Shown here piece after piece: positions 1 through 64,000 of a stretch of DNA of 64,000 bases; the first letter of the stretch is position 1, and each line of letters opens with the position of its first letter. Where the stretch lies: positions 1 to 64,000 of the forward strand of contig JAABSA010000016.1 of the NCBI GenBank assembly GCA_011390635.1, given 5' to 3'. The DNA comes from Desulfotignum sp. (GTDB lineage: Bacteria > Desulfobacterota > Desulfobacteria > Desulfobacterales > Desulfobacteraceae). Both the position numbers and the translations under genes were made by a program. The notes under the pieces are model-generated. The model was not told the origin of the DNA, ran no database searches, and saw only the letters and a list, made by a program, of their open reading frames with translations.

Positions 1-1304
1 CTTATGAAGCCACGGGATTGCGCAAAAACGGTGAAGAATTTCCCATTCGCCTGGAAGCCCGAAACATACCTTACAAAGGAAAACAGGTAAGAACTGTTGA
101 ATTCAGGGATATCACCGAGCAGAAAAAGGCTGAGATGGAAAGGGAAAAACTGCAGGCCCAGCTTACCCAGGCTCAGAAAATGGAATCCGTGGGCAGGCTT
201 GCCGGAGGGGTAGCCCATGATTTCAACAACATGCTGGGGGTGATTCTGGGACATGCGGAATTTGCCCTTGAAGAAGCAGCAGAAAATCACGATCTGTATG
301 CCGATTTGAAAGAAATTCAAACCGCTGCTCAACGGTCGGCTGATTTGACAAAACAATTGCTGACCTTTGCCAGAAAACAGATCATCGATCCCAGAATACT
401 TGATTTGAACGATACCGTGGAAAGCATGCTCAGTATGCTGCGAAGGCTCATTGGTGAAGATATCAACCTGGCATGGCAACCGGCCAAAGGCTTATGGCCC
501 GTCAAAATGGATCCATCCCAGATTGACCAGATCCTGGCCAATCTGTGTGTGAATGCCAGAGATGCCATCCCGGGGGTCGGCAAGCTTACCATTGAAACCG
601 GGAAGAAGACCTTTGACCCGGGATATTGTGCAGACCATGCAGGCTTTATTCCCGGGGACTTTGTCATGCTGGCAGTGAGTGATAATGGCTGCGGTATGGA
701 TAAAGAGACCCTGAATAACCTGTTTGAACCTTTTTTCACCACCAAAGACGTCGGTGAAGGCACCGGTCTTGGCCTGGCTACCATTTATGGCATTGTCAAA
801 CAGAACAGCGGCTTCATCAATGTTTACAGTGAGCCGGATCAAGGGTCCATTTTCAGGATTTATCTGCCCAGATATGCTGCCGCTGATGAGACACCTGTTA
901 TTGTTCATCCGGGAAAACCGGACCCGACCGGTACGGAAACCATTCTGCTGGTGGAAGATGAACCCGCTATTTTACGAATGACCCGGATGATGCTCGAACG
1001 AAAGGGATACTCGGTTTTACCGGCGGCAACACCTGGTGAGGCAATAGACAAGGCCAAAACCCATGCAGAGAAAATAGATCTTCTCATGACCGACGTGGTC
1101 ATGCCGGAAATGAACGGCCGGGACGTGGCAGGACAGCTGACAGCGCTTTTTCCGGATATCAAACTGTTGTTCATGTCCGGCTACACTGCCAATGTCATTG
1201 CCCATCAGGGAGTGCTGGATGAAGGAATGGCATTTATCCAGAAACCTTTTTCAATGAAAGAGCTGGCTGAAAAGGTGCGGGGGGTATTGGACAAGACATG
1301 CTGA
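1..1304 (+). CDS. PAS-type hybrid sensor histidine kinase with C-terminal receiver (N-terminus outside window)
   Basis: The reading frame is open from base 3 onward, so the gene starts before the window. The visible part begins with the end of a PAS domain (it ends FRDITEQKKAEME). A HisKA region follows with the phospho-acceptor His in GGVAHDFNN, then an HATPase domain with the N-box-like NLCVNARDAI and the G-boxes DNGCGMD and GTGLGLATI, and last a receiver domain whose Asp lies in LLMTDVVMPEMNG. This is the common hybrid kinase layout in which the attached receiver tunes or relays phosphate. The input signal is not visible. The gene ends 67 nt before the next kinase on the same strand, so the two may share a transcript. 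Confidence 0.93.
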   Translation, partial: YEATGLRKNGEEFPIRLEARNIPYKGKQVRTVEFRDITEQKKAEMEREKLQAQLTQAQKMESVGRLAGGVAHDFNNMLGVILGHAEFALEEAAENHDLYADLKEIQTAAQRSADLTKQLLTFARKQIIDPRILDLNDTVESMLSMLRRLIGEDINLAWQPAKGLWPVKMDPSQIDQILANLCVNARDAIPGVGKLTIETGKKTFDPGYCADHAGFIPGDFVMLAVSDNGCGMDKETLNNLFEPFFTTKDVGEGTGLGLATIYGIVKQNSGFINVYSEPDQGSIFRIYLPRYAAADETPVIVHPGKPDPTGTETILLVEDEPAILRMTRMMLERKGYSVLPAATPGEAIDKAKTHAEKIDLLMTDVVMPEMNGRDVAGQLTALFPDIKLLFMSGYTANVIAHQGVLDEGMAFIQKPFSMKELAEKVRGVLDKTC

Positions 1305-1371
1305 GTGCTGCCAATGGAAGCGATGTTCAGCGAAACCGATATGATGCATGACGGTGAAAATAAGGTGTTTT

Positions 1372-4230
1372 ATGGCTGAAAAACCAACCTATGAAGAATT
1401 GGAAAAATCAGAATCTGAGGATAACCAGAGAGAAGACATCTTTCAGGATGAACAATATCGTTGGCTGGTAGAAAATGCAAATGAGATGATCCTGCTGGCA
1501 CAGGATGGATTGATTAAATTTGTAAACCAGAAGAGTTTTGATTATTTGGGTTATTCACCAAAAGAATTAACAGGCAGACCATTTATTGATTACATCCACC
1601 CGGAAGACCAGGAAAAAGTAGCCCAACGACATTCGAAAAGACTGAACGGTGAAGACCTGCCTGGTATCTATCCTTTCAGGGTTGTTGATAAAGATGGCAA
1701 TGTTCGGTGGGTGGAAGTTAATGCCGTCCTTTCCGAAAGGAATGGAAAACCGGCGACACTCAATTATATTACCGATATCACGGAGCGCAAGCAGGCCGAG
1801 GCAGAACTGCAAAGCGCCCATGAACGCACCCGCGCCATTATGGAATCTGTCCAGGCGGGAATTATTCTGGTGCGCTGCTCTGACAAGGTCATTGTCGAGG
1901 CCAATCCCGCAGCGGCGCGTATGGCCGGGCTTGATCTGGAAGGGTTGACCGGCAGGATCTGCAACCAATACCTGTGTCCGGCCCAAACAGGACAATGTCC
2001 CATTATCGACCTGAAACAGGAAGTGGACAATGCCGAGCGAACGATCCGCCGTTTCGACGGTACACTTGTCCCCATTCTTAAAACCGTTACCCGGATTTAC
2101 ATTGATGGGCAGCAACACCTGCTCGAAAGCTTTGTCGATATTACGGAACTGCAATCTGCACGGCAGGACCTTGAGAACATCAATCTATCGCTGGAGGCCG
2201 CTACCGAGCGGGCCAACAGCATGGCTGTGGAGGCTGAAATGGCCAATATTGCCAAAAGTACGTTCCTTGCCAACATGAGTCACGAGATCCGAACACCCAT
2301 GAACGGCGTGATCGGCATGACCGGGTTGCTGCTTGATACCACACTCGACGAGGACCAGCGGCGCTACGCTGAAATTGTGAAGGCCAGTGGCGAGTCTTTG
2401 CTGGGCCTGATCAACGACATCCTGGATTTCTCCAAGATTGAGGCGGGCAAACTTGAAATGGAGACGCTGGATTTCGACCTGCGGGCCACGCTGGACGGGT
2501 TCGCCGAAATGATGGCGCTCAAGGCCCATGAGAAAGGACTTGAGTTTCTCTGCGCTGCCGCACCTGATGTGCCGACCTTTCTTGTGGGCGACCCCGGCCG
2601 CCTGCGCCAGATTCTGGTAAACCTTACCGGCAATGCAGTCAAGTTTACCCAAAAGGGTGAAGTGGCTGTGCGCGCGAGTGTCGTACAAGAAACAAAGGCA
2701 GATGTCTTGATCCGTTTCTCCGTACGTGACACGGGGATCGGCATCCCTGCGGACAAACAGGATGCGCTGTTTCAGAAGTTTTCACAGGTGGATGCATCGA
2801 CCACGCGCCAATACGGCGGCACAGGCCTGGGGCTGGTTATCTCGAAACAATTGGTCGAGGCCATGGGTGGAGAAATCGGGATGAACAGCCCTGCACCACC
2901 GCTTCAGGCAGGCCTGGAAGGCTGCGGCACCGAGTTCTGGTTCACGGTATGCCTGCACAAACAGCCGGAACATACCCGGGAACGTGAGCGAGCCATGTCG
3001 GTTGGTCTGTTGCAGGCGGGCATCAGCGGTGCGCGCATTCTCGTCGTTGACGACAACGCCACCAACCGGGAAATTCTCCGTGTGCAGTTTACGGCCTGGG
3101 GCGTACGTTGCGGCGAAGCACCCGACGGAGAAACGGGCCTGAGCCTGTTGCGCCAGGCCATGGACGCAGGCGATCCCTTTGTTGTGGCCGTGCTTGACAT
3201 GCAGATGCCGGGCATGGACGGTGAGACGCTGGGCCGTGCCATTCGTGCCGATTCGGCGTTGCACGACACCCGCCTCCTGATGCTGACATCCCTGGGGGAG
3301 CGGGGGGACGTTACACGTCTCGAGGAGATCGGCTTCGCTGCCTATCTCACCAAGCCCGTGCGCCAATCCGAATTGTTCGACAGCCTGGCTGCCGTATTCT
3401 CCGGACAGGCGGGGTACAGCAAGAAACCGATCCTGACCCGCCACAGGGTCCGGGAGCTGCGCCGCACCAACGTGCGTATCCTGCTGGCTGAAGACAACAT
3501 CACCAATCAGCAGGTGGCCATGGGCATCCTCAACAAGCTCGGCCTGCGCGCAGATGTCGTGGCAAACGGTGCCGAAGCTCTCAAGGCCCTGGAGCAGATC
3601 CCCTATGACCTGGTGCTCATGGATGTGCAAATGCCGGAAATGGATGGACTGGAGGCCACCCGGCAAATCCGGGGCCCCGGATCCGCTGTCCGCAATCACA
3701 CCGTGCCCGTGATCGCCATGACCGCCCATGCCATGGCCGGAGACAGGGAAAAATGCCTGAAAGCCGGCATGAATGACTACCTTTCCAAACCGGTTGCGCC
3801 GGAAGCCCTGGCCGGTAAGCTGGAAAAATGGCTGAAGCCGGAATTCCGTCCGGATGCAGACACTGGATATCCGGCAACATCTCTGCCGGAACTGCATGGC
3901 CTGTCAGGTATATTTGACCGAAGCGCATTTGTCCATCGGATGATGGGTGATGAGGACCTGGCAAACATGATCATCACCGGATTCCTGGAAGACATGCCCC
4001 GCCAGATAAGCATTCTCCGGGACCTTGTGCAGCAGAATCAGGTGCAGCAAGCCAGAGCCCAGGCCCATAAAATCAAAGGTGCGGCGGCAAATATCACTGC
4101 CATGGCCTTCCATGACAGCGCCATGGCCATGGAAAATGCCGGTAATGCAGGTGATGTGATGGAATTGAACAGATTAATGCCACTATTGGAAAACCGGTTC
4201 AGCCAGTTACGGGAGATATTGAATAGATAA
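1372..4230 (+). CDS. BarA-like hybrid histidine kinase: PAS-PAS-HisKA-HATPase-REC-REC-Hpt
   Basis: A 952-residue multi-step phosphorelay kinase. The start at 1372 ([14 protein letters not shown]) is preferred over an in-frame ATG 24 nt upstream because AAGGTG lies just before it and this N-terminus is typical of kinases in this group. Domains in order: PAS about 30-145, PAS about 150-265, HisKA with His304 in [12 protein letters not shown], HATPase about 410-530 ([16 protein letters not shown]), receiver 1 with Asp609, receiver 2 with Asp751, and a C-terminal Hpt domain with His899 in [10 protein letters not shown]. Phosphate probably passes His-Asp-His to an unlinked regulator. No transmembrane segment is obvious, so it is probably cytoplasmic. 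Codon use is a little more GC-rich in the kinase core than in the PAS region. Confidence 0.93.
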
Positions 4231-4313
4231 GGTCATATCGTGGATATTGACCTGGCATCAAGTTGACTGCCTTGGTGTAATGGATTGTCCTGCGCAGTTT
4301 TATATGCTGCAAT

Positions 4314-4436
4314 GTCATATTTTTGTGAATGTCATATTTCTGTGACAAGCCAGATTTTTTTCTATAAATCCTTTTAAATAAGCCTTTCCAAGCATTTCTT
4401 CCCCGATATTGAAAAAAATTGTCATATTTTTATGAC
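4314..4436 (+). promoter_or_regulatory. Three operator-like 16-bp inverted repeats upstream of the first chemotaxis operon
   Basis: The 354-bp gap 4231-4584 holds three copies of an inverted repeat. The copy at 4421-4436 is exact, GTCATATTTTTATGAC. The copies at 4331-4346 (GTCATATTTCTGTGAC) and 4314-4329 (GTCATATTTTTGTGAA) each match it at 14 of 16 positions. They lie 67-190 bp upstream of a sigma-54-like promoter, where enhancer-binding proteins usually bind. Similar sites occur upstream of the paralogous operon at 42017. The role is inferred from position and symmetry. Confidence 0.6.
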
Positions 4437-4503
4437 AAAAAGTACTGATACGCCATTTTCTTTAACCATTTGAAATATAAAGACAATTACGTTTTTTTCA
4501 TAC

Positions 4504-4519
4504 TGGCATGAAACTTGAT
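4504..4519 (+). promoter_or_regulatory. Sigma-54 (-24/-12) type promoter for the first chemotaxis operon
   Basis: TGGCATGAAACTTGAT fits the -24/-12 pattern TGGCACG-N4-TTGCW with correct spacing. It differs at the last C of the -24 core and at the C of the -12 element. The predicted transcript start is about 54 nt before the pseudo-receiver gene. The paralogous operon has an equivalent element at 42017-42032 with a similar leader length, which supports the call. Confidence 0.6.
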
Positions 4520-4584
4520 TTACCAGTAGTGAATGAATTGTGTTGTTTGTTTACACCAGGTTACCAAAACGTACCAGAGAGCAG

Positions 4585-4965
4585 ATGAAAAAAATTATAT
4601 TATTCATAGACCGGGATTCACAAGAAAAAGGCAGTTTTTTTTTACAGATCATCCGGAAAAGACTGCCCGGCATTAAAATGAATATCTGCACGAGTGTTGC
4701 ATCCTGTGTCACAGAAGTTTCCAGAACAAAACCATACATGGAAAAACCCATTATCGTTTTGTTTACGCATAATATAGACCGCCTGGATGACCTGTATGAG
4801 AAAAAAGATATGCTGCAGGATAAAAAAATTGTGATGGTGCTGCCAACAAAAAAAATCCATGACATCACATCCATTGTGCACAGGTTTTCCCCCAGGTACT
4901 TCACCTATATGGATAATCAATACGAAGATCTGTGTGATGTCCTGCATAAAATGATTGTGCAATAA
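4585..4965 (+). CDS. Small pseudo-receiver-like protein at the head of the chemotaxis operon (family not recognised)
   Basis: A 126-residue protein. The start at 4585 (MKKIILFIDRD) follows GAGAGCAG; an upstream TTG frame is less likely. Alternating hydrophobic strands (IILFIDRD, PIIVLFTHN, KKIVMVLPTK, PRYFTYMD) suggest a CheY-like alpha/beta fold. However, there is no Asp at the phosphorylation position and no conserved Lys, so if the fold is right it is a pseudo-receiver. A paralog lies at 41551-41955, also first gene of a sigma-54-type operon and also followed by CheW and an MCP. The two share the C-terminal pattern P-R-[YF]-F-T-Y...DLC.VL.KM. The function is unknown. An adaptor or regulatory role in the receptor array is inferred from context only. 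Confidence 0.75.
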   Translation: MKKIILFIDRDSQEKGSFFLQIIRKRLPGIKMNICTSVASCVTEVSRTKPYMEKPIIVLFTHNIDRLDDLYEKKDMLQDKKIVMVLPTKKIHDITSIVHRFSPRYFTYMDNQYEDLCDVLHKMIVQ

Positions 4966-5000
4966 AATATTCTGCTAAGCCGGATGAAAGGAGAAAAAAC

Positions 5001-5531
5001 ATGACTGAGACACAAAATGCATTACACCAGGCGATTCAGTCCACCACCCTGAGGACGGGCAAATACCTGACCTTCACCCTTGCGGATGAAGAATACGGTA
5101 TCGGCATTCTCAAGGTCAAGGAAATCATCGGCATGATGGCCATTACATCGGTTCCCAGGACACCGGATTTTGTCAAAGGGGTGATCAATCTGCGGGGCAA
5201 GGTAATCCCGGTCATTGATCTGAGACTGAAATTCGGGATGGATGCCATCCCTTACACCGACAGGACCTGCATCATTGTGGTGGAAATTGATGCAGAGGAG
5301 ATGACCATCCAGATCGGGATAGTGGTGGATTCGGTGTCGGAAGTCCTCAACATCAAACAGGAGGAAATTGAGAATACCCCGTCCTTTGGCACCAGTGTCA
5401 ACACCGACTATATCCTTGGAATGGCCAAAATTGACAGCGGGGTAAAGATCCTTCTGGATATTGACAGGGTATTGGGTACCATTGAACTTGCGACCTTACA
5501 ACAGGCAAAAAAGGAGAAAGACAATGAATAA
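5001..5531 (+). CDS. cheW: CheW chemotaxis coupling protein
   Basis: A 176-residue single-domain CheW that links receptors to CheA in the cytoplasmic array. The core is recognisable from [16 protein letters not shown] through the conserved [15 protein letters not shown] segment to the ILGMAKID and VKILLDID strands. A strong ribosome site (AAAGGAG) precedes the ATG. Its last 8 nt overlap the MCP start, so the two are probably translationally coupled. It is very similar over nearly its whole length to the CheW at 41049-41561 and less so to the CheW at 32890, which belongs to another array. Confidence 0.97.
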
Positions 5532-7524
5532 GACCATGAAGCTGGGAACCAAGTTAATGCTGGGATTCGGGGTGGTGGCGTTGATCACCCTGATCGTGGG
5601 TATTGTGGGGTATTATGGAGCCATTAAGGGAGAGGGTTCGGTGCAGGAGATCGGGGGGGTGCGCCTGCCCAGTGTGGACAGCCTGCAGATAATTCATGCG
5701 GAGGCAGAGGGCATCCGGGGGTCCATGCGGACCCTTTCCATACCCGGTCTTTCCACTGATGTGAGAGATCGGCAGTATCGGAATCTGGCCGAGGCCAGAC
5801 AGCATTATGAGGCTGCCTGGAAGGTGTATGAACCATTGCCCCAGACCGAAGAAGAAGCCAGGTTGTGGCAGCAGTTTGTCCCGGCCTGGAATGCCTGGCG
5901 TGCGGAAAACAACAAGTTCATGGAGCTCATGCAGCAGTGGGACAAGCTGGGCATGGCAGATCCCATGGTCCTGGGACGGCAGGTGGAATCCTTTACCAAG
6001 GATCATTATCGCCTGGTGCAGCGCGTATTGACCCTGGTGAACATGAACCAGCTATTTGAGGGTGGTGAAGACCATACCGCTTGTGCCGCCGGCCGGTGGA
6101 TGGCTGAATTTACAACAGACAACCCGGATCTTGCCGCGGTGATCCGGGCCATGGACGACCCCCACAGACGGTTTCACCAGGCGGTAAAACAGATCAAACA
6201 GATTCATGGCCAGGGCAATCTGGAAGGTGCCGAGAAACTGTATGCCATGGAAATGCTGCCGGCCATGGGCGAGGTGTTCGAACATTTTGAAACCATGCTC
6301 CAGATCATTGACCAGGGGATTTCTCTGGCGGAACAGGGAAAAGCCCAGCTGCTGGGACCGGTGGCTGACCGCCAGGGTGAAGCCCTTGATCTGCTGGAAG
6401 GTATCGTAAAAATCAACCAGGATGTGGCAGCCCATGAAGTGGAAAAAGCCCATGAACAGGCTACGTTCATTGAAATCCTGTCGATTGCTGCATCTATTTT
6501 AGGGGTCATACTGGCCATGGGACTGGGGTTTTTGATCTCCAGAGGTATCAACAAAACCCTCACCCGCATCACCCAGGGCATGGATGAAGGCGCCAATCAG
6601 GTGGCATCCGCCTCCAGCCAGGTGTCGTCTTCCAGTCAGGCCATGGCCGAAGGCGCATCCCAGCAGGCAGCCTCCATTGAAGAATCCTCTTCTTCCATGG
6701 AAGAGATGTCTTCCATGACCAAAAAGAATGCCGAGAATGCCGGCCAGGCCGACAGCCTGATGCAGGATGCCAACCAGGTGGTACAGCGGGCCAACGCATC
6801 CATGGACCAGTTGATTAAATCCATGCAGGATATTTCCAAAGCCAGCGAAGAAACTTCCAAAATTATTAAAACCATTGATGAGATTGCGTTTCAGACCAAT
6901 CTGCTGGCCCTCAATGCCGCAGTGGAAGCGGCCCGTGCCGGTGAAGCCGGTGCCGGCTTTGCCGTGGTGGCCGATGAAGTGCGCAACCTTGCCATGCGGG
7001 CGGCGGAAGCAGCCAAAAACACAGCACAACTCATCGAAGGCACGGGTAAAAAAGTACATGAAGGCTCCAGGCTGGTGACCACCACCAATGAGGAATTTGC
7101 CCAGGTAGCCCAGAGTGCCGCCAAGGTCGGACAGCTGATTGCAGAGATTTCCGCTGCATCCAAAGAACAGTCCAGCGGCATAGAACAGGTCAATATCGCC
7201 ATCACGGAAATGGACAAGGTGGTGCAGCAGAATGCCGCCAATGCGGAAGAATCCGCATCCGCCGCCGAAGAGATGAATGCCCAGGCGGAACAGCTCAGAG
7301 ATTATGTGGGTGAACTGGTGCTGATGGTGACGGGTCGAATGAATCAGGACCGTGATGCAGGCGGGCACCATAACGTCAGGACCATATCCTCACCGCGCAA
7401 AGCCGGCACCGGCAGCAAAAAACAGGTGGGCGGCAGCAAAAAAATGCTGGGCCATGGTACCAGTGAGGTGCGGCCGGATCAGGTAATTCCATTTGATGAT
7501 GATGAAGATTTCAAAAATTTTTAA
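5524..7524 (+). CDS. Methyl-accepting chemotaxis protein with periplasmic CZB-like region and C-terminal docking tail
   Basis: A 666-residue transmembrane chemoreceptor. The start at 5524 ([15 protein letters not shown]) overlaps the end of cheW and follows AAGGAG. TM1 is about 12-33 and TM2 about 325-345, giving a long, mainly helical periplasmic domain. Around residues 183-215 that domain contains [10 protein letters not shown] and HRRFH, like the Cys/His metal motif of CZB domains, which are normally cytoplasmic. The signalling domain contains the conserved hairpin [19 protein letters not shown]. The protein ends in an acidic linker and DFKNF, matching the x-[HFYW]-x2-[HFYW] pattern of tethering pentapeptides for methylation enzymes. 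The signalling domain is nearly identical to that of the MCP at 38670-41009. The ligand is unknown. Confidence 0.95.
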
Positions 7525-7556
7525 CCCGCAGATAACTTTTGGGAAAGGATACGCTC

Positions 7557-10199
7557 ATGCCCTATGATACCATTACCGATTTAGTGGAAAAATTTTCCTG
7601 TGAACTGGTTCTGGCAGATCCGGAAGACAGCAGCACCTTTTCGGGTTTACTGCCGGTGCTCAAAAAGATGCATGGTGAATGCAAAAACCTGTCATTGCAT
7701 CCAGAGGCCGGACAAGTCATACGGGCAAGGGATATGATAGCACAGGGTATCGCAGGCAATGACGTCAGTGCTGAACAGCTCATTGCATCTTTGGAAACCT
7801 TTATCAAGGAGTTGTCACATGCCATTAAAAATGCCGGAAATGCCGGACACAGGTCAAAAGACACACCAGCTTGTTCCATGGAAGCTGGTCCAGCTGACAC
7901 CACCGATGCAAAAGGGACAGGTGCACCAGATACCCCTGCGGGTGAAACAGATCCAGCTGCTGGGCCCGGACAGGAGCCCATATCTGATTATCACGCAGAC
8001 CTGGAAACTAAACTGGATGAATTAACGCTGCTCATCGGCGGATTCTGTCCGGGAGAAATTCCTGTTCTCGGGGAAATGTTGAATACTCTGGAGGGGCTTA
8101 TGGCGGGATCAAAAAAAATAACCCCCTCCCTGTTTCATGACATTGCCACGGCATGCAGAACATACGTGGAAACCATGACACTGGAAAACATCAGCAGTAC
8201 CAGGCCGGTAGAGGAAGGCCTGGTACTGCTGAAATCCATTCTAAGCCATCTGAAGCGGGGCGAACCCTTTGCCTTTGACTGTTCAGATGTTCTGGAACTG
8301 CTGGAGATGCGGTTTGAACAGGAAAAGACAGCAGCAACCGAACCATCCGATCCTGTTGTGAATGAAACAGCTGTGGATGGACAGATTGCGGATGCCGGAA
8401 CAGAAACCAAAGAAACTCCCGCCCAAAAAATTTCCAGCGATGACATGGAAATCCTGGTTGATTTTATATCCGAAGCTTTGGAAAACCTGGAAACCATCGA
8501 GGTCAATCTCATTGATCTGGAGCAGGACCCCGCCAACATGGAGATCATCAATAATATCTTCCGCCCCTTTCATACCATTAAAGGGGTGTCCGGGTTTTTG
8601 TCTTTGAACAAGATCAACCGGCTTGCCCATGCCACGGAAAACCTTCTGGACAGCGCACGCTCCGGGGATTTCATCATCAATGATACGGCAACGGATGCCA
8701 TTTTGGAATCTGTTGATACATTGAAACAGCTCCTTGGCAGGGTCAGCCAGGGAATAGACACCGGTTTCATGCCCCTGGATGACGATATTGATGTGGATGC
8801 CCTGCGCGATAAGCTGCAGACGCTTCAAAGAGCCTTGATCAAAGGGGATAAAGAACTTCTGGGTGAAATCCTGGTCAAGAAAAAAGTGGTGGACCAGACC
8901 AGTCTCGACCAGGCCCTTGCCATACAAAGAGAGCATCCGGACAGAAAAATCGGTGAGATCCTGGTGGATACGCAAAAGGCCCAGCCCGGTCAGGTGGCAT
9001 CCGCCCTTATGGACCAGGTTCCGTCTGCAAAGAAGCCCGATACCCAGGTCAAGGTGAGCACCAGAAAACTGGATGACCTGGTGGACTATGCAGGAGAACT
9101 GGTCATTGCCCAGTCCATGCTCAAGCAGAAGACCATGGATTATCCTCTGATCAGCCAGAATGTTGCCCAGCTGGGACAGATCGTCACCAATATGCAGACC
9201 ATTGCCATGTCCATGCGCATGATATCCATAAAGGCCACGTTCATGAAAATGATCCGCCTGGTACGGGATCTGGCAAAAAAATCCGGCAAGGAGGTCAATC
9301 TCACCATGAAAGGAGAGGATACCGAGATCGACAGAAATGTGGTGGATGCCTTGTATGAACCCATGGTGCACATGATCAGAAACTCGGTGGATCACGGCAT
9401 TGAAAACAGATCAGACCGTCTGGAAAAAGGAAAGTCGGCCCAGGGAGAAATTGTCCTTCGGGCCTACCACAAAGGCGGCCATATCATCATAGAAATAGAA
9501 GATGACGGCAAAGGGCTCGACCGGGAAGCCATCCTTGAAAAGGCAAAACAGACCGGCCTTGTGACCGGCAAAGAGCAGATGACCGATGCCCAGGTGTTCG
9601 ATCTGATCATGCAGCCCGGATTTTCCACGGCAAAACAGATTACGGATGTGTCCGGCAGAGGAGTGGGCATGGATGTGGTCAAAAACGGGCTGGAAAAATT
9701 CCGGGGACAGCTGCAGATCGCTTCCAAAAAAGGCCGCGGCACCAAATTCACCATCAGCCTGCCCCTGACCCTTGCCATCATTGACGGCATGCTGGTGCGG
9801 GTGGATGAAGAAAAATATGTGATCCCCACCATGGCTATCCAGAAAGCGTTCAAGCCTGCAAAAAATGAATGCTATACCGTGGAAGGAAAAGGGGAAATGG
9901 TCAAGGACAGGGGGAACCTGATCCCTGTTATCCGGTTGAATGAAATTTACAAAACAGGCACGTCGAACCGGAAAAAACCGGTTCACGAGGGCCTTGTTGT
10001 GGTGGTTGAATCAAAAGATGAAAAACGCGCCGTTCTCATTGATGAGCTTCTGGGCAAGGATGAATATGTCATCAAAAGCCTGGGTACCCACCTTGAGGGT
10101 GTGGAGGGACTTGCCGGCGGGGCTATCCTGGCCGACGGCCGGGTGGGACTTATCCTTGATGTCCACGGCATCTTCCATATTTTCGGGGTCAGAAGTTAA
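7557..10199 (+). CDS. cheA: Chemotaxis histidine kinase CheA with an inserted GEILV-repeat module
   Basis: An 880-residue CheA. The start at 7557 is chosen because GGGAAAGGAT lies 6 nt upstream; a TTG 18 nt earlier is inside that site. About 290 N-terminal residues form two helical segments joined by a Pro/Thr/Ala-rich linker, with no phospho-acceptor motif. P1 (Hpt) follows with His339 in HTIKG, then a region around 435-485 with two GEILV...Q-like repeats resembling the N-terminal domain of type II secretion/pilus ATPases. After this come the P3 dimerisation helices, the HATPase domain (HMIRNSVDHGI, DDGKGLD, GRGVGMDVV) and a C-terminal CheW-like domain. A normal P2 is not evident. It receives signals from the upstream MCP through CheW and phosphorylates CheY and CheB. 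Confidence 0.96.
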   Translation: MPYDTITDLVEKFSCELVLADPEDSSTFSGLLPVLKKMHGECKNLSLHPEAGQVIRARDMIAQGIAGNDVSAEQLIASLETFIKELSHAIKNAGNAGHRSKDTPACSMEAGPADTTDAKGTGAPDTPAGETDPAAGPGQEPISDYHADLETKLDELTLLIGGFCPGEIPVLGEMLNTLEGLMAGSKKITPSLFHDIATACRTYVETMTLENISSTRPVEEGLVLLKSILSHLKRGEPFAFDCSDVLELLEMRFEQEKTAATEPSDPVVNETAVDGQIADAGTETKETPAQKISSDDMEILVDFISEALENLETIEVNLIDLEQDPANMEIINNIFRPFHTIKGVSGFLSLNKINRLAHATENLLDSARSGDFIINDTATDAILESVDTLKQLLGRVSQGIDTGFMPLDDDIDVDALRDKLQTLQRALIKGDKELLGEILVKKKVVDQTSLDQALAIQREHPDRKIGEILVDTQKAQPGQVASALMDQVPSAKKPDTQVKVSTRKLDDLVDYAGELVIAQSMLKQKTMDYPLISQNVAQLGQIVTNMQTIAMSMRMISIKATFMKMIRLVRDLAKKSGKEVNLTMKGEDTEIDRNVVDALYEPMVHMIRNSVDHGIENRSDRLEKGKSAQGEIVLRAYHKGGHIIIEIEDDGKGLDREAILEKAKQTGLVTGKEQMTDAQVFDLIMQPGFSTAKQITDVSGRGVGMDVVKNGLEKFRGQLQIASKKGRGTKFTISLPLTLAIIDGMLVRVDEEKYVIPTMAIQKAFKPAKNECYTVEGKGEMVKDRGNLIPVIRLNEIYKTGTSNRKKPVHEGLVVVVESKDEKRAVLIDELLGKDEYVIKSLGTHLEGVEGLAGGAILADGRVGLILDVHGIFHIFGVRS

Positions 10200-10229
10200 C
10201 CTTCCGACCCCAACAGTAAAGGACACACA

Positions 10230-10709
10230 ATGAAACAGATTGTCGGTGTTGCAGATATGAAGGTGAGCAATAATCCCGGGGAATCCATTATCACCTATTC
10301 TCTGGGGTCCTGCATCGGACTTGTCATTTATGATCCTGTTGTCAAGGTGGGCGGTATGCTGCACTATATGCTGCCCGACTCTTCCATTGATAAAAACAAG
10401 GCAGCTGCCAGACCCTATATGTTTGCCGATTCCGGCATCCCGCGGCTGTTCAAATCCGCCTATCAGCTGGGGGCTGCCAAGCAGCGCATGAAGGTGTATG
10501 TGGCCGGCGGGGCGGAGATCCTCGACCAGCAGGGCTTTTTCAATATCGGCAAAAGAAATTACATGGCCCTGAAAAAACTGTTTTTTAAAAACAAGGTCAT
10601 GATCTCCCAGCAGGATGTGGGGGGAAATGTCAACCGCACCGTGAGAATCGAGATCGCCACAGGAGATATTTATGTAAAAACGTCCGGATCCGGGGAGGTG
10701 AAAATATGA
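10230..10709 (+). CDS. cheD: CheD receptor glutamine deamidase
   Basis: A 159-residue CheD, which deamidates Gln residues in chemoreceptors and in some bacteria works with CheC-type phosphatases. The catalytic Cys28 lies in YSLGSCIG and His45 in GMLHYMLPD, both at the expected positions. The Shine-Dalgarno AAAGGA lies 8 nt before the ATG. The gene lies 30 nt after cheA and overlaps the following HDOD gene by 4 nt (ATGA), so it belongs to the same operon. The operon has cheD, cheX and cheB but no cheR; the only CheR in the window is at 34424. Confidence 0.96.
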   Translation: MKQIVGVADMKVSNNPGESIITYSLGSCIGLVIYDPVVKVGGMLHYMLPDSSIDKNKAAARPYMFADSGIPRLFKSAYQLGAAKQRMKVYVAGGAEILDQQGFFNIGKRNYMALKKLFFKNKVMISQQDVGGNVNRTVRIEIATGDIYVKTSGSGEVKI

Positions 10710-11554
10710 TATCACTTCAGGACCTTGTATCAGAGGTCAAAAATTTACAGCCCATTCCTGCCGTGGCAGGCCAGCTGCTGGCAGTGGCAGACAACCCGGA
10801 CAGTTCCATGGCAGATATTGCACAGGTGATCCAGTATGATCCGGTCATTACAGCCAGTGTGCTCAGAACCTGCAATTCCGCCTATTTCGGGATGAAGCAT
10901 CCCGTGGAATCCATCAAAGATGCCGTCAACCTGCTGGGCATCGACCAGGTGATTGAACTGGCATTGATAAAATCCGGGTCCCGGGCCCTTGGGGGCAGCC
11001 AGAAAGGGTATGGACTGGAAGAAGGGGATATGTGGAAATATTCGGTGTCTTCGGCTATACTGGCCCGACAGGTGGCGGGCCGGTTGGCTTTGAAAGGCAA
11101 AAACACCATATTTACCGCAGCCCTGATAAAGGATATGGGAAAAATTGTCCTGGAAAAATATGTATCAGATGCAGCACACAAAATTTCGGACCTGGTGGAA
11201 AACAAACACTTCAGTTTCCAGGAAGCGGAGAAAAAAGCCCTGGGCATCGACCATGCGGAACTGGGAGCCCTGATTGCCAAAATGTGGAAGTTCAGTCCCA
11301 GGATGGTCAATATCATCCGGCACCACCATCTGTCCGATGAAACAAAAAGTACGGATCAGCAGATAGCAGCAGTGTATCTGGCGGACTGTCTGTGCATGAT
11401 GCTTGGAGGCGGTGTGGGATCAGACGGCCTTGCATACCGGTTCAAGGACCAGGTGATGAAGGATCTGGGAATTTCTGCGGTTGACATGTCCCTGATCATT
11501 GCTGAGTTCGGTATCAACATGCAGGAAGTGGAAACCCTTTTGCAGATGGCATAA
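10706..11554 (+). CDS. HDOD-domain signalling protein
   Basis: A 282-residue protein made essentially of one HDOD domain, a non-catalytic relative of HD phosphohydrolases found in signal transduction proteins. Typical HDOD features are LQPIPAVAGQLLAVADNP at the N-terminus, VIQYDPVITASVLRTCNSA and the helix DAVNLLGIDQVIELAL. It is translationally coupled to cheD by a 4-nt overlap and lies upstream of cheY. HDOD proteins in chemotaxis operons are common in deltaproteobacteria, but their role is poorly known. A regulatory or scaffold function is inferred. Confidence 0.93.
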   Translation: MISLQDLVSEVKNLQPIPAVAGQLLAVADNPDSSMADIAQVIQYDPVITASVLRTCNSAYFGMKHPVESIKDAVNLLGIDQVIELALIKSGSRALGGSQKGYGLEEGDMWKYSVSSAILARQVAGRLALKGKNTIFTAALIKDMGKIVLEKYVSDAAHKISDLVENKHFSFQEAEKKALGIDHAELGALIAKMWKFSPRMVNIIRHHHLSDETKSTDQQIAAVYLADCLCMMLGGGVGSDGLAYRFKDQVMKDLGISAVDMSLIIAEFGINMQEVETLLQMA

Positions 11555-11576
11555 ACACAAAACCCGGGATAAAAAA

Positions 11577-12002
11577 ATGTTATATTCAATTTTGATAGTG
11601 GATGATTCGCTGCCCATGCGTGCGGTGATCAAACGCACCCTCAAGGCGGCAGGCTATGGCGGCTCACATCTGCTGGAAGCGGCCAATGGTGAACAGGCCC
11701 TTGCTTTGATGAAAAACAGCTGGGTGGACCTGGTCATAACCGATTACAATATGCCGGTCATGGACGGCCTGGCCTTTATCAAAGCCATGAAAGAACAGGA
11801 CCTGTTCCAGGACATTCCGGTGGTGGTGGTGTCCACAGAAGGCAACCAGGCCCGGATTGATGAATTTATGAATGCCGGTGCAGCAGGGTATGTCACCAAG
11901 CCCTTTACTGCAGAGGCAATCAGGGATGTAATTGTCACTATTCTTGGAGAAGCGGATTATGAAGACACAACTGATGAAAACGATGACGACTTCGATTTCT
12001 GA
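11577..12002 (+). CDS. cheY: CheY-type single-domain response regulator
   Basis: A 141-residue receiver with the acidic pair in LIVDDSLPMR, the phospho-accepting Asp in LVITDYNMPVMDG, a Thr/Ser switch in VVVSTEG and Lys in VTKPF. It has a short acidic C-terminal tail (DDTTDENDDDFDF-like). The start at 11577 (MLYSILIVDDS) is used because the frame upstream lies inside the HDOD gene. The ribosome site is weak. It should be phosphorylated by the CheA at 7557 and act on the flagellar motor. The next gene, cheX, starts 44 nt before the cheY stop, an unusually long overlap that suggests coupled production of CheY and its phosphatase. Confidence 0.95.
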   Translation: MLYSILIVDDSLPMRAVIKRTLKAAGYGGSHLLEAANGEQALALMKNSWVDLVITDYNMPVMDGLAFIKAMKEQDLFQDIPVVVVSTEGNQARIDEFMNAGAAGYVTKPFTAEAIRDVIVTILGEADYEDTTDENDDDFDF

Positions 12003-12405
12003 AGTCATGGAAACCATGTTTTTTCTACCGGTGGAATTCGGGCAGACAGCTGTATTGTCCCGGACCGGGCTGGATGATAAAGACATCCTGGTCTGCAGGC
12101 TGGCATTTTCAGGTGATATCTGCGGCCATGTGATTCTTGCGGCACCAGAGCCCCTGATCCGGGAGATGGCCGAAAATTTCATGGGAGAACCCCGGGACCA
12201 GTTAACACAGGACCATCTTACCGGTACACTCATGGAACTGCTCAACATGGTCTGCGGCAATGCGTTGCGCTATACACCGGCCAATACCCCCTTTGAACTG
12301 GGCATACCGGAAATGATCGATCCATCAGAAATTGCAGCGGACAGCCAATTTCATATCATTGAGACAGATATGTCAAAACTGGGAATGCTGCTGCAGACAG
12401 AATAA
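11959..12405 (+). CDS. cheX: CheX-like CheY-P phosphatase
   Basis: A 148-residue protein with the CheC/CheX/FliY-type catalytic pattern E-x2-N in MELLNMVCGN. The rest resembles CheX: an N-terminal helix followed by a FSGDICGHVIL strand pair. It begins at 11959, inside the 3' end of cheY, with GGAGAAG 7 nt upstream. It presumably dephosphorylates the CheY made by the overlapping gene. A second CheX-type domain fused to a receiver is at 35298. CheX works as a dimer with two active sites in other bacteria; here only one E-x2-N is seen per chain. Confidence 0.85.
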   Translation: MKTQLMKTMTTSISEVMETMFFLPVEFGQTAVLSRTGLDDKDILVCRLAFSGDICGHVILAAPEPLIREMAENFMGEPRDQLTQDHLTGTLMELLNMVCGNALRYTPANTPFELGIPEMIDPSEIAADSQFHIIETDMSKLGMLLQTE

Positions 12406-13491
<1,086 letters not shown>

Positions 13492-13566
13492 GATGCGGTC
13501 AAACCTTCGCCGGTGCATGGCTGCAATCGGCATATGGCAGACAACCCGAATTTTGGAAGGTGGATC

Positions 13567-15396
13567 ATGGCCCAGAAAATAACGATACCGGCATTTGAAG
13601 ATCTGTTTGATATCCAGGAGATGCAAAACATCCAGGATGCGTTTGCCAATGCGGCAGGAGCGGCTTCCGTCATCACCGATGTCACCGGCCGGGCCATCAC
13701 GACATCCAGCAATGTCTGCCGGCTGTGCCAGAAAATCATAAAAACCACCGATGCCGGCCGGGATGACTGCATCCGCTCCCATGCTGCAATGTCAAAATAT
13801 CACCCCGATGGCCCGGTGGTTCAATCGTGTCTGGGACCGGGATTGTGGAATGCCTCTGTTTTCATAACCATTGCCGGCCGCCACCTGGCCACCTGGATTA
13901 TCGGTCAGGTCAGGGATGAAAATGCAGACATTGGAAAAATGCGGACCTATGGTGAAAAAATCGGTGCGGATCCGGATGCGTTTGCCGATGCACTGGACCA
14001 GGTGACCGCCATGCCGGTGAAACAATTTAAAAATATCAGCCAGGCGCTGTTCCTGATCGCCGATCAGCTGTCGGACCAGGCATACCAGAAATTACAATAC
14101 CAAAAAATTGCATCCAATCTGAAAAAATCAGAAAAACGGCTGCACCAGAAAACCCGGGAACTGCAAACCACCATGGACCATTTAGTGGAAGCCATGGAAA
14201 ACAACAAAGCCATGGAAGCGCGGCTGCGCCAGTCCCAGAAAATGGAAGCCATCGGCACCCTGGCCGGAGGCATCGCCCATGATTTTAACAATATTCTGTT
14301 TCCCATTCTCGGGTTTTCTGAAATGATCATGCAGGATCTGCCGGCCCAAAGCCCTGCGAGAGGCCAGATGCAGTCGGTGATTGACGGAGCAGTCCGGGCC
14401 AGGGAACTTGTCCAGCAGATCCTGACATTCAGCAGCGAAACAGAGCAGGACTGCCGGCCCCTGAAGCTGCAGCTGATTGTAAAAGAGGTACTCAAACTGG
14501 CCAGGGCATCATTACCGACCACCATTAAAATCACCAAAACCATACCACAAGAGGTCGGGATGGTGCTGGCTGATCCCACCCAGATGCACCAGGTTATCTT
14601 GAATCTGATTTCCAATGCACTGCATGCCATGGAGGAAAATGGCGGTGAACTGTCTTTGTCCCTCAGTGAAAAGGATTTTTCAGAAGATGACCTGCCGGCG
14701 TTTGATATGACACCGGGTCCCTATGTGTGCCTGGAAGTGACAGACACAGGCCAGGGCATGGACCCTGAAGTGCTGAAACGTATTTTTGAACCCTATTTTA
14801 CCACCAAGGTCCGGGGCAAAGGGACAGGGCTTGGCCTGGCGGTTGTGCATGGCATTGTAAAAAATCTTGACGGGAAAATCCTCGCCCGCAGCACCAGGGG
14901 AAAAGGCACCACATTCTGCATGTACCTGCCGCGGTACAACAAACCCCATGTCCTGACTGACGTGGAAACAAAAAAAACCATCGTGCCGCACAACGGGCAT
15001 GAGAAAATTTTACTGGTCGATGACGAAAAATCCATATTGGATATGCTTGAAAAAATGCTCTCCCGGTCCGGGTATTGTGTATGTGCCTATGATATGCCCA
15101 AACAGGCCCTCACCTGTTTCACACAGGCACCGTATGATTTTGACCTGGTGATCACAGACATGACCATGCCGGAGATGCCAGGGGATAAATTGGTTGCGGC
15201 CCTCAAAAATGTACGGCCTGATATTCCCGTAATCTTATGCACCGGATGCGCTGAAAATACAGCCATCAGCAAGACAATTGCCGCCAAACCGGATAAAATA
15301 CTGATGAAGCCTGCAGGCAGTGAAGATCTGCTTGCAGGCATCCGATATCTGCTTGACAATTCACAGGAAGATGAATGTAATAAATCCAAAATATAA
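13567..15396 (+). CDS. PocR-domain hybrid histidine kinase with C-terminal receiver
   Basis: A 609-residue kinase. The start at 13567 (MAQKITIPAFEDLFD) follows GGAAGGTGG. The N-terminus (about 15-170) is a PocR sensory domain with Cys-rich motifs (VCRLCQKI, DDCIRSH, QSCLGPG), a family that binds small ligands such as hydrocarbon derivatives. A coiled coil follows, then HisKA with His238 in GGIAHDFNN, HATPase (DTGQGMD, GTGLGLAVV) and a receiver with Asp in LVITDMTMPEM. The kinase half is close to those at 43641 and 47477. It lies 75 nt after cheB and ends 37 nt before a response regulator, its likely partner. There are no membrane segments. Confidence 0.93.
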   Translation: MAQKITIPAFEDLFDIQEMQNIQDAFANAAGAASVITDVTGRAITTSSNVCRLCQKIIKTTDAGRDDCIRSHAAMSKYHPDGPVVQSCLGPGLWNASVFITIAGRHLATWIIGQVRDENADIGKMRTYGEKIGADPDAFADALDQVTAMPVKQFKNISQALFLIADQLSDQAYQKLQYQKIASNLKKSEKRLHQKTRELQTTMDHLVEAMENNKAMEARLRQSQKMEAIGTLAGGIAHDFNNILFPILGFSEMIMQDLPAQSPARGQMQSVIDGAVRARELVQQILTFSSETEQDCRPLKLQLIVKEVLKLARASLPTTIKITKTIPQEVGMVLADPTQMHQVILNLISNALHAMEENGGELSLSLSEKDFSEDDLPAFDMTPGPYVCLEVTDTGQGMDPEVLKRIFEPYFTTKVRGKGTGLGLAVVHGIVKNLDGKILARSTRGKGTTFCMYLPRYNKPHVLTDVETKKTIVPHNGHEKILLVDDEKSILDMLEKMLSRSGYCVCAYDMPKQALTCFTQAPYDFDLVITDMTMPEMPGDKLVAALKNVRPDIPVILCTGCAENTAISKTIAAKPDKILMKPAGSEDLLAGIRYLLDNSQEDECNKSKI

Positions 15397-15433
15397 ACAT
15401 GTAAACATTGCTTACAAAAGTAAAGGAGGGACA

Positions 15434-15817
15434 ATGTCTGGAAAAATTCTGGTGGTTGATGATGAAAAAGCCATAATAAGCCTGCTGGAACAGGCGTTTT
15501 CACGGGGTGGTTATGAGGTGCGGTCTGCTTTGGATGCGGAAACCGCCCTGAAAATAGTAGAAAATGAAACCATATATGTGATGTTTTTTGACCTGAACCT
15601 GCCTGGTATGAATGGGATTGACCTGTGCCGGGAAATCAAAAAACGCATTCCCATATCTGTCGTATACGCCATCACCGGATATGCCTCTTTGTTTGAACTG
15701 TCGGAATGCCGGGATGCCGGATTCGAGGATTATTTTAAAAAGCCGGTGAACCTGTCTACCCTCATGGAGAGAGCTGCTGCTGCATTTGAAAAAATTGAGC
15801 GCTGGAAGACCATTTGA
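15434..15817 (+). CDS. Single-domain response regulator
   Basis: A 127-residue receiver protein starting after a perfect AAAGGAGGG site. It has LVVDDEKA, Asp in MFFDLNLPGMNG, a Thr in YAITGYAS and Lys in YFKKPVN. There is no DNA-binding or enzymatic output. It is placed directly after the PocR hybrid kinase and is probably its phospho-acceptor or an intermediate in a relay. The gene ends the signalling block; a new promoter follows before the transporter genes. Confidence 0.9.
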   Translation: MSGKILVVDDEKAIISLLEQAFSRGGYEVRSALDAETALKIVENETIYVMFFDLNLPGMNGIDLCREIKKRIPISVVYAITGYASLFELSECRDAGFEDYFKKPVNLSTLMERAAAAFEKIERWKTI

Positions 15818-15864
15818 CAATGCACAATCCATTACAGCAAATATCAGGCTGTCGGTTTTTTCCC

Positions 15865-15894
15865 TTGACAGGTTCGGTTTTTCAGCTCTATATA
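15865..15894 (+). promoter_or_regulatory. Sigma-70 type promoter upstream of dctP
   Basis: TTGACA at 15865-15870 and TATATA at 15889-15894 are separated by 18 bp. They give a predicted transcript start about 60 nt before the DctP start codon. This is the best housekeeping-type promoter seen in the window and probably drives dctPQM. Confidence 0.65.
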
Positions 15895-15964
15895 AACGGC
15901 ATTGGGGATAGGTGCAGGCGATTTCGCCTGCCATAAATCATTTTACCTGTAAGGAGACCATGCA

Positions 15965-16981
15965 ATGAAAAAGATCATTTGCCGCAGCATCGCAGTTTTG
16001 TGCGTGCTGACCCTGGCGGGATTTGCAGCCCTGGCGCCAACCGCCACTGCAGCAGACCTGCCCGAATTGAACCTGAAAGTGTCCCAGGCCATGATGCCCA
16101 AAACCAGCCTGACCCACCAGCTCATTGAAGAATTTGCCGCCAGCGTGACCGAACGTACCGACGGCAAAGTTACCTTCAAGATTTTCGGACCGGAGATAGG
16201 TGACTGGACCGAACTGGAGCGCATGACCAAACGCGGGGCCGTGGACATGCAGTTCAATGCCTTTGATACCGGGCTGGATGCCCGGTGGAATTTTTTCACC
16301 CTGCCGTTCATGGTATCCAACTGGGACCAGGTGCGCAGGGTGTTCAGCAAAGGCGGCATTGTCACGGAGCTGGGTGAAAAATGGGCCGAAGAAAAAGGGC
16401 TGTACTACCTGGGACCCTGGCTGAACAACCTGGCCAGCCTGGGCATGCAGAAAAAAGTGGTGACCAATGAAGCCGATGCCAGGGGCCTGAAGATCCGGGT
16501 ACCGCCCATTGACACCTACCGCTGCTTTGTGGAGAAAATGGGATTTTCACCGGTCACCATCCCCTGGGCCGAAGCCCCCACATCGGTTGCCACCGGCCTT
16601 GTGGACGGCTGGGTGGGCTCCGGAGCAGTGTACATGTATGACCTGTTCCGGGATGTGGCAAAAGTGATGATCAGGACCTATGACAGCCCCGAAACCTGGC
16701 ATGTGACCTTCAACCTGAAAAAATGGAACGCGCTGCCCGAAGCCTACCAGACCATCATCACCGAAGAGGTGGAAAAGGTTATTGACAAACACCTGGACCT
16801 GGTGGAAAAAGAAGAACTGGACAACCAGGCCAAACTTATCGATGCCGGCTGGCAGATTGTCACCCCGACTGACGAAGAAATGGCTGCCTGGAAAGAAAGC
16901 TGCCTGGAATGCTGGGACACCTATGAATCCATCGTGGGCAAGGAAAATATTGAAAAATTGCTGGAAGAAGTCAACCGGTAA
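15965..16981 (+). CDS. dctP: TRAP transporter periplasmic substrate-binding protein DctP
   Basis: A 338-residue solute-binding protein. The N-terminal signal peptide has a KKI positive end, a hydrophobic core and a probable cleavage site after TATAA. The DctP family is recognisable from the FAASVTERTDGKVTFKIF start and from the residues around the conserved carboxylate-binding region (ARGLKIRVPPIDTYRC). It captures a small organic acid or zwitterion in the periplasm and hands it to DctQM. Strong ribosome site TAAGGAG. The substrate cannot be told from sequence. The FAD amine oxidase-like gene downstream hints at an amino acid or methylamine derivative such as a betaine. Confidence 0.93.
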   Translation: MKKIICRSIAVLCVLTLAGFAALAPTATAADLPELNLKVSQAMMPKTSLTHQLIEEFAASVTERTDGKVTFKIFGPEIGDWTELERMTKRGAVDMQFNAFDTGLDARWNFFTLPFMVSNWDQVRRVFSKGGIVTELGEKWAEEKGLYYLGPWLNNLASLGMQKKVVTNEADARGLKIRVPPIDTYRCFVEKMGFSPVTIPWAEAPTSVATGLVDGWVGSGAVYMYDLFRDVAKVMIRTYDSPETWHVTFNLKKWNALPEAYQTIITEEVEKVIDKHLDLVEKEELDNQAKLIDAGWQIVTPTDEEMAAWKESCLECWDTYESIVGKENIEKLLEEVNR

Positions 16982-16998
16982 AAAAATAACCGACCTTT

Positions 16999-17038
16999 CC
17001 TGCCGCCTGCTGTTTTTTACCAGGCGGCAGGATTTTTT
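16999..17038 (+). terminator. Rho-independent terminator or attenuator between dctP and dctQ
   Basis: A perfect 11-bp stem (CCTGCCGCCTG and its complement) with an 11-nt loop is followed at once by A and six T. It sits inside the transporter operon. It probably lowers dctQM expression relative to the binding protein, which is usually needed in excess. Confidence 0.8.
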
Positions 17039-17086
17039 GTAACGGCAACTGCCTGGAAACCAGGCTTCCCCTGAAAAAAAGAAGAA

Positions 17087-17590
17087 ATGAATTCTCCCAA
17101 TCGTATTCAAAAAGCCGGTATGATGCTGGTCCAGGTACAGAGATTTTTTTTGTTTTACCTGTTTTTGCTGCTGGTGGTGGGCATGCTCCTGGAGCTGCTC
17201 ATCCGTTTTTTTTTAAAGCAGTCCATTTTCGGGCTGTCGGATTTCATCGGGTTTGCATCGGTGTGGCTGTATGCCATCGGCGCGGCTCTGGCTTCTTATG
17301 ACCGTACCCATATCAAGGCGGAATTTGTCAATGTGTTTGCAAAATCCACCCGGGTCAGAAACCTGTGCCGGCTTGTGAGCGCCGTGATTTCTGCGGGCAT
17401 GTCTGTAATCTTCACCAAATGGAGCTGGGACCTGTGTGTATACAGTGTCTCCATCGGGGAGGTCACCCAGGCATATCCCGTGCCCAAGGTGATTTTTCAG
17501 TCCTCTTTTTTTGTGGGAGGTATTCTCATGGTGATCTATTTTTTGTGGGAAGCTGCGGACTGTCTTGTCGATTTCAACAGGAATACGTGA
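17087..17590 (+). CDS. dctQ: TRAP transporter small permease DctQ
   Basis: A 167-residue membrane protein with four predicted transmembrane helices (about residues 20-40, 50-72, 95-118 and 135-158), the usual DctQ size and layout. The segment YAIGAALASYDRTHIKAEFV carries the family's conserved charged motif after helix 2. It forms the membrane complex with DctM that drives sodium- or proton-coupled uptake. The ribosome site is weak (AAGAAG). The gene lies between the internal terminator and dctM. Confidence 0.9.
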   Translation: MNSPNRIQKAGMMLVQVQRFFLFYLFLLLVVGMLLELLIRFFLKQSIFGLSDFIGFASVWLYAIGAALASYDRTHIKAEFVNVFAKSTRVRNLCRLVSAVISAGMSVIFTKWSWDLCVYSVSIGEVTQAYPVPKVIFQSSFFVGGILMVIYFLWEAADCLVDFNRNT

Positions 17591-17674
17591 TGGGTTCGGA
17601 TATTTTTCATGCAGAAAATGGGAAATTGGTGTCATTGTGATGCACACTTTCTCTGCCATATATAAAGGATTCAC

Positions 17675-18976
17675 ATGGAATTTGTAGCGATCGGGTTTGC
17701 CGTCTGCCTGGTGCTGATTGTCATCGGTGTTCCGGTGGCCATGGCATTCGGGGTGCTTACGGTCATGCTGCTGTATTTTTTCGGGCAGGACCCCGGTTAT
17801 CTGGTGGAAGTGACCTATAAAAAAGTGGATTCGGTGATTTTATTTGCCGTGCCCCTGTTCATTCTGTTCGGCACCCTGCTGGATGCCACAGGTCTTGCCA
17901 AGCGCCTCATCGATTTTGTCAATCTTTTGATGACCCGGTTCCGCAGTGCTTTAGGGGCGGTCACCGTGGTGACCACGGCCCTGTTCAGCTCCATATCCGG
18001 CACCGATTCCGCAGCCATCGCCTGTATCGGCACCGTGATGATTCCCCGCCTGGTGGCCAAGGGATATGCCAGGGGCCATGCCACTGCCCTGGTGGCCTGT
18101 TCCGGTATTTTGGGACAGCTGGTGCCTCCCAGTGTGCCCATGATTTTTTATGCCATCATCACGGGCAGCTCTATTCTGGGGGTCTGGTTTGCCACCCTGG
18201 GACCGGCCATTATCATCGTGATCATGTACTGCCTGCTCAATGCCTGGGCTGTTCGAAAAATGCCCATTGTGCCGGAAGAAACATTTGATTCATTCAAGGA
18301 ACAGGCCGTTCATATCACCAGGGCAGGCATTCATTGCACTCCGGTACTGCTGCTGCCGTTTTTTATTTTCGGCTCTTTGTATTCGGGCATGATCACACCC
18401 ACGGAAGTGGCCCTGATCGGGGTGTTTTATGTGCTGGCATTGGGATGTTACTACCGGGCCCTGACCTGGCAGCAGATCAAGACCGCAGCCATCAGCACGG
18501 CAGTGATCAGCGGGGCCGTCACCTTGATGTTTTATTTTACCGAAACCACCAGCAAGATCCTGATCCTGGAAGGGATCACGGATGAACTGGGGGCCTGGGT
18601 GGTGGCAAATTCTCCCAGTCAGGCGGTCACCCTGCTCATGCTCAACTGTATCCTTTTGCTTTTGGGCATGATGATGAATGATTTGAGCGGCACTGTGCTC
18701 TCTGCAGGACTTTTGTGGCCCATTGCTTCGGCTGCCGGGGTGGATCCCTACCATTTTGCCGCCATTACCGGGGTGAACCTGGGTCTGGGAACCGTTACCC
18801 CGCCCACAGCCCCCATGCTGTTTCTGGCCGGCAGAATCGGCAATAGTTCTGCGGAAGAGTATATCAAACCGGCCCTGGTGCTCATGGTGGCCGGTATGGT
18901 GCCGGTGCTGCTGCTCACCACCTACTGGCCGGACCTGTGTCTGTTTATTCCTAAAGCGCTGGGCTTTATTAAATAG
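17675..18976 (+). CDS. dctM: TRAP transporter large permease DctM
   Basis: A 433-residue, very hydrophobic protein with about 12 membrane helices, the transport subunit of the TRAP system. Family landmarks are VPLFILFGTLLDATG, the segment SSISGTDSAAIACIGTVMIPRL and GILGQLVPPSVPMI with its mirror LGLGTVTPPTAPMLFLAG in the second half. AAGGA precedes the ATG. With dctP and dctQ it makes a complete transporter. Its partner in metabolism may be the oxidoreductase 164 nt downstream. Confidence 0.95.
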   Translation: MEFVAIGFAVCLVLIVIGVPVAMAFGVLTVMLLYFFGQDPGYLVEVTYKKVDSVILFAVPLFILFGTLLDATGLAKRLIDFVNLLMTRFRSALGAVTVVTTALFSSISGTDSAAIACIGTVMIPRLVAKGYARGHATALVACSGILGQLVPPSVPMIFYAIITGSSILGVWFATLGPAIIIVIMYCLLNAWAVRKMPIVPEETFDSFKEQAVHITRAGIHCTPVLLLPFFIFGSLYSGMITPTEVALIGVFYVLALGCYYRALTWQQIKTAAISTAVISGAVTLMFYFTETTSKILILEGITDELGAWVVANSPSQAVTLLMLNCILLLLGMMMNDLSGTVLSAGLLWPIASAAGVDPYHFAAITGVNLGLGTVTPPTAPMLFLAGRIGNSSAEEYIKPALVLMVAGMVPVLLLTTYWPDLCLFIPKALGFIK

Positions 18977-19140
18977 CGCCCTGCCGGGCCGATGCCCGGT
19001 ACCGAAACAACCGGTAACCCAAATGAGTTACACGGAAAGATGTGGTAAGAACCAGGATTTGTTTTTGTACCATCAGGATAATTTCCTGTAATCATGAAAC
19101 CAAAACCTAAACTTAAAAAAATATGTAAGGATTGTCATCA

Positions 19141-20448
19141 ATGGAACATAAATATGATGCGATTGTCATCGGCGCCGGGATTATCGGTGCCTGCACCGGA
19201 TTCGAACTGGCCAAAAGGGGCCTGAAGGTGCTGAACGTGGACAAACTGCCCGAAGCCGGCCATGGCTCCACCTCAGGATCATGCGCCATTATCCGGCTGC
19301 ACTACTCCACCCCGGACGGGGTGGCCATGGCCAGGGAAGGCTATTTCTACTGGCTGGACTGGCCCAAATACCTGGGCAAGGTGGATGAAACCGGGCTGAT
19401 CAAATATATCAACACCGGGTGCATGGTAATAAAGACCGAAAAAAACCACAACCTGGAAAGGGTGATGGCTTCTTTGGATGAATTGTGTGTGCCCTACTGG
19501 GAATACGGTCCCAAAGAGATCCCCACCCTTCTGCCCGTCCTGGATACCCGGGGATTCGGTCCCCCTGCCCTGCCTGATGATCCGCGCTTCGGCACCCCCA
19601 CCAGGGACGAGATCGCCGGGGCCATCTATGTTCCGGAATCCGGCCTGATTTCGGATCCCAAGCAGTCCACCCACAATGTGCAGCGGGCCGCAGAAGCCAA
19701 AGGCGCCACTTTCATGTTCAACGCCCGGGTGGCCGAAATCCGGAAAAAAGACAACCGGGTAAAGGGCATCACCCTGGCGGACGGCACCGAAATCGACGCA
19801 CCAGTGGTCATCAACGTAGCCGGCCCCCATTCCTTTCAAATCAACCGCATGGCCGGGGTGGAAGATGATATGAACATCAAGACAAGGGCCCTGCGCCAGG
19901 AAGTGTGCCATGTCCCTGCCCCGGAAGGCTTTGACTACAACAACCTGGGCACCATCATTTCAGACGGGGATGTGGGGTGTTACTCCCGGCCGGAAGTGGG
20001 AAACAACATTCTCATCGGATCCGAAGACCCGGAATGCGACACCCTGGAATATGTGGAAGATCCGGACAACTACAATACCGACTTCACCGACCAGTGGACT
20101 ACCCAGGTGATGCGGGAGGCCCAGCGGATACCGGACATGCGCATCCCCAACAAACCCAGCGGCATCGTGGACCTGTATGACTGCACGGACGACTGGATCC
20201 CCATCTATGACAGATCCAGCCTGGACGGCTTCTACATGGCTGTGGGCACCAGCGGCAACCAGTTCAAAAATGCCCCGGTGGTAGGGGCCTTGATGGCCGA
20301 ACTGGTTGCGGCTGTGGAAAAAGGCCACGACCATGACAAAAACCCGGTGTCCTTTACCATGAAATACACCAAACGGCCGTGCAACATCGGATTCTATTCC
20401 CGGCTGCGCAAGATCAATCCTGATTCCAGCTTTTCTGTGATCGGCTGA
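19141..20448 (+). CDS. FAD-dependent oxidoreductase of the DAO (sarcosine oxidase/dehydrogenase-like) family
   Basis: A 435-residue flavoprotein. The ATG at 19141 is preferred to a TTG 9 nt upstream because AAGGA lies 9 nt before the ATG and almost touches the TTG. The N-terminal dinucleotide fold VIGAGIIGACTGFELAKRG binds FAD. The GSTSGSCAIIRLHY segment and the C-terminal DGFYMAVGTSGNQFKNAP flavin-contact region are typical of the sarcosine/dimethylglycine oxidase group. It probably oxidises a secondary or tertiary amine, or an amino acid, imported by the adjacent DctPQM transporter. In a strict anaerobe the electrons would go to a carrier, not O2. The substrate is unknown. Confidence 0.85.
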   Translation: MEHKYDAIVIGAGIIGACTGFELAKRGLKVLNVDKLPEAGHGSTSGSCAIIRLHYSTPDGVAMAREGYFYWLDWPKYLGKVDETGLIKYINTGCMVIKTEKNHNLERVMASLDELCVPYWEYGPKEIPTLLPVLDTRGFGPPALPDDPRFGTPTRDEIAGAIYVPESGLISDPKQSTHNVQRAAEAKGATFMFNARVAEIRKKDNRVKGITLADGTEIDAPVVINVAGPHSFQINRMAGVEDDMNIKTRALRQEVCHVPAPEGFDYNNLGTIISDGDVGCYSRPEVGNNILIGSEDPECDTLEYVEDPDNYNTDFTDQWTTQVMREAQRIPDMRIPNKPSGIVDLYDCTDDWIPIYDRSSLDGFYMAVGTSGNQFKNAPVVGALMAELVAAVEKGHDHDKNPVSFTMKYTKRPCNIGFYSRLRKINPDSSFSVIG

Positions 20449-20455
20449 TAATCGC

Positions 20456-20482
20456 GGGGGTCAGGCCGGCTGCCTGACCCCC
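20456..20482. terminator. Strong hairpin between convergent genes
   Basis: A perfect 11-bp stem (GGGGGTCAGGC and complement) with a 5-nt loop just after the oxidoreductase stop codon. No T-tract follows on either strand. It lies between convergent units and may terminate transcription or protect the mRNA end. Confidence 0.5.
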
Positions 20483-20489
20483 TCTGAAC

Positions 20490-20807
20490 CTATCGCCTGG
20501 CCGCTGTGTGATACACAACGTGATTCCGACCGCCCTCTTTTGCGCTGTATAGAGCTTCATCTGCACGATTTATCAAGGAGATAGCATTGTCACCGGCTAA
20601 ATGGCCGTATGTATCATTTACCAGCTTAAAATGGTCAATATCAAAAATAATCAATGAAAGGGGTATCAGATGACAAATAGCTCTAAGCTGCTCGTCCTCA
20701 ACAGCAGCAGGGTCTATGGGAAAAACAAGGCCGTTCTTTCCAATTCCCTGACCCATGGTTTTTTTCAGACAGGCATCCAGTTCTTCTAAAATCTTACGAT
20801 GGTCCAT
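20490..20807 (-). pseudogene. GGDEF-domain remnant with an in-frame internal deletion
   Basis: A 105-codon frame starting at ATG 20807 with GAGG upstream. It contains the first half of a diguanylate cyclase domain ([24 protein letters not shown]) joined directly to its last part ([17 protein letters not shown]). The central portion, including the GGDEF catalytic loop itself and the usual DPLTGLxNR start, is missing. The product could not make cyclic di-GMP. The frame ends in HTAARR, encoded by a 23-bp repeat also found at the end of the RelE-like gene at 22635. It overlaps the end of the V4R gene by 14 nt. Confidence 0.8.
20491..20513. repeat. 23-bp direct repeat, copy 1 (partner 22636-22658)
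   Basis: The two copies match at 22 of 23 positions. Each one encodes the final TAARR-stop of a minus-strand gene, the GGDEF remnant here and the RelE-like toxin at 22635. Unrelated genes with the same 3' end suggest recombination at this sequence. The copies bracket about 2.1 kb of degraded genes and toxin-antitoxin genes. Confidence 0.7.
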
Positions 20808-21282
20808 TGAAAGCCTCAATTTGTTTTACTACAAATCGGCAGGTTCTATCACCTGTTGCCCAACAATCAAATTCCTTTGCCATGAACTCTTTACCTGTAT
20901 ATTCTTCAAAAATACCAGCAATAAAGCCCTCATCATAATCACAAACAGACTCTCCAAATATTGGCAAACCTGAACAATCGAGATCTTCTGACACAGTTAA
21001 GACGAACTGCAGTTTTTCCTCGTCTGCCTCTTCGATCCTTAAAACGCCCACTTTTAGTGATATAAGCTTTTCTTTCAACTCTGCCATGAATTGGCTCAGT
21101 GGCAGAGATATGTCAAGAACGTTTTTGCAAAACTTCCGACCGGCAAGAGCACCAGCTTTAACGAACAATTCAACGGTTTTTTGCTTGCCGATTGTTAAAT
21201 TTTTTCCGAGGCCGTATCCAAAACCTCCCGCAGCTTTTCCGCCAGGTCTGCTGTTGAAAAGGGCTTCTGAATAACGGCGCAA
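20794..21282 (-). CDS. V4R-domain protein, probably the sensory half of a broken signalling gene
   Basis: The frame encodes a V4R (4-vinyl reductase-like) small-molecule-binding domain. It begins near [13 protein letters not shown] and ends in the characteristic [33 protein letters not shown]4R domains often precede GGDEF domains, and a GGDEF remnant follows here with a 14-nt overlap. The first 28 or so codons of the open frame overlap, in another frame, the end of a receiver-domain remnant, so the true start is probably downstream of 21197. No good start codon or ribosome site is seen there. It may no longer be functional. Confidence 0.6.
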
Positions 21283-21318
21283 CTGCTGCTTTGCCGTGAA
21301 CAGATACTATAAAGCGTT
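21195..21318 (-). pseudogene. Receiver-domain C-terminal remnant
   Basis: In the frame ending with TAA at 21195-21197 the minus strand reads [19 protein letters not shown] then [11 protein letters not shown]. This is the last third of a hybrid-kinase receiver domain, including its conserved K-P-F, closely like the end of the kinase at 1-1304. Upstream of about 21318 the similarity stops and the sequence becomes AT-rich. The kinase has been lost and only this tail remains. Confidence 0.65.
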
Positions 21319-21372
21319 GTACAATGCAACTTTAAATGGATTTATACGTATTCAAACCGCTGTGCGCCTTTT

Positions 21373-21675
21373 TCAAAACGATCCAAGCTTTTCCATGAAC
21401 CGCGGTAAAGAAATGACGGTTACATCCCTGCTGACGGGAAATTCGTAACTGCCACCGTAAACAACGTATTTCCGGGTGGCACCCATATCATCGCAGATAG
21501 CGCTGTAATGCCTGCCCAGTTTGGGAGCGCTGCCATATTTTATTTCAACAGCCCAGATTTCTGATGACTGCATCCTGATGACCATGTCAATTTCCGCACC
21601 TGCAGCGGTGCGGTAAAAATATGTTTCAGCACGAAGAGGCAATACTGACCGCAGGTGCCTTCCAATTTTCCTTTT
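21373..21675 (-). pseudogene. C-terminal fragment of a DUF4143 AAA-type ATPase
   Basis: The fragment contains YFYRTAAGAEIDMVI and VEIKYGSAPKLGRHY, the typical end of DUF4143 (nuclease-like) regions in mobile-island AAA ATPases. The family is normally about 380-420 residues; only about 100 codons remain, open to a TAA just upstream of 21675. There is no start codon of quality. Between it and the MazF gene (21676-21844) nothing coding is seen except an 11-bp inverted repeat CCTTGTAATTT/AAATTACAAGG at 21707-21743. Confidence 0.7.
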
Positions 21676-21844
21676 TAATTCAGTGGTATTCCATCAAGGA
21701 ATCATACCTTGTAATTTAGGATATTGATTCCGAAATTACAAGGCAAACAGATGCCAAGGGCGCCAAACTGGCTTTTATATACGTGGCCTGGGATTATATC
21801 CAAAAGCCCTTTCTTCTGATCGAACGAATGCTGTGGCTATCTCT

Positions 21845-22174
21845 TTAAAACGCAAAAAGCTCTTGCAAACAATTGATAATGTTAATCTGCGCCCTTTGGG
21901 AAATTACACCAAGTTTTTGAATTAATCTGGATTTGTCAACGGCCCGCATCTGGTCAAGCAAAATCAATCCCTTTTTACCCTGAAATGCATATGGAATTCT
22001 GGTTGGATAGGTAAATCCTCTGGAAGTCATTGGAGAAACAATCGCGGTCTTCAGGGCAGACATTTCATCAGGGGAGATAATAACACAAGGCCTTGTTTTC
22101 TTAATCTCAGAACCTTGTGTCGGATCAAGCTGAACCAGCCAAATCTCAAATCGATGGATATCTTTTTTTACCAT
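21845..22174 (-). CDS. MazF/PemK-family toxin (endoribonuclease)
   Basis: A 109-residue PemK/MazF-type mRNA interferase. The N-terminal FEIWLVQLDPTQGSEIKKTRPCVIIS strand pair is the family hallmark, followed by the conserved VSPMTSR and the LLDQMRAVDKSRL segment. The ATG overlaps the antitoxin gene by 7 nt, the usual arrangement. The toxin cleaves mRNA when the labile antitoxin is lost. Full length, no frameshift seen, so the pair is probably active. Confidence 0.92.
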   Translation of the reverse strand: MVKKDIHRFEIWLVQLDPTQGSEIKKTRPCVIISPDEMSALKTAIVSPMTSRGFTYPTRIPYAFQGKKGLILLDQMRAVDKSRLIQKLGVISQRAQINIINCLQELFAF

Positions 22175-22422
22175 TCCCAGTCCTCTTCATCTACCAATGG
22201 CGCATCCAACCACTCCTGATCCGCTTCGCTTGTTTCCCGGGATTCAAGCGCTTTATGAAATTGTTCTTTCCAGCCTTCTCTGTTCTTTTTAACAGGTTGA
22301 ATTAACAGTCCATCCTCGATTACTTTGAATTTCAATTGTCTGTCTTCTAATTGAGCCTGCTTGATTATTGCCTTTGGAATACGGATACCCTGCGAATTTC
22401 CTATTCTGATTAAAGTCGTCAT
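22168..22422 (-). CDS. MazE/AbrB-family antitoxin
   Basis: An 84-residue antitoxin. The start at 22422 (MTTLIRIGNSQGIRIPK) follows GGAG; the frame upstream has no conserved sequence. The N-terminal half is a swapped-hairpin AbrB DNA-binding domain, which usually autorepresses the operon. The acidic C-terminus (EADQEWLDAPLVDEEDWEW) is the likely MazF-binding tail. It is translated just ahead of the toxin. Confidence 0.9.
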   Translation of the reverse strand: MTTLIRIGNSQGIRIPKAIIKQAQLEDRQLKFKVIEDGLLIQPVKKNREGWKEQFHKALESRETSEADQEWLDAPLVDEEDWEW

Positions 22423-22518
22423 TTTCGTCTCCAATTGTAAAAAAATGTAATTACAATATACCCACAAAAGGAGTTATTGTCAAATCATATTCATTGTTTG
22501 GGGGTTTTGCCACATATC

Positions 22519-22533
22519 CAGGGTGTCACATTT
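22519..22533. repeat. 15-bp direct repeat CAGGGTGTCACATTT, copy 1 (partner 23224-23238)
   Basis: An exact 15-bp match flanks a roughly 0.7-kb segment that carries only the RelE/RHH toxin-antitoxin pair. This may mark the ends of a cassette or a past recombination. Confidence 0.6.
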
Positions 22534-22561
22534 TGATAAAATTTTTAACCCTTACCGTTTT

Positions 22562-22596
22562 CCCGGGCAGATGCAACCATCATGTATCTGCCCGGG
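22562..22596. terminator. Strong hairpin downstream of the RelE-like gene
   Basis: A perfect 11-bp stem (CCCGGGCAGAT and complement) with a 13-nt loop, about 40 nt past the toxin stop codon on the minus strand. No immediate T-tract follows. Probably a transcript end or a structural repeat. Confidence 0.45.
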
Positions 22597-22634
22597 GATG
22601 GTTATTTCTATCTCATGATTGATCCCTTCCGATG

Positions 22635-22910
22635 TTATCGCCTGGCCGCTGTTTGATATACTTCCCTGCGGTGGCAGATACAAAGCACGGTAATTTTTTG
22701 ACCGGATATTTTGTACACGATCCGGTAATCTCCTACCCGGATTTTCCAATAGCCTTTCAGGGTTTTTCGCAACGGCAGACCATACGCATCAGGCGCAGTC
22801 ATTACCCGTTCTTCAATCGCTTTTCTGATACGAATTCGGATATCCGGATCGATCTTGGGCAGATCCTTTTTTTTTACATCCAGGTGGTATTCAATCCCAT
22901 ACATCTTCAT
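22635..22910 (-). CDS. RelE/ParE-family toxin
   Basis: About 91 residues from ATG 22910, inside the 3' end of the antitoxin gene; a second ATG two codons on is possible. The sequence YHLDVKKKDLPKID..IRIRIRKAIEER, LRKTLKGYWKIRVGDYRIVYKI and VLCICHRREVY follows the RelE fold closely, including the basic residues used for ribosome-dependent mRNA cleavage. The last residues TAARR are not typical of RelE. They are encoded by a 23-bp repeat shared with the GGDEF remnant at 20490, so the original 3' end seems to have been replaced. Confidence 0.9.
   Translation of the reverse strand: MKMYGIEYHLDVKKKDLPKIDPDIRIRIRKAIEERVMTAPDAYGLPLRKTLKGYWKIRVGDYRIVYKISGQKITVLCICHRREVYQTAARR
22636..22658. repeat. 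23-bp direct repeat, copy 2 (partner 20491-20513)
   Basis: Same orientation and same position relative to a minus-strand stop codon as copy 1; one mismatch in 23. Confidence 0.7.
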
Positions 22911-23118
22911 GAGACAGGGCTTTTTCAGAATCAAAGGTTTGTTCTCTCCGGTTTGCAATTTTCGCCAGTGCAATGTCTTCCCTGATTTCCAACGCCTCTT
23001 TCACCAGGTCCCTCATGACCAGGGACATGGATATACCTTCATTGGCAGCCATTTCATTTATGGTGCTGTAGAGCCCTTTTTCCAGCACCACATTTATTCT
23101 TGGATTTTTTGTCGGCAT
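22891..23118 (-). CDS. Ribbon-helix-helix type antitoxin for the RelE-like toxin
   Basis: A 75-residue protein. The N-terminal PRINVVLEKGLYSTINEMAA followed by ISMSLVMRDLVKEALE is a ribbon-helix-helix DNA-binding domain. The C-terminal HEDVWD tail should bind the toxin. It overlaps the toxin gene by 20 nt. The gene starts inside an AT-rich, structured region with the repeat partner at 23224 about 100 nt upstream. Confidence 0.88.
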   Translation of the reverse strand: MPTKNPRINVVLEKGLYSTINEMAANEGISMSLVMRDLVKEALEIREDIALAKIANRREQTFDSEKALSHEDVWD

Positions 23119-23223
23119 GGTGTCATCACTCCTGTTGACGTATTGTATCTCGAAGTGTATCGCTTGTGTGTCACTTTGTCAATGGAGAAAGGGTATTGCA
23201 ACATATCGGACAAGTTTATAATT

Positions 23224-23238
23224 CAGGGTGTCACATTT
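23224..23238. repeat. 15-bp direct repeat CAGGGTGTCACATTT, copy 2
   Basis: Exact copy of 22519-22533. It lies only 4 nt upstream of the -35-like element of the next plus-strand gene, so the cassette boundary coincides with the start of the hydrogenase-chemotaxis region. Confidence 0.6.
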
Positions 23239-23241
23239 CTA

Positions 23242-23297
23242 TTGACAGAGACCATTAAAAAGCATAACGTTTCAAACGTTACATTGGTTTCAAATGT
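23242..23297 (+). promoter_or_regulatory. Promoter with overlapping palindromic operator before the HTH-receiver gene
   Basis: TTGACA at 23242-23247 is followed after 17 bp by TAACGT, a weak -10. A perfect inverted repeat AACGTTTCAAACGTT (23266-23280) covers the -10. GTTTCAAAYGT occurs at 23269-23279 and again at 23287-23297, 18 bp apart. This layout suggests repression of the operon, perhaps by the HTH protein it encodes. Inference from position only. Confidence 0.45.
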
Positions 23298-23333
23298 ATT
23301 AAACCATTTAACCCAATAAGCGCAGGCTTTTTT

Positions 23334-23912
23334 ATGACAGTTGATGACGAAATAATTACGGTGACAGAAGCCGCAAAACTGTGCAAGGTAACCAGGGCGA
23401 CCATATGGAGGTGGATCAAGTCCGGGGCGCTTAAAGCCGGTGCGACTGCCGGTGGTCACTATAGAATATTTCGTGAAGATCTTCACGCTTTCATTACCTC
23501 AAAAGGAATGACAAGCTGCAGTCGAAGCGAGACCAGGAAGCATAAAGTTCTAATTGTTGATGATGATCCGTCAGTACGAAAATTGTTCATTGTGGCATTC
23601 ATGAAAAATGGGTTTGCGGTGGATTCTGCATCAGACGGGTTTGAAGCAGGGATAAAAACCATTCAATTTCAACCGGATATAGTGATTCTTGACCTTTATA
23701 TGCCGAAACTGGATGGGTTTGAAGTCTGCCGGCAGTTAAAAAACAACGACAGCACCTCAAATATAAAGATAGTTGCAGTTTCAGGGCACCAAAATCAAAC
23801 AAACAGAGAAAAAATTTTATCCTGCGGGGCAGATCGTTTTTTTGAAAAATCAGTGGATATCAAGGTTATCATTAGTGAAACAAACAAATTAATCAGGTCG
23901 GAAGAGATGTAA
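23334..23912 (+). CDS. Response regulator with N-terminal excisionase/MerR-like HTH and C-terminal receiver
   Basis: A 192-residue protein. Residues 8-55 (IITVTEAAKLCKVTRATIWRWIKSG and GGHYRIFREDL) form a winged HTH of the excisionase/MerR type. Residues 70-190 are a receiver with VLIVDDDPSVR, Asp in IVILDLYMPKLDG and Lys in FFEKSVD. The order HTH then receiver is the reverse of most response regulators. It lies 28 nt upstream of the hydrogenase large subunit on the same strand and is probably its regulator or part of the same pathway. No kinase is adjacent; the hybrid CheA at 29673 is one possible partner. Confidence 0.9.
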   Translation: MTVDDEIITVTEAAKLCKVTRATIWRWIKSGALKAGATAGGHYRIFREDLHAFITSKGMTSCSRSETRKHKVLIVDDDPSVRKLFIVAFMKNGFAVDSASDGFEAGIKTIQFQPDIVILDLYMPKLDGFEVCRQLKNNDSTSNIKIVAVSGHQNQTNREKILSCGADRFFEKSVDIKVIISETNKLIRSEEM

Positions 23913-23940
23913 TGTATTATCGAATTTTTCAAGGAGTCTT

Positions 23941-25452
23941 ATGAAAGTTGATATTGGTCCCGTAACACGGTTGGAAGGACATCTGAGTATCCATACTACG
24001 GTTGAAAACAATGTGATCACAAAGGCGGAAAGCCTGGGCGAAATGTTCCGGGGATTTGAAGTTTTTCTCCGGGGCAGGGACCCGCTGGATGCACAGCAGA
24101 TCACCCAGAGAATCTGCGGTGTCTGCCCCTATGCCCATGCCATAGCGTCCTCCTATGCCCAGGAAAATGCATACAACCTTGTGGTTCCGGCCAACGGCCG
24201 TATTCTGCATAATTTGATACAAGGGGCAAACCACCTCTTTGATTATTTGCTACATTTTTATCAATTGTCTGCATTGGATTTTGTAGATGTAACCGCCATA
24301 CTTACATATAACGGACCGGATGCTGAAGTAACCGCTCTCAGGGACTGGGTGAAGGCTGAAACCGGCGCAAAATCTCCTTTTCCTGCTGCACCTTTTTTAC
24401 CAAGACTGTCAGGGCGCTATATGTCCGATGCCAAAACAAATATCACTGCCTTGAAACACTATATTGAATCGCTTGAAATTCAAAAAAAGGCCAATAAGGC
24501 CTCAGCCATTTTCGGGGGTAAATTTCCCCATGCCACTGCAATTTTTCCCGGTGGCTGCACCCAGGAGCCCAATATTGATCATATATCCTCATACCGTTCA
24601 TTGATTTCCGATGTTCGGGATTTTATTCACAAAAAATATCTTCCCGATATTCTGGCTGTTGCCGGGGAATTTCCTGAATACTGGCATATCGGCCAGAGCC
24701 GGGGCGGGTTTCTTTCCTTCGGGCTTTTACCGTTTGGGCCCGAGCTTGACAGTAACCGGCTGTTTGCACCTGGTGTGCTGTTGGAAAATACCATCACCCG
24801 GGTCAATTTTGATGCCATCCGGGAGGATGTGAAATATTCCAAATATTCATCCCCGTCCGGTTTGACCGTCAAGGAGGGAGAATTGACCCCGTCGCCCCAT
24901 AAACCCGGGGCCTATTCATGGGTGAAAGCACCGCGGTATCAGGGAAAAGTGATGGAGGTAGGACCTGCAGCCAGAATCCTGGTGGATTACCACCAGAACA
25001 ACAACCCCAAAATCAAACAACTGGTGGATCAGTTTGCCGGTATTGCCGGCATTACGGCTGACAATTTAAATTCCGTGCTGGGCAGACATTTGTGCCGTGC
25101 CATATCTGCCGTGGTCATTGCCGATTTCCTGCTGGAGGAGACGGAACGGATTGATATACAAGCACCGTTCATGGCCCGGTATGACATCCCGGAATCAGGG
25201 GAAGGATTCGGGGCCACGGAAGCATCCCGGGGTGCACTGCTCCATTATATTAAAATTTCAGACTATAAAATCGAAAAATATGAATGCGTGGTGCCCACCA
25301 CCTGGAATTGTTCACCCAGGGACGACCAGGACCAGCCGGGCGCTCTTGAAACCGCATTGGTGGGAACCCGTGTGGAGAACCCTGAAGAGCAGATTGAAGC
25401 CAATCGAATAGTCCATTCTTTTGATCCATGTCTGGCCTGTGCCGTGCATTGA
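23941..25452 (+). CDS. [NiFe] hydrogenase large subunit lacking the C-terminal extension
   Basis: A 503-residue catalytic subunit. The four Ni-Fe ligands are present: Cys59 and Cys62 in RICGVC, Cys497 and Cys500 in DPCLACAVH. The protein stops exactly at the His after the last motif, where maturation endopeptidases normally cut. It therefore needs no C-terminal processing, as in H2-sensing (regulatory) hydrogenases. The N-terminus MKVDIGPVTRLEGHL is typical. It oxidises H2, or senses it, together with the small subunit 54 nt downstream. That subunit has a Tat signal, so the pair is expected in the periplasm. No maturation genes lie in the window. Neighbours are a response regulator upstream and chemoreceptors downstream. 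Confidence 0.96.
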   Translation: MKVDIGPVTRLEGHLSIHTTVENNVITKAESLGEMFRGFEVFLRGRDPLDAQQITQRICGVCPYAHAIASSYAQENAYNLVVPANGRILHNLIQGANHLFDYLLHFYQLSALDFVDVTAILTYNGPDAEVTALRDWVKAETGAKSPFPAAPFLPRLSGRYMSDAKTNITALKHYIESLEIQKKANKASAIFGGKFPHATAIFPGGCTQEPNIDHISSYRSLISDVRDFIHKKYLPDILAVAGEFPEYWHIGQSRGGFLSFGLLPFGPELDSNRLFAPGVLLENTITRVNFDAIREDVKYSKYSSPSGLTVKEGELTPSPHKPGAYSWVKAPRYQGKVMEVGPAARILVDYHQNNNPKIKQLVDQFAGIAGITADNLNSVLGRHLCRAISAVVIADFLLEETERIDIQAPFMARYDIPESGEGFGATEASRGALLHYIKISDYKIEKYECVVPTTWNCSPRDDQDQPGALETALVGTRVENPEEQIEANRIVHSFDPCLACAVH

Positions 25453-25506
25453 CAAGCCGACCCACTATAGAAGGACATTTATTAATTTTTCGCTGAGGAC
25501 AAATTT

Positions 25507-26460
25507 ATGATAGATCGACGAGAATTTCTGAAAATGGCTGCATGTTTAAGCGCCTCTTTTGGTATTACCCAGTTGCCCGGGATTGTTCAGGCAGCCTTGA
25601 AAAAGATAGACCCTGCAGGTGTTCCCAGACTTATCTATCTTCAGGGCCAGTCCTGCACCGGCTGCTCCATTTCTCTTTTGCAGGCGGAATCTCCCAATGC
25701 GGTTTCCATGATCACCCAGTATTCAAAACTGTCTTTTCACGCTGATTTGTCCGCCACATCCGGAAAACAGGCCCTGAATCTCATTGAAGAGTATATCTCA
25801 GGCCGTGCCGGGGAGTATTTTCTGGCAGTTGAGGGCTCCATTCCCTGGGGCATGCCTGAAGCCTGTGTGATCGGAGACAAACCGTTTGCCGATTATTTGA
25901 CAGCTGCTGCAAAGACCATGAGCGGTGCCATAGCAGTGGGCACCTGTGCAACCCATGGCGGTATCCCGGCTGCAGAAGGCAATTTGACCGATGCCGTCAG
26001 TCTGAAAGAGTTCTATAAGCGTAAAAAAATAGATCCCCTGCTGATTGACATCCCGGGATGTTCAGTCCATCCGGACTGGGTATGGAAAACCATCATTCAC
26101 CTGGTACAGGTCGGCCTGCCTGAATTGATCGATGGCCAGCCGAAATTGTTTTTCAGCCGCAGGGTCCATGAACTTTGTCCAAGGTATCATGATTTTCAAC
26201 AGGAAATATTTGCCCGAAAACTGGGAGACAAAGGATGCCTTTTCAAGTTGGGCTGCCTGGGTCCTGAAACCTATGCAGATTGTCCGACACGGTGGTGGAA
26301 CGGTGGACAAACCTGGTGTATCGATGCCAATGCGCCCTGTATCGGCTGTGCATCCCCCTTGTTTGCAGCAAAAAAGAATTTTCCATTTTATACCTCTTTT
26401 ACCCCCGGCGCGGTCGAATTTACCCCCAGCGCGGTCGATACTTCGAAAGGCAAGGAATGA
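25507..26460 (+). CDS. [NiFe] hydrogenase small (Fe-S) subunit with Tat signal
   Basis: A 317-residue electron-transfer subunit. RREFLK at residues 4-9 plus a hydrophobic stretch is a twin-arginine signal, so it is exported folded with the large subunit. The proximal cluster ligands are in CTGC (50, 53), GTCATHGG and PGCSVHPDW. The distal cluster ligands are in HELC, GCLFKLGC. The medial cluster region reads ADCP...WCIDANAPCIGC; the residue after Trp270 is Cys271 where standard uptake enzymes have Pro, so the medial cluster is probably [4Fe-4S]. The C-terminus has no membrane anchor helix and no cytochrome b gene follows. The next gene is a chemoreceptor. GAGGA precedes the ATG. Confidence 0.96.
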   Translation: MIDRREFLKMAACLSASFGITQLPGIVQAALKKIDPAGVPRLIYLQGQSCTGCSISLLQAESPNAVSMITQYSKLSFHADLSATSGKQALNLIEEYISGRAGEYFLAVEGSIPWGMPEACVIGDKPFADYLTAAAKTMSGAIAVGTCATHGGIPAAEGNLTDAVSLKEFYKRKKIDPLLIDIPGCSVHPDWVWKTIIHLVQVGLPELIDGQPKLFFSRRVHELCPRYHDFQQEIFARKLGDKGCLFKLGCLGPETYADCPTRWWNGGQTWCIDANAPCIGCASPLFAAKKNFPFYTSFTPGAVEFTPSAVDTSKGKE

Positions 26461-26584
26461 GACTGAAATTCTTTACACAGCTATCGATACATCATCTTAA
26501 CCGCACTTTTTGTGCTTTTTATGTGGTCGTAGACAGAGCACCACGGGTTTACCCGGGGGAATCAATAATTTAAAGGAGAGGAAC

Positions 26585-27907
26585 ATGTCTGCTTCGCTGG
26601 ACCAGGAGAACGAACCCATATCCGCAGGGTTACAGATTCGTCATAAAATTTTTGCCGGCAGCTTTGGACTATGGATTGCCGCCATGGTTTTGGTTTTGAT
26701 TTCGGTTTTGATCATCATTGCCGTAAAGGGAAAAGGGGCCGGTGCCGAAGGCATGATATTCATCGAAGGGCTTCCAATCATTATTGGTGTGTTATGCGCA
26801 GTATTGGTTCTATTCGGTTATCTGCTGTGGATGCTGGCTGGAAAAATTTCCCGGCCGATCATTGCCTGTTCCGATTTTGCAGTTGAAATCAGCAGGGGAA
26901 ATTATTCTGCGGTCTGCACTATTGAGAATGCCGGCGAGGTGGAGATCATTGCCGGTGTTTTACAGGACCTGGCAGTCACGCTTGATGCAAAAGAGAAAAA
27001 TCATAAACAGTCAGCCTTAGAACAGCAAGAGCTTCATCAGGGTATCAAAGCCAATGCGAACCAATTGCATGAAACCATTGCAGGTCTTTCACAGGCAGCA
27101 GCAGATCTGACAAAAAGGTCTGACAGTATCGCCAAAGAGTCGGGCACAGTTGCTGATGCCACAGAAGAAATGCGTGAGAATATCGCGTCTGTTTCAGAGG
27201 CGGCTGGATATTTACAAAAAAATATGGATTCAATAACCATTGTGACAGATGAAATGATCAGTACCATCGGTGAAATTTCAAAAAATTCCGAAGAGGCCAG
27301 GATGATCACTATGGAGGCGAAGTCCTGCGTCGATAAAGCCTTTGAAAAAATAGAGATTTTAGGCAAGGCGTCAGAAGAAATTACCTCGGTCATCGATACC
27401 ATTGTCGAGATTGCCGAACAGACAAAACTGCTGGCGCTGAATGCTACCATTGAAGCGGCCCGGGCCGGAGAGTCCGGTAAAGGATTTGCCGTTGTTGCCG
27501 GAGAGGTGAAGGATCTGGCTGCCCAGACAAATGAAGCCACCCTTGATATCAAACACAAGATTGAAGCCATGAGCAGTTCTACCCAAAGCACGATCATCGA
27601 GATCAAAAAAATCAATGACGTGACACACAATATGACCAACATTGTAGAAACAATCGCTGCTGCAGTGCAGGAACAGAGTGTTTCCAGCAGGAGTATCGCT
27701 GACAACGTCAGTGGTGCAGTGCTGCAGACAAAAGAGGTCGGTTCCAATGTTGCCCGAACTGCCGCAGCCACGTCGCAAATCACAGATGGCATGAGGAAGG
27801 TCAATGAAAATCTTGCAGAGATACGAAAGGCATTGACTGATATCAACACCGGCTCTGAAGACCTGACAAAGGTGGAACGGCTGATGCGCGGTTCCATTGC
27901 ATCGTGA
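26585..27907 (+). CDS. Methyl-accepting chemotaxis protein with two adjacent membrane helices and almost no periplasmic domain
   Basis: A 440-residue chemoreceptor starting at 26585 after AAAGGAGAGG. TM1 is about residues 25-48 and TM2 about 62-86, joined by a loop of about 13 residues, so there is no room for a periplasmic ligand domain. HAMP-like sequence follows (ISRPIIACSDFAVEISRGNY), then a signalling domain with [21 protein letters not shown]. It comes directly after the hydrogenase small subunit. It may sense through a partner protein, as receptors that use periplasmic binding proteins do, or through its membrane helices. The hydrogenase is the obvious candidate partner. There is no pentapeptide tail. 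The 124-nt gap upstream has only a weak GCAC/GTGC hairpin with a T-run. Confidence 0.93.
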   Translation: MSASLDQENEPISAGLQIRHKIFAGSFGLWIAAMVLVLISVLIIIAVKGKGAGAEGMIFIEGLPIIIGVLCAVLVLFGYLLWMLAGKISRPIIACSDFAVEISRGNYSAVCTIENAGEVEIIAGVLQDLAVTLDAKEKNHKQSALEQQELHQGIKANANQLHETIAGLSQAAADLTKRSDSIAKESGTVADATEEMRENIASVSEAAGYLQKNMDSITIVTDEMISTIGEISKNSEEARMITMEAKSCVDKAFEKIEILGKASEEITSVIDTIVEIAEQTKLLALNATIEAARAGESGKGFAVVAGEVKDLAAQTNEATLDIKHKIEAMSSSTQSTIIEIKKINDVTHNMTNIVETIAAAVQEQSVSSRSIADNVSGAVLQTKEVGSNVARTAAATSQITDGMRKVNENLAEIRKALTDINTGSEDLTKVERLMRGSIAS

Positions 27908-27994
27908 ATTACCAATAATGACCACTGAATGAAAAGAAAAAAGAATATTTATAATAATTCAATATAAACCGTATCGAAAAAAGAGGTCATGTCC

Positions 27995-29656
27995 ATGATC
28001 AAAAAAGCGTTTATCAATCTACCATTTAACTTGAAAATACTGTTTCCCATTTTCATTGTTCTCTCGTTTTCTCTGGCGATCGGCGGATATCTGATCAGCG
28101 ATTTTGTAAAAAAACAAATGACTGCGACCTACATGGATTCTGTGCAAACCCTGTCCCATTCAATCCAGGAAGGTGTCAAAGGCTCTCTGGAGAGGGGGCA
28201 GATGAAAAATTTTAAAAAACTACTCTCCGATCAGAAAAATATTAAGGGTGTATTGGATGTATCTCTTTATGACCGGCAGGGAAAAATCAACCTGTCATCT
28301 TCTGAACTTGATGCAGTTCCTGCCCATTTGCCGCCTGAAATATTCGACACGTTCGAATCATCGCTTGATCCGCTTCAGGTCATCGAAAACCATACTGTCC
28401 AGATGTATATCCCCCAAAGGGTATCTGCAGATTGTATTCGATGCCACCCCACCTGGAGCCTTGACAAACAAGGCGGCACCATCTCCCTGGTCTATGACCT
28501 GACAGATCTCCATAACGCCCTGGATAAGCAGCATTTTGTGCTGATCATCGGTATTGTTTTTTCCCTTGTTATTGTGAGTCTGTTTGTTCTTTTTATTGCA
28601 AGATCCATTACCAGACCAGTGGTCACCATGACTGAATCCATGGAAAAACTGGCCGCAGGTGATCTTGACGTCGAGATTCCTGCCCAGGGCCAGACAGATG
28701 AAATCGGCAAGATGGCCATGGCGGTTACAATTTTTCAGGAAAATGCAATTGAGAAAATCCAGCTCAAAGAAGAACAGGAAAAGACCAAAATCAGAAATGA
28801 AAAAGAACAAAAAGAGATGATGGAGAAGATGGCAGCATCCTTTCACTCAAGCATAGGAAAAGTGATAAACGCCATTTTAATTGCAGCCGGGGATCTGCAG
28901 GGATCTGCCCGTAAAATGAACGAGACTGCCGATAAAACCCACCAGCAGTCATCATCTGCTGCTGCCGCTGCCAAAGAGACATCGACAAATGTTCTCAGCG
29001 TGGCTTCTGCAACAGAGGAATTAACTGCTTCTGTCGGAGAGATAAGTGAACAGGTCACAAGCTCGTCTGCAATTGCACGAAATGCCGTTACAAAAGCACA
29101 GAGTACCAATGAAATGGTGGGAAGCCTGACCGCAGCCTCCCAGAAAATTGGTGATGTGGTCCAGTTGATCACAGACATTGCAAAACAAACAAACCTTCTG
29201 GCGTTGAATGCAACCATTGAAGCCACCAGGGCCGGAGAAGCCGGCAAGGGATTTGCTGTTGTTGCAAATGAGGTGAAAGAGCTGGCCAAACAGACAACAG
29301 CAGCCACCACGGAAATTGCGGAACATATCAACGGGATACAAAGCGCCACCCAGGGTGCGGTTTCTGCAATCAACGACATCACCGGGATCATTAACAAGAT
29401 TGACGAGATTGCAACAATCATTGCCGCTGCAGTAGAGGAGCAGTCTTCTGTCACCGGCGAAATTGCTGAAAGTACGAACCATGCGGCATCCGGCACCCAG
29501 GAGGTAACCCGGAGCATCACGATTGTTACCCAGGCCGCCAATGAAACCGGACACGCTGCCAGCCAGGTGCTGACGAACGTTGACGAACTGTTAAAACAGG
29601 CCGATGTTTTGCAGGAGGAAGTCGAAAAGTTCTTATCCCAGATCAAGCCGAGCTAA
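27995..29656 (+). CDS. Methyl-accepting chemotaxis protein with a periplasmic c-type haem (CXXCH) domain
   Basis: A 553-residue receptor. The ATG at 27995 is 8 nt after GAGG and is preferred over one 6 nt upstream. TM1 is about 14-34 and TM2 about 182-204. The periplasmic domain between them carries a single CIRCH at residues 147-151, a c-type haem attachment motif, in a setting like DUF3365/Tll0287-type redox domains (it is followed by TISLVYDL near the membrane). HAMP follows, then a coiled coil and a signalling domain with [21 protein letters not shown]. The haem could report redox state, or receive electrons from the hydrogenase encoded upstream. It is 16 nt upstream of cheA. The gap before it is AT-rich and may hold a promoter. 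Confidence 0.92.
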
Positions 29657-29672
29657 GTAAAAAAGGAACAGC

Positions 29673-32600
29673 ATGGTTACTATTGAAGACAATGAAATTT
29701 TCAAAGATTTTATTGAAGAGTCACTGGATCACCTTGACGGTATTGAAGATGACCTGCTCAGCATAGAGGAAGCGGGAGTTACCTGTAACCAGGAGATTGT
29801 TAACAAGGTATTCAGGGCCGTACATACCATCAAGGGAGGCGCAGGATATCTGGGGCTTAAGAATGTCGAAGCACTGGCCCATCACAGTGAAAATGTAATG
29901 GGTAAAATTCGTGCCGGGGAGCTTTTCCCTTCTTCCGACATTATCTCGACACTGCTTGATGCCATGGACACCCTGTCAACCTTGATTCACCGCCATGAAA
30001 GTTCAAATGAAACCGATATTTCCAGCAACCTTACCGCCTTGAATGCAATTTGTCTTGAGGAGAATATTTCATCTCCTGCCCCTCCTTCCCATGTTTCATC
30101 TGAGAGTTCCTCCACCGTTTCAACTGATGAGAAACAAGTATCTGAAGACAATCCTGTTTCAGCATGCTCACCCTTGAAAGACCTTTTGGGTAAAGTAGAA
30201 CAATCAGTGCTGGATGCTTTGTTAAAACAGGGAAGTTTTCTGTATATTTTACAATACAACCTGTTAAAAGACAGTGAATCCAGGGAAAAATATTTTGCAG
30301 AAATCATGGAAGAACTCACAGAAACCGGAGATGTTTTAGCCACTAATATTAATGGTGACGATTCAGCTGAAATGATGCAAAAAAAGGATAACCTGCTCGT
30401 TGTTGTCTTTGCTACCATATTGGAAAATGAGCTGATGGGAGATTTTTTTGATATTGCTCCTGATCAGATTCAGCAGATTACCCCTGACGACCTGGAACAG
30501 GAGTTGCCTCCTGCAGCCGCCCCCCGGCAAGAGCAATCTGTTGAAACCAGTCCGGTTTCACGTCCATCTGTCTCCCCAGCAACAGCTCCTGTGAAAAAAA
30601 TAGAGAACACAAAAAAGACCCTGCCCAAAGATGCTCCGTCTAAACCGGAACAAAAACCCGACAACCTGCGGGTCAATGTCAAACTGCTGGACAGCCTGAT
30701 GACGCTGGCCGGTGAACTTGTTTTGACCAGAAACCAGCTGATCCAGGCAACAGCGTCCCGAAAGGTCAAAGGCATTGACAACATTTCCCAACGTCTCAAC
30801 CTGGTTACCTCAGAGCTTCAAGAAGCCATCATGAGTACCCGCATGCAGCCTGTGGGCAATGTCTTTCATAAATTCAAACGTATTGTCCGGGACCTTTCCA
30901 AAAACATTGGTAAAAAAATCGATCTCATTATCGAAGGAGAAGAGGTTGAACTGGACAAAACCATTATTGAATCCATAGGTGATCCGCTGACGCATCTGGT
31001 CAGGAATGCGGTTGACCATGGTATTGAAAAGCCTGGTGTGCGTATTGCAGCCGGAAAGCAGGAAACAGGTACGTTGCGCATAACAGCCTATCATGAAGGC
31101 GGTCAGGTCATGATTGCCATTGAAGATGACGGCGCCGGTATCAATATTGAACGGGTTAAGGAGAAGGTTTTGACCATGGGATTGCGCGAAGCCTCTGCCC
31201 TGGATGAATTGAGTGATAAAGAAATTGCAAATCTCATCTTTTTGCCCGGCATGTCAACCGCAAAAGAGATCACTGACATTTCCGGCCGGGGAGTCGGGAT
31301 GGATGTGGTGAATACAAACATATCCAAAGTCGGCGGGACTGTCGATATTGACACGATGCCGGGCAAAGGGTCCATCATTACGATCAAACTGCCCTTGACC
31401 CTGGCAATCATACCCAGTTTGATTGTTGCAGTGCAGGAAGAGCGGTATGCGATTCCGCAGGTCAATATGGTAGAGCTGGTGAGAATTCCAGCAGCAAAGG
31501 TCAAGGAACGGATTGAAAAAATCAATTCTGCCATTGTGATGCGCCTGAGAGGGGAGCTTTTGCCGCTGATCAAGCTGACGGATGTCCTTGGCATTAAAGA
31601 CCGATATTACGTATCGGACGAGACTGGTGAGCAGTTTTTGGACAGACGGACGCTCACAGAAGATCGACGGCAGGCGCAATTTGCCGAAACCGCCCGGCAG
31701 GTTGATACAGAAAACCTGTCTTTTGACCCGGAACAACGTGCTTCTGTAGACAGGCGAACCAGCCCGATGAGCGCCTATAACATTCTGGTGGTCTCTGTCG
31801 GAGACTATCATTATGGTCTAATTGTAGACCAGGTGCTTGATTCTGAAGAGATCGTCGTCAAACCCGTCGGCACCCATTTGCGTGACTGCGAGTGCTACGC
31901 GGGCGCATCTGTTCAGGGTGACGGCAAAGTGGCGCTTATTTTAGATATCATCGGCATCAGCAATGTCATGAACCTGCGAACCGTTTCAAAATCTGTGCAG
32001 GAGCAGGCCCTTCAGAGAGCTGAGAGTAAAATATTGAAGGACACCCAGTCTTTTCTGCTCGCCTGTAATGCACCTGACGAGCAGATTGCCATACCTTTGG
32101 ACCTGATTTCAAGAATCGAATCGTGTAAGATAAAAGAGATCAAAATCACCGGGGGTCGAAAAAATATTCAATACCGCGGCGGCCCCCTCCCCTTGTTCAG
32201 TATTGATGAAGTTGCCGATGTCGGTTCACCTGGTACAGACGGCCCAACCTGCTATATTATTGTCTTTTCCATAAGCGGCAAGGAGGTCGGCATTATTGTG
32301 TCGGAGATCATCGATATCATCAGCGGAACCTTTATGATCGATGAAATGACCCACAAGCAGCCGGGAATTATGGGTTCAGCCATTATTAACGACGAAATTA
32401 CGCTGCTGGTAGATCTTTACGGGGTCATTGACACCATTATGCCGGAATGGACAAAAGCAGTAAAATCCAAAGTTACAGAGGACAGTCCAGCAAATATTCT
32501 GGTGGTTGAAGATTCCCCTTTCTTTCTCAACCAGGTTGTGTCGTTCCTCTCCGAGATCGGTTATAAACCCCTGACAGCCACTGACGGGGTACAGGGACTG

Positions 32601-32846
32601 GAGGTATTGAACAGGGAAAAAATTGATATCGTTCTGACCGATATTGAAATGCCCAATATGAATGGGCTGGAGATGGCCAGAAAGATACGCGCCGATGAGC
32701 GGTTCAAGAATTTGCCCATTATCGCAGTCACAAGTCTGGCCGGAGATGCTGCAGAAAAAGAAGGGCTGGATGCCGGTATTAATGATTACCTGGTAAAACT
32801 GGACCGTGAGAAAATAATTGCCTGCGTCAGAAAGTATCTTGTATAA
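29673..32846 (+). CDS. cheA: CheA-receiver hybrid kinase with two CheW-like domains
   Basis: A 1057-residue kinase. P1 at 1-110 has His51 in HTIKGGAGYL. A long acidic, low-complexity linker of about 200 residues follows. P3 lies about 328-420, and HATPase about 430-600 (HLVRNAVDHGIE, DDGAGIN, GRGVGMDVV). The first CheW-like domain, about 600-775, is interrupted by a charged insert rich in DRR near 650-690. A second CheW-like domain spans about 785-915 and a receiver about 935-1055 carries Asp near 989 in IVLTDIEMPNMNG. Such fusions occur in alternative chemosensory systems. The ATG follows AAGGAAC. It is the central kinase of the hydrogenase-linked cluster. Confidence 0.95.
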   Translation: MVTIEDNEIFKDFIEESLDHLDGIEDDLLSIEEAGVTCNQEIVNKVFRAVHTIKGGAGYLGLKNVEALAHHSENVMGKIRAGELFPSSDIISTLLDAMDTLSTLIHRHESSNETDISSNLTALNAICLEENISSPAPPSHVSSESSSTVSTDEKQVSEDNPVSACSPLKDLLGKVEQSVLDALLKQGSFLYILQYNLLKDSESREKYFAEIMEELTETGDVLATNINGDDSAEMMQKKDNLLVVVFATILENELMGDFFDIAPDQIQQITPDDLEQELPPAAAPRQEQSVETSPVSRPSVSPATAPVKKIENTKKTLPKDAPSKPEQKPDNLRVNVKLLDSLMTLAGELVLTRNQLIQATASRKVKGIDNISQRLNLVTSELQEAIMSTRMQPVGNVFHKFKRIVRDLSKNIGKKIDLIIEGEEVELDKTIIESIGDPLTHLVRNAVDHGIEKPGVRIAAGKQETGTLRITAYHEGGQVMIAIEDDGAGINIERVKEKVLTMGLREASALDELSDKEIANLIFLPGMSTAKEITDISGRGVGMDVVNTNISKVGGTVDIDTMPGKGSIITIKLPLTLAIIPSLIVAVQEERYAIPQVNMVELVRIPAAKVKERIEKINSAIVMRLRGELLPLIKLTDVLGIKDRYYVSDETGEQFLDRRTLTEDRRQAQFAETARQVDTENLSFDPEQRASVDRRTSPMSAYNILVVSVGDYHYGLIVDQVLDSEEIVVKPVGTHLRDCECYAGASVQGDGKVALILDIIGISNVMNLRTVSKSVQEQALQRAESKILKDTQSFLLACNAPDEQIAIPLDLISRIESCKIKEIKITGGRKNIQYRGGPLPLFSIDEVADVGSPGTDGPTCYIIVFSISGKEVGIIVSEIIDIISGTFMIDEMTHKQPGIMGSAIINDEITLLVDLYGVIDTIMPEWTKAVKSKVTEDSPANILVVEDSPFFLNQVVSFLSEIGYKPLTATDGVQGLEVLNREKIDIVLTDIEMPNMNGLEMARKIRADERFKNLPIIAVTSLAGDAAEKEGLDAGINDYLVKLDREKIIACVRKYLV

Positions 32847-32889
32847 GGCAGCAGGCTCTGAGACACAATATGTTAACAGAGAGTAAACA

Positions 32890-33333
32890 ATGATGAATGC
32901 AGCTACCGAAAGCCCGGACGTGGAACTCGCCCTTTTTCAAATCGGAGAGATGCTCTGCGGACTTGACACACGCCACGTACAGGAAATCAACCATAATTTT
33001 GAAATCACCCCTGTTCACAGGGCGCCTGATTATGTCCGGGGTGTGATCAACCTTCGCGGTGAAATTGTCACTGTCATTGATCTGCACGAAAAATTCAGCA
33101 TTCCCCCCAGTGAAGTCCATGATGACACCCAGGTTGTGGTTGTCCGTTATGAAGAGGAGTGCATTGCACTGCTGGTGGATACTATTTACGATGTTGTGAA
33201 TGCACACCAATCCGATATTTCCACGCCGCCGTCAAATGTCGACGGGATCAGTGGTTCATTTATCAGCTGCATCTATCGCATGGAAAAAAATCTGGTGGTT
33301 GTTCTTGACCTGGAAGAGCTGCTCAAAAAATAA
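32890..33333 (+). CDS. cheW: CheW coupling protein of the hydrogenase-linked array
   Basis: A 147-residue CheW with the core VELALFQIGEMLCGLDTRHVQEI and YVRGVINLRGEIVTVIDLHEKF. It is clearly divergent from the two near-identical CheW proteins at 5001 and 41049, which fits membership of a separate array with the CheA at 29673. It lies 43 nt after cheA and 8 nt before cheB. Two ATG codons stand in tandem at the start; the first is taken. Confidence 0.95.
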   Translation: MMNAATESPDVELALFQIGEMLCGLDTRHVQEINHNFEITPVHRAPDYVRGVINLRGEIVTVIDLHEKFSIPPSEVHDDTQVVVVRYEEECIALLVDTIYDVVNAHQSDISTPPSNVDGISGSFISCIYRMEKNLVVVLDLEELLKK

Positions 33334-33341
33334 AGGCACAG

Positions 33342-34427
33342 ATGCCCAAACCCTTATTACGAGTCCTGGTGGTTGATGATTCTGTCTTGTACAGGAAAGT
33401 TCTGTCAGAGGTTCTTTCCAGTATTCCAGGTGTTGAAGTTGTCGGAACGGCAACCGACGGCAAAGTTGCGCTGGCAAAAATTGGTCAGCTGAAACCGGAC
33501 ATGCTGACCCTGGACTTTGACATGCCGGAACTGGACGGACTGATGGTCTTGGAACGTGTCAGGGCAGATCATCCTGATCTGAAGACGGTTATGGTTTCGA
33601 CCCATACAAAAAAAGGTGCTGATATAACGGTAAAAGCGCTTGAACTTGGTGCTTTGACCTTTATCACCAAACCCGGGACGGTAACCCCGCTGGAAAGCAA
33701 AACAGTTCTTTTCGAGCAGTTAGCCCCTGTTGTAAAAGAGATCAGGGACCAGATACGCCCCTCACAACATCCGGTCAACACAGACCGGGCCATATCACAG
33801 CCTTTTACCACGGACGCTGCGCTAAGAACAACGACCTCCCGGGCAGGAAGCGGACGTATCCAGATCGTTGCCATCGGTATCTCCACAGGCGGCCCCAAAG
33901 CCTTGACAGAACTTATTCCCTGTCTTCCCGAAGCATTGCGGATCCCTGTTGTCATTGTTCAACACATGCCGTCAGACTTTACTGCAGCATTGGCAAGATC
34001 ACTTGATCAAAAAAGCGCTGTGAAAGTCGTGGAGGCTGAGAATAATATGGCGCTTACGCGCGGCACTGTTTTTATTGCCCCGGGCGGCAGACAGATGAAA
34101 GTTGTAACGGTTTGTGGAAAATCCATGCTTGAAGTCAATGATGATCCGCCGGAGAATCACTGTCAGCCTTCGGTGGACTATTTGTTCCGGTCCATATCAA
34201 AAGTGTATGGAAAACATGCCCTTGGCATCATCATGACCGGTATGGGATCTGACGGGGTTCTCGGCTTGCGGTTGATGAAACGGCTGGGCGCCCGGGTGAT
34301 TGCCCAGGACAGGCAAAGCTGTGTGGTTTTCGGCATGCCGGGTGAGGCCATTAATGCCGGTGTGGTTGACCGTGTTGTGCCGCTTAACCAGATTGCAGCT
34401 GAGATTTTACAGCGGGTCGGGGTATGA
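33342..34427 (+). CDS. cheB: CheB methylesterase of the hydrogenase-linked array
   Basis: A 361-residue CheB with an N-terminal receiver (VLVVDDSVLYRK, Asp in LTLDFDMPELDG) and a C-terminal esterase carrying Ser in IGISTGGP, His in VQHMPSDF and Asp in GMGSDGVLG. It removes receptor methyl groups for adaptation. AAAGG lies 6 nt before the ATG. The stop codon overlaps the start of cheR by 4 nt, so esterase and methyltransferase are made together, unlike in the first chemotaxis operon. Confidence 0.96.
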   Translation: MPKPLLRVLVVDDSVLYRKVLSEVLSSIPGVEVVGTATDGKVALAKIGQLKPDMLTLDFDMPELDGLMVLERVRADHPDLKTVMVSTHTKKGADITVKALELGALTFITKPGTVTPLESKTVLFEQLAPVVKEIRDQIRPSQHPVNTDRAISQPFTTDAALRTTTSRAGSGRIQIVAIGISTGGPKALTELIPCLPEALRIPVVIVQHMPSDFTAALARSLDQKSAVKVVEAENNMALTRGTVFIAPGGRQMKVVTVCGKSMLEVNDDPPENHCQPSVDYLFRSISKVYGKHALGIIMTGMGSDGVLGLRLMKRLGARVIAQDRQSCVVFGMPGEAINAGVVDRVVPLNQIAAEILQRVGV

Positions 34428-35242
34428 AGATACCCATTAAAGCGCTGATGGAGCTGGCCGTTATCGTCCACAGCCACAGTGGTATCGTTCTGAAGAAAAA
34501 CAAAGCCTATCTGATTGAAGACAGACTGCAACCCCTTATGGAAGAATATTGCCTTTCTTCTTTTGACGACCTGATTGCCAAAGCAAAGACATCATCACAA
34601 TTGACCGGCCATATCGTGGATCGAATGACCACAAACGAAACCTCTTTTTTTCGCGATAAGCGGCCCTTTGTCCTCTTAAAAGAAAAGTTACTGCCGGACT
34701 GGCAGGCCAACCAGAGACAGAAACGCAGTCAGTTGAACATCTGGAGTTGTGCATGCGCAACCGGCCAGGAAGTGTATTCCATTGCCATAACCCTTATGGA
34801 GTATTTCAAAGGAAATTTTTCCAGCCATACTGTCAAAATCAAAGCCTCTGATATCTCAGATTCCGCCATCGTAAAAGCAAGCCGCGGCCTTTACTCCAAT
34901 TATGAAGTCAGCCGGGGGTTGAGCGATGCTCACTTGAATAGATATTTTACCCGGGAAGACCCATACTGGAAAATAAAAGATGAATTGAGGAGCATGGCGT
35001 ATTTTGAAAAACTGAACCTGCTGCAGCCGAAAATTGAATATGGAAAATTTGATATCATTTTTTGCCGGAATGTGGCGATATATTTCAGTAAAGCAGACCG
35101 CCAGAGACTGTTTCAAAACCTGTCAGCCTGCTTGAATGACAACGGCGTCCTGATCATCGGCGCCACTGAAACGCTGTTTGATATCAATGAACAATTAAAA
35201 CGGGTGGATTGCGGCGGCACGGCATATTATTGTCACAAATAG
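34424..35242 (+). CDS. cheR: CheR chemoreceptor methyltransferase
   Basis: A 272-residue CheR with the N-terminal helical domain and a SAM-binding domain showing TTNETSFFRD, WSCACATGQEVYSIAI, KASDISDSAI and FCRNVAIYF. It methylates receptor glutamates. It is the only CheR in the window, so it may also serve receptors of the other arrays, two of which end in DFKNF, a possible CheR/CheB docking tail; the two receptors of its own operon have no such tail. It ends the plus-strand operon. The convergent gene begins 55 nt beyond. Confidence 0.96.
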   Translation: MKIPIKALMELAVIVHSHSGIVLKKNKAYLIEDRLQPLMEEYCLSSFDDLIAKAKTSSQLTGHIVDRMTTNETSFFRDKRPFVLLKEKLLPDWQANQRQKRSQLNIWSCACATGQEVYSIAITLMEYFKGNFSSHTVKIKASDISDSAIVKASRGLYSNYEVSRGLSDAHLNRYFTREDPYWKIKDELRSMAYFEKLNLLQPKIEYGKFDIIFCRNVAIYFSKADRQRLFQNLSACLNDNGVLIIGATETLFDINEQLKRVDCGGTAYYCHK

Positions 35243-35297
35243 CCATTCTGCTGCAGGACATATCCTCCTTTGCCGCAGTTCTCATTCAACGCGGATA

Positions 35298-36179
35298 TCA
35301 GCCCAGTATGGCAGAGACCCGTTCGATAAGCTGCTCCGGCTCAACCGGTTTTACCAGATATCCTGATACTTTTAATTGTTTTGCTTTGATAATTTCATCT
35401 TTTCTGGAGCTTGAAGAAAGAATAATAAATTTTGAATTACCATCAAATTCTCTGATTTTTTCAATGGCTTCAAAACCACCCATTTCAGGCATATTAATAT
35501 CCATGAGTGTTAAATGGGGAGTAAATGTTCGATAAACTCTTGCTCCCACTTCACCATTTTCCGCCTCTTTGATCACAGCGCCTTCTGCAACAAGAATCTG
35601 GGAGATAATATTGCGCATGACTCTTGAATCATCAACAAGCAGTATTTTTCTGCCCTTGATGTTCTTTTCCGCTTTTTCATCGAAATATACTCTTAAAATA
35701 ATCTGTTCCGTTGACTTTTCTGCTTCTGTTTCCGCAACATCAAGGCTGATGATATACCCCTGCAAAGACTTTGAAGCGGCACTTTTGTAACTTTTCTTGT
35801 AAACAGGGGTGCCGAATTTCACTTTCAAACCGATACTGTCCCAGTCTGATATGGTTCGTCCAACCACTACATTTAAAAATTCATTCAGCAGATCGGTGGA
35901 ATCATCACCGATTTCTGTAAGTTTTCCCATTCCAAGTCTTTCTGCAATCGCAGAAGCAAGTTTTAAGGCATCCTGAACGCTGTTAAATGTCAGGACAAAT
36001 TCCCCTTCAACCTTTTTGTCATAGTCGGTATAGGATATAATATGAGCAAATTGTAAAATATTCTTTTCCTTGAGAACCTGTCTTTTTTCTGAACCTGTAA
36101 CCTTCAGGCGGGTCATTTGCTCTATGCTTGATTTATAGGCATCAATCAAAATATTGATGTGTTCATTGAACTGGGTCAT
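35298..36179 (-). CDS. CheX-like phosphatase fused to a receiver domain
   Basis: A 293-residue protein. The start at 36179 (MTQFNEHINILIDAYKSS) follows GGAGA. The N-terminal about 165 residues resemble CheX, with the E-x2-N catalytic pattern in NEFLNVVVG. The C-terminal receiver (about 170-290) has ILLVDDSRVMRN, Asp in LTLMDINMPEMGG and Lys in YLVKPVE. A phosphatase and its substrate-type domain in one chain could self-limit phosphate flow or act as a phosphate sink. It is convergent with cheR, transcribed from its own minus-strand promoter region at 36180-36240 (TTGATA and an AT-rich -10 are visible). Confidence 0.85.
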   Translation of the reverse strand: MTQFNEHINILIDAYKSSIEQMTRLKVTGSEKRQVLKEKNILQFAHIISYTDYDKKVEGEFVLTFNSVQDALKLASAIAERLGMGKLTEIGDDSTDLLNEFLNVVVGRTISDWDSIGLKVKFGTPVYKKSYKSAASKSLQGYIISLDVAETEAEKSTEQIILRVYFDEKAEKNIKGRKILLVDDSRVMRNIISQILVAEGAVIKEAENGEVGARVYRTFTPHLTLMDINMPEMGGFEAIEKIREFDGNSKFIILSSSSRKDEIIKAKQLKVSGYLVKPVEPEQLIERVSAILG

Positions 36180-36360
36180 AACGTCTCCAAACGTGTAGTC
36201 AAAATATATACTTTTACAGAAAATGCTGTTTTTTATCAAGTGATAATTCCAGCGCCGGATATTTGCCATAAGCATGACAGGTTTTCGACCATTCGCTCCA
36301 GCACTCTGTCTCCGGCCCCGCCCGTGGTGGCAATCTTCTGTTTTAATCCCCTGCCATCTT

Positions 36361-37389
36361 TCAGTCGCCGTTTAAATCAATACTCGGATAATATTTTTGT
36401 ACACATTCTTCGCAGATGCCGTGACTGAACTCTGCATCTGAATACTCATGGATATACGCTTCCATCTGCTTCCAGTATCCTTTGTCATCCCGAATCTTTT
36501 TGCAGTGCATGCAGATGGGAAGCAGGCCTGTCAGGGTTTTGATCTTGGACAGGGCGGTTTCCAGCTCCATGGTCCGTTCTTTGACCCGTGTTTCCAGTTG
36601 ATCATGGGATTTTTTAATTTCAGCCTGGTGCTGCTGTATCGCATGGGACATTGTTTCCATATTGCGGGCCAGATCGCCCAGTTCATCATGGGAGCTGACA
36701 TCGATTTGTTTGACATGCCTGCCCTTTGCAATGGCAGAAGCGCTGCTGATTATAATTCTGACAGGTGTTGCGAAAAATTTGTTGAATATGATCAGAATCA
36801 TGGCGATGGATAAAATCGAACAGATGCCTGCAATGCCGATGGTGGCATTTCGAATTTGCCTTTCCGCACCACGCACCAGCTGATCCTCCATGGCAAAAAA
36901 TATCACCCAGTCCCACGGGGCGAACTGCCGGGCCACATACAATTTTTCAGCACCTGCTTCCTCTGCCCGGCCGGCATATTCAGATGCAGAACCGTCTGCA
37001 GAGTCAGTACGTATCTTTTTTGCAGCAGGTCCCCACACCGATGCCATCACATCCGGATCTGTTCCGGTGGAACAAAAAACCAGTCGTCCGGTGCCGTCCA
37101 TGATAAACAGATGGGATCTGTCCGGCAGGTTGATGTTTTCAGCTGTTTGGAAAACATTTTTTTTATATTCAGAAACAAAGGAATCAATGGTATCCAGACC
37201 GTTCTTCACCAGGAGCTGATGGTGCCTTTCTATATCCGGCACATATGCATCCATGATGGTATTCATATACAAAAATGTTGACTGGTGAATGCTCTCCTTT
37301 GCTTTTTTGATGGACCAGGTGCCCAGTACAAAAATACCCAATAACACCAAAGGGATGATACTGAGGGTGATCTTTGTCTGAAATTTCAT
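36361..37389 (-). CDS. Cache/HAMP membrane sensor with C-terminal Cys-rich domain and no enzymatic output
   Basis: A 342-residue protein from ATG 37389 (MKFQTKITLSIIP). TM1 is about 8-25. A periplasmic single-Cache-like domain follows (MDGTGRLVFCSTGTDP, ARQFAPWDWVIFFAMED), with TM2 about 192-215, then HAMP and a coiled coil. The last about 55 residues hold CMHCKKIRDDKGYW and HGICEECVQKYYP, two CxxC pairs that look like a zinc ribbon. No kinase, cyclase or MCP domain is present. The same tail ends the response regulator at 54796. It is 25 nt after a periplasmic binding-protein gene, its probable partner in ligand detection. The output mechanism is unknown. Confidence 0.8.
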   Translation of the reverse strand: MKFQTKITLSIIPLVLLGIFVLGTWSIKKAKESIHQSTFLYMNTIMDAYVPDIERHHQLLVKNGLDTIDSFVSEYKKNVFQTAENINLPDRSHLFIMDGTGRLVFCSTGTDPDVMASVWGPAAKKIRTDSADGSASEYAGRAEEAGAEKLYVARQFAPWDWVIFFAMEDQLVRGAERQIRNATIGIAGICSILSIAMILIIFNKFFATPVRIIISSASAIAKGRHVKQIDVSSHDELGDLARNMETMSHAIQQHQAEIKKSHDQLETRVKERTMELETALSKIKTLTGLLPICMHCKKIRDDKGYWKQMEAYIHEYSDAEFSHGICEECVQKYYPSIDLNGD

Positions 37390-37414
37390 GGATGTTATTG
37401 CCTTTTTGCAGTTA

Positions 37415-38452
37415 TTACCGGTACACATTATCCCCGGCAAGTTCCAGTATATCCGGAGGCACGACAATATGCAAACGCTGTGCAGTGGCAATGTTGATGC
37501 CCAGTGTGAATTTCGCCGGGGCAGTAACGGGGATGGTACCTGGATCAGCCCCTCTTAAAAGACCATCCACCAGCTTTGCCGCCTCCTGACCGCCGGCTGC
37601 AAGGTCCGGTGTGATATGGATGAGCGCCCCCATTTTAACACTTTCCATGGTTTGCCCCATGGCAACAGGAACCGATGAATGGTCAAGCAGCAGCCGGGTA
37701 AACTCTTCCAGTTCTCCCAGCGGTCCCTGTGGTTCCCACCAGAAGTCCACTGTGTCCGACAGGGTGTGAATGCCTTCCAATGCTTTTGCCAGCATCTCCG
37801 GAACACCTTGGGGTACTTTTTTATAGGGAATTTCATATGTATCAAACACAATGTCGGTTCTGTTTTTTTCAATGGCTGTCAATGCACGCATATCCCCCAT
37901 TGCAGACGGATAGGTGGAATGGATATACCCGAACCGCACCGGTCTTTTTTCAGGTATTGTCTGGCCTGCCAGGCGCATGGCCAGGTTGATTCTCACTTCT
38001 GCAGGGACAGTGTAAACCCGCCCGGAAATATTTGTGCCTGTGGGCTCCCCGATTTTTTCAACCAGGCCGGCCCCCACAGGATCAGCAACCTGGAAAAAGA
38101 AAACAGGCACATCCGTATCTTTGAGTACCTTCACCGCTGCCTGGGAGGCCAGGGTGGCGATGGCGGCAACCGCATCAGGTCTGCCCGCCTTCACCACCTT
38201 TTGCAGTTCGGTTTCAGCAAATTCACGGTCACCATTTGCACGGATGATGGTTAATGCCATATTTTCCCCATTCTTGTATCCCAGTTCTGTGAGCTGGGAT
38301 ACAAAAGATCTCAGGTGTGCTTCACAGGCCGGCACCGGCATGGTGACAATGACAACCACTTTTTTGAATGTGTCGGCTGGGACTGAAAAAGACAGGGCAA
38401 AAAAGATAACAGACACAAGAACTGCCGTATATATTTTCCGGTTATTATTCAT
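37415..38452 (-). CDS. ABC-type periplasmic substrate-binding protein (ABC_sub_bind family)
   Basis: A 345-residue protein with a signal peptide (hydrophobic segment 8-25, likely cleavage near SVPADT). The body matches the ABC_sub_bind/TrpX-like family: VVVIVTMPVPACEAHLRSFVSQL, IATLASQAAVKVLKDTDVPVFFFQVADPVGAGLV, GTNISGRVY and the C-terminal FTLGINIATAQRLHIVVPPDIL. No permease or ATPase gene is adjacent. The next gene is a membrane sensor, so this protein probably senses a ligand and does not feed a transporter. The ligand is unknown; family members bind amino acids such as tryptophan or tyrosine. Confidence 0.88.
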   Translation of the reverse strand: MNNNRKIYTAVLVSVIFFALSFSVPADTFKKVVVIVTMPVPACEAHLRSFVSQLTELGYKNGENMALTIIRANGDREFAETELQKVVKAGRPDAVAAIATLASQAAVKVLKDTDVPVFFFQVADPVGAGLVEKIGEPTGTNISGRVYTVPAEVRINLAMRLAGQTIPEKRPVRFGYIHSTYPSAMGDMRALTAIEKNRTDIVFDTYEIPYKKVPQGVPEMLAKALEGIHTLSDTVDFWWEPQGPLGELEEFTRLLLDHSSVPVAMGQTMESVKMGALIHITPDLAAGGQEAAKLVDGLLRGADPGTIPVTAPAKFTLGINIATAQRLHIVVPPDILELAGDNVYR

Positions 38453-38605
38453 GCAGCACCGCTTTATATTTTTGAAAGGGCCGTCTGTTGAACGGTTCTT
38501 CCATGATTTGTTCTGTCCGCCCGGGCATGGCTGCTATTGCGGATGTTATTTTTCGCTGGTTGTAAGAAAATTGTTTTGTCATATCGTACCGTATTCTTTT
38601 TTTGG

Positions 38606-38650
38606 CCCCGGGTCCAGGATACTGGTATCACCATTTCCCTGGACCCGGGG
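38606..38650. terminator. Strong hairpin after the minus-strand MCP gene
   Basis: A perfect 13-bp stem (CCCCGGGTCCAGG and complement) with a 19-nt loop lies 20 nt past the MCP stop codon. On the minus strand it is followed by A residues, not T. It probably marks the transcript end by protecting the 3' end. The rest of 38453-38669 shows nothing coding. Confidence 0.5.
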
Positions 38651-38669
38651 TGTTCCCTGCTGGCCTGTA

Positions 38670-41009
38670 TTAAAAATTTTTAAAATCATCGTCATCATCA
38701 TCAAAGGGAATGACCTGGTCCGGCCGCACTTCTCCGGTTTTCCCTGCCAGCATTTTTCTGTTGCCGGAGACCTGCTTTGGATGATGAGATCCAATGGTTT
38801 TGGTGGTTGTTTTCCGGGTAACGGTGTGTCCCTGGTCTCTTTTGCCTGTCACCAGCATGACCAGATCATCCACATATTCTTTGAGCTGTTCTGCCTGGGC
38901 ATTCATCTCTTCGGATGCGGATGCGGATTCTTCTGCATTGGCGGCATTCTGCTGCACCACCTTGTCCATTTCCGTGATGGCGATATTCACCTGTTCAATA
39001 CCGCTGGACTGCTCTTTGGAAGCTGCGGAAATTTCTGCAATCAGGTCCCCCACCTTGGCGGAACTCTCCGCCACCTGGCCGAATGCCGCATTGGTGGTGG
39101 AAACCAGCTTGGATCCGTCATTGACCTTTTTCACGGTACCTTCAATGAGTTCAGCCGTATTCTTGGCAGCATCCGCCGCCCGCATGGCCAGATTTCTTAC
39201 TTCGTCAGCCACAACGGCAAATCCGGCACCTGCTTCTCCGGCACGGGCTGCTTCCACTGCCGCATTCAGTGCCAGCAGATTGGTCTGAAAAGCGATTTCA
39301 TCAATGGTTTTGATGATCTTGGAGGTCTCTTCACTGGCCTTGGAAATATCTTCCATGGATTTTGTCAGTTTGCCCATGGAGTCATTGGCCGTGGCCACCA
39401 CATGGTTGGCCTCTTTCATCAATCCATCTGCTGTGCCGGCATTTTCCGCATTCTTTTTGGTCATGGAAGACATCTCTTCCATGGAAGAAGAGGATTCTTC
39501 AATGGAGGCCGCCTGCTGGGAGGCCCCTTCCGCCATGGCCTGGGAAGAAGACGACACCTGGCTGGAAGCGGATGCCACCTGGGCGGATCCTTCGTTAAGC
39601 CCGGAGATGATGCGGTTCACAGGTCCTGTTATGCTTCTGGTGATAAAAAAGGCCGCCAGAATTCCGATCACCAGGGCCGCAACCAGTCCGATGATCATCA
39701 CGATTGAGGCAGTGTGAAGAGATGTCACTGCTGCCTGGGCAATCCGGTCCGTGGCAGCCATGCCGGCATCAGCGGTTTCTTTGCAGGCAGCAATGACGGC
39801 ATGGCCGGCATCCCCTCTTTTGGTGCTCAATTCCTGCAGAAATATCCAGTTTTTTAGGAAATTGCCCATGGCATCCTTGTAGTCATTTCCACCAGCTTTT
39901 ACCTCTTCAATGCGCCGCAGGTCTTCAGGCAGGCGGGTGATTTTTTTCAGCTCTTCAAACAAGGTGTCGATTTTTGCAAAATTATTTACCGCTTCTTCCA
40001 TGACTGCCGGGCTGCGCAGGGCCTGGGATCGGAAGGCACCGATCCGGGCGGCATTACCCACATCAATGATATCGTTGACCAGGGTGATCTTGGTTTGCCT
40101 TTCCAGCATATCTTCCGTCAGTTTTTCCTGCTGGCCCTGTAAATAGGCATCACAGTTTTCCACATATGCCCCGGCATTTTTGTCCATATCGCTGCGGATA
40201 TTGTTCAACCGGGTAACACTGGCCATGCTTCCCTTGTTATACTCTGTCAGGAACCGGTCCATGGCATCCTGGTAGTTTTTGGCTGCCGCATCTGTTGCAT
40301 CTATCCGCGCAATATCTTCCTTGTCACTGGAAATTTGGCGCAACTGTGTCAAAGCAGGTCCGGCTTTTTCAATGGTTTTAATGGCAGACAGCATGATGGA
40401 GGGATCATCCAGGGCCTGGGATCTGAAATTCAATACCCGTGTGGATGCGCCGATATCATTGAGTTCACTTACCAGCTGTATCTTTTCCTGGCGGGCGGCC
40501 AGGTCTTTTTTGAACTGTTCATTCTGGCCGGCCAGAAATGCATTGCTGTTGGTCATGTAGGCTGCAGCAGCTGTATCCATTGCATCTCTGTTTTCTGCCA
40601 GTCTGGCATTGGTATCCACAGTCTGCTGCACAAGGGCTTTGTAGTTATCCACCGCTTTGGCGGCAATTTCCAGCTGGCCTTTGAGCTGCTTCAGGTTGGG
40701 TGATGCAGCTTCCAGTTCCCTGGCTTTTTGAAGTGCCGCATCCACTGCTGCCAGTTCTTTCATGCCGGCATCATAAAATACCGTATCTTCTGTAAACCCG
40801 TATCCCCGCATTTCATACATGACCCGGTTGGATGCTCCCCGCAGTTCCACTGCCACATCAACCTCAGGGATATATTCATTGGCCAGCATGGTGCTCTGGG
40901 TCTCCACCCGCCCCATGTTCCATATGGCCATGATGCCCAAAGCACTGGCAATCACGATCAGTATGGCAAAACCCAGTGAAATTTTTACTCCAAGACTCAA
41001 ATTCTTCAT
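38670..41009 (-). CDS. Methyl-accepting chemotaxis protein with duplicated helical bimodular-type sensor region
   Basis: A 779-residue receptor. TM1 is about 8-30 and TM2 about 440-462, so the periplasmic domain has about 410 mostly helical residues. It resembles HBM sensors and contains two similar blocks of about 110 residues (roughly 143-255 and 277-385), each with MD..A..Y, a RQ.KI.LV..I.D.G segment and FRSQAL. The signalling domain matches that of the MCP at 5524 almost residue for residue. The end DDDDDFKNF is also shared, a possible tether for methylation enzymes. It follows its own cheW, and ACAAGGAG precedes the ATG. It is the last gene of the second sigma-54-type operon. Confidence 0.95.
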
Positions 41010-41048
41010 TTTCAGCTCCTTGTAAATGTGTGGTTTTTGTTTCTGTCC

Positions 41049-41561
41049 TTACATATTTTTTTCCAGCACCTGAATTTCTTTGGCACTCAGCACTTTGTCG
41101 ATATCCAGAAGAATTTTGACCCCGGAATCGATCTTGGCCATTCCAAGGATATAGTCCATGTTGATGCTGGTGCCGAATGACGGCGCGTTCTCAATTTCCT
41201 CCTCTTTGATATTGAGGACTTCAGACACCGCATCCACCACAATGCCGATCTGGATGGTCATGTCATCGGAATCGATTTCCACCACAATGATGCAGGTCCG
41301 GTCTGTATAGGGAATGGATGCCATCCCGAATTTGAGCCGCAGATCAATGACAGGTATTACCTTTCCCCGCAGGTTGATCACCCCTTTCACAAAATCCGGG
41401 GTTCTGGGCACCGATGTGATGGGCATCATGCCGATGATCTCCTTGACCTTGAGAATACCGATGCCGTATTCTTCATCCGCAAGGGTGAAGGTCAGGTATT
41501 TGCCTGTTTTAATGGTTGTGGCCTTGATGGCCTCATTCATATTGGACAGTTCATTTGCCAT
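41049..41561 (-). CDS. cheW: CheW coupling protein, near-copy of the CheW at 5001
   Basis: A 170-residue CheW. From [17 protein letters not shown] through [19 protein letters not shown] to VKILLDID it is almost identical to the CheW at 5001-5531; only the two ends differ. AAGGAGGG lies before the ATG, and the start overlaps the end of the pseudo-receiver gene by 11 nt. Because both CheW copies and both MCP signalling domains are so alike, this module probably feeds the CheA at 7557. No CheA gene is linked to it. Confidence 0.96.
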   Translation of the reverse strand: MANELSNMNEAIKATTIKTGKYLTFTLADEEYGIGILKVKEIIGMMPITSVPRTPDFVKGVINLRGKVIPVIDLRLKFGMASIPYTDRTCIIVVEIDSDDMTIQIGIVVDAVSEVLNIKEEEIENAPSFGTSINMDYILGMAKIDSGVKILLDIDKVLSAKEIQVLEKNM

Positions 41562-41955
41562 TTTTTCCCTCCTTAATGGGTGTTTTTGTATTTGTCATTT
41601 TATAAAGCACTGCACAAAGATCATCATAGGCGGTGTTGATATAGGTAAAAAACCGTGGATAAAACAGGTGGGCCTTGCTTACGGTAGTTTTTGCATCATC
41701 AGGAAGTATCAGAACGATTCGCCGCCCATCAAGCAGATCGATCAGGCAGAACAGTTCCTGTAAGCGACGGGGTGATTCGGCCAGCAGAACATATACTTCC
41801 TGGTCGCAGCCCCCGGGCTGTTTCAATATATGCTTCAATGCGTTAAACGTATGAACCATCTGAATGGTTTTTTCACCAAAAGATTCAATCATCTGTTTTT
41901 GCAATGCCTCTCCTTCCAGGGAGGCATCCTGGTGTACAAAAAGGATAAGGGTCAT
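41551..41955 (-). CDS. Small pseudo-receiver-like protein, paralog of 4585-4965
   Basis: A 134-residue protein after a strong AAAGGAG site. Like its paralog it shows a likely alpha/beta receiver fold (LILFVHQD, EVYVLLAES, RRIVLILPDD, PRFFTYIN) without a clear phospho-accepting Asp or Lys. The C-terminal PRFFTYINTAYDDLCAVLYKM aligns with PRYFTYMDNQYEDLCDVLHKM of the other copy; elsewhere the two have diverged much more than the adjacent CheW and MCP genes. It is the first gene of the second sigma-54-type operon. The function is unknown. Confidence 0.75.
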   Translation of the reverse strand: MTLILFVHQDASLEGEALQKQMIESFGEKTIQMVHTFNALKHILKQPGGCDQEVYVLLAESPRRLQELFCLIDLLDGRRIVLILPDDAKTTVSKAHLFYPRFFTYINTAYDDLCAVLYKMTNTKTPIKEGKNGK

Positions 41956-42016
41956 AATGCTCCTTTGGATGCGGTCATCCTGTCATCTGTTTTTTCAGTG
42001 CACAGGATACTGATAG

Positions 42017-42032
42017 AGCAAAATGCGTACCA
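42017..42032 (-). promoter_or_regulatory. Sigma-54 (-24/-12) type promoter for the second receptor module
   Basis: On the minus strand the sequence is TGGTACGCATTTTGCT, matching TGGCACG-N4-TTGCW with one mismatch and exact spacing. The predicted start is about 50 nt before the pseudo-receiver gene, the same leader length as in the first operon. An enhancer-binding protein gene ends 210 bp upstream. Confidence 0.75.
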
Positions 42033-42068
42033 CGGCACATAAGTGGATAAAGTCTTTTATTTCAGTTG

Positions 42069-42204
42069 GTTATGAAAATATGAGTAACATGGGAATTGTC
42101 ACATAACCGGGACAAATTCCCATGTTTTTGCTGTTTTTACAGCATAAATATCTGAATTTAATAGATAAAATTGTTATCCCTGCGGCTTGTCTCAAAAATA
42201 TGAC
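42069..42204 (-). promoter_or_regulatory. Operator-like repeats upstream of the second sigma-54-type promoter
   Basis: Read on the minus strand, 42189-42204 is GTCATATTTTTGAGAC (14 of 16 identical to the exact repeat at 4421) and 42069-42084 is CTCATATTTTCATAAC (13 of 16). A third, weaker GTC..GAC site is at 42098-42113. They lie 36-160 bp upstream of the -24 element, as expected for enhancer sites. Caution: the 42098 and 42189 sites sit in the loops of hairpins at 42086-42126 and 42175-42217. Confidence 0.5.
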
Positions 42205-42217
42205 AGTCGCAGGGATA
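42086..42217. terminator. Two hairpins downstream of the enhancer-binding protein gene
   Basis: Perfect stems of 12 bp (42086-42126, AACATGGGAATT and complement) and 10 bp (42175-42217, TATCCCTGCG and complement). Neither has a T-tract on the minus strand; the first is followed by TTTG on the plus strand. They probably separate the regulator transcript from the chemotaxis transcript. Confidence 0.5.
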
Positions 42218-42241
42218 GGACAACTTTTTACAGATTCTGCA

Positions 42242-43654
42242 TCAACTGATTTTGAAATTATGCTGTTGTATCAGCCGATACATCTGGCTGCGTGAAAGAC
42301 CGGACCGGCGGCAGCATTCTGGAATATCTCCCCTGGCTGCTGACAACAGGTCCTGGAGATAGGCAAGCTTCATTTTTTCCATATACTCTTTGAATTGTAA
42401 TGGAGTGCCCGCTGCTGCCGGATCTGCTGCTGCAGACGAAGATGTACGGAATTTACTGCGGATATGAAATGCCCGGATATGTGCCGGAAGATGGTGGGCA
42501 AAAAGGGTGTCACCGGTCCCTGCATCGCTGCAGACCAGATCCAGGGTGTTGATCAGCTCTCTGACATTTCCCGGCCAGTCATAGGTTTGCAGTTCCTCCA
42601 GAAAATCCTCGGATACGGTGACCCCTTTTCCGTTTGATCTGTCATATTTCCTGGACAGATGGGCATGCACCAGTGCAGCCACATCACTTTTCCGGGATTG
42701 TAAGGGCGGCAGATGGATATGCAGGGAAAAGAGCCTGAAATACAGATCTTCTCTGAAACTGTTGTCTTTTACCATATCCGGTAAATTGCGGTGGGTGGCA
42801 CAGATGAGCCGGAAGTCGCTTGTGATTTCATGGGCAGCCCCGATGGGCCGGAACTGTTTTTCCTGGATGGCCCGCAGAAAATTTTTTTGCACGGAAAGGG
42901 GCAGTTCTCCCACTTCATCCAGAAACAGGGTGCCTTTGTCCGCCATTTTCATGAGTCCGGTCTGGCTGGTATCTGCTCCGGTAAATGCCCCTTTTGCGTG
43001 GCCGAACAAGGTACTTTCCACCAGATGATCCGGCAGGGCCGCACAATCCACCACCACAAAAGCGGCACGGGACCTGCTGCTGTTGGCATGAATGGCCCGG
43101 GAGAACAATTCTTTGCCGGTCCCGGTTTCACCGGTGATCAAAACGGGCATATGATGTTTTGCCGCCTTTGCCACTTTATCCAGGCAGTCCAGGACAGGGC
43201 GGCTTTTACCGACTATGCCTTCTCTTTTAACGGGGAAAGCTGATTTCTGGCTGCGTTTCTGTCTGCGGTATGCCAGTGCCCGGTCCAGGGCAAAATTACA
43301 TTCTTTGTAAGAGCCGCTTTTGGAAATATAGTCCCATGCATTGGACCGCATGGCCAGTTCCGCACCATCGATATCCTCATTGCCGGTGATGATGATGACT
43401 TCAGGCGCAGCCGGCATCTGCTGAATGGTTTTGATGGCTGCCAGGCCGTTGCCGTCCGGCAGATTTACATCCAGAAACACCACATCTATGGTATCGGACA
43501 TGATTTTTTCCAGGCCCCGGTGTAATGTCACGGCATAGGAGGCCGAATGTCCCATGCGGCTGAAGGCGGTTGCCAGGATATCACATACCTGTTCATCATC
43601 ATCGATGATCAGTACCCTGGATATGTGGGAAATGTCTGATTGAATGGCTGTCAT
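42242..43654 (-). CDS. Sigma-54 enhancer-binding response regulator (NtrC type)
   Basis: A 470-residue regulator. The start at 43654 (MTAIQSDISHISRVLIIDDD) is chosen because it falls after the upstream kinase stop; the open frame further up begins with TTG inside that kinase. Receiver 1-125 has Asp in VVFLDVNLPDGNG. The AAA+ domain about 145-385 has Walker A GETGTGKE, the sigma-54 contact loop GAFTGA, Walker B TLFLDEVGEL and an arginine finger region. A C-terminal Fis-type HTH follows (IPECCRRSGLSRSQMYRLIQQH). It is 28 nt after a hybrid kinase gene, its likely phosphate donor, and directly upstream of a sigma-54-type promoter, its likely target. Confidence 0.95.
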   Translation of the reverse strand: MTAIQSDISHISRVLIIDDDEQVCDILATAFSRMGHSASYAVTLHRGLEKIMSDTIDVVFLDVNLPDGNGLAAIKTIQQMPAAPEVIIITGNEDIDGAELAMRSNAWDYISKSGSYKECNFALDRALAYRRQKRSQKSAFPVKREGIVGKSRPVLDCLDKVAKAAKHHMPVLITGETGTGKELFSRAIHANSSRSRAAFVVVDCAALPDHLVESTLFGHAKGAFTGADTSQTGLMKMADKGTLFLDEVGELPLSVQKNFLRAIQEKQFRPIGAAHEITSDFRLICATHRNLPDMVKDNSFREDLYFRLFSLHIHLPPLQSRKSDVAALVHAHLSRKYDRSNGKGVTVSEDFLEELQTYDWPGNVRELINTLDLVCSDAGTGDTLFAHHLPAHIRAFHIRSKFRTSSSAAADPAAAGTPLQFKEYMEKMKLAYLQDLLSAARGDIPECCRRSGLSRSQMYRLIQQHNFKIS

Positions 43655-43682
43655 GATGCAATCCGTATCAAAAGCATGTTGT

Positions 43683-45641
43683 TTATCCAAATATTTCCCG
43701 CAGTTTTCTGTCCAGATCAGATATGACAACAGGCTTCATTACAAGGCCTTTCACCCCGATGGCGGCCAATTTTTCATCGGTCATTGTGTCACTGAAACCG
43801 GTACAGAGCAGTATGGGGATGTCCGGCCGGATTTTGAGCAGTTCACCAGCCAGTTTGTCCCCGGACATTTTGGGCATGGCAATGTCTGTGATCACCATAT
43901 CAAACCTTTTTGGGTCTTGTTTGAACATTTCCAGGGCTTCGGTACTGCCTGCGCAGCCTGTCACCTGATACCCCAGACGGGACAGCAGCTGTTCTTCTAT
44001 GGAAATCACCGCTTTTTCATCATCCACCAGAAGAATGCGTTCAGATCCCCCCACCAAAGGTTCCTTTATCAGGGGGGTGTTTTCTGCCGTACCGTTGCCC
44101 GCCACCGGCAGAAACAGGTGGAATACCGTGCCCCTGCCGGGTTCGGTCTGGACCTGAATGGTTCCGTTCATCGCCTTTACAATGCCGTGCACCACAGACA
44201 GTCCCATGCCCGTGCCTTTTCCCCTCTTTTTTGTGGTAAAAAACGGATCAAAAATTTTCTCTGCTGTTTCTTTGTCCATGCCTGTTCCAGTATCAGCCAC
44301 CGAAAGGCAGGCATAAGGCCCGGGCTGTAAATCAGGGGAGACCGGATCAGAATGGTCCACCTGGACCTCCTTGAGGCTGACGGTCAGTGTTCCCCCGGTT
44401 TCCGCCATGGCATGATAGGCATTGGTGGCCAGGTTCATGATGATCTGATGGATCTGCACCGGATCGGCTTTCACAGGGCCGCAGCCGGCATGCAGGCGCT
44501 GGTTGATGGCAATGGTGGCGGGGATGGTGGAACGGATAAGCTTTAACACTTCCTTGACAATGGGCTGTATTTTCATTCTGGCCAGTTCATTTTTTTCCTG
44601 TCTGGAAAAGGCAAGTATCTGGCGTACCAGCTCCCTGGCCCGAATTGCACCGGTATGGATCTGTTCCAGGCTTTTTCTGAAAGGGCTGTCTTTGGGGATA
44701 TCATCCAGCAGCATATCTGCATGCCCGATGATAGGAAACAGAATGTTGTTGAAATCATGGGCGATTCCCCCGGCAAGGGTGCCGATGGCCTCCATTTTCT
44801 GGGCCTTACGCAGGCGCTCTTCCGCCTGTTTTCGTTCGGTGATGTCGGATATGATGCCGTGCCAGAGGGTGGAGCCGTCCGGCATTTTTTCCGGGTGGGC
44901 CTGGGACCACCGCCATCGCAGGCCCTGCCGGGGGAGTACGACCCGGAATTCGCAGTAAAAGGTTTCCAGGGTATCGGCTGATTTTTGGATGGCATCTACG
45001 ACATGGTCGTAATCATCCGGATGCAGTCGCCCGTAAACCGGGGTTGCATCCTCTTTTACCTGTTCCGGTGTTACTTCATAGATATCTTTCATACCGGGGC
45101 TGGCATAAGGGAATGCGGAACGTCCGTCCGGATACAGGCGGTACTGGTAAATGACCCCCGGCACCAGACGGGCCAGCCTGGATAACAGATCATGGCTTTT
45201 TTTCAGCTGTTCCTCTGCCTGCCTGCGGCTGGTGACATCATGAACAATGGAATGCAGCAGCTCCTTGCCGCCCACTTCCACCTTGCTGCTGTATACCTCC
45301 ACATCCCGGACAGATCCATCTGCCAGGCGGTGCCGGAATTCAAAGTATGTCCGGTGAAGGGATCTGGCCTTGCCCATCTGGATTTTTATTTGTTCCGGTG
45401 CAAGCGTATTGATATCCTGGATCCGCTTTTTCGTGAGGTCTTCAGGGGGCCAGCCGTAAAATTTTCCTGCCGCGGTATTGGCCTGGACAATATCTCCCGT
45501 GTCCGGGTCAATGAGCAGCTTTACCGCAGCATGATTTTGAAATATACTTCTGAACTGCTCTTCGCTTTTGCGCAGCGCCTCCTCTGTTTCAAACGCCTGC
45601 CCCAGGTTTTCGGATGATGTATGCGTGTGGTTACCGATCAT
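43683..45641 (-). CDS. PAS-PAS hybrid histidine kinase with receiver, upstream of the enhancer-binding protein
   Basis: A 652-residue kinase. The ATG at 45641 is chosen: AAAGGA lies 10 nt before it, whereas a GTG 18 nt earlier lacks a site. PAS about 25-145 and PAS about 165-275 are followed by HisKA with His in GGIAHDFNNIL, HATPase (DTGTGMD, GTGMGLSVV) and a receiver with Asp in MVITDIAMPKMSG. There are no membrane segments. It is 14 nt after the previous kinase stop and 28 nt before the NtrC-type regulator, so kinase and regulator are probably a cognate pair. Its kinase-receiver half is closely related to the one at 47477. Confidence 0.93.
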   Translation of the reverse strand: MIGNHTHTSSENLGQAFETEEALRKSEEQFRSIFQNHAAVKLLIDPDTGDIVQANTAAGKFYGWPPEDLTKKRIQDINTLAPEQIKIQMGKARSLHRTYFEFRHRLADGSVRDVEVYSSKVEVGGKELLHSIVHDVTSRRQAEEQLKKSHDLLSRLARLVPGVIYQYRLYPDGRSAFPYASPGMKDIYEVTPEQVKEDATPVYGRLHPDDYDHVVDAIQKSADTLETFYCEFRVVLPRQGLRWRWSQAHPEKMPDGSTLWHGIISDITERKQAEERLRKAQKMEAIGTLAGGIAHDFNNILFPIIGHADMLLDDIPKDSPFRKSLEQIHTGAIRARELVRQILAFSRQEKNELARMKIQPIVKEVLKLIRSTIPATIAINQRLHAGCGPVKADPVQIHQIIMNLATNAYHAMAETGGTLTVSLKEVQVDHSDPVSPDLQPGPYACLSVADTGTGMDKETAEKIFDPFFTTKKRGKGTGMGLSVVHGIVKAMNGTIQVQTEPGRGTVFHLFLPVAGNGTAENTPLIKEPLVGGSERILLVDDEKAVISIEEQLLSRLGYQVTGCAGSTEALEMFKQDPKRFDMVITDIAMPKMSGDKLAGELLKIRPDIPILLCTGFSDTMTDEKLAAIGVKGLVMKPVVISDLDRKLREIFG

Positions 45642-45655
45642 GTGTATTTTTCCTT

Positions 45656-47404
45656 TCACATTTCATCAGTTTCCCTTTTATCAGGCAGGGCCTGATCTGT
45701 CTTGTCTGTCACCGGCAAAAAAACCATGATCCTGGTCCCCCTGCCGGGTCTGGTTGCCACGGTCATGCAGCCGCTGTGGGTTTTCACGGCCCCTAAGGCA
45801 ACCGGCAGCCCCAGCCCACGGCCGGTGAATTTGGTCGAATAAAAAGGTTCAAAAATCTTGTCAATGTCATTTTCCGGAATACCGGCACCGGTATCTGTTA
45901 CTTCCATACAGGCGTAATCTGTTTTGCCTGGCTGAAAATCCATTGGATACCGATGGGCTGTGGCAATTTCTGTGGAACAAACCCTGCGCATACCCAGATA
46001 AACAGAACCTGTCTTATCACCCATGGCCTCCCAGGCATTGGTGACAAGAAACTCCAGGATCTGTTGTATCTGCCGGGCATTGGCTGTGACTGCGGGTCCG
46101 GTTTCCTGCAGATCCGCCTCCAGAATAATGTGTGAGGGCATATCAGCCTGAAGGGCCGTCAGAAATCCTTTGCATGTCCGGGACAGGTCCAGCCGCTTCC
46201 GGGGGGCATTTGTCTGCCCCAGGTAGGCCAGCATCATGCTGCCCAGCTTTGAGGCACGGCGGGCCGCTTCCATGGCCTGGGTCAGGCTTGCTGCAGGTTC
46301 ACAATCCTCCGGCAGATCTATCAGTGCCATGTCCAGGTTTCCCATAACAACCGTGAGCAGGTTGTTGTAGTGATGGGCCACAGCCCCGGCCATCCGTCCT
46401 AAGCTTTCCGCCTTTTGCAGGTGAAGGATTCTGGCTTCTGCCTGCACACGCGCAATGGTTTGTCCCAGTCTCATGGCGACAGAATTGATCAATGCCCGCT
46501 CTTCTTCAAGAAAAGGAGACTCTTGGATGACAGGCACTTTTTTTACATAATAAATTTCCACACAGCCTATGATTTCATCATTTACGACGATATCGGAAGA
46601 CTGCTTCCATTCCGTCTCTTTAAAATTTTGTGTTGTATATTCCCGGGTTTTGTATTTTATCCGCCCGCATGCATTGTCGGGGTACTGCATGGCATTGGCC
46701 AGCAGGGTTATGGTACCGCCGATGATATCGTCCATTGAATTGGCCGGATCATTTATCAATCCTGATATGCTGAACAGACAGTGCAGTTCCTTGTTCCGCT
46801 CATTGAGCATATGGGCATAATTTTTCAGTTCATTTTCCGCTCTCTTGGTTTCAGTGATATCGGTGACAATAAGGCAGAACTGGTCAATATCCGGTTTTCC
46901 CGGATATGTTTCCAAAGGAATAAACCGTCCCTCAAGCCTGGCATGAAACATGGAACTGCTGCCTTTGATGAGCCTGATTTCCATGGTTTTGTCTGCCGGA
47001 TTTTTATAAAAAGCGGTGAACCGTGACAGAAAAATGCCCTGGTCATCTGGTGCAATGAAACGGGAAAACGGTTTTCGCATCAGGTCATCCCGGTGCTTGT
47101 AAAGCATATCCACCATGGTCTGGTTTACATCAAGAATAATACCGGATGCATCAAGGATAATATAACCTGCAGGTGCCATATCAAAAAGCCGTGAAAAACG
47201 GGTGCGGGATTTTTCCAGTTGATCCAGTGAGTTCCTTAATTCATCATTTTGTATTTCCAGTTCCACCTGAAACACCTGGATGTCATTGATCAGTTTTGTG
47301 ATATCTGCCGGATCGATTTTGTTGATGTCAATTGATTGGTCTTTGACAACCTGTTCAGCCATTTCCCGCAAACGGTCAAACCATTTTTCCTGCGTACTGT
47401 TCAT
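45656..47404 (-). CDS. PAS/GAF-like sensor histidine kinase without receiver
   Basis: A 582-residue kinase. The N-terminal helix leads into a PAS domain (about 70-195), then a GAF-like region about 205-330 (LFSISGLINDPANSMDDII, GRIKYKTREYTTQNF) and HisKA with His in GAVAHHYNNLL, an HH variant of the usual HDFNN. HATPase follows (LVTNAWEAMGD, DTGAGIP, GRGLGLPVA). No receiver domain. It lies between two hybrid kinases in one minus-strand operon and may share the NtrC-type output or pass phosphate to the receivers of its neighbours. Confidence 0.92.
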   Translation of the reverse strand: MNSTQEKWFDRLREMAEQVVKDQSIDINKIDPADITKLINDIQVFQVELEIQNDELRNSLDQLEKSRTRFSRLFDMAPAGYIILDASGIILDVNQTMVDMLYKHRDDLMRKPFSRFIAPDDQGIFLSRFTAFYKNPADKTMEIRLIKGSSSMFHARLEGRFIPLETYPGKPDIDQFCLIVTDITETKRAENELKNYAHMLNERNKELHCLFSISGLINDPANSMDDIIGGTITLLANAMQYPDNACGRIKYKTREYTTQNFKETEWKQSSDIVVNDEIIGCVEIYYVKKVPVIQESPFLEEERALINSVAMRLGQTIARVQAEARILHLQKAESLGRMAGAVAHHYNNLLTVVMGNLDMALIDLPEDCEPAASLTQAMEAARRASKLGSMMLAYLGQTNAPRKRLDLSRTCKGFLTALQADMPSHIILEADLQETGPAVTANARQIQQILEFLVTNAWEAMGDKTGSVYLGMRRVCSTEIATAHRYPMDFQPGKTDYACMEVTDTGAGIPENDIDKIFEPFYSTKFTGRGLGLPVALGAVKTHSGCMTVATRPGRGTRIMVFLPVTDKTDQALPDKRETDEM

Positions 47405-47476
47405 CTCCCTGCGTTTCCTTTGTTTTCAATGACAGGTGAAAACAGCCGTTTCCATCTGTCTGGATATCCATAATAA

Positions 47477-49438
47477 CTATTCTGCACCATCCAGCACCTG
47501 CCTGACCATCTCAGCCAGTTTGGACCTGATCACAGGCTTCATCAAAAAGCCTGTGATGCCCATGGCAGCAGCTTTTTCTTTGTTAATTCTTTCACTGAAT
47601 CCGGTGCAGATGATGATGGGGACACCAGGTCTTGCGGCAATCAGTTCTTTGGCAAGCTGCATGCCGGTTACATGTGGCATGCTCATATCTGTTATGACCA
47701 GATCAAACCGCGACGGATCTGCTTGAAATGCTGTCAGAGCATTCCTGCTGTTGGTGAAACAGGTGGTGTGATATCCCAGCCGTTCGAGCATCTGCTTTTC
47801 CAGGCGAACAATCGGCTTTTCATCATCCACCAGCAGGATATGTTCTGTTCCCGTGGGCAGGGGGTTTACTCTTTTTTCAGAAGCGGCATTTTGTGATTTT
47901 TCCAGAAGCGGCAGGAAAATATTGAAGGTTGCGCCTTTTCCGATGTCACTGGAAACCCTGATATCTCCCCCATGGGCCTTTACAATACCGTAAACCGTGG
48001 CAAGCCCCAGTCCGGTTCCCCTTCCTTTTTCCTTTGTCGTGAAATAGGGGTCGAAAATTTTGTCCATAATATTGGGAGCAATACCGGTACCGGTATCAGA
48101 AACCGACAGGACAGCGTACCTGCCGGATGCCAGATGCATGGCCGGTTCTTCTTTTTGACTGAAGGTTGTTTCCCTGAGCTGTATCGAAATGCTGCCGCCG
48201 GCAGGTTCCACCGCATGATAGGCATTGGTGATCAGGTTCATGGTGATCTGGTGGATCTGGGTGGGGTCTGCCATAACCGGACCGCAGTCGGTCTGGATAT
48301 CCCGGGTAATTGTGATATCCGCCGGAATGGTGGCACGGCAGAGCTTTAATACCTCTTTGAGGATTTTCTGGATGTATACCGGTATGCGCTGATGTTCCGA
48401 CTGCCGGCTGAAAGACAGAATCTGCTGCACCAGTTCTCTGCCCCTGGTGCCGGCGTTGAAAATTTCCTGTGCATTGTGATATTCAGGACTGCCCGGTAAA
48501 AAATCATCCATCATCATTTCCGACAGCCCGACAATGGGAAACAAAAGATTGTTGAAATCATGGGCAATGCCCCCGGCCAGGGAACCGATGGATTCCATTT
48601 TCTGGGCCTGATGAAGCGTTTCTTCCATTTTTATGGTACTGGTAAGATCTCTTTTGACGGCCACAAAGTTTACGATTTCACCTCCAGGGTCAAACACGGG
48701 TGAGATGACCATCTCTTCGATATAAAAAGATCCGTCTTTCTTCCTGTTGGTCATCCGGCCCTGCCAGGAACTGCCTGACAGGATGGTATGCCATAAACGG
48801 CGGTAAAAAGCGGTGTCCTGTTTGCCGCTTTTGAGAAGGCGGGGGTTTGATCCAACCGCTTCTTTGACCGTGTACCCCGTAATTTGCTCAAACGCGGGAT
48901 TGACATACTGGATGATGCCGTCAGTATCTGTAATCACAAACATTTCAGCAGCCTGTTCCACAGCAGACATAAGCCTTGCCGCCTGTGCTTCTGCCTGCTT
49001 ACGTCCGGTGATATCGACGAATGTGGTCAAGTGCTGATTATCTCCCGGCTGTAAGGATATGAGAACATTTCTGGTTGTTTTGTCCTTGCAGAAGATTTCA
49101 ACATCCATGGGTGGTGTGTTCAATCCGGTTTCAAAAGCCTTGCGTAAATACCGGTTCCAGACGGCAATGATTTTTTCTCTGTAATCTTTGTCCGGGTATG
49201 CTTTGACAGCCCAGTCTTCGACTGTGGAAATATCGTTTTCCGTATATCCGAACATTTTTTTGAACCGCTGATTGAGCCGTAAAATATTGCCCTGGCTGTC
49301 GAGTATACCAATACCAACCGGCAGGTGTTCAATTATGGTGTCTTCTGACAGCTGATATTTTTCCAGGGTTTCTCCCAGGATTTTTTCAAGTTCCTGAACC
49401 CGTTTTTCCAGCTCTTCATATGAGGGCTTGTTCAACAT
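47477..49438 (-). CDS. PAS-PAS hybrid histidine kinase with receiver
   Basis: A 653-residue kinase starting MLNKPSYEELEKRVQELEK, a coiled-coil start typical of kinases in this group. PAS about 30-150 and PAS about 155-275 (VITDTDGIIQYVNPAF) are followed by HisKA with His in GGIAHDFNNLL, HATPase (DTGTGIA, GTGLGLATV) and a receiver with Asp in LVITDMSMPHVTG. Probably cytoplasmic. It is the first kinase gene of the minus-strand block that ends with the enhancer-binding regulator. A gap of 72 nt separates it from the nitrilase gene upstream. Confidence 0.93.
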   Translation of the reverse strand: MLNKPSYEELEKRVQELEKILGETLEKYQLSEDTIIEHLPVGIGILDSQGNILRLNQRFKKMFGYTENDISTVEDWAVKAYPDKDYREKIIAVWNRYLRKAFETGLNTPPMDVEIFCKDKTTRNVLISLQPGDNQHLTTFVDITGRKQAEAQAARLMSAVEQAAEMFVITDTDGIIQYVNPAFEQITGYTVKEAVGSNPRLLKSGKQDTAFYRRLWHTILSGSSWQGRMTNRKKDGSFYIEEMVISPVFDPGGEIVNFVAVKRDLTSTIKMEETLHQAQKMESIGSLAGGIAHDFNNLLFPIVGLSEMMMDDFLPGSPEYHNAQEIFNAGTRGRELVQQILSFSRQSEHQRIPVYIQKILKEVLKLCRATIPADITITRDIQTDCGPVMADPTQIHQITMNLITNAYHAVEPAGGSISIQLRETTFSQKEEPAMHLASGRYAVLSVSDTGTGIAPNIMDKIFDPYFTTKEKGRGTGLGLATVYGIVKAHGGDIRVSSDIGKGATFNIFLPLLEKSQNAASEKRVNPLPTGTEHILLVDDEKPIVRLEKQMLERLGYHTTCFTNSRNALTAFQADPSRFDLVITDMSMPHVTGMQLAKELIAARPGVPIIICTGFSERINKEKAAAMGITGFLMKPVIRSKLAEMVRQVLDGAE

Positions 49439-49510
49439 GATGACATCCTGTATTTTGTATCCGGCATCTGATGCTTATATCATTTATTCAGCATAAAATC
49501 CAACTGGTTG

Positions 49511-51067
49511 TTACCCGCCATCCGACGCAAGATCCGGTTTCCAGAGCACCTCATACAGTTCTCTTCGCCGGCTTTTCAGGTTTCTGACACTGCCCTTCTG
49601 CCGCAGTTCCTTTAACAGGTCCAGGTCCAGGTCCACCATCAGGGTCATCTCTGTGTTGGGGGTGGCTTCCGCGGCGATGGCATCATGGGGAAAGGCAAAG
49701 TCGGACGGGGTGAAAATGGCGGACTGAGAATACTGGATATCCATGTTTTCCACCTTGGGCAGGTTGCCCACGCTGCCGGATATGGCCACATAACACTCAT
49801 TTTCAATGGCCCGGGCCTGGGCGCAGCGCCGTACCCGCAGATAAGCGTTTTTGGTGTCTGTCCAGTAGGGCACACACAAAAGGGTCATGCCTTTGTCGGC
49901 AAGATACCGTGACAGTTCGGGAAATTCCACATCATAGCATACCAGAATACCGATTTTGCCGATATCCGTGTCAAAGACCCGCAGGGAACTGCCGCCCTGA
50001 AATCCCCAGTACTGGGCCTCATCCGGGGTGATGTGCAGTTTGTCCTGGACATCCCAGGTGCCGTCTCTGCGGCATAAAAAAGCAACATTGTACAGATCGT
50101 CTCCCCGCAATAATGGCAGGCTGCCGGCCACAATATTGATGTTATAGGAAATGGCCAGGTTTACGAAGGCTGCCCGGATATCTTCAGTGTATTCACACAA
50201 AGACCGCATGGCTTCTGCCGGGTTCTCCTGGTTGAAGTTTTTCAGCAGCGGGGCATTGAGCAGTTCCGGGAACACGATCAGATCCGAGTTATATCCGGCC
50301 ATGGCATCCACGAAAAAATCCACCTGGTGTAAAAACTCATCCAGATCATTGAAGGACCGCATCTGCCACTGGACAATTCCGATGCGGGGATAGGCCTTGC
50401 GCCCCCCGAACAGCACCTGTTTTTTTTCATAATAGATGTTGTTCCATTCCATGAGCACGCCGTATGCATCGGACTGGGTGTCTTCAGGAATATAGTTTTT
50501 CAAAATTTTTTTGATGTGAAAGTCATTGGACAGCTGAAAGGTGAGCACTGGATCGTAAATCTCGGTGGCTTTGACTTTTTTAATATATTCCGCCGGGGTC
50601 ATCTCTTTGGCATGTTTGCCGTAGCCGGGTATCCGGCCCCCGAAAATTATGCTTTTCAAATTCAGGGTTTCACACAGCTCTTTTCTGGCATCGTACAACC
50701 GTCTGCCCAGGCGCAGGCCCCGGTAATCGGGGTCCACAAATATATCCACCCCGTAGAGGGCGTCTCCTTCCGGATCATGACTGGTCATTTCACCGCCGCT
50801 CACCACATCTTCATAGGTGTGGCGCTGTTTTTCAAATTCCTGAGAATTGACGATAATAGCAAGGGCAGCGGCAATCACTTTGCCCTTGTCTTCGATACAG
50901 ATCTGGCCTTCGGAAAAATGGTCGATCAATACGGCGAATTCTTCGGGGGTCCAGGCGCCCCCCATACCGGAGTACACCAGGTCCATGATGCGTTTTATGT
51001 GGGGATAGTCCTCTTTTTTCAGGCTTCTCAACGTCAGTTTGTAGTCAGTTTGTTCTGTGTCGGTCAT
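49511..51067 (-). CDS. GNAT acetyltransferase-nitrilase fusion protein
   Basis: A 518-residue two-domain enzyme. Residues 10-190 form a GNAT domain with the acetyl-CoA-binding stretch VDPDYRGLRLGRRLYDAR. Residues 225-505 are a carbon-nitrogen hydrolase with the Glu in FPELLNAPLL, Lys in DKLHIT and Cys in LVCYDVEFPE, the complete nitrilase triad. This fusion is a known architecture and the substrate is generally unassigned; an amidase acting on an acylated amine is plausible. It is 38 nt downstream of the SDR gene on the same strand. Confidence 0.93.
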   Translation of the reverse strand: MTDTEQTDYKLTLRSLKKEDYPHIKRIMDLVYSGMGGAWTPEEFAVLIDHFSEGQICIEDKGKVIAAALAIIVNSQEFEKQRHTYEDVVSGGEMTSHDPEGDALYGVDIFVDPDYRGLRLGRRLYDARKELCETLNLKSIIFGGRIPGYGKHAKEMTPAEYIKKVKATEIYDPVLTFQLSNDFHIKKILKNYIPEDTQSDAYGVLMEWNNIYYEKKQVLFGGRKAYPRIGIVQWQMRSFNDLDEFLHQVDFFVDAMAGYNSDLIVFPELLNAPLLKNFNQENPAEAMRSLCEYTEDIRAAFVNLAISYNINIVAGSLPLLRGDDLYNVAFLCRRDGTWDVQDKLHITPDEAQYWGFQGGSSLRVFDTDIGKIGILVCYDVEFPELSRYLADKGMTLLCVPYWTDTKNAYLRVRRCAQARAIENECYVAISGSVGNLPKVENMDIQYSQSAIFTPSDFAFPHDAIAAEATPNTEMTLMVDLDLDLLKELRQKGSVRNLKSRRRELYEVLWKPDLASDGG

Positions 51068-51105
51068 ATCAGCTCCATGTCATAGTTTATAAGAGATTGG
51101 CGGGT

Positions 51106-52650
51106 TCATTGCTCCGGGGGCAAAGAACAGGCATTGGTGATTTTAGGGGTGAACCGCCGGGGAGGTGCCAACAACGTTTTCCCGGCAGCGGCTGCCATGC
51201 CCGCCAGCATCCTTGCAAATACATATTGATGAAACGGATACAGCACATACCAGTAGGCAATGCCGAAAATGCCTCTGGGAAGGAACCGGGACAGCAGCGT
51301 AAGCTCACAGCGGTCAGGGCCTTTAGGGGTGATGAAAATTTCCAGAAGGGCCTGACCCGGCAGTTTCATTTCCGCCACCAGCAAAAGCCGATGGGGCTTA
51401 TCCACTTCCAGGACCCGCCAGAAATCCAGGGCATCCCCCACCTGCAGGGTGTGTTGTGACCGCCGGCCACGCTGAAGCCCCACCCCGCCGGAAAACACAT
51501 CCAGTATCCCGCGGATCTTCCACAACAGGTCTGCTGCATAATAACCGGTATTTCCCCCTAGCTTTTCCACTGCCGGCCACAGGTCCCGGGCGTGTCCCTG
51601 GATTGGTGCTCTGTACCCGCATTTGAGAATGGTGCCCCCGGAGTAATCAGAATCCCCGCAATGGGTCCACTCCGGATACAAAAGCGCCCCGGCATCTGCC
51701 CAGCAGGTATCCACCTGTTCCTGACGGATCCGGTCCAGTGCCCGGGCGATGGCCTGATCGCAGGTGAGAAGATCCTGGGGAATGATTTTTGTGATGCGGT
51801 TTTCCGTGCACACCGTGGGCAGACTCAATCCTTCGGCCAGGGGCTGTGCAATGGCAGCCGGCACCGGTGTGACCAGATGAATCCACAAAGAGGACAGCCG
51901 GGGGGTCAGCACAGGGACCGGGATCATCACCGGTGCAGGCAGGCCGGCCTGTTTTGCAAAAATAGTGAACAGGTCTTTGTAGGACACGATATCAGGGCCA
52001 CCGATATCAAATGTCCGGCCCCGGGTTTCCGGATGTTCCAGGCAGCCTTTCAGGTACCCCAGCACATTGGTGATGGCAATGGGCTGGGTGGGCATGCTGA
52101 CCCATTTGGGGGTGATCATGATGGGTAGTCTTTCCGCCAGATACCGCAGGATCTCAAAGCTGGCGCTGCCGGATCCCAGGATCATTGCAGCCCGAAGCAC
52201 GGTGGCCGGCACCGGTCCGCTTTGCAGGATATTGCCCACCTCGTTTCTGGATACCAGGTGTTTGCTGATATTCTTGTGGTGTATATCCCCCAGTCCCCCC
52301 AGATATATGATATGATCCGCACCCTGGTCTGCAGCAGCCTGCACCATGTTTGCAGCCCCGGTTTTGTCCGCATCCCGGTAGGTACCTTTTTGGGAGATCA
52401 TGGAATGCACAAGATAATAGATGGTGCCGCATCCTGCTGCAGCCTTCTGCAGGGAGCCGGTATCCATGATATCGCCGGTGACCAGTTCCACATGGGCTTC
52501 GCTGCCCCAGGGCCGGCCCGCCATTTTTGCAATGGTCCGTCCCATGGCCCGGACCCGGTATCCGGATGCCAACAGCAACGGTATCAGCCGGCCGGCCACA
52601 TAGCCTGTGGCACCGGTCACCAGAACAGGCTTGTCTGTTTTTTCATGCAT
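51106..52650 (-). CDS. NAD(P)-binding SDR protein with DUF2867 C-terminal domain
   Basis: A 514-residue protein. The N-terminal Rossmann fold has TGATGYVAGRLIPLLLASG and follows the atypical SDR/NmrA-like pattern to about residue 290. The C-terminal about 180 residues match DUF2867, a hydrophobic-ligand (START/SRPBCC-like) domain, including LWPAVEKLGGNTGYY and GIFGIAYWYVLYPFHQYVF. This fusion is widespread and its reaction is unknown; a redox step on a lipid-like molecule is possible. It is divergent from the cobalamin-binding gene; the 314-bp gap between them holds the interrupted short ORF at 52763. Confidence 0.9.
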   Translation of the reverse strand: MHEKTDKPVLVTGATGYVAGRLIPLLLASGYRVRAMGRTIAKMAGRPWGSEAHVELVTGDIMDTGSLQKAAAGCGTIYYLVHSMISQKGTYRDADKTGAANMVQAAADQGADHIIYLGGLGDIHHKNISKHLVSRNEVGNILQSGPVPATVLRAAMILGSGSASFEILRYLAERLPIMITPKWVSMPTQPIAITNVLGYLKGCLEHPETRGRTFDIGGPDIVSYKDLFTIFAKQAGLPAPVMIPVPVLTPRLSSLWIHLVTPVPAAIAQPLAEGLSLPTVCTENRITKIIPQDLLTCDQAIARALDRIRQEQVDTCWADAGALLYPEWTHCGDSDYSGGTILKCGYRAPIQGHARDLWPAVEKLGGNTGYYAADLLWKIRGILDVFSGGVGLQRGRRSQHTLQVGDALDFWRVLEVDKPHRLLLVAEMKLPGQALLEIFITPKGPDRCELTLLSRFLPRGIFGIAYWYVLYPFHQYVFARMLAGMAAAAGKTLLAPPRRFTPKITNACSLPPEQ

Positions 52651-52762
52651 GGGTGATCCTTGAATTAAAATTGATCACAAACTACCAAAATCCATTGAAA
52701 AAGACCATAAAAATATGGTGGAATGGTTTTATATTGCCCATGGTTTGAAAGGAGAAACCACC

Positions 52763-52912
52763 GTGGAGATCCGGAACCCTGAACTGCCGGATTTTGTCAT
52801 CAGGCTGTGATCCCGGCAGAAGCGGTTGTCCAATCCGCGTATCACAACACTGTGGTCCCTGGCCGAGAATGCAGCCAACAATCCTTTTGCAGGTTGCATT
52901 GCACCAAAATAA
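52763..52912 (+). other. Possible 49-codon small gene with an in-frame TGA
   Basis: GTG at 52763 has GGAG 9 nt upstream. It reads MEIRNPELPDFVIRL, then TGA at 52808-52810, then in the same frame SRQKRLSNPRITTLWSLAEN followed by AANNPFAGCIAPK and TAA. The composition after the TGA looks like real protein. It may be a decayed gene, a true 15-residue leader, or a selenocysteine codon. No convincing SECIS hairpin was found just after the TGA. Apart from this the 52651-52964 gap shows nothing else. Confidence 0.3.
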
Positions 52913-52964
52913 GCGGTATATAAAATGCCATGCACCCAAAGAAAAACCGGCAGGAAAACCACGA

Positions 52965-53597
52965 ATGATTACAGATCCGCTTTACCGGCAATACCTGCAT
53001 CTGCTTTTACAGGGAAACCGAAATGGCTGCGCACGCATTGTTCAGCAATTGCTTGACCAGAATATTGATATCAAAGCCCTTTATACAGAGCTGTTCCAGA
53101 AAAGTCTGTACAGGGTTGGCGAACTCTGGGAATCCAATCAGATATCCGTTGCCAGAGAACATCTGGTGACGGCGATTACAGAAGGATTGTTGAACCTGGT
53201 TTACCCCAGACTGTTTGAAAAAGAACGGGCAACACCTAAAAAAGTGGTTATTTCCTGTGCTGCCAATGAGTTTCATCAGATCGGCGGCAAAATGGCAGCG
53301 GATATTTTTGAACTCAACGGCTGGGACAGCCATTTTCTGGGGGCAAACACCCCGGTTGAACATATGCTGGAATATATACAGGAAGAAAAACCTGATCTGG
53401 TGGGGTTATCCGTGACTGTGTATTGTAACATGCCAGCATTGAAGGCCGGACTGGAAGCAATAAAATCTGATTTCAAGGACCTGGATGTTTTTGTGGGGGG
53501 ACAGGCATTCAACTGGGGCGGCCGGAACCTGGTCAAACAATCAGGCGCCCGGTATATCCCCTCCCTGGATGTGCTTGATACCATCATTACAGAATAA
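52965..53597 (+). CDS. Stand-alone cobalamin (B12)-binding domain protein
   Basis: A 210-residue protein. The start at 52965 (MITDPLYRQYLHLLLQGN) follows AGGA at about 10 nt; the open frame extends further up but without coding character. The N-terminal helical cap ends in LWESNQISVAREHLVTAI, with the Glu-His pair typical of B12 caps. The Rossmann part has NEFHQIGGKM, an E-x-H-x2-G version of the D-x-H-x2-G motif that gives the lower axial His to cobalt, and GLSVTVYCNM and VGGQAF further on. No methyltransferase or mutase domain is present. Followed by a kinase and a response regulator, it is probably a B12- or light-dependent sensor subunit. Confidence 0.88.
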   Translation: MITDPLYRQYLHLLLQGNRNGCARIVQQLLDQNIDIKALYTELFQKSLYRVGELWESNQISVAREHLVTAITEGLLNLVYPRLFEKERATPKKVVISCAANEFHQIGGKMAADIFELNGWDSHFLGANTPVEHMLEYIQEEKPDLVGLSVTVYCNMPALKAGLEAIKSDFKDLDVFVGGQAFNWGGRNLVKQSGARYIPSLDVLDTIITE

Positions 53598-53678
53598 AAC
53601 ACTGAGATCCGGGAAAGATGCTGTAAAACTGATGCATTGCATCTACCACCAGGCACCGGGTTTGTTTTGAAGGAATGC

Positions 53679-54791
53679 ATGACACAGAGCAAACAGCAGA
53701 AGGTATATGATTACCTGGAAAAAAAATCCCAGATATTGTTTTTTGTCTTATCCCCCGGGGGCAGCATTATTGAGGCAAACGGGTTTGCCAGATCCATGAC
53801 CGGATGTCTGGTGCATAAAACAACATTTGCAGAGCTGGTGGTTGATTTTTCCGGTTCATTTGTTTTTCAGGAATTGGTGCAGAACCCACGAGGGCCGCAT
53901 CTGCTGAACATATCGCTGTCATCGGGTGTGCCGCAGAGTTTTTATTTTGATTTTGAACCGGTGGGAACCCAGATCCTGGCATTCGGCATGCAGGATCTGG
54001 ATGAAATTAAAACGATGCAGCACCAGGTGCTGTCTTTGAATCAGGAACTGAATAATGCCGCACGCAGCCTTCATAAAAAGAATGCACAGCTTCTCCAGCT
54101 CAACAAAGAAAAAAACCAGTTTCTGGGCATGGCAGCACATGATCTGCGCAAACCTATCGGGCTCATCCTCACCTATTCCGAATTCCTGCTGGATGAAGCC
54201 GCCCATGTCCTGGACGCGGAGCAGCAGGGCTTTTTGACTACCATTAACACGGCCAGTATGTTCATGAAAAAACTGGTGGATGATTTTCTGGATGTAAGCG
54301 CCATTGAGGCAGGCCGTTTTGATCTGGATCTGCATCCTGTTGACATCGCTGCAATGCTGGCCCATAGCCTGAAAATAAATCACCTGCAGGCGAGTAAAAA
54401 AGGGATTGCACTCCAGGTTGAAACGGGAAAATTCCACCATCCGGTTGTGATGGATGCATCCAGGATTGAGCAGGCCATCACCAACCTGGTTTCCAATGCC
54501 ATAGAACACAGCCGCCCGGGGGACACCGTGATCGTCAGATGGTTTGTCCGTAACGGATCGTTTGTTTTTTCGGTGATAGACAAAGGTCCGGGAATTGTTC
54601 CCACAGAAATGCAGAAATTGTTCACACCATTTGGAAAAACCGGTACCAAAAAAACTGGTGGTGAAAAAAGTACCGGCCTTGGTATGATGATAACCCATAA
54701 GATTATCAAGGCCCACAACGGGGATCTTCTGGCGGACAGTATACCTGGACAGGGAACCACCATCACCTTCAAAATACCCATAAAGGCATGA
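53679..54791 (+). CDS. Histidine kinase next to the cobalamin-binding protein
   Basis: A 370-residue soluble kinase. The start at 53679 (MTQSKQQKVYDYLEKK) follows GAAGGA. A short PAS-like domain (about 18-125) and a coiled coil lead to HisKA with His in MAAHDLRKPIG and an HATPase domain (NLVSNAIEHS, DKGPGIV, STGLGMMIT). No receiver or membrane segments. It lies 81 nt after the B12-binding gene and 4 nt before a response regulator, so the three form a probable three-component pathway in which the B12 protein supplies the signal. Confidence 0.9.
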   Translation: MTQSKQQKVYDYLEKKSQILFFVLSPGGSIIEANGFARSMTGCLVHKTTFAELVVDFSGSFVFQELVQNPRGPHLLNISLSSGVPQSFYFDFEPVGTQILAFGMQDLDEIKTMQHQVLSLNQELNNAARSLHKKNAQLLQLNKEKNQFLGMAAHDLRKPIGLILTYSEFLLDEAAHVLDAEQQGFLTTINTASMFMKKLVDDFLDVSAIEAGRFDLDLHPVDIAAMLAHSLKINHLQASKKGIALQVETGKFHHPVVMDASRIEQAITNLVSNAIEHSRPGDTVIVRWFVRNGSFVFSVIDKGPGIVPTEMQKLFTPFGKTGTKKTGGEKSTGLGMMITHKIIKAHNGDLLADSIPGQGTTITFKIPIKA

Positions 54792-54795
54792 AAAC

Positions 54796-55416
54796 ATGAT
54801 ACAACGGGATATAAAAATACTGATTGTGGATGATGACCCGGACATACTTTTTGCCACATCACGGGTTGTTACATCAGCCGGATACACGGTAATGGAAGCA
54901 TCCACCGGTGAAGCGGCCATCAAAACCGCCAGACAGAACAAACCCGATATTATTCTTCTGGATGTGGTACTGCCGGATATCATGGGCACTGAAATCTGCC
55001 GCCAGATAAAGGCGGATAGCTTTTTTGACGGCACTTTTGTCATTATGACATCCGGCGTGGAAAGAACCTCTTTCAAGCAGGCGCAGGGACTGGATGCCGG
55101 GGCTGACGGCTATATTGCCCGGCCCGTATCCAACAGGGAATTAAAAGCAAGGATCAGTGCCATGGTCCGCATTCTGCTGGCTGAACGGGAACGGGATCAA
55201 CTGATCAAAGAACTCAGACAGGCCCTTTCCAAAATCAAACAATTGAGCGGACTGCTGCCCATTTGCATGCATTGTAAAAAAGTGCGTGATGACAAAGGAT
55301 ACTGGAATCAACTGGAAGCCTATATTCAGGAACACAGCCAGGCGGAGTTCAGTCACAGTATCTGCCAGGATTGCGCACAAAAATTTTACCCGGGTATGAA
55401 CCTGTATGACACCTGA
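54796..55416 (+). CDS. Response regulator with C-terminal Cys-rich (two CxxC) domain
   Basis: A 206-residue protein. The receiver 1-125 has ILIVDDDPDI, Asp in IILLDVVLPDIMG and a Thr in IMTSGVE; the Lys position reads ARPVS, with Arg where Lys is usual. A coiled-coil linker follows, then LLPICMHCKKVRDDKGYW...SICQDCAQKFYP, a likely zinc-binding domain shared with the sensor at 36361. No DNA-binding domain. Partner of the kinase 4 nt upstream. The output mechanism through the Cys-rich domain is unknown. Confidence 0.88.
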   Translation: MIQRDIKILIVDDDPDILFATSRVVTSAGYTVMEASTGEAAIKTARQNKPDIILLDVVLPDIMGTEICRQIKADSFFDGTFVIMTSGVERTSFKQAQGLDAGADGYIARPVSNRELKARISAMVRILLAERERDQLIKELRQALSKIKQLSGLLPICMHCKKVRDDKGYWNQLEAYIQEHSQAEFSHSICQDCAQKFYPGMNLYDT

Positions 55417-55443
55417 CCCTGCTTTGATTCATTATGGAAGCAT

Positions 55444-55482
55444 CATCTTATCTGGCTTGCCTTACAACAGCCAGATAAGATG
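55444..55482. terminator. Hairpin after the response regulator
   Basis: A perfect 14-bp stem (CATCTTATCTGGCT and complement) with an 11-nt loop, 28 nt past the stop codon. No T-tract follows. Probably the end of the B12-sensor operon. Confidence 0.55.
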
Positions 55483-55526
55483 AAAATAAATCCCCTCCCC
55501 TGCATCTGCCGTCTCAAAATCTTTCT

Positions 55527-55542
55527 TGGCACACAGATTGGT
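55527..55542 (+). promoter_or_regulatory. Weak sigma-54-like promoter before the TAXI transporter
   Basis: TGGCACACAGATTGGT keeps the -24 core TGGCAC and correct spacing but has G instead of C at the invariant -12 position. No copy of the 16-bp operator repeat is seen nearby. Low confidence. Confidence 0.25.
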
Positions 55543-55595
55543 ATTGTGCTATAGCCTGATCCAGAGGTTCAACACAATTCGTCAACTTTTAATAC

Positions 55596-55619
55596 GAGGA
55601 GGTGCCGCCTATGGATTGA
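55596..55619 (+). other. Perfect ribosome-binding site followed by a two-codon ORF
   Basis: GAGGAGGT at 55596-55603 lies 7 nt before ATG GAT TGA (55611-55619), 80 nt upstream of the binding-protein start. It may be a minimal leader affecting translation of the transcript, or the start of a gene since lost. Confidence 0.3.
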
Positions 55620-55698
55620 CTGCAAATAGCATTTTCATCGGATGTTGCGTATGTTTCTGCACAAAACTTACCTGAATTTTTAAAAGGAGATGTGTCCA

Positions 55699-56667
55699 AT
55701 GAAGAAAATACAGATCTTGCTTGCTGTTTTGTCCGTCACCCTTTTGTTTTCCGGCCCTGTTGCGGCCAAAACCACATTTCTCGGTATCGGCACCGGCGGC
55801 ACCGGCGGGATTTATTACCCTTACGGTGGTGGTGTGGCGGAAATCTGGTCCAAACATGTGGACGGGGTCAAGGCGGTGGCGGAAGTCACCGGTGCCAGTG
55901 TTGAAAACATCAAACTGGCCCACAAGGGAGAAACCGTGGTTGGTCTGGTCATGGGGGATGTTGCCATGGCAGCCTACAACGGAACGGATGCATTCAAGGA
56001 TAAAAAGCAGAATGTACTCTCTATGGCCACCATGTATCCCAATCTGCTCCAGGTGGTGGCCCTGAAAAAAAGCGGCATCACCAATATCGAGCAGGTCAAG
56101 GGCAGAAATATCAGCACCGGCAGTCCGGGCAGCGGAACCAACTTCATGGCGGAAGCCGTGCTAAAGGCCCTGGATATCCCGCTGGATTCCTATAAGGACA
56201 GCCGGCTGTCATTTACCGAAAGCGCCAATGCACTGCGGGACGGCACCATTGATGTGGGTATCTGGTGCGTGGGGCCCGGCACCAGCTCCATTCTGGACCT
56301 GGCCACCACCCATGAGATCACGATCCTGTCCTTTACACCGGAACAGACACAAAAAATTCTGGCAGCCGAGGCAACCTATGCCGGGGTGGATCTTTCCGGC
56401 GGCGTATACCGGGGGGTTGATGAAGATGTGCCCACCATCGGTGTATGGAATGTGATCATCTGCCAGGCATCCCTGGAAACCGATCTGGTATATTCATTGA
56501 CAAAAGCCCTGTTTGAACAAAATGACTATCTCAAAAAAATCCATCCCACTGCAGCATATACCGTCCCTGAGAATTCGGTAAAATATTCCCCCATTCCGCT
56601 TCATCCGGGAACCATCAAATATCTGGAAGAAAAAGGGTTCAGTGTCCCTGCGAAACTGCAACCCTAG
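55699..56667 (+). CDS. TAXI-family TRAP transporter solute-binding protein
   Basis: A 322-residue protein. The ATG at 55699 is used because GGAG lies 9 nt before it; an in-frame ATG at 55690 touches that site. A signal peptide ends near GPVAAKT. The mature start FLGIGTGGTGGIYYPYGG is the TAXI-family hallmark. The sequence STGSPGSGTNFMAEAVLKAL and the C-terminal HPGAIKY-like segment (LHPGTIKYLEEKG) agree. It binds the substrate in the periplasm for the fused permease at 57266. The substrate is unknown; family members carry C4-C5 dicarboxylates, glutamate and related acids. Confidence 0.94.
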   Translation: MKKIQILLAVLSVTLLFSGPVAAKTTFLGIGTGGTGGIYYPYGGGVAEIWSKHVDGVKAVAEVTGASVENIKLAHKGETVVGLVMGDVAMAAYNGTDAFKDKKQNVLSMATMYPNLLQVVALKKSGITNIEQVKGRNISTGSPGSGTNFMAEAVLKALDIPLDSYKDSRLSFTESANALRDGTIDVGIWCVGPGTSSILDLATTHEITILSFTPEQTQKILAAEATYAGVDLSGGVYRGVDEDVPTIGVWNVIICQASLETDLVYSLTKALFEQNDYLKKIHPTAAYTVPENSVKYSPIPLHPGTIKYLEEKGFSVPAKLQP

Positions 56668-56694
56668 GAAAACACCCAAAGGGGGGCGGATACA

Positions 56695-57249
56695 ATGACC
56701 AGGCCGGTATTCATTGCAGTCATATGCCTGTCCGGCCTGGTTTTGCTGCTTTTTCCGGTGACCTGGCTGTTGATTCCCGGAGGACTGGAGCTGCGCATCA
56801 CGCTGGCAAAAGAAGAACGCCCCATCCTGGTGCTGCCCATGGAACCGGAAGAGCGGTTTACCCTGCATTATATCCATTCTGTTGAAAACACCCCCATATG
56901 GGAGGAACACAGTATGGACAACACCGGCACTCTTTATATTGAAGAAGAGCGGTATGAAAGGTTTGGTGCGGGTATGGGCAAAATGCCCGGTGTGGGCCGG
57001 ATGGTGACCAAAGGAAATCATGAGGCAATCGTGGATATGCATATGCCGGTGGGAAATTTTGTCCTGCGGGTGGGCAGTGCCGGTGTCAATCATACCATTA
57101 TCTGGCGGGACAGACGGTTCAATCTGTCTGAAAAAGTACCCCACAGGGCAGTAGCGTTCTCCGGCCGGCCCGTGAACATGTTTTACAAAATATGGCATTC
57201 CCATGGACCGGGGCAGAACCATAATCATTGCTGGTTTGCGCAAAAATAA
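56695..57249 (+). CDS. DUF1850 protein of the TAXI-TRAP operon
   Basis: A 184-residue protein with one N-terminal hydrophobic segment (about 5-28, signal anchor) and a DUF1850 domain: FTLHYIHSVENTPIWEEHSMDN, ERFGAGMGKMP. DUF1850 genes are almost always found with TAXI-type TRAP transporters, where their role is unknown, perhaps in substrate delivery or complex stability. A strong site (AAGGGGGG) precedes the ATG. It lies 27 nt after the binding-protein gene and 16 nt before the permease gene. Confidence 0.9.
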   Translation: MTRPVFIAVICLSGLVLLLFPVTWLLIPGGLELRITLAKEERPILVLPMEPEERFTLHYIHSVENTPIWEEHSMDNTGTLYIEEERYERFGAGMGKMPGVGRMVTKGNHEAIVDMHMPVGNFVLRVGSAGVNHTIIWRDRRFNLSEKVPHRAVAFSGRPVNMFYKIWHSHGPGQNHNHCWFAQK

Positions 57250-57265
57250 TCCCAGAGGAAATACA

Positions 57266-59275
57266 ATGACTGAAACCGGTATGTTCAAAAAAGATGCGGA
57301 TCAAAAAGCACAATTTGTCACTGCAGGACCCAACACCCTGGTAAAAACAACCGCCTGGGTGGTCATGGTGATTGCCGTAAGCCTAAGCCTGTACCAGCTG
57401 TATACCGCAGGGGTAGTGGCCCTCACCGCCCTGGTCCAGCGTTCCATCCACCTGGGGGCCATTCTCACCCTGACGTTTTTGCTCAAGCCGGCGTTCTCCG
57501 GCGTGAAAAAAAACAGGCTGTCCCTGTGGCTGGTTCTGGACTGGATACTGGTGGCATTGTCAATCTACTGCACCTTTTATATCTGCAGCAACCTGTCGGA
57601 TATATTCGACCGCCAGGGGGACTGGCTGTACCAGGACCGCATCATCAGCATCCTGGGAGTGTTGCTGGTCCTCGAAGCCTGCCGCCGGGTGATCGGGATC
57701 TTCATGACCGCCATCTGTGCCGTCAGCATTGTCTATGCCATGTACGGGCCCTATATGCCGGAGCTGATCATACACAAAGGATACAGCATCGAGCGGATCG
57801 CCACCACCCTCTGGCTGACCACGGAAGGGATTTTCGGCCTGCCCATCGGCGTGGCTGCCACGTTTGTGTTTGTGTTTGTACTGTTCGGCGCCATTCTGGA
57901 AACCACCGGCGGCGGCGCGTTTTTCATTGACATGGCCTATGCGCTGACCGGCCGGTTTTCCGGCGGGCCGGCCAAGGCATCTGTGGTGGCATCAGGCTTT
58001 ATGGGATCGGTGTCAGGATCGGCCGTGGGCAATGTGGCGGCCACCGGCTCTTTTACCATCCCCATGATGAAAAAAGTGGGGTACCGTCCCCACATGGCCG
58101 GGGCCATCGAGGCGGCCGCCTCCACCGGGGGACAGCTCATGCCGCCCATCATGGGGGCCGGGGCGTTTTTAATGGCGGAATTCACCAACACCAGCTATCT
58201 GACCATCATCAAGGTGGCACTGGTGCCGGCCATCATGTATTATGTCACCGTACTGGTGTTTGTGCACTATGAAGCCAAGAAATTCGGGTTGAAAGGCCAG
58301 CCAAAGGAAAGCCTGCCAAAGATTTTTGAGGTGCTCAAACAAGGGCTGCATTTCATCATCCCGGTGGTGATCCTCATCTATGTGCTGATGGCCAATTATT
58401 CTCCCATGATGGCCGGGTTCATTGCCGTTGTCAGCACCCTTTCCATCAGCATCCTGATGAATTTCATCCGCTGGATTTCAAGCGGCCGCAATGAAAAAAG
58501 TATCTGGGCTTTTATAGCAGCCGAGCTCAGGCTGCTGGTCAAAGCCCTTGAGAACGGCGCCAAAAATGCGGTCATGGTGTCGGTGGCATGCGCTGCTGCC
58601 GGCATTATCGTGGGCATGGTCAGCCTCACGGGCATGGGGCTGAAATTTTCCAGCCTGGTGATGGATTTGAGTTTCGGTATAAAGAGTCTGGCCATTCTTC
58701 TTATTGCCGGTGCGTCGCTTGTGCTGGGCATGGGACTGCCGGTCACCGCCAGTTATATTGTTCTGGCCACCCTGGCCGGACCTGCCCTCATGGATATGGG
58801 GGTGCCCATCCTGGTGGCCCACATGATCGTGTTCTGGTATTCCCAGGATTCCAATGTCACCCCGCCGGTGAGTCTGGCCAGCTTTGCCGGGGCCGGCATT
58901 GCCAAGGCCAGTCCCATGCGCACCGCATTTGCTTCCTGGAAACTGGCAAAAGGGCTTTACATTATCCCCCTGGTTATGGCATACAGACCTCTTCTGGGAA
59001 TGGGAGATAATTATGAACTGCTGCACTGGGAGGTTATCCTCACCATGATAACTACTACCCTTGGCCTGGTGGCCTTTGCTTCGGCCATAGAACGGTACTG
59101 TCTGAGAAAAGCCACCCTTTTGGAGACCGGGCTTTTCTGGCTGGCGGCCGCAGGATTGCTGTGGACCTCTTACTGGACAGAGGCAGCGGGATTCATCCTG
59201 CTGGTGATCGTCCTGGCCCTCCAGAAATTTTATCCCGGCACCCGGCGGACCGGACAACCATCTATGCAGCCCTGA
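57266..59275 (+). CDS. TAXI-type TRAP transporter fused permease (4TM/12TM)
   Basis: A 669-residue membrane protein in which the small (DctQ-like, about residues 30-190) and large (DctM-like) permeases are joined. The start at 57266 (MTETGMFKKDADQK) follows AGAGGA. The DctM-like part shows FVLFGAILETTGGGAFFIDMA, GFMGSVSGSAVGNVAATGSFTIPMM, STGGQLMPPIMGAGAFLMAE and VTPPVSLASFAGAGIAKA, the mirrored transport motifs. With the binding protein and DUF1850 it makes a complete uptake system. The CoA-transferase genes 75 nt downstream suggest that the imported acid is activated as a CoA thioester. Confidence 0.95.
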   Translation: MTETGMFKKDADQKAQFVTAGPNTLVKTTAWVVMVIAVSLSLYQLYTAGVVALTALVQRSIHLGAILTLTFLLKPAFSGVKKNRLSLWLVLDWILVALSIYCTFYICSNLSDIFDRQGDWLYQDRIISILGVLLVLEACRRVIGIFMTAICAVSIVYAMYGPYMPELIIHKGYSIERIATTLWLTTEGIFGLPIGVAATFVFVFVLFGAILETTGGGAFFIDMAYALTGRFSGGPAKASVVASGFMGSVSGSAVGNVAATGSFTIPMMKKVGYRPHMAGAIEAAASTGGQLMPPIMGAGAFLMAEFTNTSYLTIIKVALVPAIMYYVTVLVFVHYEAKKFGLKGQPKESLPKIFEVLKQGLHFIIPVVILIYVLMANYSPMMAGFIAVVSTLSISILMNFIRWISSGRNEKSIWAFIAAELRLLVKALENGAKNAVMVSVACAAAGIIVGMVSLTGMGLKFSSLVMDLSFGIKSLAILLIAGASLVLGMGLPVTASYIVLATLAGPALMDMGVPILVAHMIVFWYSQDSNVTPPVSLASFAGAGIAKASPMRTAFASWKLAKGLYIIPLVMAYRPLLGMGDNYELLHWEVILTMITTTLGLVAFASAIERYCLRKATLLETGLFWLAAAGLLWTSYWTEAAGFILLVIVLALQKFYPGTRRTGQPSMQP

Positions 59276-59350
59276 CAGATATGTGGGCCGGAAATTACAT
59301 GACAATAGACTACAATGATATCAGACGTATAATGACATCAGGCAGGTGAC

Positions 59351-60328
59351 ATGAACAACCAATTAGACAAGACAATGCCGCTTAGGGAAGCGATACGCCG
59401 TTATGTAAAAAACGGCGCCCATATTTCCATCGGCGGGTTTACCCTGAACCGCAACCCCATGGCAGCGGTATATGAAATCATCCGTCAGAAAATAACAGAT
59501 CTGCACTTATATGCCCACTCAAACGGCACGGGATTAGATGAACTCATCGGAGCGGGGTGCATCGCAAAACTGGAGATCGCCTATGGGGGAAACGGAAAAG
59601 CCGCCCCCACATGTATCCGGTTTGCCAGGGCGATCCAGAACAACGAGATCCTGTTTGAAGATTACTCCAATTACATGATGAGCCTCCGGTTCATGGCCGG
59701 GGCCATGGGGGTTCCTTTTTTGCCCACCTTGTCCGGCATGGGATCGGATATGCTGACCACCTGGGGATTTTCAGAGTCCATGCGCCTGTCCGACCCGAAA
59801 ATTGTGAACAAAAAACTGGCGGTGGTGGACAACCCCTTCGGGAACTGGGGCGGCGCCAAAAAAGTGGTGGCGGTGCCGGCCATCAACCCGGATGTCACCA
59901 TCATCCATGTGCAGCAGGCCGATATCATGGGCACCTGCCGCATCAAGGGCCTTACCTTTGCCGATGTGGAACAGGCCAAGGCCTCCCGGCATGTGATCGT
60001 GACCTGTGAAAACCTGGTGGAAAAGGCAGTGCTCAGAGAGAATCCGGATATGAACCAGATTCCCTTTATCCATGTGTCTGCGGTGTGCCATGTGCCCTTT
60101 GGCGGATATCCCACCGCCGTGTACGGCCATTACGACTATGACGCCCAATACCTGAAACAGTTTGCCGCAGCTGCCAGAGACGAGAATGCCTTCACGGCCT
60201 ACCAGGACCGGTTCATCTTCGGCGTGGACAATCATGAGCAGTTTCTGAAACAGGTGGGAAAAGACCGATTAGAAGCGGTTGCCGCCGACCCGAGAACCGG
60301 TTACAGCGTGAATATGAAAAGAGATTGA
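59351..60328 (+). CDS. CoA-transferase subunit A (glutaconate CoA-transferase-like)
   Basis: A 325-residue alpha subunit of a family I CoA-transferase. The N-terminal MPLREAIRRYVKNGAHISIGGFTLNRNPMAAVYEIIR matches glutaconate CoA-transferase A, with the SAHSNGTG-type loop (YAHSNGTGLDELIG), MGSDMLTTWG and the later ENLVEKAVLRENPDMNQIP. It needs subunit B, which follows after 2 nt. The pair moves CoA from acetyl- or succinyl-CoA to an organic acid. The substrate is unknown but probably the acid taken up by the TAXI transporter. Confidence 0.9.
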   Translation: MNNQLDKTMPLREAIRRYVKNGAHISIGGFTLNRNPMAAVYEIIRQKITDLHLYAHSNGTGLDELIGAGCIAKLEIAYGGNGKAAPTCIRFARAIQNNEILFEDYSNYMMSLRFMAGAMGVPFLPTLSGMGSDMLTTWGFSESMRLSDPKIVNKKLAVVDNPFGNWGGAKKVVAVPAINPDVTIIHVQQADIMGTCRIKGLTFADVEQAKASRHVIVTCENLVEKAVLRENPDMNQIPFIHVSAVCHVPFGGYPTAVYGHYDYDAQYLKQFAAAARDENAFTAYQDRFIFGVDNHEQFLKQVGKDRLEAVAADPRTGYSVNMKRD

Positions 60329-60330
60329 TA

Positions 60331-61110
60331 ATGAAGATATCTTACACCCCCAAGGAGATCATGACCATCATGGCGGCCCGGGAGATCAAAAACGGGGACA
60401 TTGTGTTCTCCGGCACCGGTATCTCCATGCTGGCGGCCATGGCAGCCAAAAAGATCAATGCCCCGGACAGTGTGATCTTTTTTGAAACCGGTGCCATGGA
60501 TTCGCTGCTCGAAGAAATTCCCTTTGCCGTGGCCGATCCGCGGATCATGTACTGGGCCGCGGCCAATTCCAGCCTCACCGATGCCTTTGCCACCATGCAG
60601 AACCGCATCACCGGGGACCGGGTGATCGCCATACTGGGTGCGGCACAGATCGACCCTTACGGCAACCTGAACACCACCTGTATCGGAGATTATTATTCTC
60701 CGGATGTCCGGTTTTCCGGCAGCGGCGGGGGGTGTGACGTGGCCAGCTTCGTGCCCCGGTGCATCGCCTTTATGCAGCATGAAAAAAGAAAGTTTGTAAA
60801 AAAACTGGATTATCTCACCAGTCCGGGACAGCTGACCGGCAACGGCTCCCGGGAGGCGGCAGGTCTCAGGCCAGGCGGGGTCAGCGTGGTGGTCACCAAC
60901 TTGGGAATGATGCGGTTTGATGCACACACAGGCAAAATGTATCTGGATCGATACTATCCCGGCACCACACCGGACATGATTCTTGAACACACCGGGTTTG
61001 CCATGGATGTGTCCCGGGCGGTCCAGGCCGCTCCTCCCACGGACACGGAACTCAAAATCCTGCGGGAAAATTGCGATCCCCAAAGACTGATTCTCGGTCC
61101 GGTTGCATGA
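60331..61110 (+). CDS. CoA-transferase subunit B (glutaconate CoA-transferase-like)
   Basis: A 259-residue beta subunit. The ATG at 60331 is preferred over a TTG at 60325 that overlaps subunit A. Glu52 in VIFFETGAMD is at the position of the catalytic glutamate of glutaconate CoA-transferase B, which forms the CoA-thioester intermediate. The oxyanion-hole-like GSGGGCDVASF and RCIAFMQHEKRKFV sequences also fit the family. It ends 4 bp from the end of the convergent glycyl radical enzyme gene with no terminator between, so the two transcripts must overlap. Confidence 0.9.
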   Translation: MKISYTPKEIMTIMAAREIKNGDIVFSGTGISMLAAMAAKKINAPDSVIFFETGAMDSLLEEIPFAVADPRIMYWAAANSSLTDAFATMQNRITGDRVIAILGAAQIDPYGNLNTTCIGDYYSPDVRFSGSGGGCDVASFVPRCIAFMQHEKRKFVKKLDYLTSPGQLTGNGSREAAGLRPGGVSVVVTNLGMMRFDAHTGKMYLDRYYPGTTPDMILEHTGFAMDVSRAVQAAPPTDTELKILRENCDPQRLILGPVA

Positions 61111-61114
61111 GACT

Positions 61115-63475
61115 TTACCCCATCTCCTGTTCTGTGCGGGAGATGATCTCCTCCTGGTGGTCGGCATCAAGGTCCACAAAATAATCAGAGTATCCCGCCA
61201 CCCGCACCAGCAGGTTTTTGTATTCATCCGGGGTCTGCTGGGCCTGCCTGAGGGTCTGGGTGTCCACCACATTGAACTGGATATGATGGCCCCCGAGCCG
61301 GAAATAGGTGCGTACCAAAGCAGCCAGCTTTTTCAGGTCCTGGTCCGTTGAAAGGACACCGGGTAAAAACCGCTGGTTGAGCAGGGTGCCTCCGGATTTC
61401 ACCTGGTCCATTTTGGCCAGGGATTTGATCACGGCGGTGGGGCCGTTTCTGTCCGCCCCGTGGGAGGGGGAGGTGCCGTCTGACTCCGGCATATGGGCAT
61501 GCCGGCCGTTGGGGGTGGCCCCCAGCATCTTGCCGAAATAGACATGGCAGGTGGTGGACAGCATGTTCAAATGGTATCCGGTGCCCTTGGTGTTGGGTTT
61601 GCCGTCGATGGCCGCAAAAAGGGACTGAAACACCTGCTGCATGATGGCATCGGCCCGGTCATCGTCATTGCCGAAAAACGGGGTCCGGTTCCACAGGGTC
61701 AGCCGCAGGGGTTCGGCATCCGCAAAATCATTGGCAAGAGCGGTCAGCAGCTGGTCCCATGTCACGGTTCGGGTATCGAAGACATGGGTCTTGATGGCGG
61801 ACAGGCTGTCGGTGACCGTGCCGATGCCGCAGCACTGAATGTAGTTGGTGTTGTACCTGGGTCCGCCGTCATAATAATCTTTGCCCTTGTCGATGCAGTC
61901 ATCTATCACCACGGATAAAAACGGTGCCGGGCAGTATCTGGCATACATACGCTCAATATAGTTGTTCACCTTTATTTTCAGGTCGACTATATATGCAAGC
62001 TGGCGGGCAAAGGCGGTGTACAGGTCTTCAAAGCAATCGAAAGTGCGCGGATCACCCGTATGGATACCCACGATTTCACCGGTCAAGGGATCTGTTCCGT
62101 TGTTCAGGGTGATTTCAAGGATTTTGGGGACATTGAGGTATCCTGTGAGAATATAGGCTTCTTTACCAAAGGCACCGGTTTCAATACACCCGGATGTGCC
62201 GCCTTCCCGGGCATCTTCAATGGATTTGCCCGCACGGATCTGTTCCTGGATCACCATGTCGGTGTTGAACACGGACGGGTATCCATAGCCCTTGCGGATC
62301 ACCTTCAGGGCGTTTTCCAGAAACCGGTTCGGTGTCCTGCTGCTGATGTGGACGCTGGGCTGGGGCTGGAGCAGCTGCAGTTCATCAGCCACCTCAAGGG
62401 CCAGATACGATACTTCATTGGCACCATCCGAGCCGTCCCTTTTCAGTCCGCCCAGGTTGATCTGGGTAAAGTCATTGTATGTGCCGCTTTCTTTTGCAGT
62501 GACCCCCACCTTGGGGGGTGCGGTATGGTTGTTGATCTTGATCCAGAGGCAGGACAGCAGCTCTTTGGCGGTTTCCCGGGTCAGGGTGCCGTCTGCCAGG
62601 CCTTTTTCATAAAACGGCAGCAGGTGAAGGTCCAGGTGGCCCGGCGACATGGCATCCCAGCCGTTGAGTTCGGAGATGGTGCCCAGGTGGACGAACCAGT
62701 ACATCTGCAGGGCTTCGTGAAATGTGCGGGGAGCGTTTTCAGGTACCCAGCTGCACACCGCGGCAATCTGTGCCAGCTCATCTTTCCGCATAGTATCGGT
62801 TGTTTTGTCCGCCATGTGCAGGGCCAGGTCCGCATGGCGCCGGGCAAAGATGATCACTGCATCACAGGCCATGTCCATGGCACAAAGCTGCTCATATGTT
62901 TCTGATGCTGCCGGATCATTGAGATAGTCCAGTGCGGTGATGTGTGACGCAATTTTTGCTTTGAAATCGGTCATCCCCATCTGGTAGATGCGGCCGTCCA
63001 ATGCGGTATGACCAGGTGCCCGCTGTTCCATGAATTCGGTGAAAAGCCCTGCTTTATAGGCTTTTTGCCAGGCATCCGGCACCTTGGAAAAGATGCGGTC
63101 CCGCATGGACCTGCCGGTCCAGTAAGGAATGACTGTTTCTTCATAGGCTGCGATATCTTCCTCTTTGACCTTGTAACTGGTCATTTTGCGGCTGTTGAGG
63201 ATACGCAGATCTTTTGCACTGTGGCAGGTGAGTTCTGGAAAGGTGGGGACCACCTTGGGGGCCGGCCCCCGCTCTCCCACAATCAGTTCATCATCCCCGA
63301 TATACAGGGTTTTTTTCTCACACAGATAGGTGAAAAAACCGGCCCGCAGAACGGGCAGAGAATATTTTCCGCTGTGTTCCCGGTAATATTGGGTTTCCAG
63401 TTGTGCCCGCTCCATGGACAACGCCGGATGTGCTTGAAAACTGTGCCGGCGCAACCGCGCTATTCTGGCATTCAT
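61115..63475 (-). CDS. hypD: Glycyl radical enzyme, probable trans-4-hydroxy-L-proline dehydratase
   Basis: A 786-residue glycyl radical enzyme. The radical Gly761 is in VRVAGYSD and the thiyl Cys430 with Glu432 in SGCIETG. The residues His156 (APGHT), Phe148, Asp274 (NGWDAM), Ser330, Asp335 and Tyr446 are at the positions I recall for hydroxyproline dehydratase HypD (His160, Phe152, Asp278, Ser334, Asp339, Tyr450, Cys434, Glu436, Gly765), all with the same offset of 4, so no insertions separate the two. The enzyme removes water from hydroxyproline to give pyrroline-5-carboxylate. Isethionate lyases are related and cannot be wholly excluded. Here hypD means hydroxyproline dehydratase, not the hydrogenase maturation protein. 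The activase gene ends 3 nt upstream. Confidence 0.85.
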   Translation of the reverse strand: MNARIARLRRHSFQAHPALSMERAQLETQYYREHSGKYSLPVLRAGFFTYLCEKKTLYIGDDELIVGERGPAPKVVPTFPELTCHSAKDLRILNSRKMTSYKVKEEDIAAYEETVIPYWTGRSMRDRIFSKVPDAWQKAYKAGLFTEFMEQRAPGHTALDGRIYQMGMTDFKAKIASHITALDYLNDPAASETYEQLCAMDMACDAVIIFARRHADLALHMADKTTDTMRKDELAQIAAVCSWVPENAPRTFHEALQMYWFVHLGTISELNGWDAMSPGHLDLHLLPFYEKGLADGTLTRETAKELLSCLWIKINNHTAPPKVGVTAKESGTYNDFTQINLGGLKRDGSDGANEVSYLALEVADELQLLQPQPSVHISSRTPNRFLENALKVIRKGYGYPSVFNTDMVIQEQIRAGKSIEDAREGGTSGCIETGAFGKEAYILTGYLNVPKILEITLNNGTDPLTGEIVGIHTGDPRTFDCFEDLYTAFARQLAYIVDLKIKVNNYIERMYARYCPAPFLSVVIDDCIDKGKDYYDGGPRYNTNYIQCCGIGTVTDSLSAIKTHVFDTRTVTWDQLLTALANDFADAEPLRLTLWNRTPFFGNDDDRADAIMQQVFQSLFAAIDGKPNTKGTGYHLNMLSTTCHVYFGKMLGATPNGRHAHMPESDGTSPSHGADRNGPTAVIKSLAKMDQVKSGGTLLNQRFLPGVLSTDQDLKKLAALVRTYFRLGGHHIQFNVVDTQTLRQAQQTPDEYKNLLVRVAGYSDYFVDLDADHQEEIISRTEQEMG

Positions 63476-63478
63476 ATG

Positions 63479-64000
63479 TTATCCCCCCACCTGGACGGTC
63501 AGTCCTGTTTGTTGTAATATATCGGCACACCTTGCAATTTTCCGGCTGCTGACAGGTTCAAAAAGGCTTGCTCTGTTTTCCAGCGCAAGTTTTCTGTATT
63601 TGCCTTTTGCAATGCCGTGATACGGAAGCAGATCAACCCTCTGTATCCCGGGCAGGGATGCCAGAAAGTCAGCGCTTGCCTGTATATTTTTTTCATCCGT
63701 GTTACATCCGTCAACCAACGGGATACGCACCCGGATTTCATGGCCTTTTTGGGTCAGCAGGGCAATGTTTTTTTTGATTCCGTCGTTGGGCACCCCAGTA
63801 TACTGCCGGTGTAGCTCACTGTCCATATGTTTGAGATCCACCAGAAACAGCTCACAATGGTCTGCCACATCCATCACCACACGGGACGGGGCAAAGCAGC
63901 AGGTATCCACGGCCCGGTGAATGCCTGAACTGCCGCATGCTTTCAGAAGTGCAACCAGAAAATCAGGCTGCATCAGGGGTTCTCCGCCTGAAAAGGTCAC
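63479..64000 (-). CDS. hypE: Glycyl radical enzyme activase, radical SAM (partial, N-terminus outside window)
   Basis: The last 173 residues of an activating enzyme. The frame is open through base 64000, where it reads VTFSGGEPLMQPDF; the SGGEP is the radical-SAM motif that contacts the SAM amino group. Later motifs LFLVDLKHMDSELHRQYTGV, VRIPLVDGCNTDE and LLPYHGIAKGKY are typical of pyruvate formate-lyase-type activases. The CxxxCxxC cluster motif must lie beyond the window. It installs the radical on Gly761 of the enzyme encoded 3 nt downstream and is surely in the same operon. Confidence 0.93.
   Translation of the reverse strand: MTFSGGEPLMQPDFLVALLKACGSSGIHRAVDTCCFAPSRVVMDVADHCELFLVDLKHMDSELHRQYTGVPNDGIKKNIALLTQKGHEIRVRIPLVDGCNTDEKNIQASADFLASLPGIQRVDLLPYHGIAKGKYRKLALENRASLFEPVSSRKIARCADILQQTGLTVQVGG

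Follow-up and report, generated by a model that had tools for sequence, protein, structure and literature searches.

Gene organization of the locus

The window (the whole stretch of DNA that was analyzed, 64,000 nucleotides from Desulfotignum sp.) contains nine consecutive genes on the plus strand, in which the two subunits of a [NiFe] hydrogenase are encoded together with methyl-accepting chemotaxis proteins (MCPs) and Che proteins. A further gene faces this operon from the minus strand. The features are as follows.

23334..23912, plus strand: HTH_17-receiver protein, possible transcriptional output (PF12728 and PF00072)
23941..25452, plus strand: large subunit (Lsu) of a [NiFe] hydrogenase (PF00374, 500.5 bits; alignment)
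25507..26460, plus strand: small subunit (Ssu) of a [NiFe] hydrogenase (PF01058 and PF14720, 95.2 bits)
26585..27907, plus strand: MCP1, with two transmembrane helices, an MCP signalling domain and almost no periplasmic part (PF00015)
27989..29656, plus strand: MCP2, a haem-type receptor with a periplasmic sCache-like domain carrying CIRCH, a HAMP domain and an MCP signalling domain (PF00672 and PF00015; AlphaFold2)
29673..32846, plus strand: CheA-receiver hybrid with three CheW-like stretches (Pfam)
32890..33333, plus strand: CheW (PF01584)
33342..34427, plus strand: CheB (PF01339 and PF00072)
34424..35242, plus strand: CheR (PF01739)
35298..36275, minus strand: CheX-like/receiver protein, facing the operon (PF00072, 90.1 bits)

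Reading frames and Pfam matches place all nine plus-strand genes where the original prediction had located them. The intergenic distances range from −4 to 124 nt, within the predicted maximum of 124 nt, provided that MCP1 begins at the ATG at 26585; the Pfam scan of this protein began at an upstream TTG (26510), and its helices were judged by eye from the sequence. The starts of several genes had been expected to overlap, but there is a single overlap of 4 nt, that of CheR with CheB. The signalling domain that defines an MCP was found in the window at 102.8 bits (PF00015). As predicted, Pfam identified no cytochrome b, ferredoxin or maturation gene among the nine; the operon otherwise consists exclusively of regulatory and Che genes, and no redox-partner gene (cytochrome, ferredoxin-type or other) lies beside the hydrogenase. 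The only HypD match and the only HycI-type protease match in the genome are on a different contig, next to a [NiFeSe] hydrogenase.

Orthologues of MCP1 (70–82%) occur at the related loci L034, L035, L036, L039 and L044. Only some relatives have an orthologue of the HTH_17-receiver protein (88% in L034 and 61% in L036); none was called in L035, L039 or L044, the contig of the last stopping within Lsu. The CheX-like/receiver gene adjoins the operon in L035, L036, L039 and L044, and its product, which scores 26.6 bits against PF13690 (CheX), slightly below the cut-off of 27, may belong to the same pathway.

Hydrogenase subunits

All four Ni-ligand cysteines are present in the aligned Lsu, which ends in DPCLACAVH and therefore has no C-terminal extension or maturation peptide. 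Among the best 80 of 199 relatives, Lsu stops at the final His in 77; of the exceptions, two (L087 and L099) continue into undetermined bases and L129 has a true extension. A maturation peptide of 15–16 amino acids is present in 20/20 ordinary control hydrogenases, whereas HoxC, which ends in DPCMVCTVH, likewise has no extension.

Ssu carries a Tat-type motif, RREFLK, and RRx[FLY] occurs near the N-terminus in 79 of 86 rows, the window's included (three of the 86 rows are non-sensory). Twelve ligand residues are conserved in the ligand columns of Ssu and fit three [4Fe-4S] clusters; their presumed allotment to particular clusters is the one usual for the family. Val61 is found in 77 of 82 rows (two Ile and three gaps) and Leu109 in 80 of 82 (two gaps); Val61, Leu109 and His66 correspond to Ile, Phe and Gln in HoxC. 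The nearest sequences are group 1 periplasmic [NiFe] and [NiFeSe] enzymes, of which the nearest solved relatives are catalytic.

Sensor domain of the receptor

When the sequence of the sensor domain was searched against Pfam and PDB, no match was convincing, and a fold search was thus needed. In curated Pfam, the window domain reaches 18.1 bits against PF21563 (cut-off 27) and has no listed match to PF11845; at E ≤ 1, 29 and 25 of 55 sensor rows match PF21563 and PF11845, with best E-values of 2.2e-4 and 1.9e-3, respectively. The AlphaFold2 model of MCP2 residues 1–205 (pLDDT 92.9) predicts one Cache domain, in which the CxxCH motif sits on a short helix ahead of the last strand (strand 136–144, helix 147–152, motif 149–153 and strand 161–170). 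The domain is thus predicted to have the fold that characterizes sCache_heme, in which a short CxxCH helix is inserted in a single Cache domain. Foldseek matches to the model include GSU0935, GSU0582 and Tll0287 (structures 3b42, 3b47 and 5b82). The superposition of GSU0935 and GSU0582 on the model is poor (Foldseek r.m.s.d. of 12–14 Å, TM-score by query of 0.31–0.35), and neither is among the 50 matches listed in a second fold search. The best fit is WalK, which is not known to be a haem protein.

In the first set, 77/77 rows combine CxxCH with Met72, and 29/29 additional rows from a phylum sample kept both. Both are missing in four planctomycete rows, the receptors of which adjoin a hydrogenase, and the haem therefore appears to be dispensable in some versions. 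Nine orphan sensors of the phylum sample also keep Met72, which makes this residue a marker of the haem domain and not of hydrogenase coupling. Trp156 is invariant in the first set but is kept in just 14 of the 29 later rows, and the evidence for the haem site is thus limited to CxxCH and Met72. Met72 is probably the axial haem ligand.

Conservation and reverse search

Conservation of the gene order, on which the original prediction had been made to depend, was found: the order Lsu–Ssu–receptor is seen again in relatives as well as in other phyla. The survey used a query profile (A1) of 14 large subunits, each neighbouring a sensor-MCP, from which L048 and L051 had been excluded, a source of bias, and the best 80 of 199 relatives were retained. 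Phylum labels are those of the database records, most of which are metagenome bins that may be misbinned, and the label 'Myxococcota' on records of 'Deltaproteobacteria bacterium' is a naming artefact.

In 74 of these 80 loci, which are from named genomes, the hydrogenase has a sensor domain no more than 3 kb away, and the sensor and MCP domains share one frame in 72. By comparison, none of 20 ordinary hydrogenases has a sensor domain nearby, even though 11 of the 20 come from genomes that also have the sensory type. The operon is therefore genuine and not a fortuitous run of genes. At one control locus (L134) an MCP domain lies 5.6 kb away on the opposite strand. Among the six loci without a sensor, L087, L093, L111 and L121 are truncated where their contigs stop, L129 encodes an Ssu-first enzyme with the extension, and L106 has the hydrogenase type while the sensor gene is truly absent nearby. 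Two of six outer-group relatives, L048 and L051 (46 and 43% identical), also have Ssu first, the extension and no sensor, and L050 is a decayed copy. CheA was found within 6 kb at only 13 of the 80 loci, so that most loci do not share the full Che operon seen in the window; the conserved core is Lsu–Ssu–receptor, the last being an MCP with a periplasmic CxxCH.

The reverse search started from the sensor domain, using a profile (A2) of 54 rows from the surroundings of related hydrogenases and the window. The phylum sample comprised 31 sites, namely the window, 29 that were examined and one that was left out. A hydrogenase is directly upstream of 20 of the 29 sensor domains, or of 16 of 25 after removal of four loci identical to loci in A2, and the adjoining Lsu stops at His in 20/20. 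The other nine have no hydrogenase inside the 1.5 kb flanks, which a more distant hydrogenase would escape. In 145 genomes, 17 of 20 sensor sites adjoin a hydrogenase, a count that includes the window and may include loci already in A2; two of 20 sensor sites in relatives are orphans.

Phylogeny and co-variation

Sensor-linked hydrogenases are split from ordinary ones in the tree, which was obtained by a quick search with SH-aLRT support only and with HoxC, a long branch, as the outgroup. The ordinary side has a support of 88, and L114 is placed loosely at the base. Seven rows without a sensor fall on the sensor side: L049, L087, L093, L111 and L121 are at contig ends, L050 is the decayed copy and L106 is the real absence.

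Pairwise distances over 69 loci correlate at r = 0.85 between Ssu and the sensor and at 0.82 between Lsu and the sensor, whereas Lsu correlates far more weakly with the MCP output part of that receptor (r = 0.21). The partial correlation of Ssu with the sensor given Lsu is 0.42, against 0.08 for Lsu with the sensor given Ssu. The distance correlations were repeated with trimmed alignments. In the subset of 29 loci without HAMP, the preference for Ssu over Lsu is almost gone (0.28 versus 0.22). The presence of HAMP in the receptor has switched at least 13 times, while the sensor domain tracks the hydrogenase.

Discussion

The co-variation, the HoxC-like C-terminus, the conserved cluster ligands and the conservation of CxxCH with one Met support the proposal in the original prediction that the receptor receives a signal from the hydrogenase. 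From these sequence features, it is fairly probable that the locus encodes a periplasmic H2-sensing chemoreceptor system, in which electrons from the hydrogenase would reduce the receptor haem and the haem would switch the MCP. The putatively Tat-exported [NiFe] hydrogenase would oxidize H2 in the periplasm, and the electrons would pass through the three [4Fe-4S] clusters of Ssu to its surface and on to the c-type haem of the sCache-like domain. Reduction of this haem, to which Met72 is probably an axial ligand, would shift the sensor domain and alter CheA activity via the MCP. The window receptor would be served by its own CheA-receiver, CheW, CheB and CheR, and at loci without CheA nearby the receptor probably feeds an array encoded elsewhere. 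According to excerpts of PMC8396549, the haem MCP domains of Geobacter have an axial Met that is redox-switched, and their potentials are −156 and −251 mV; if the potentials here are similar, reduction of the receptor haem by H2 would be downhill. We infer haem attachment, electron transfer, the direction of the signal and the behavioural output. No flagellin N-terminal domain was found in the genome of the window, which counts against the proposal, although FlhA is present.

A wider reading, to which we give a little above an even chance, is that of an enzyme-driven chemoreceptor family in several phyla, in which electrons are the effective ligand and a dedicated, cleavage-free periplasmic [NiFe] hydrogenase, acting through the MCP haem, would bring about true H2 taxis. 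As part of this reading, the sensor module would have been refitted repeatedly onto differing MCP outputs.

Signalling by contact is an unlikely competitor: H2 turnover would reshape the hydrogenase, the receptor would be signalled by binding and the haem would be secondary or structural. HoxBC is held to act by interaction with the kinase HoxJ (PMC6978683, in part), the planctomycete versions pair the hydrogenase with a sensor-MCP that has neither CxxCH nor Met72, and the co-variation of sensor and Ssu suits docking equally as well as electron transfer. However, CxxCH and the probable axial Met are retained in all 77 other and all 29 further rows, and the distal-cluster ligands are also retained, as expected for an exit of electrons by that route. 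It is rather improbable that the true ligand is NO or the ambient redox state, with the hydrogenase keeping the haem ferrous (or draining it) and H2 setting the sensitivity. The signalling haem-Cache domains studied in a 2026 preprint (PMC12889525) behaved as NO sensors, with NO binding by such a domain, and a prismane-family gene adjoins the hydrogenase in L046. However, the latter is a single gene at a single locus, and sCache-haem domains are widespread according to the preprint, in which hydrogenase is never mentioned, so that NO sensing seems to be independent of hydrogenase.

An ordinary periplasmic uptake hydrogenase that shares an operon with energy-taxis genes by happenstance, and delivers its electrons to cytochrome c3 or another carrier, is very improbable. 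In its favour, the active-site ligands are intact and the closest solved relatives are catalytic [NiFeSe] and [NiFe] periplasmic enzymes. Against this stand the association with a sensor neighbour across phyla (0/20 in controls), the position of the hydrogenase on a separate side of the tree, the absence of the maturation peptide found in 20/20 controls, and the tracking of the hydrogenase by the sensor domain despite at least 13 HAMP changes in the receptor. The group 1 periplasmic enzymes (Hys and Hyn) share with the window the nearest sequence, a Tat-type Ssu with PF14720 and the cluster ligands; here, however, Lsu precedes Ssu, the maturation peptide and a redox-partner gene are absent, and a receptor gene is adjacent. 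Membership among the ordinary group 1 uptake enzymes was rejected on the tree position and the missing maturation peptide. A soluble periplasmic HydAB is named in Desulfotignum phosphitoxidans (excerpt of PMC4046663).

The group 2b sensors (HoxBC/HupUV with HoxJ) resemble the window in their H2-sensing role, which is inferred here, in an Lsu without extension, in a Cys at the fourth medial-cluster position and in an adjacent signalling gene; the H2 sensor of R. eutropha has a medial [4Fe-4S] cluster (PMC5665086, in part). However, HoxBC is cytoplasmic with a histidine kinase partner (PMC6978683, in part), whereas the window has a Tat-type motif and an MCP partner, and the gas channel of HoxBC is described as narrow in part of PMC5665086, with Ile/Phe in HoxC where the window type has Val61/Leu109. 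Membership in group 2b was ruled out by the channel residues, export signal and type of partner. [FeFe] group C2 shares a proposed link between hydrogenase and MCPs (excerpts of PMC5037454 and PMC9431212), and HydDB labels it 'Chemotactic (putative)' (PMC5037454, in part); it is nevertheless an unrelated metalloenzyme class, and the accessible part of its description contains no periplasmic haem relay. The window is not a member, since its Lsu is a PF00374 protein and does not have the H-cluster. GSU0582 and GSU0935 of Geobacter and DcrA of Desulfovibrio likewise carry a periplasmic Cache/PAS-like CxxCH domain on an MCP, and c-type haem MCPs have been proposed as redox sensors (PMC8396549, in part). 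However, 'hydrogenase' appears 0 times in PMC8396549 and PMC12889525, and the window domain differs from sCache_heme in being below the PF21563 cut-off with the PF11845 match unlisted.

The original prediction knew of no hydrogenase-coupled chemoreceptor array. For [NiFe] enzymes this stands: none was found described with an MCP in the partial texts returned by a full-text literature search, mostly outside subscription journals. It does not extend to the putative [FeFe] group C2 link in HydDB, through which the idea of a hydrogenase–chemoreceptor connection has precedent. In an automated neighbourhood survey (PMC12727194, in part), 87 genes close to [NiFe] large subunits are listed as an MCP cluster; neither 'cluster 29' nor 'chemotactic' was found in its text. 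The nearest known systems are [FeFe] group C2 and cytoplasmic HoxBC, and the sensory hydrogenase as a kind is already known. The pairing of hydrogenase and haem receptor across phyla suggests, on genomic grounds, a previously undescribed route for sensing extracellular H2.

H2 is a central currency among anaerobes, and no [NiFe]-based receptor for swimming in its gradients was found described. The relatives include the isolates Desulfobacter vibrioformis DSM 8776 and Desulfocarbo indianensis SCBM, which makes the system testable. If the proposal is true, a modular H2-responsive part would be on offer, the receptor would read the turnover of an enzyme rather than a bound ligand, and hydrogenases that similarity places in respiratory group 1 would be H2 sensors, which would change genome readings of H2 metabolism.

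Conservation of the hydrogenase–receptor pairing

The original prediction described nine plus-strand genes with gaps of 124 nt or less and several overlapping starts. All nine genes are present, each identified by Pfam, and the widest intergenic gap is indeed 124 nt; a single overlap was found, that of the CheR start over CheB.

23334-35242 (+): operon of receiver-HTH, Lsu, Ssu, MCP1, MCP2, CheA-receiver, CheW, CheB and CheR
23941-25452 (+): Lsu, [NiFe] hydrogenase large subunit
25507-26460 (+): Ssu, [NiFe] hydrogenase small subunit
27989-29656 (+): MCP2 (the receptor), with a periplasmic sCache-like sensor domain containing CxxCH (CIRCH), HAMP and an MCP signalling domain
35298-36275 (-), facing the operon: CheX-like/receiver protein, with a CheX match just below the Pfam cut-off

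The assembly (4.09 Mb, 96.4% complete) contains three CheA matches in total. A second che cluster in the window (5461-13491) comprises an MCP carrying both a four-helix-bundle and a zinc-binding domain, CheA (7539-10199), an HDOD protein and CheB. The window also encodes a pyruvate-formate-lyase-like glycyl radical enzyme and, convergent with it, two CoA-transferase subunits (59351-63475), as well as a carbon-nitrogen hydrolase fused with a GNAT acetyltransferase [49511-51067 (-)].

Lsu searches were performed over 145 genomes, including the window's own, and flanking stretches of up to 20 kb were compared. The relatives fell into a tight group at 70-93% identity, six outer-group members at 45-49%, and ordinary enzymes. 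The gene order proved to be conserved in relatives, the window-type operon being found in five other genomes (loci L034, L035, L036, L039 and L044; the contigs of L034 and L044 end within CheB and Lsu, respectively), and the CheX-like/receiver gene is kept next to the operon in L035, L036, L039 and L044. A short Lsu-Ssu-receptor form occurs in six further genomes (L037, L038, L040-L043). The receptors of ten relatives contain an MCP signalling domain by Pfam, and the same 10/10 carry the CIRCH motif. In the outer group, receptors are present in 4/6 loci (L045, L046, L047 and L052) and in neither L048 nor L051. The tight-group exceptions are L049, truncated by the end of its contig, and L050 (14005-14790, genome G055), a decayed sensory Lsu with an internal TAG and with both Ssu and the sensor absent nearby.

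A named-genome scan with the Lsu alignment, sharing several genomes with the 145-genome set, gave 199 relatives, of which the best 80 were kept; the closest named ones among these are Desulfotignum and Desulfobacula MAGs. Judged by record titles, the hosts include Desulfobacterota, Planctomycetota, Verrucomicrobiota, Spirochaetota, Calditrichota, Chloroflexota, Hydrogenedentes, Riflebacteria and Magnetococcales. Among these best 80 of 199, six-frame HMM scans placed a receptor sensor domain within 3 kb of the hydrogenase in 74/80 loci, with sensor and MCP domains in one frame in 72/80. CheA lies within 6 kb in only 13/80, and the complete Che operon is therefore a minority form. Two sensor-MCPs per hydrogenase were observed as divergent copies on either flank (L081, 6537-10529) and as tandem copies (L123, 12548-15678). 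Twenty ordinary hydrogenases served as controls; they come from 18 genomes of this set, and for 11 of them the genome encodes a sensory-type enzyme as well. None has such a sensor domain nearby (0/20), and Ssu is upstream of Lsu in 19/19 controls in which Ssu was found.

In the reverse direction, a sensor-domain profile (E <= 1e-8) found 20 sites in the same 145 genomes: 17 adjoin a hydrogenase (including the window's), one lies at a contig end (genome G007) and two are orphans. A sample of 395 genomes from the phylum yielded 31 sites (E <= 1e-15), spread over 23 genomes. Ssu and Lsu are directly upstream of 20 of the 29 non-window sites fetched and not of the other nine; four of the 20 were loci already within the profile, without which the count is 16/25. 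Distribution in the window's genus is patchy, the sensor being found in the window's genome, G003 and, as a contig-edge copy only, G007, of 13 genomes, several with incomplete assemblies. At L066, the receptor gene converges with a minus-strand gene (14305-16875) whose 856-aa product contains a related CxxCH sensor domain.

Features of the hydrogenase

The Ni-ligand Cys residues of Lsu do not vary across 14 aligned orthologues, and the Ssu cluster ligands, including a fourth medial Cys, are kept almost without exception. Elsewhere the fourth medial position is Pro in 12/12 Hyn rows, HoxK and HyaA, and Cys in HoxB and 6/6 [NiFeSe] rows. In the planctomycete L127 Ssu, Asp replaces one proximal-cluster Cys. 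Lsu ends at the final His in 77/80 loci (best 80 of 199) and, exactly, in 20/20 Lsu beside phylum-sample sensors; HoxC, the large subunit of the known regulatory H2-sensing hydrogenase, likewise stops there, and a C-terminal extension of 15-16 aa is present in 20/20 ordinary controls. The single HycI-type protease match of the window's genome lies on a contig other than the operon's, just after the genome's other hydrogenase match, which is of [NiFeSe] type with an in-frame TGA (G000:C34:6717-8652). Gas-channel residues of the sensor-linked hydrogenase are of the ordinary type, unlike the HoxC type. In an Lsu tree of 117 rows, built by a quick method and rooted on HoxC, 82/82 sensor-linked rows stand apart from 24 ordinary rows and HyaB, HybC and HoxG; support for the ordinary side is SH-aLRT 88, and the sensor side also takes in seven rows that lack a sensor.

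The sensor domain and its co-variation with the hydrogenase

The sensor domain, modelled with AlphaFold2 (pLDDT 92.9), has a predicted single Cache fold, with structural matches to WalK (4ywz, Z 15.3) and the haem domain Tll0287 (Z 9.3). Foldseek matched two other known haem domains, GSU0935 (E 4.5e-5) and GSU0582 (E 9.6e-4), the crystal structures of which are swapped dimers (PMC3460858), with weak superposition (rmsd 12-14 Å). The CxxCH lies on a short helix ahead of the last strand, the same place as that described for sCache_heme domains (PMC12889525). CxxCH and Met72 are both present in 77/77 rows and in 29/29 phylum-sample rows, orphans among them, and are both missing in four planctomycete rows. 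This joint loss is confined to one clade and is therefore one event; it would be expected if the Met were an axial ligand, and Met is reported to bind reduced haem in Geobacter domains (PMC8396549). Trp156, invariant in the first set, is retained in only 14/29 later rows.

Over 69 loci, distances of the sensor domain correlated with those of Ssu (r 0.85) and Lsu (0.82), whereas the MCP output, in the same chain as the sensor, gave r 0.21 against Lsu; trimmed alignments gave the same picture. By subset, the output correlation was 0.62 for HAMP-type receptors (40 loci) and 0.46 for those without HAMP (29 loci), and mapping HAMP presence (scored with a local HMM) onto the hydrogenase tree requires at least 13 changes over 79 rows (shuffled mean 26). 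The sensor tracks the hydrogenase and the MCP output does so much less; therefore, hydrogenase and sensor domain travel as a unit. The observed partial correlation was reached in 0/500 permutations. Partial correlation with the sensor was 0.42 for Ssu beyond Lsu versus 0.08 for Lsu beyond Ssu, the Ssu advantage not being clear among receptors without HAMP (0.28 versus 0.22). From these sequence comparisons Ssu, where electrons would leave, appears a likelier contact with the sensor than Lsu.

Discussion

The system is best explained as a periplasmic H2 sensor whose hydrogenase reduces the receptor haem: H2 would be sensed in the periplasm, electrons would leave via Ssu and the haem of the receptor would thereby be reduced. 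Against this stand the planctomycete receptors that lack the haem motif beside a hydrogenase, the orphan sensor domains, and another signalling haem-Cache domain, which is described as binding NO (PMC12889525). The planctomycete receptors in question, adjoining a hydrogenase without CxxCH and the conserved Met, are those of L116, L118, L127 and L130.

The output of the receptor may be flagellar. FlhA was found in 14/16 genomes tested, including the window's; a flagellin N-terminal domain was not found in the window's genome, and Desulfotignum phosphitoxidans has been described as being without flagellar structural proteins (PMC4046663). At L046 (14028-16019), a prismane-family gene is immediately upstream of the hydrogenase, and its host genome, G107, gave no FlhA match; this might hint at a link to NO and at an output that is not flagellar.

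In HydDB, group 1 [NiFe] hydrogenases are respiratory, group 2b comprises H2 sensors linked to kinases and [FeFe] group C2 is putatively chemotactic (PMC5037454). Literature searches turned up no paper in which a [NiFe] enzyme is described as coupled to an MCP. The system in the window, which differs from the known sensory hydrogenases in hydrogenase group, compartment and output, would be a sensory hydrogenase in a form new to the literature searched.
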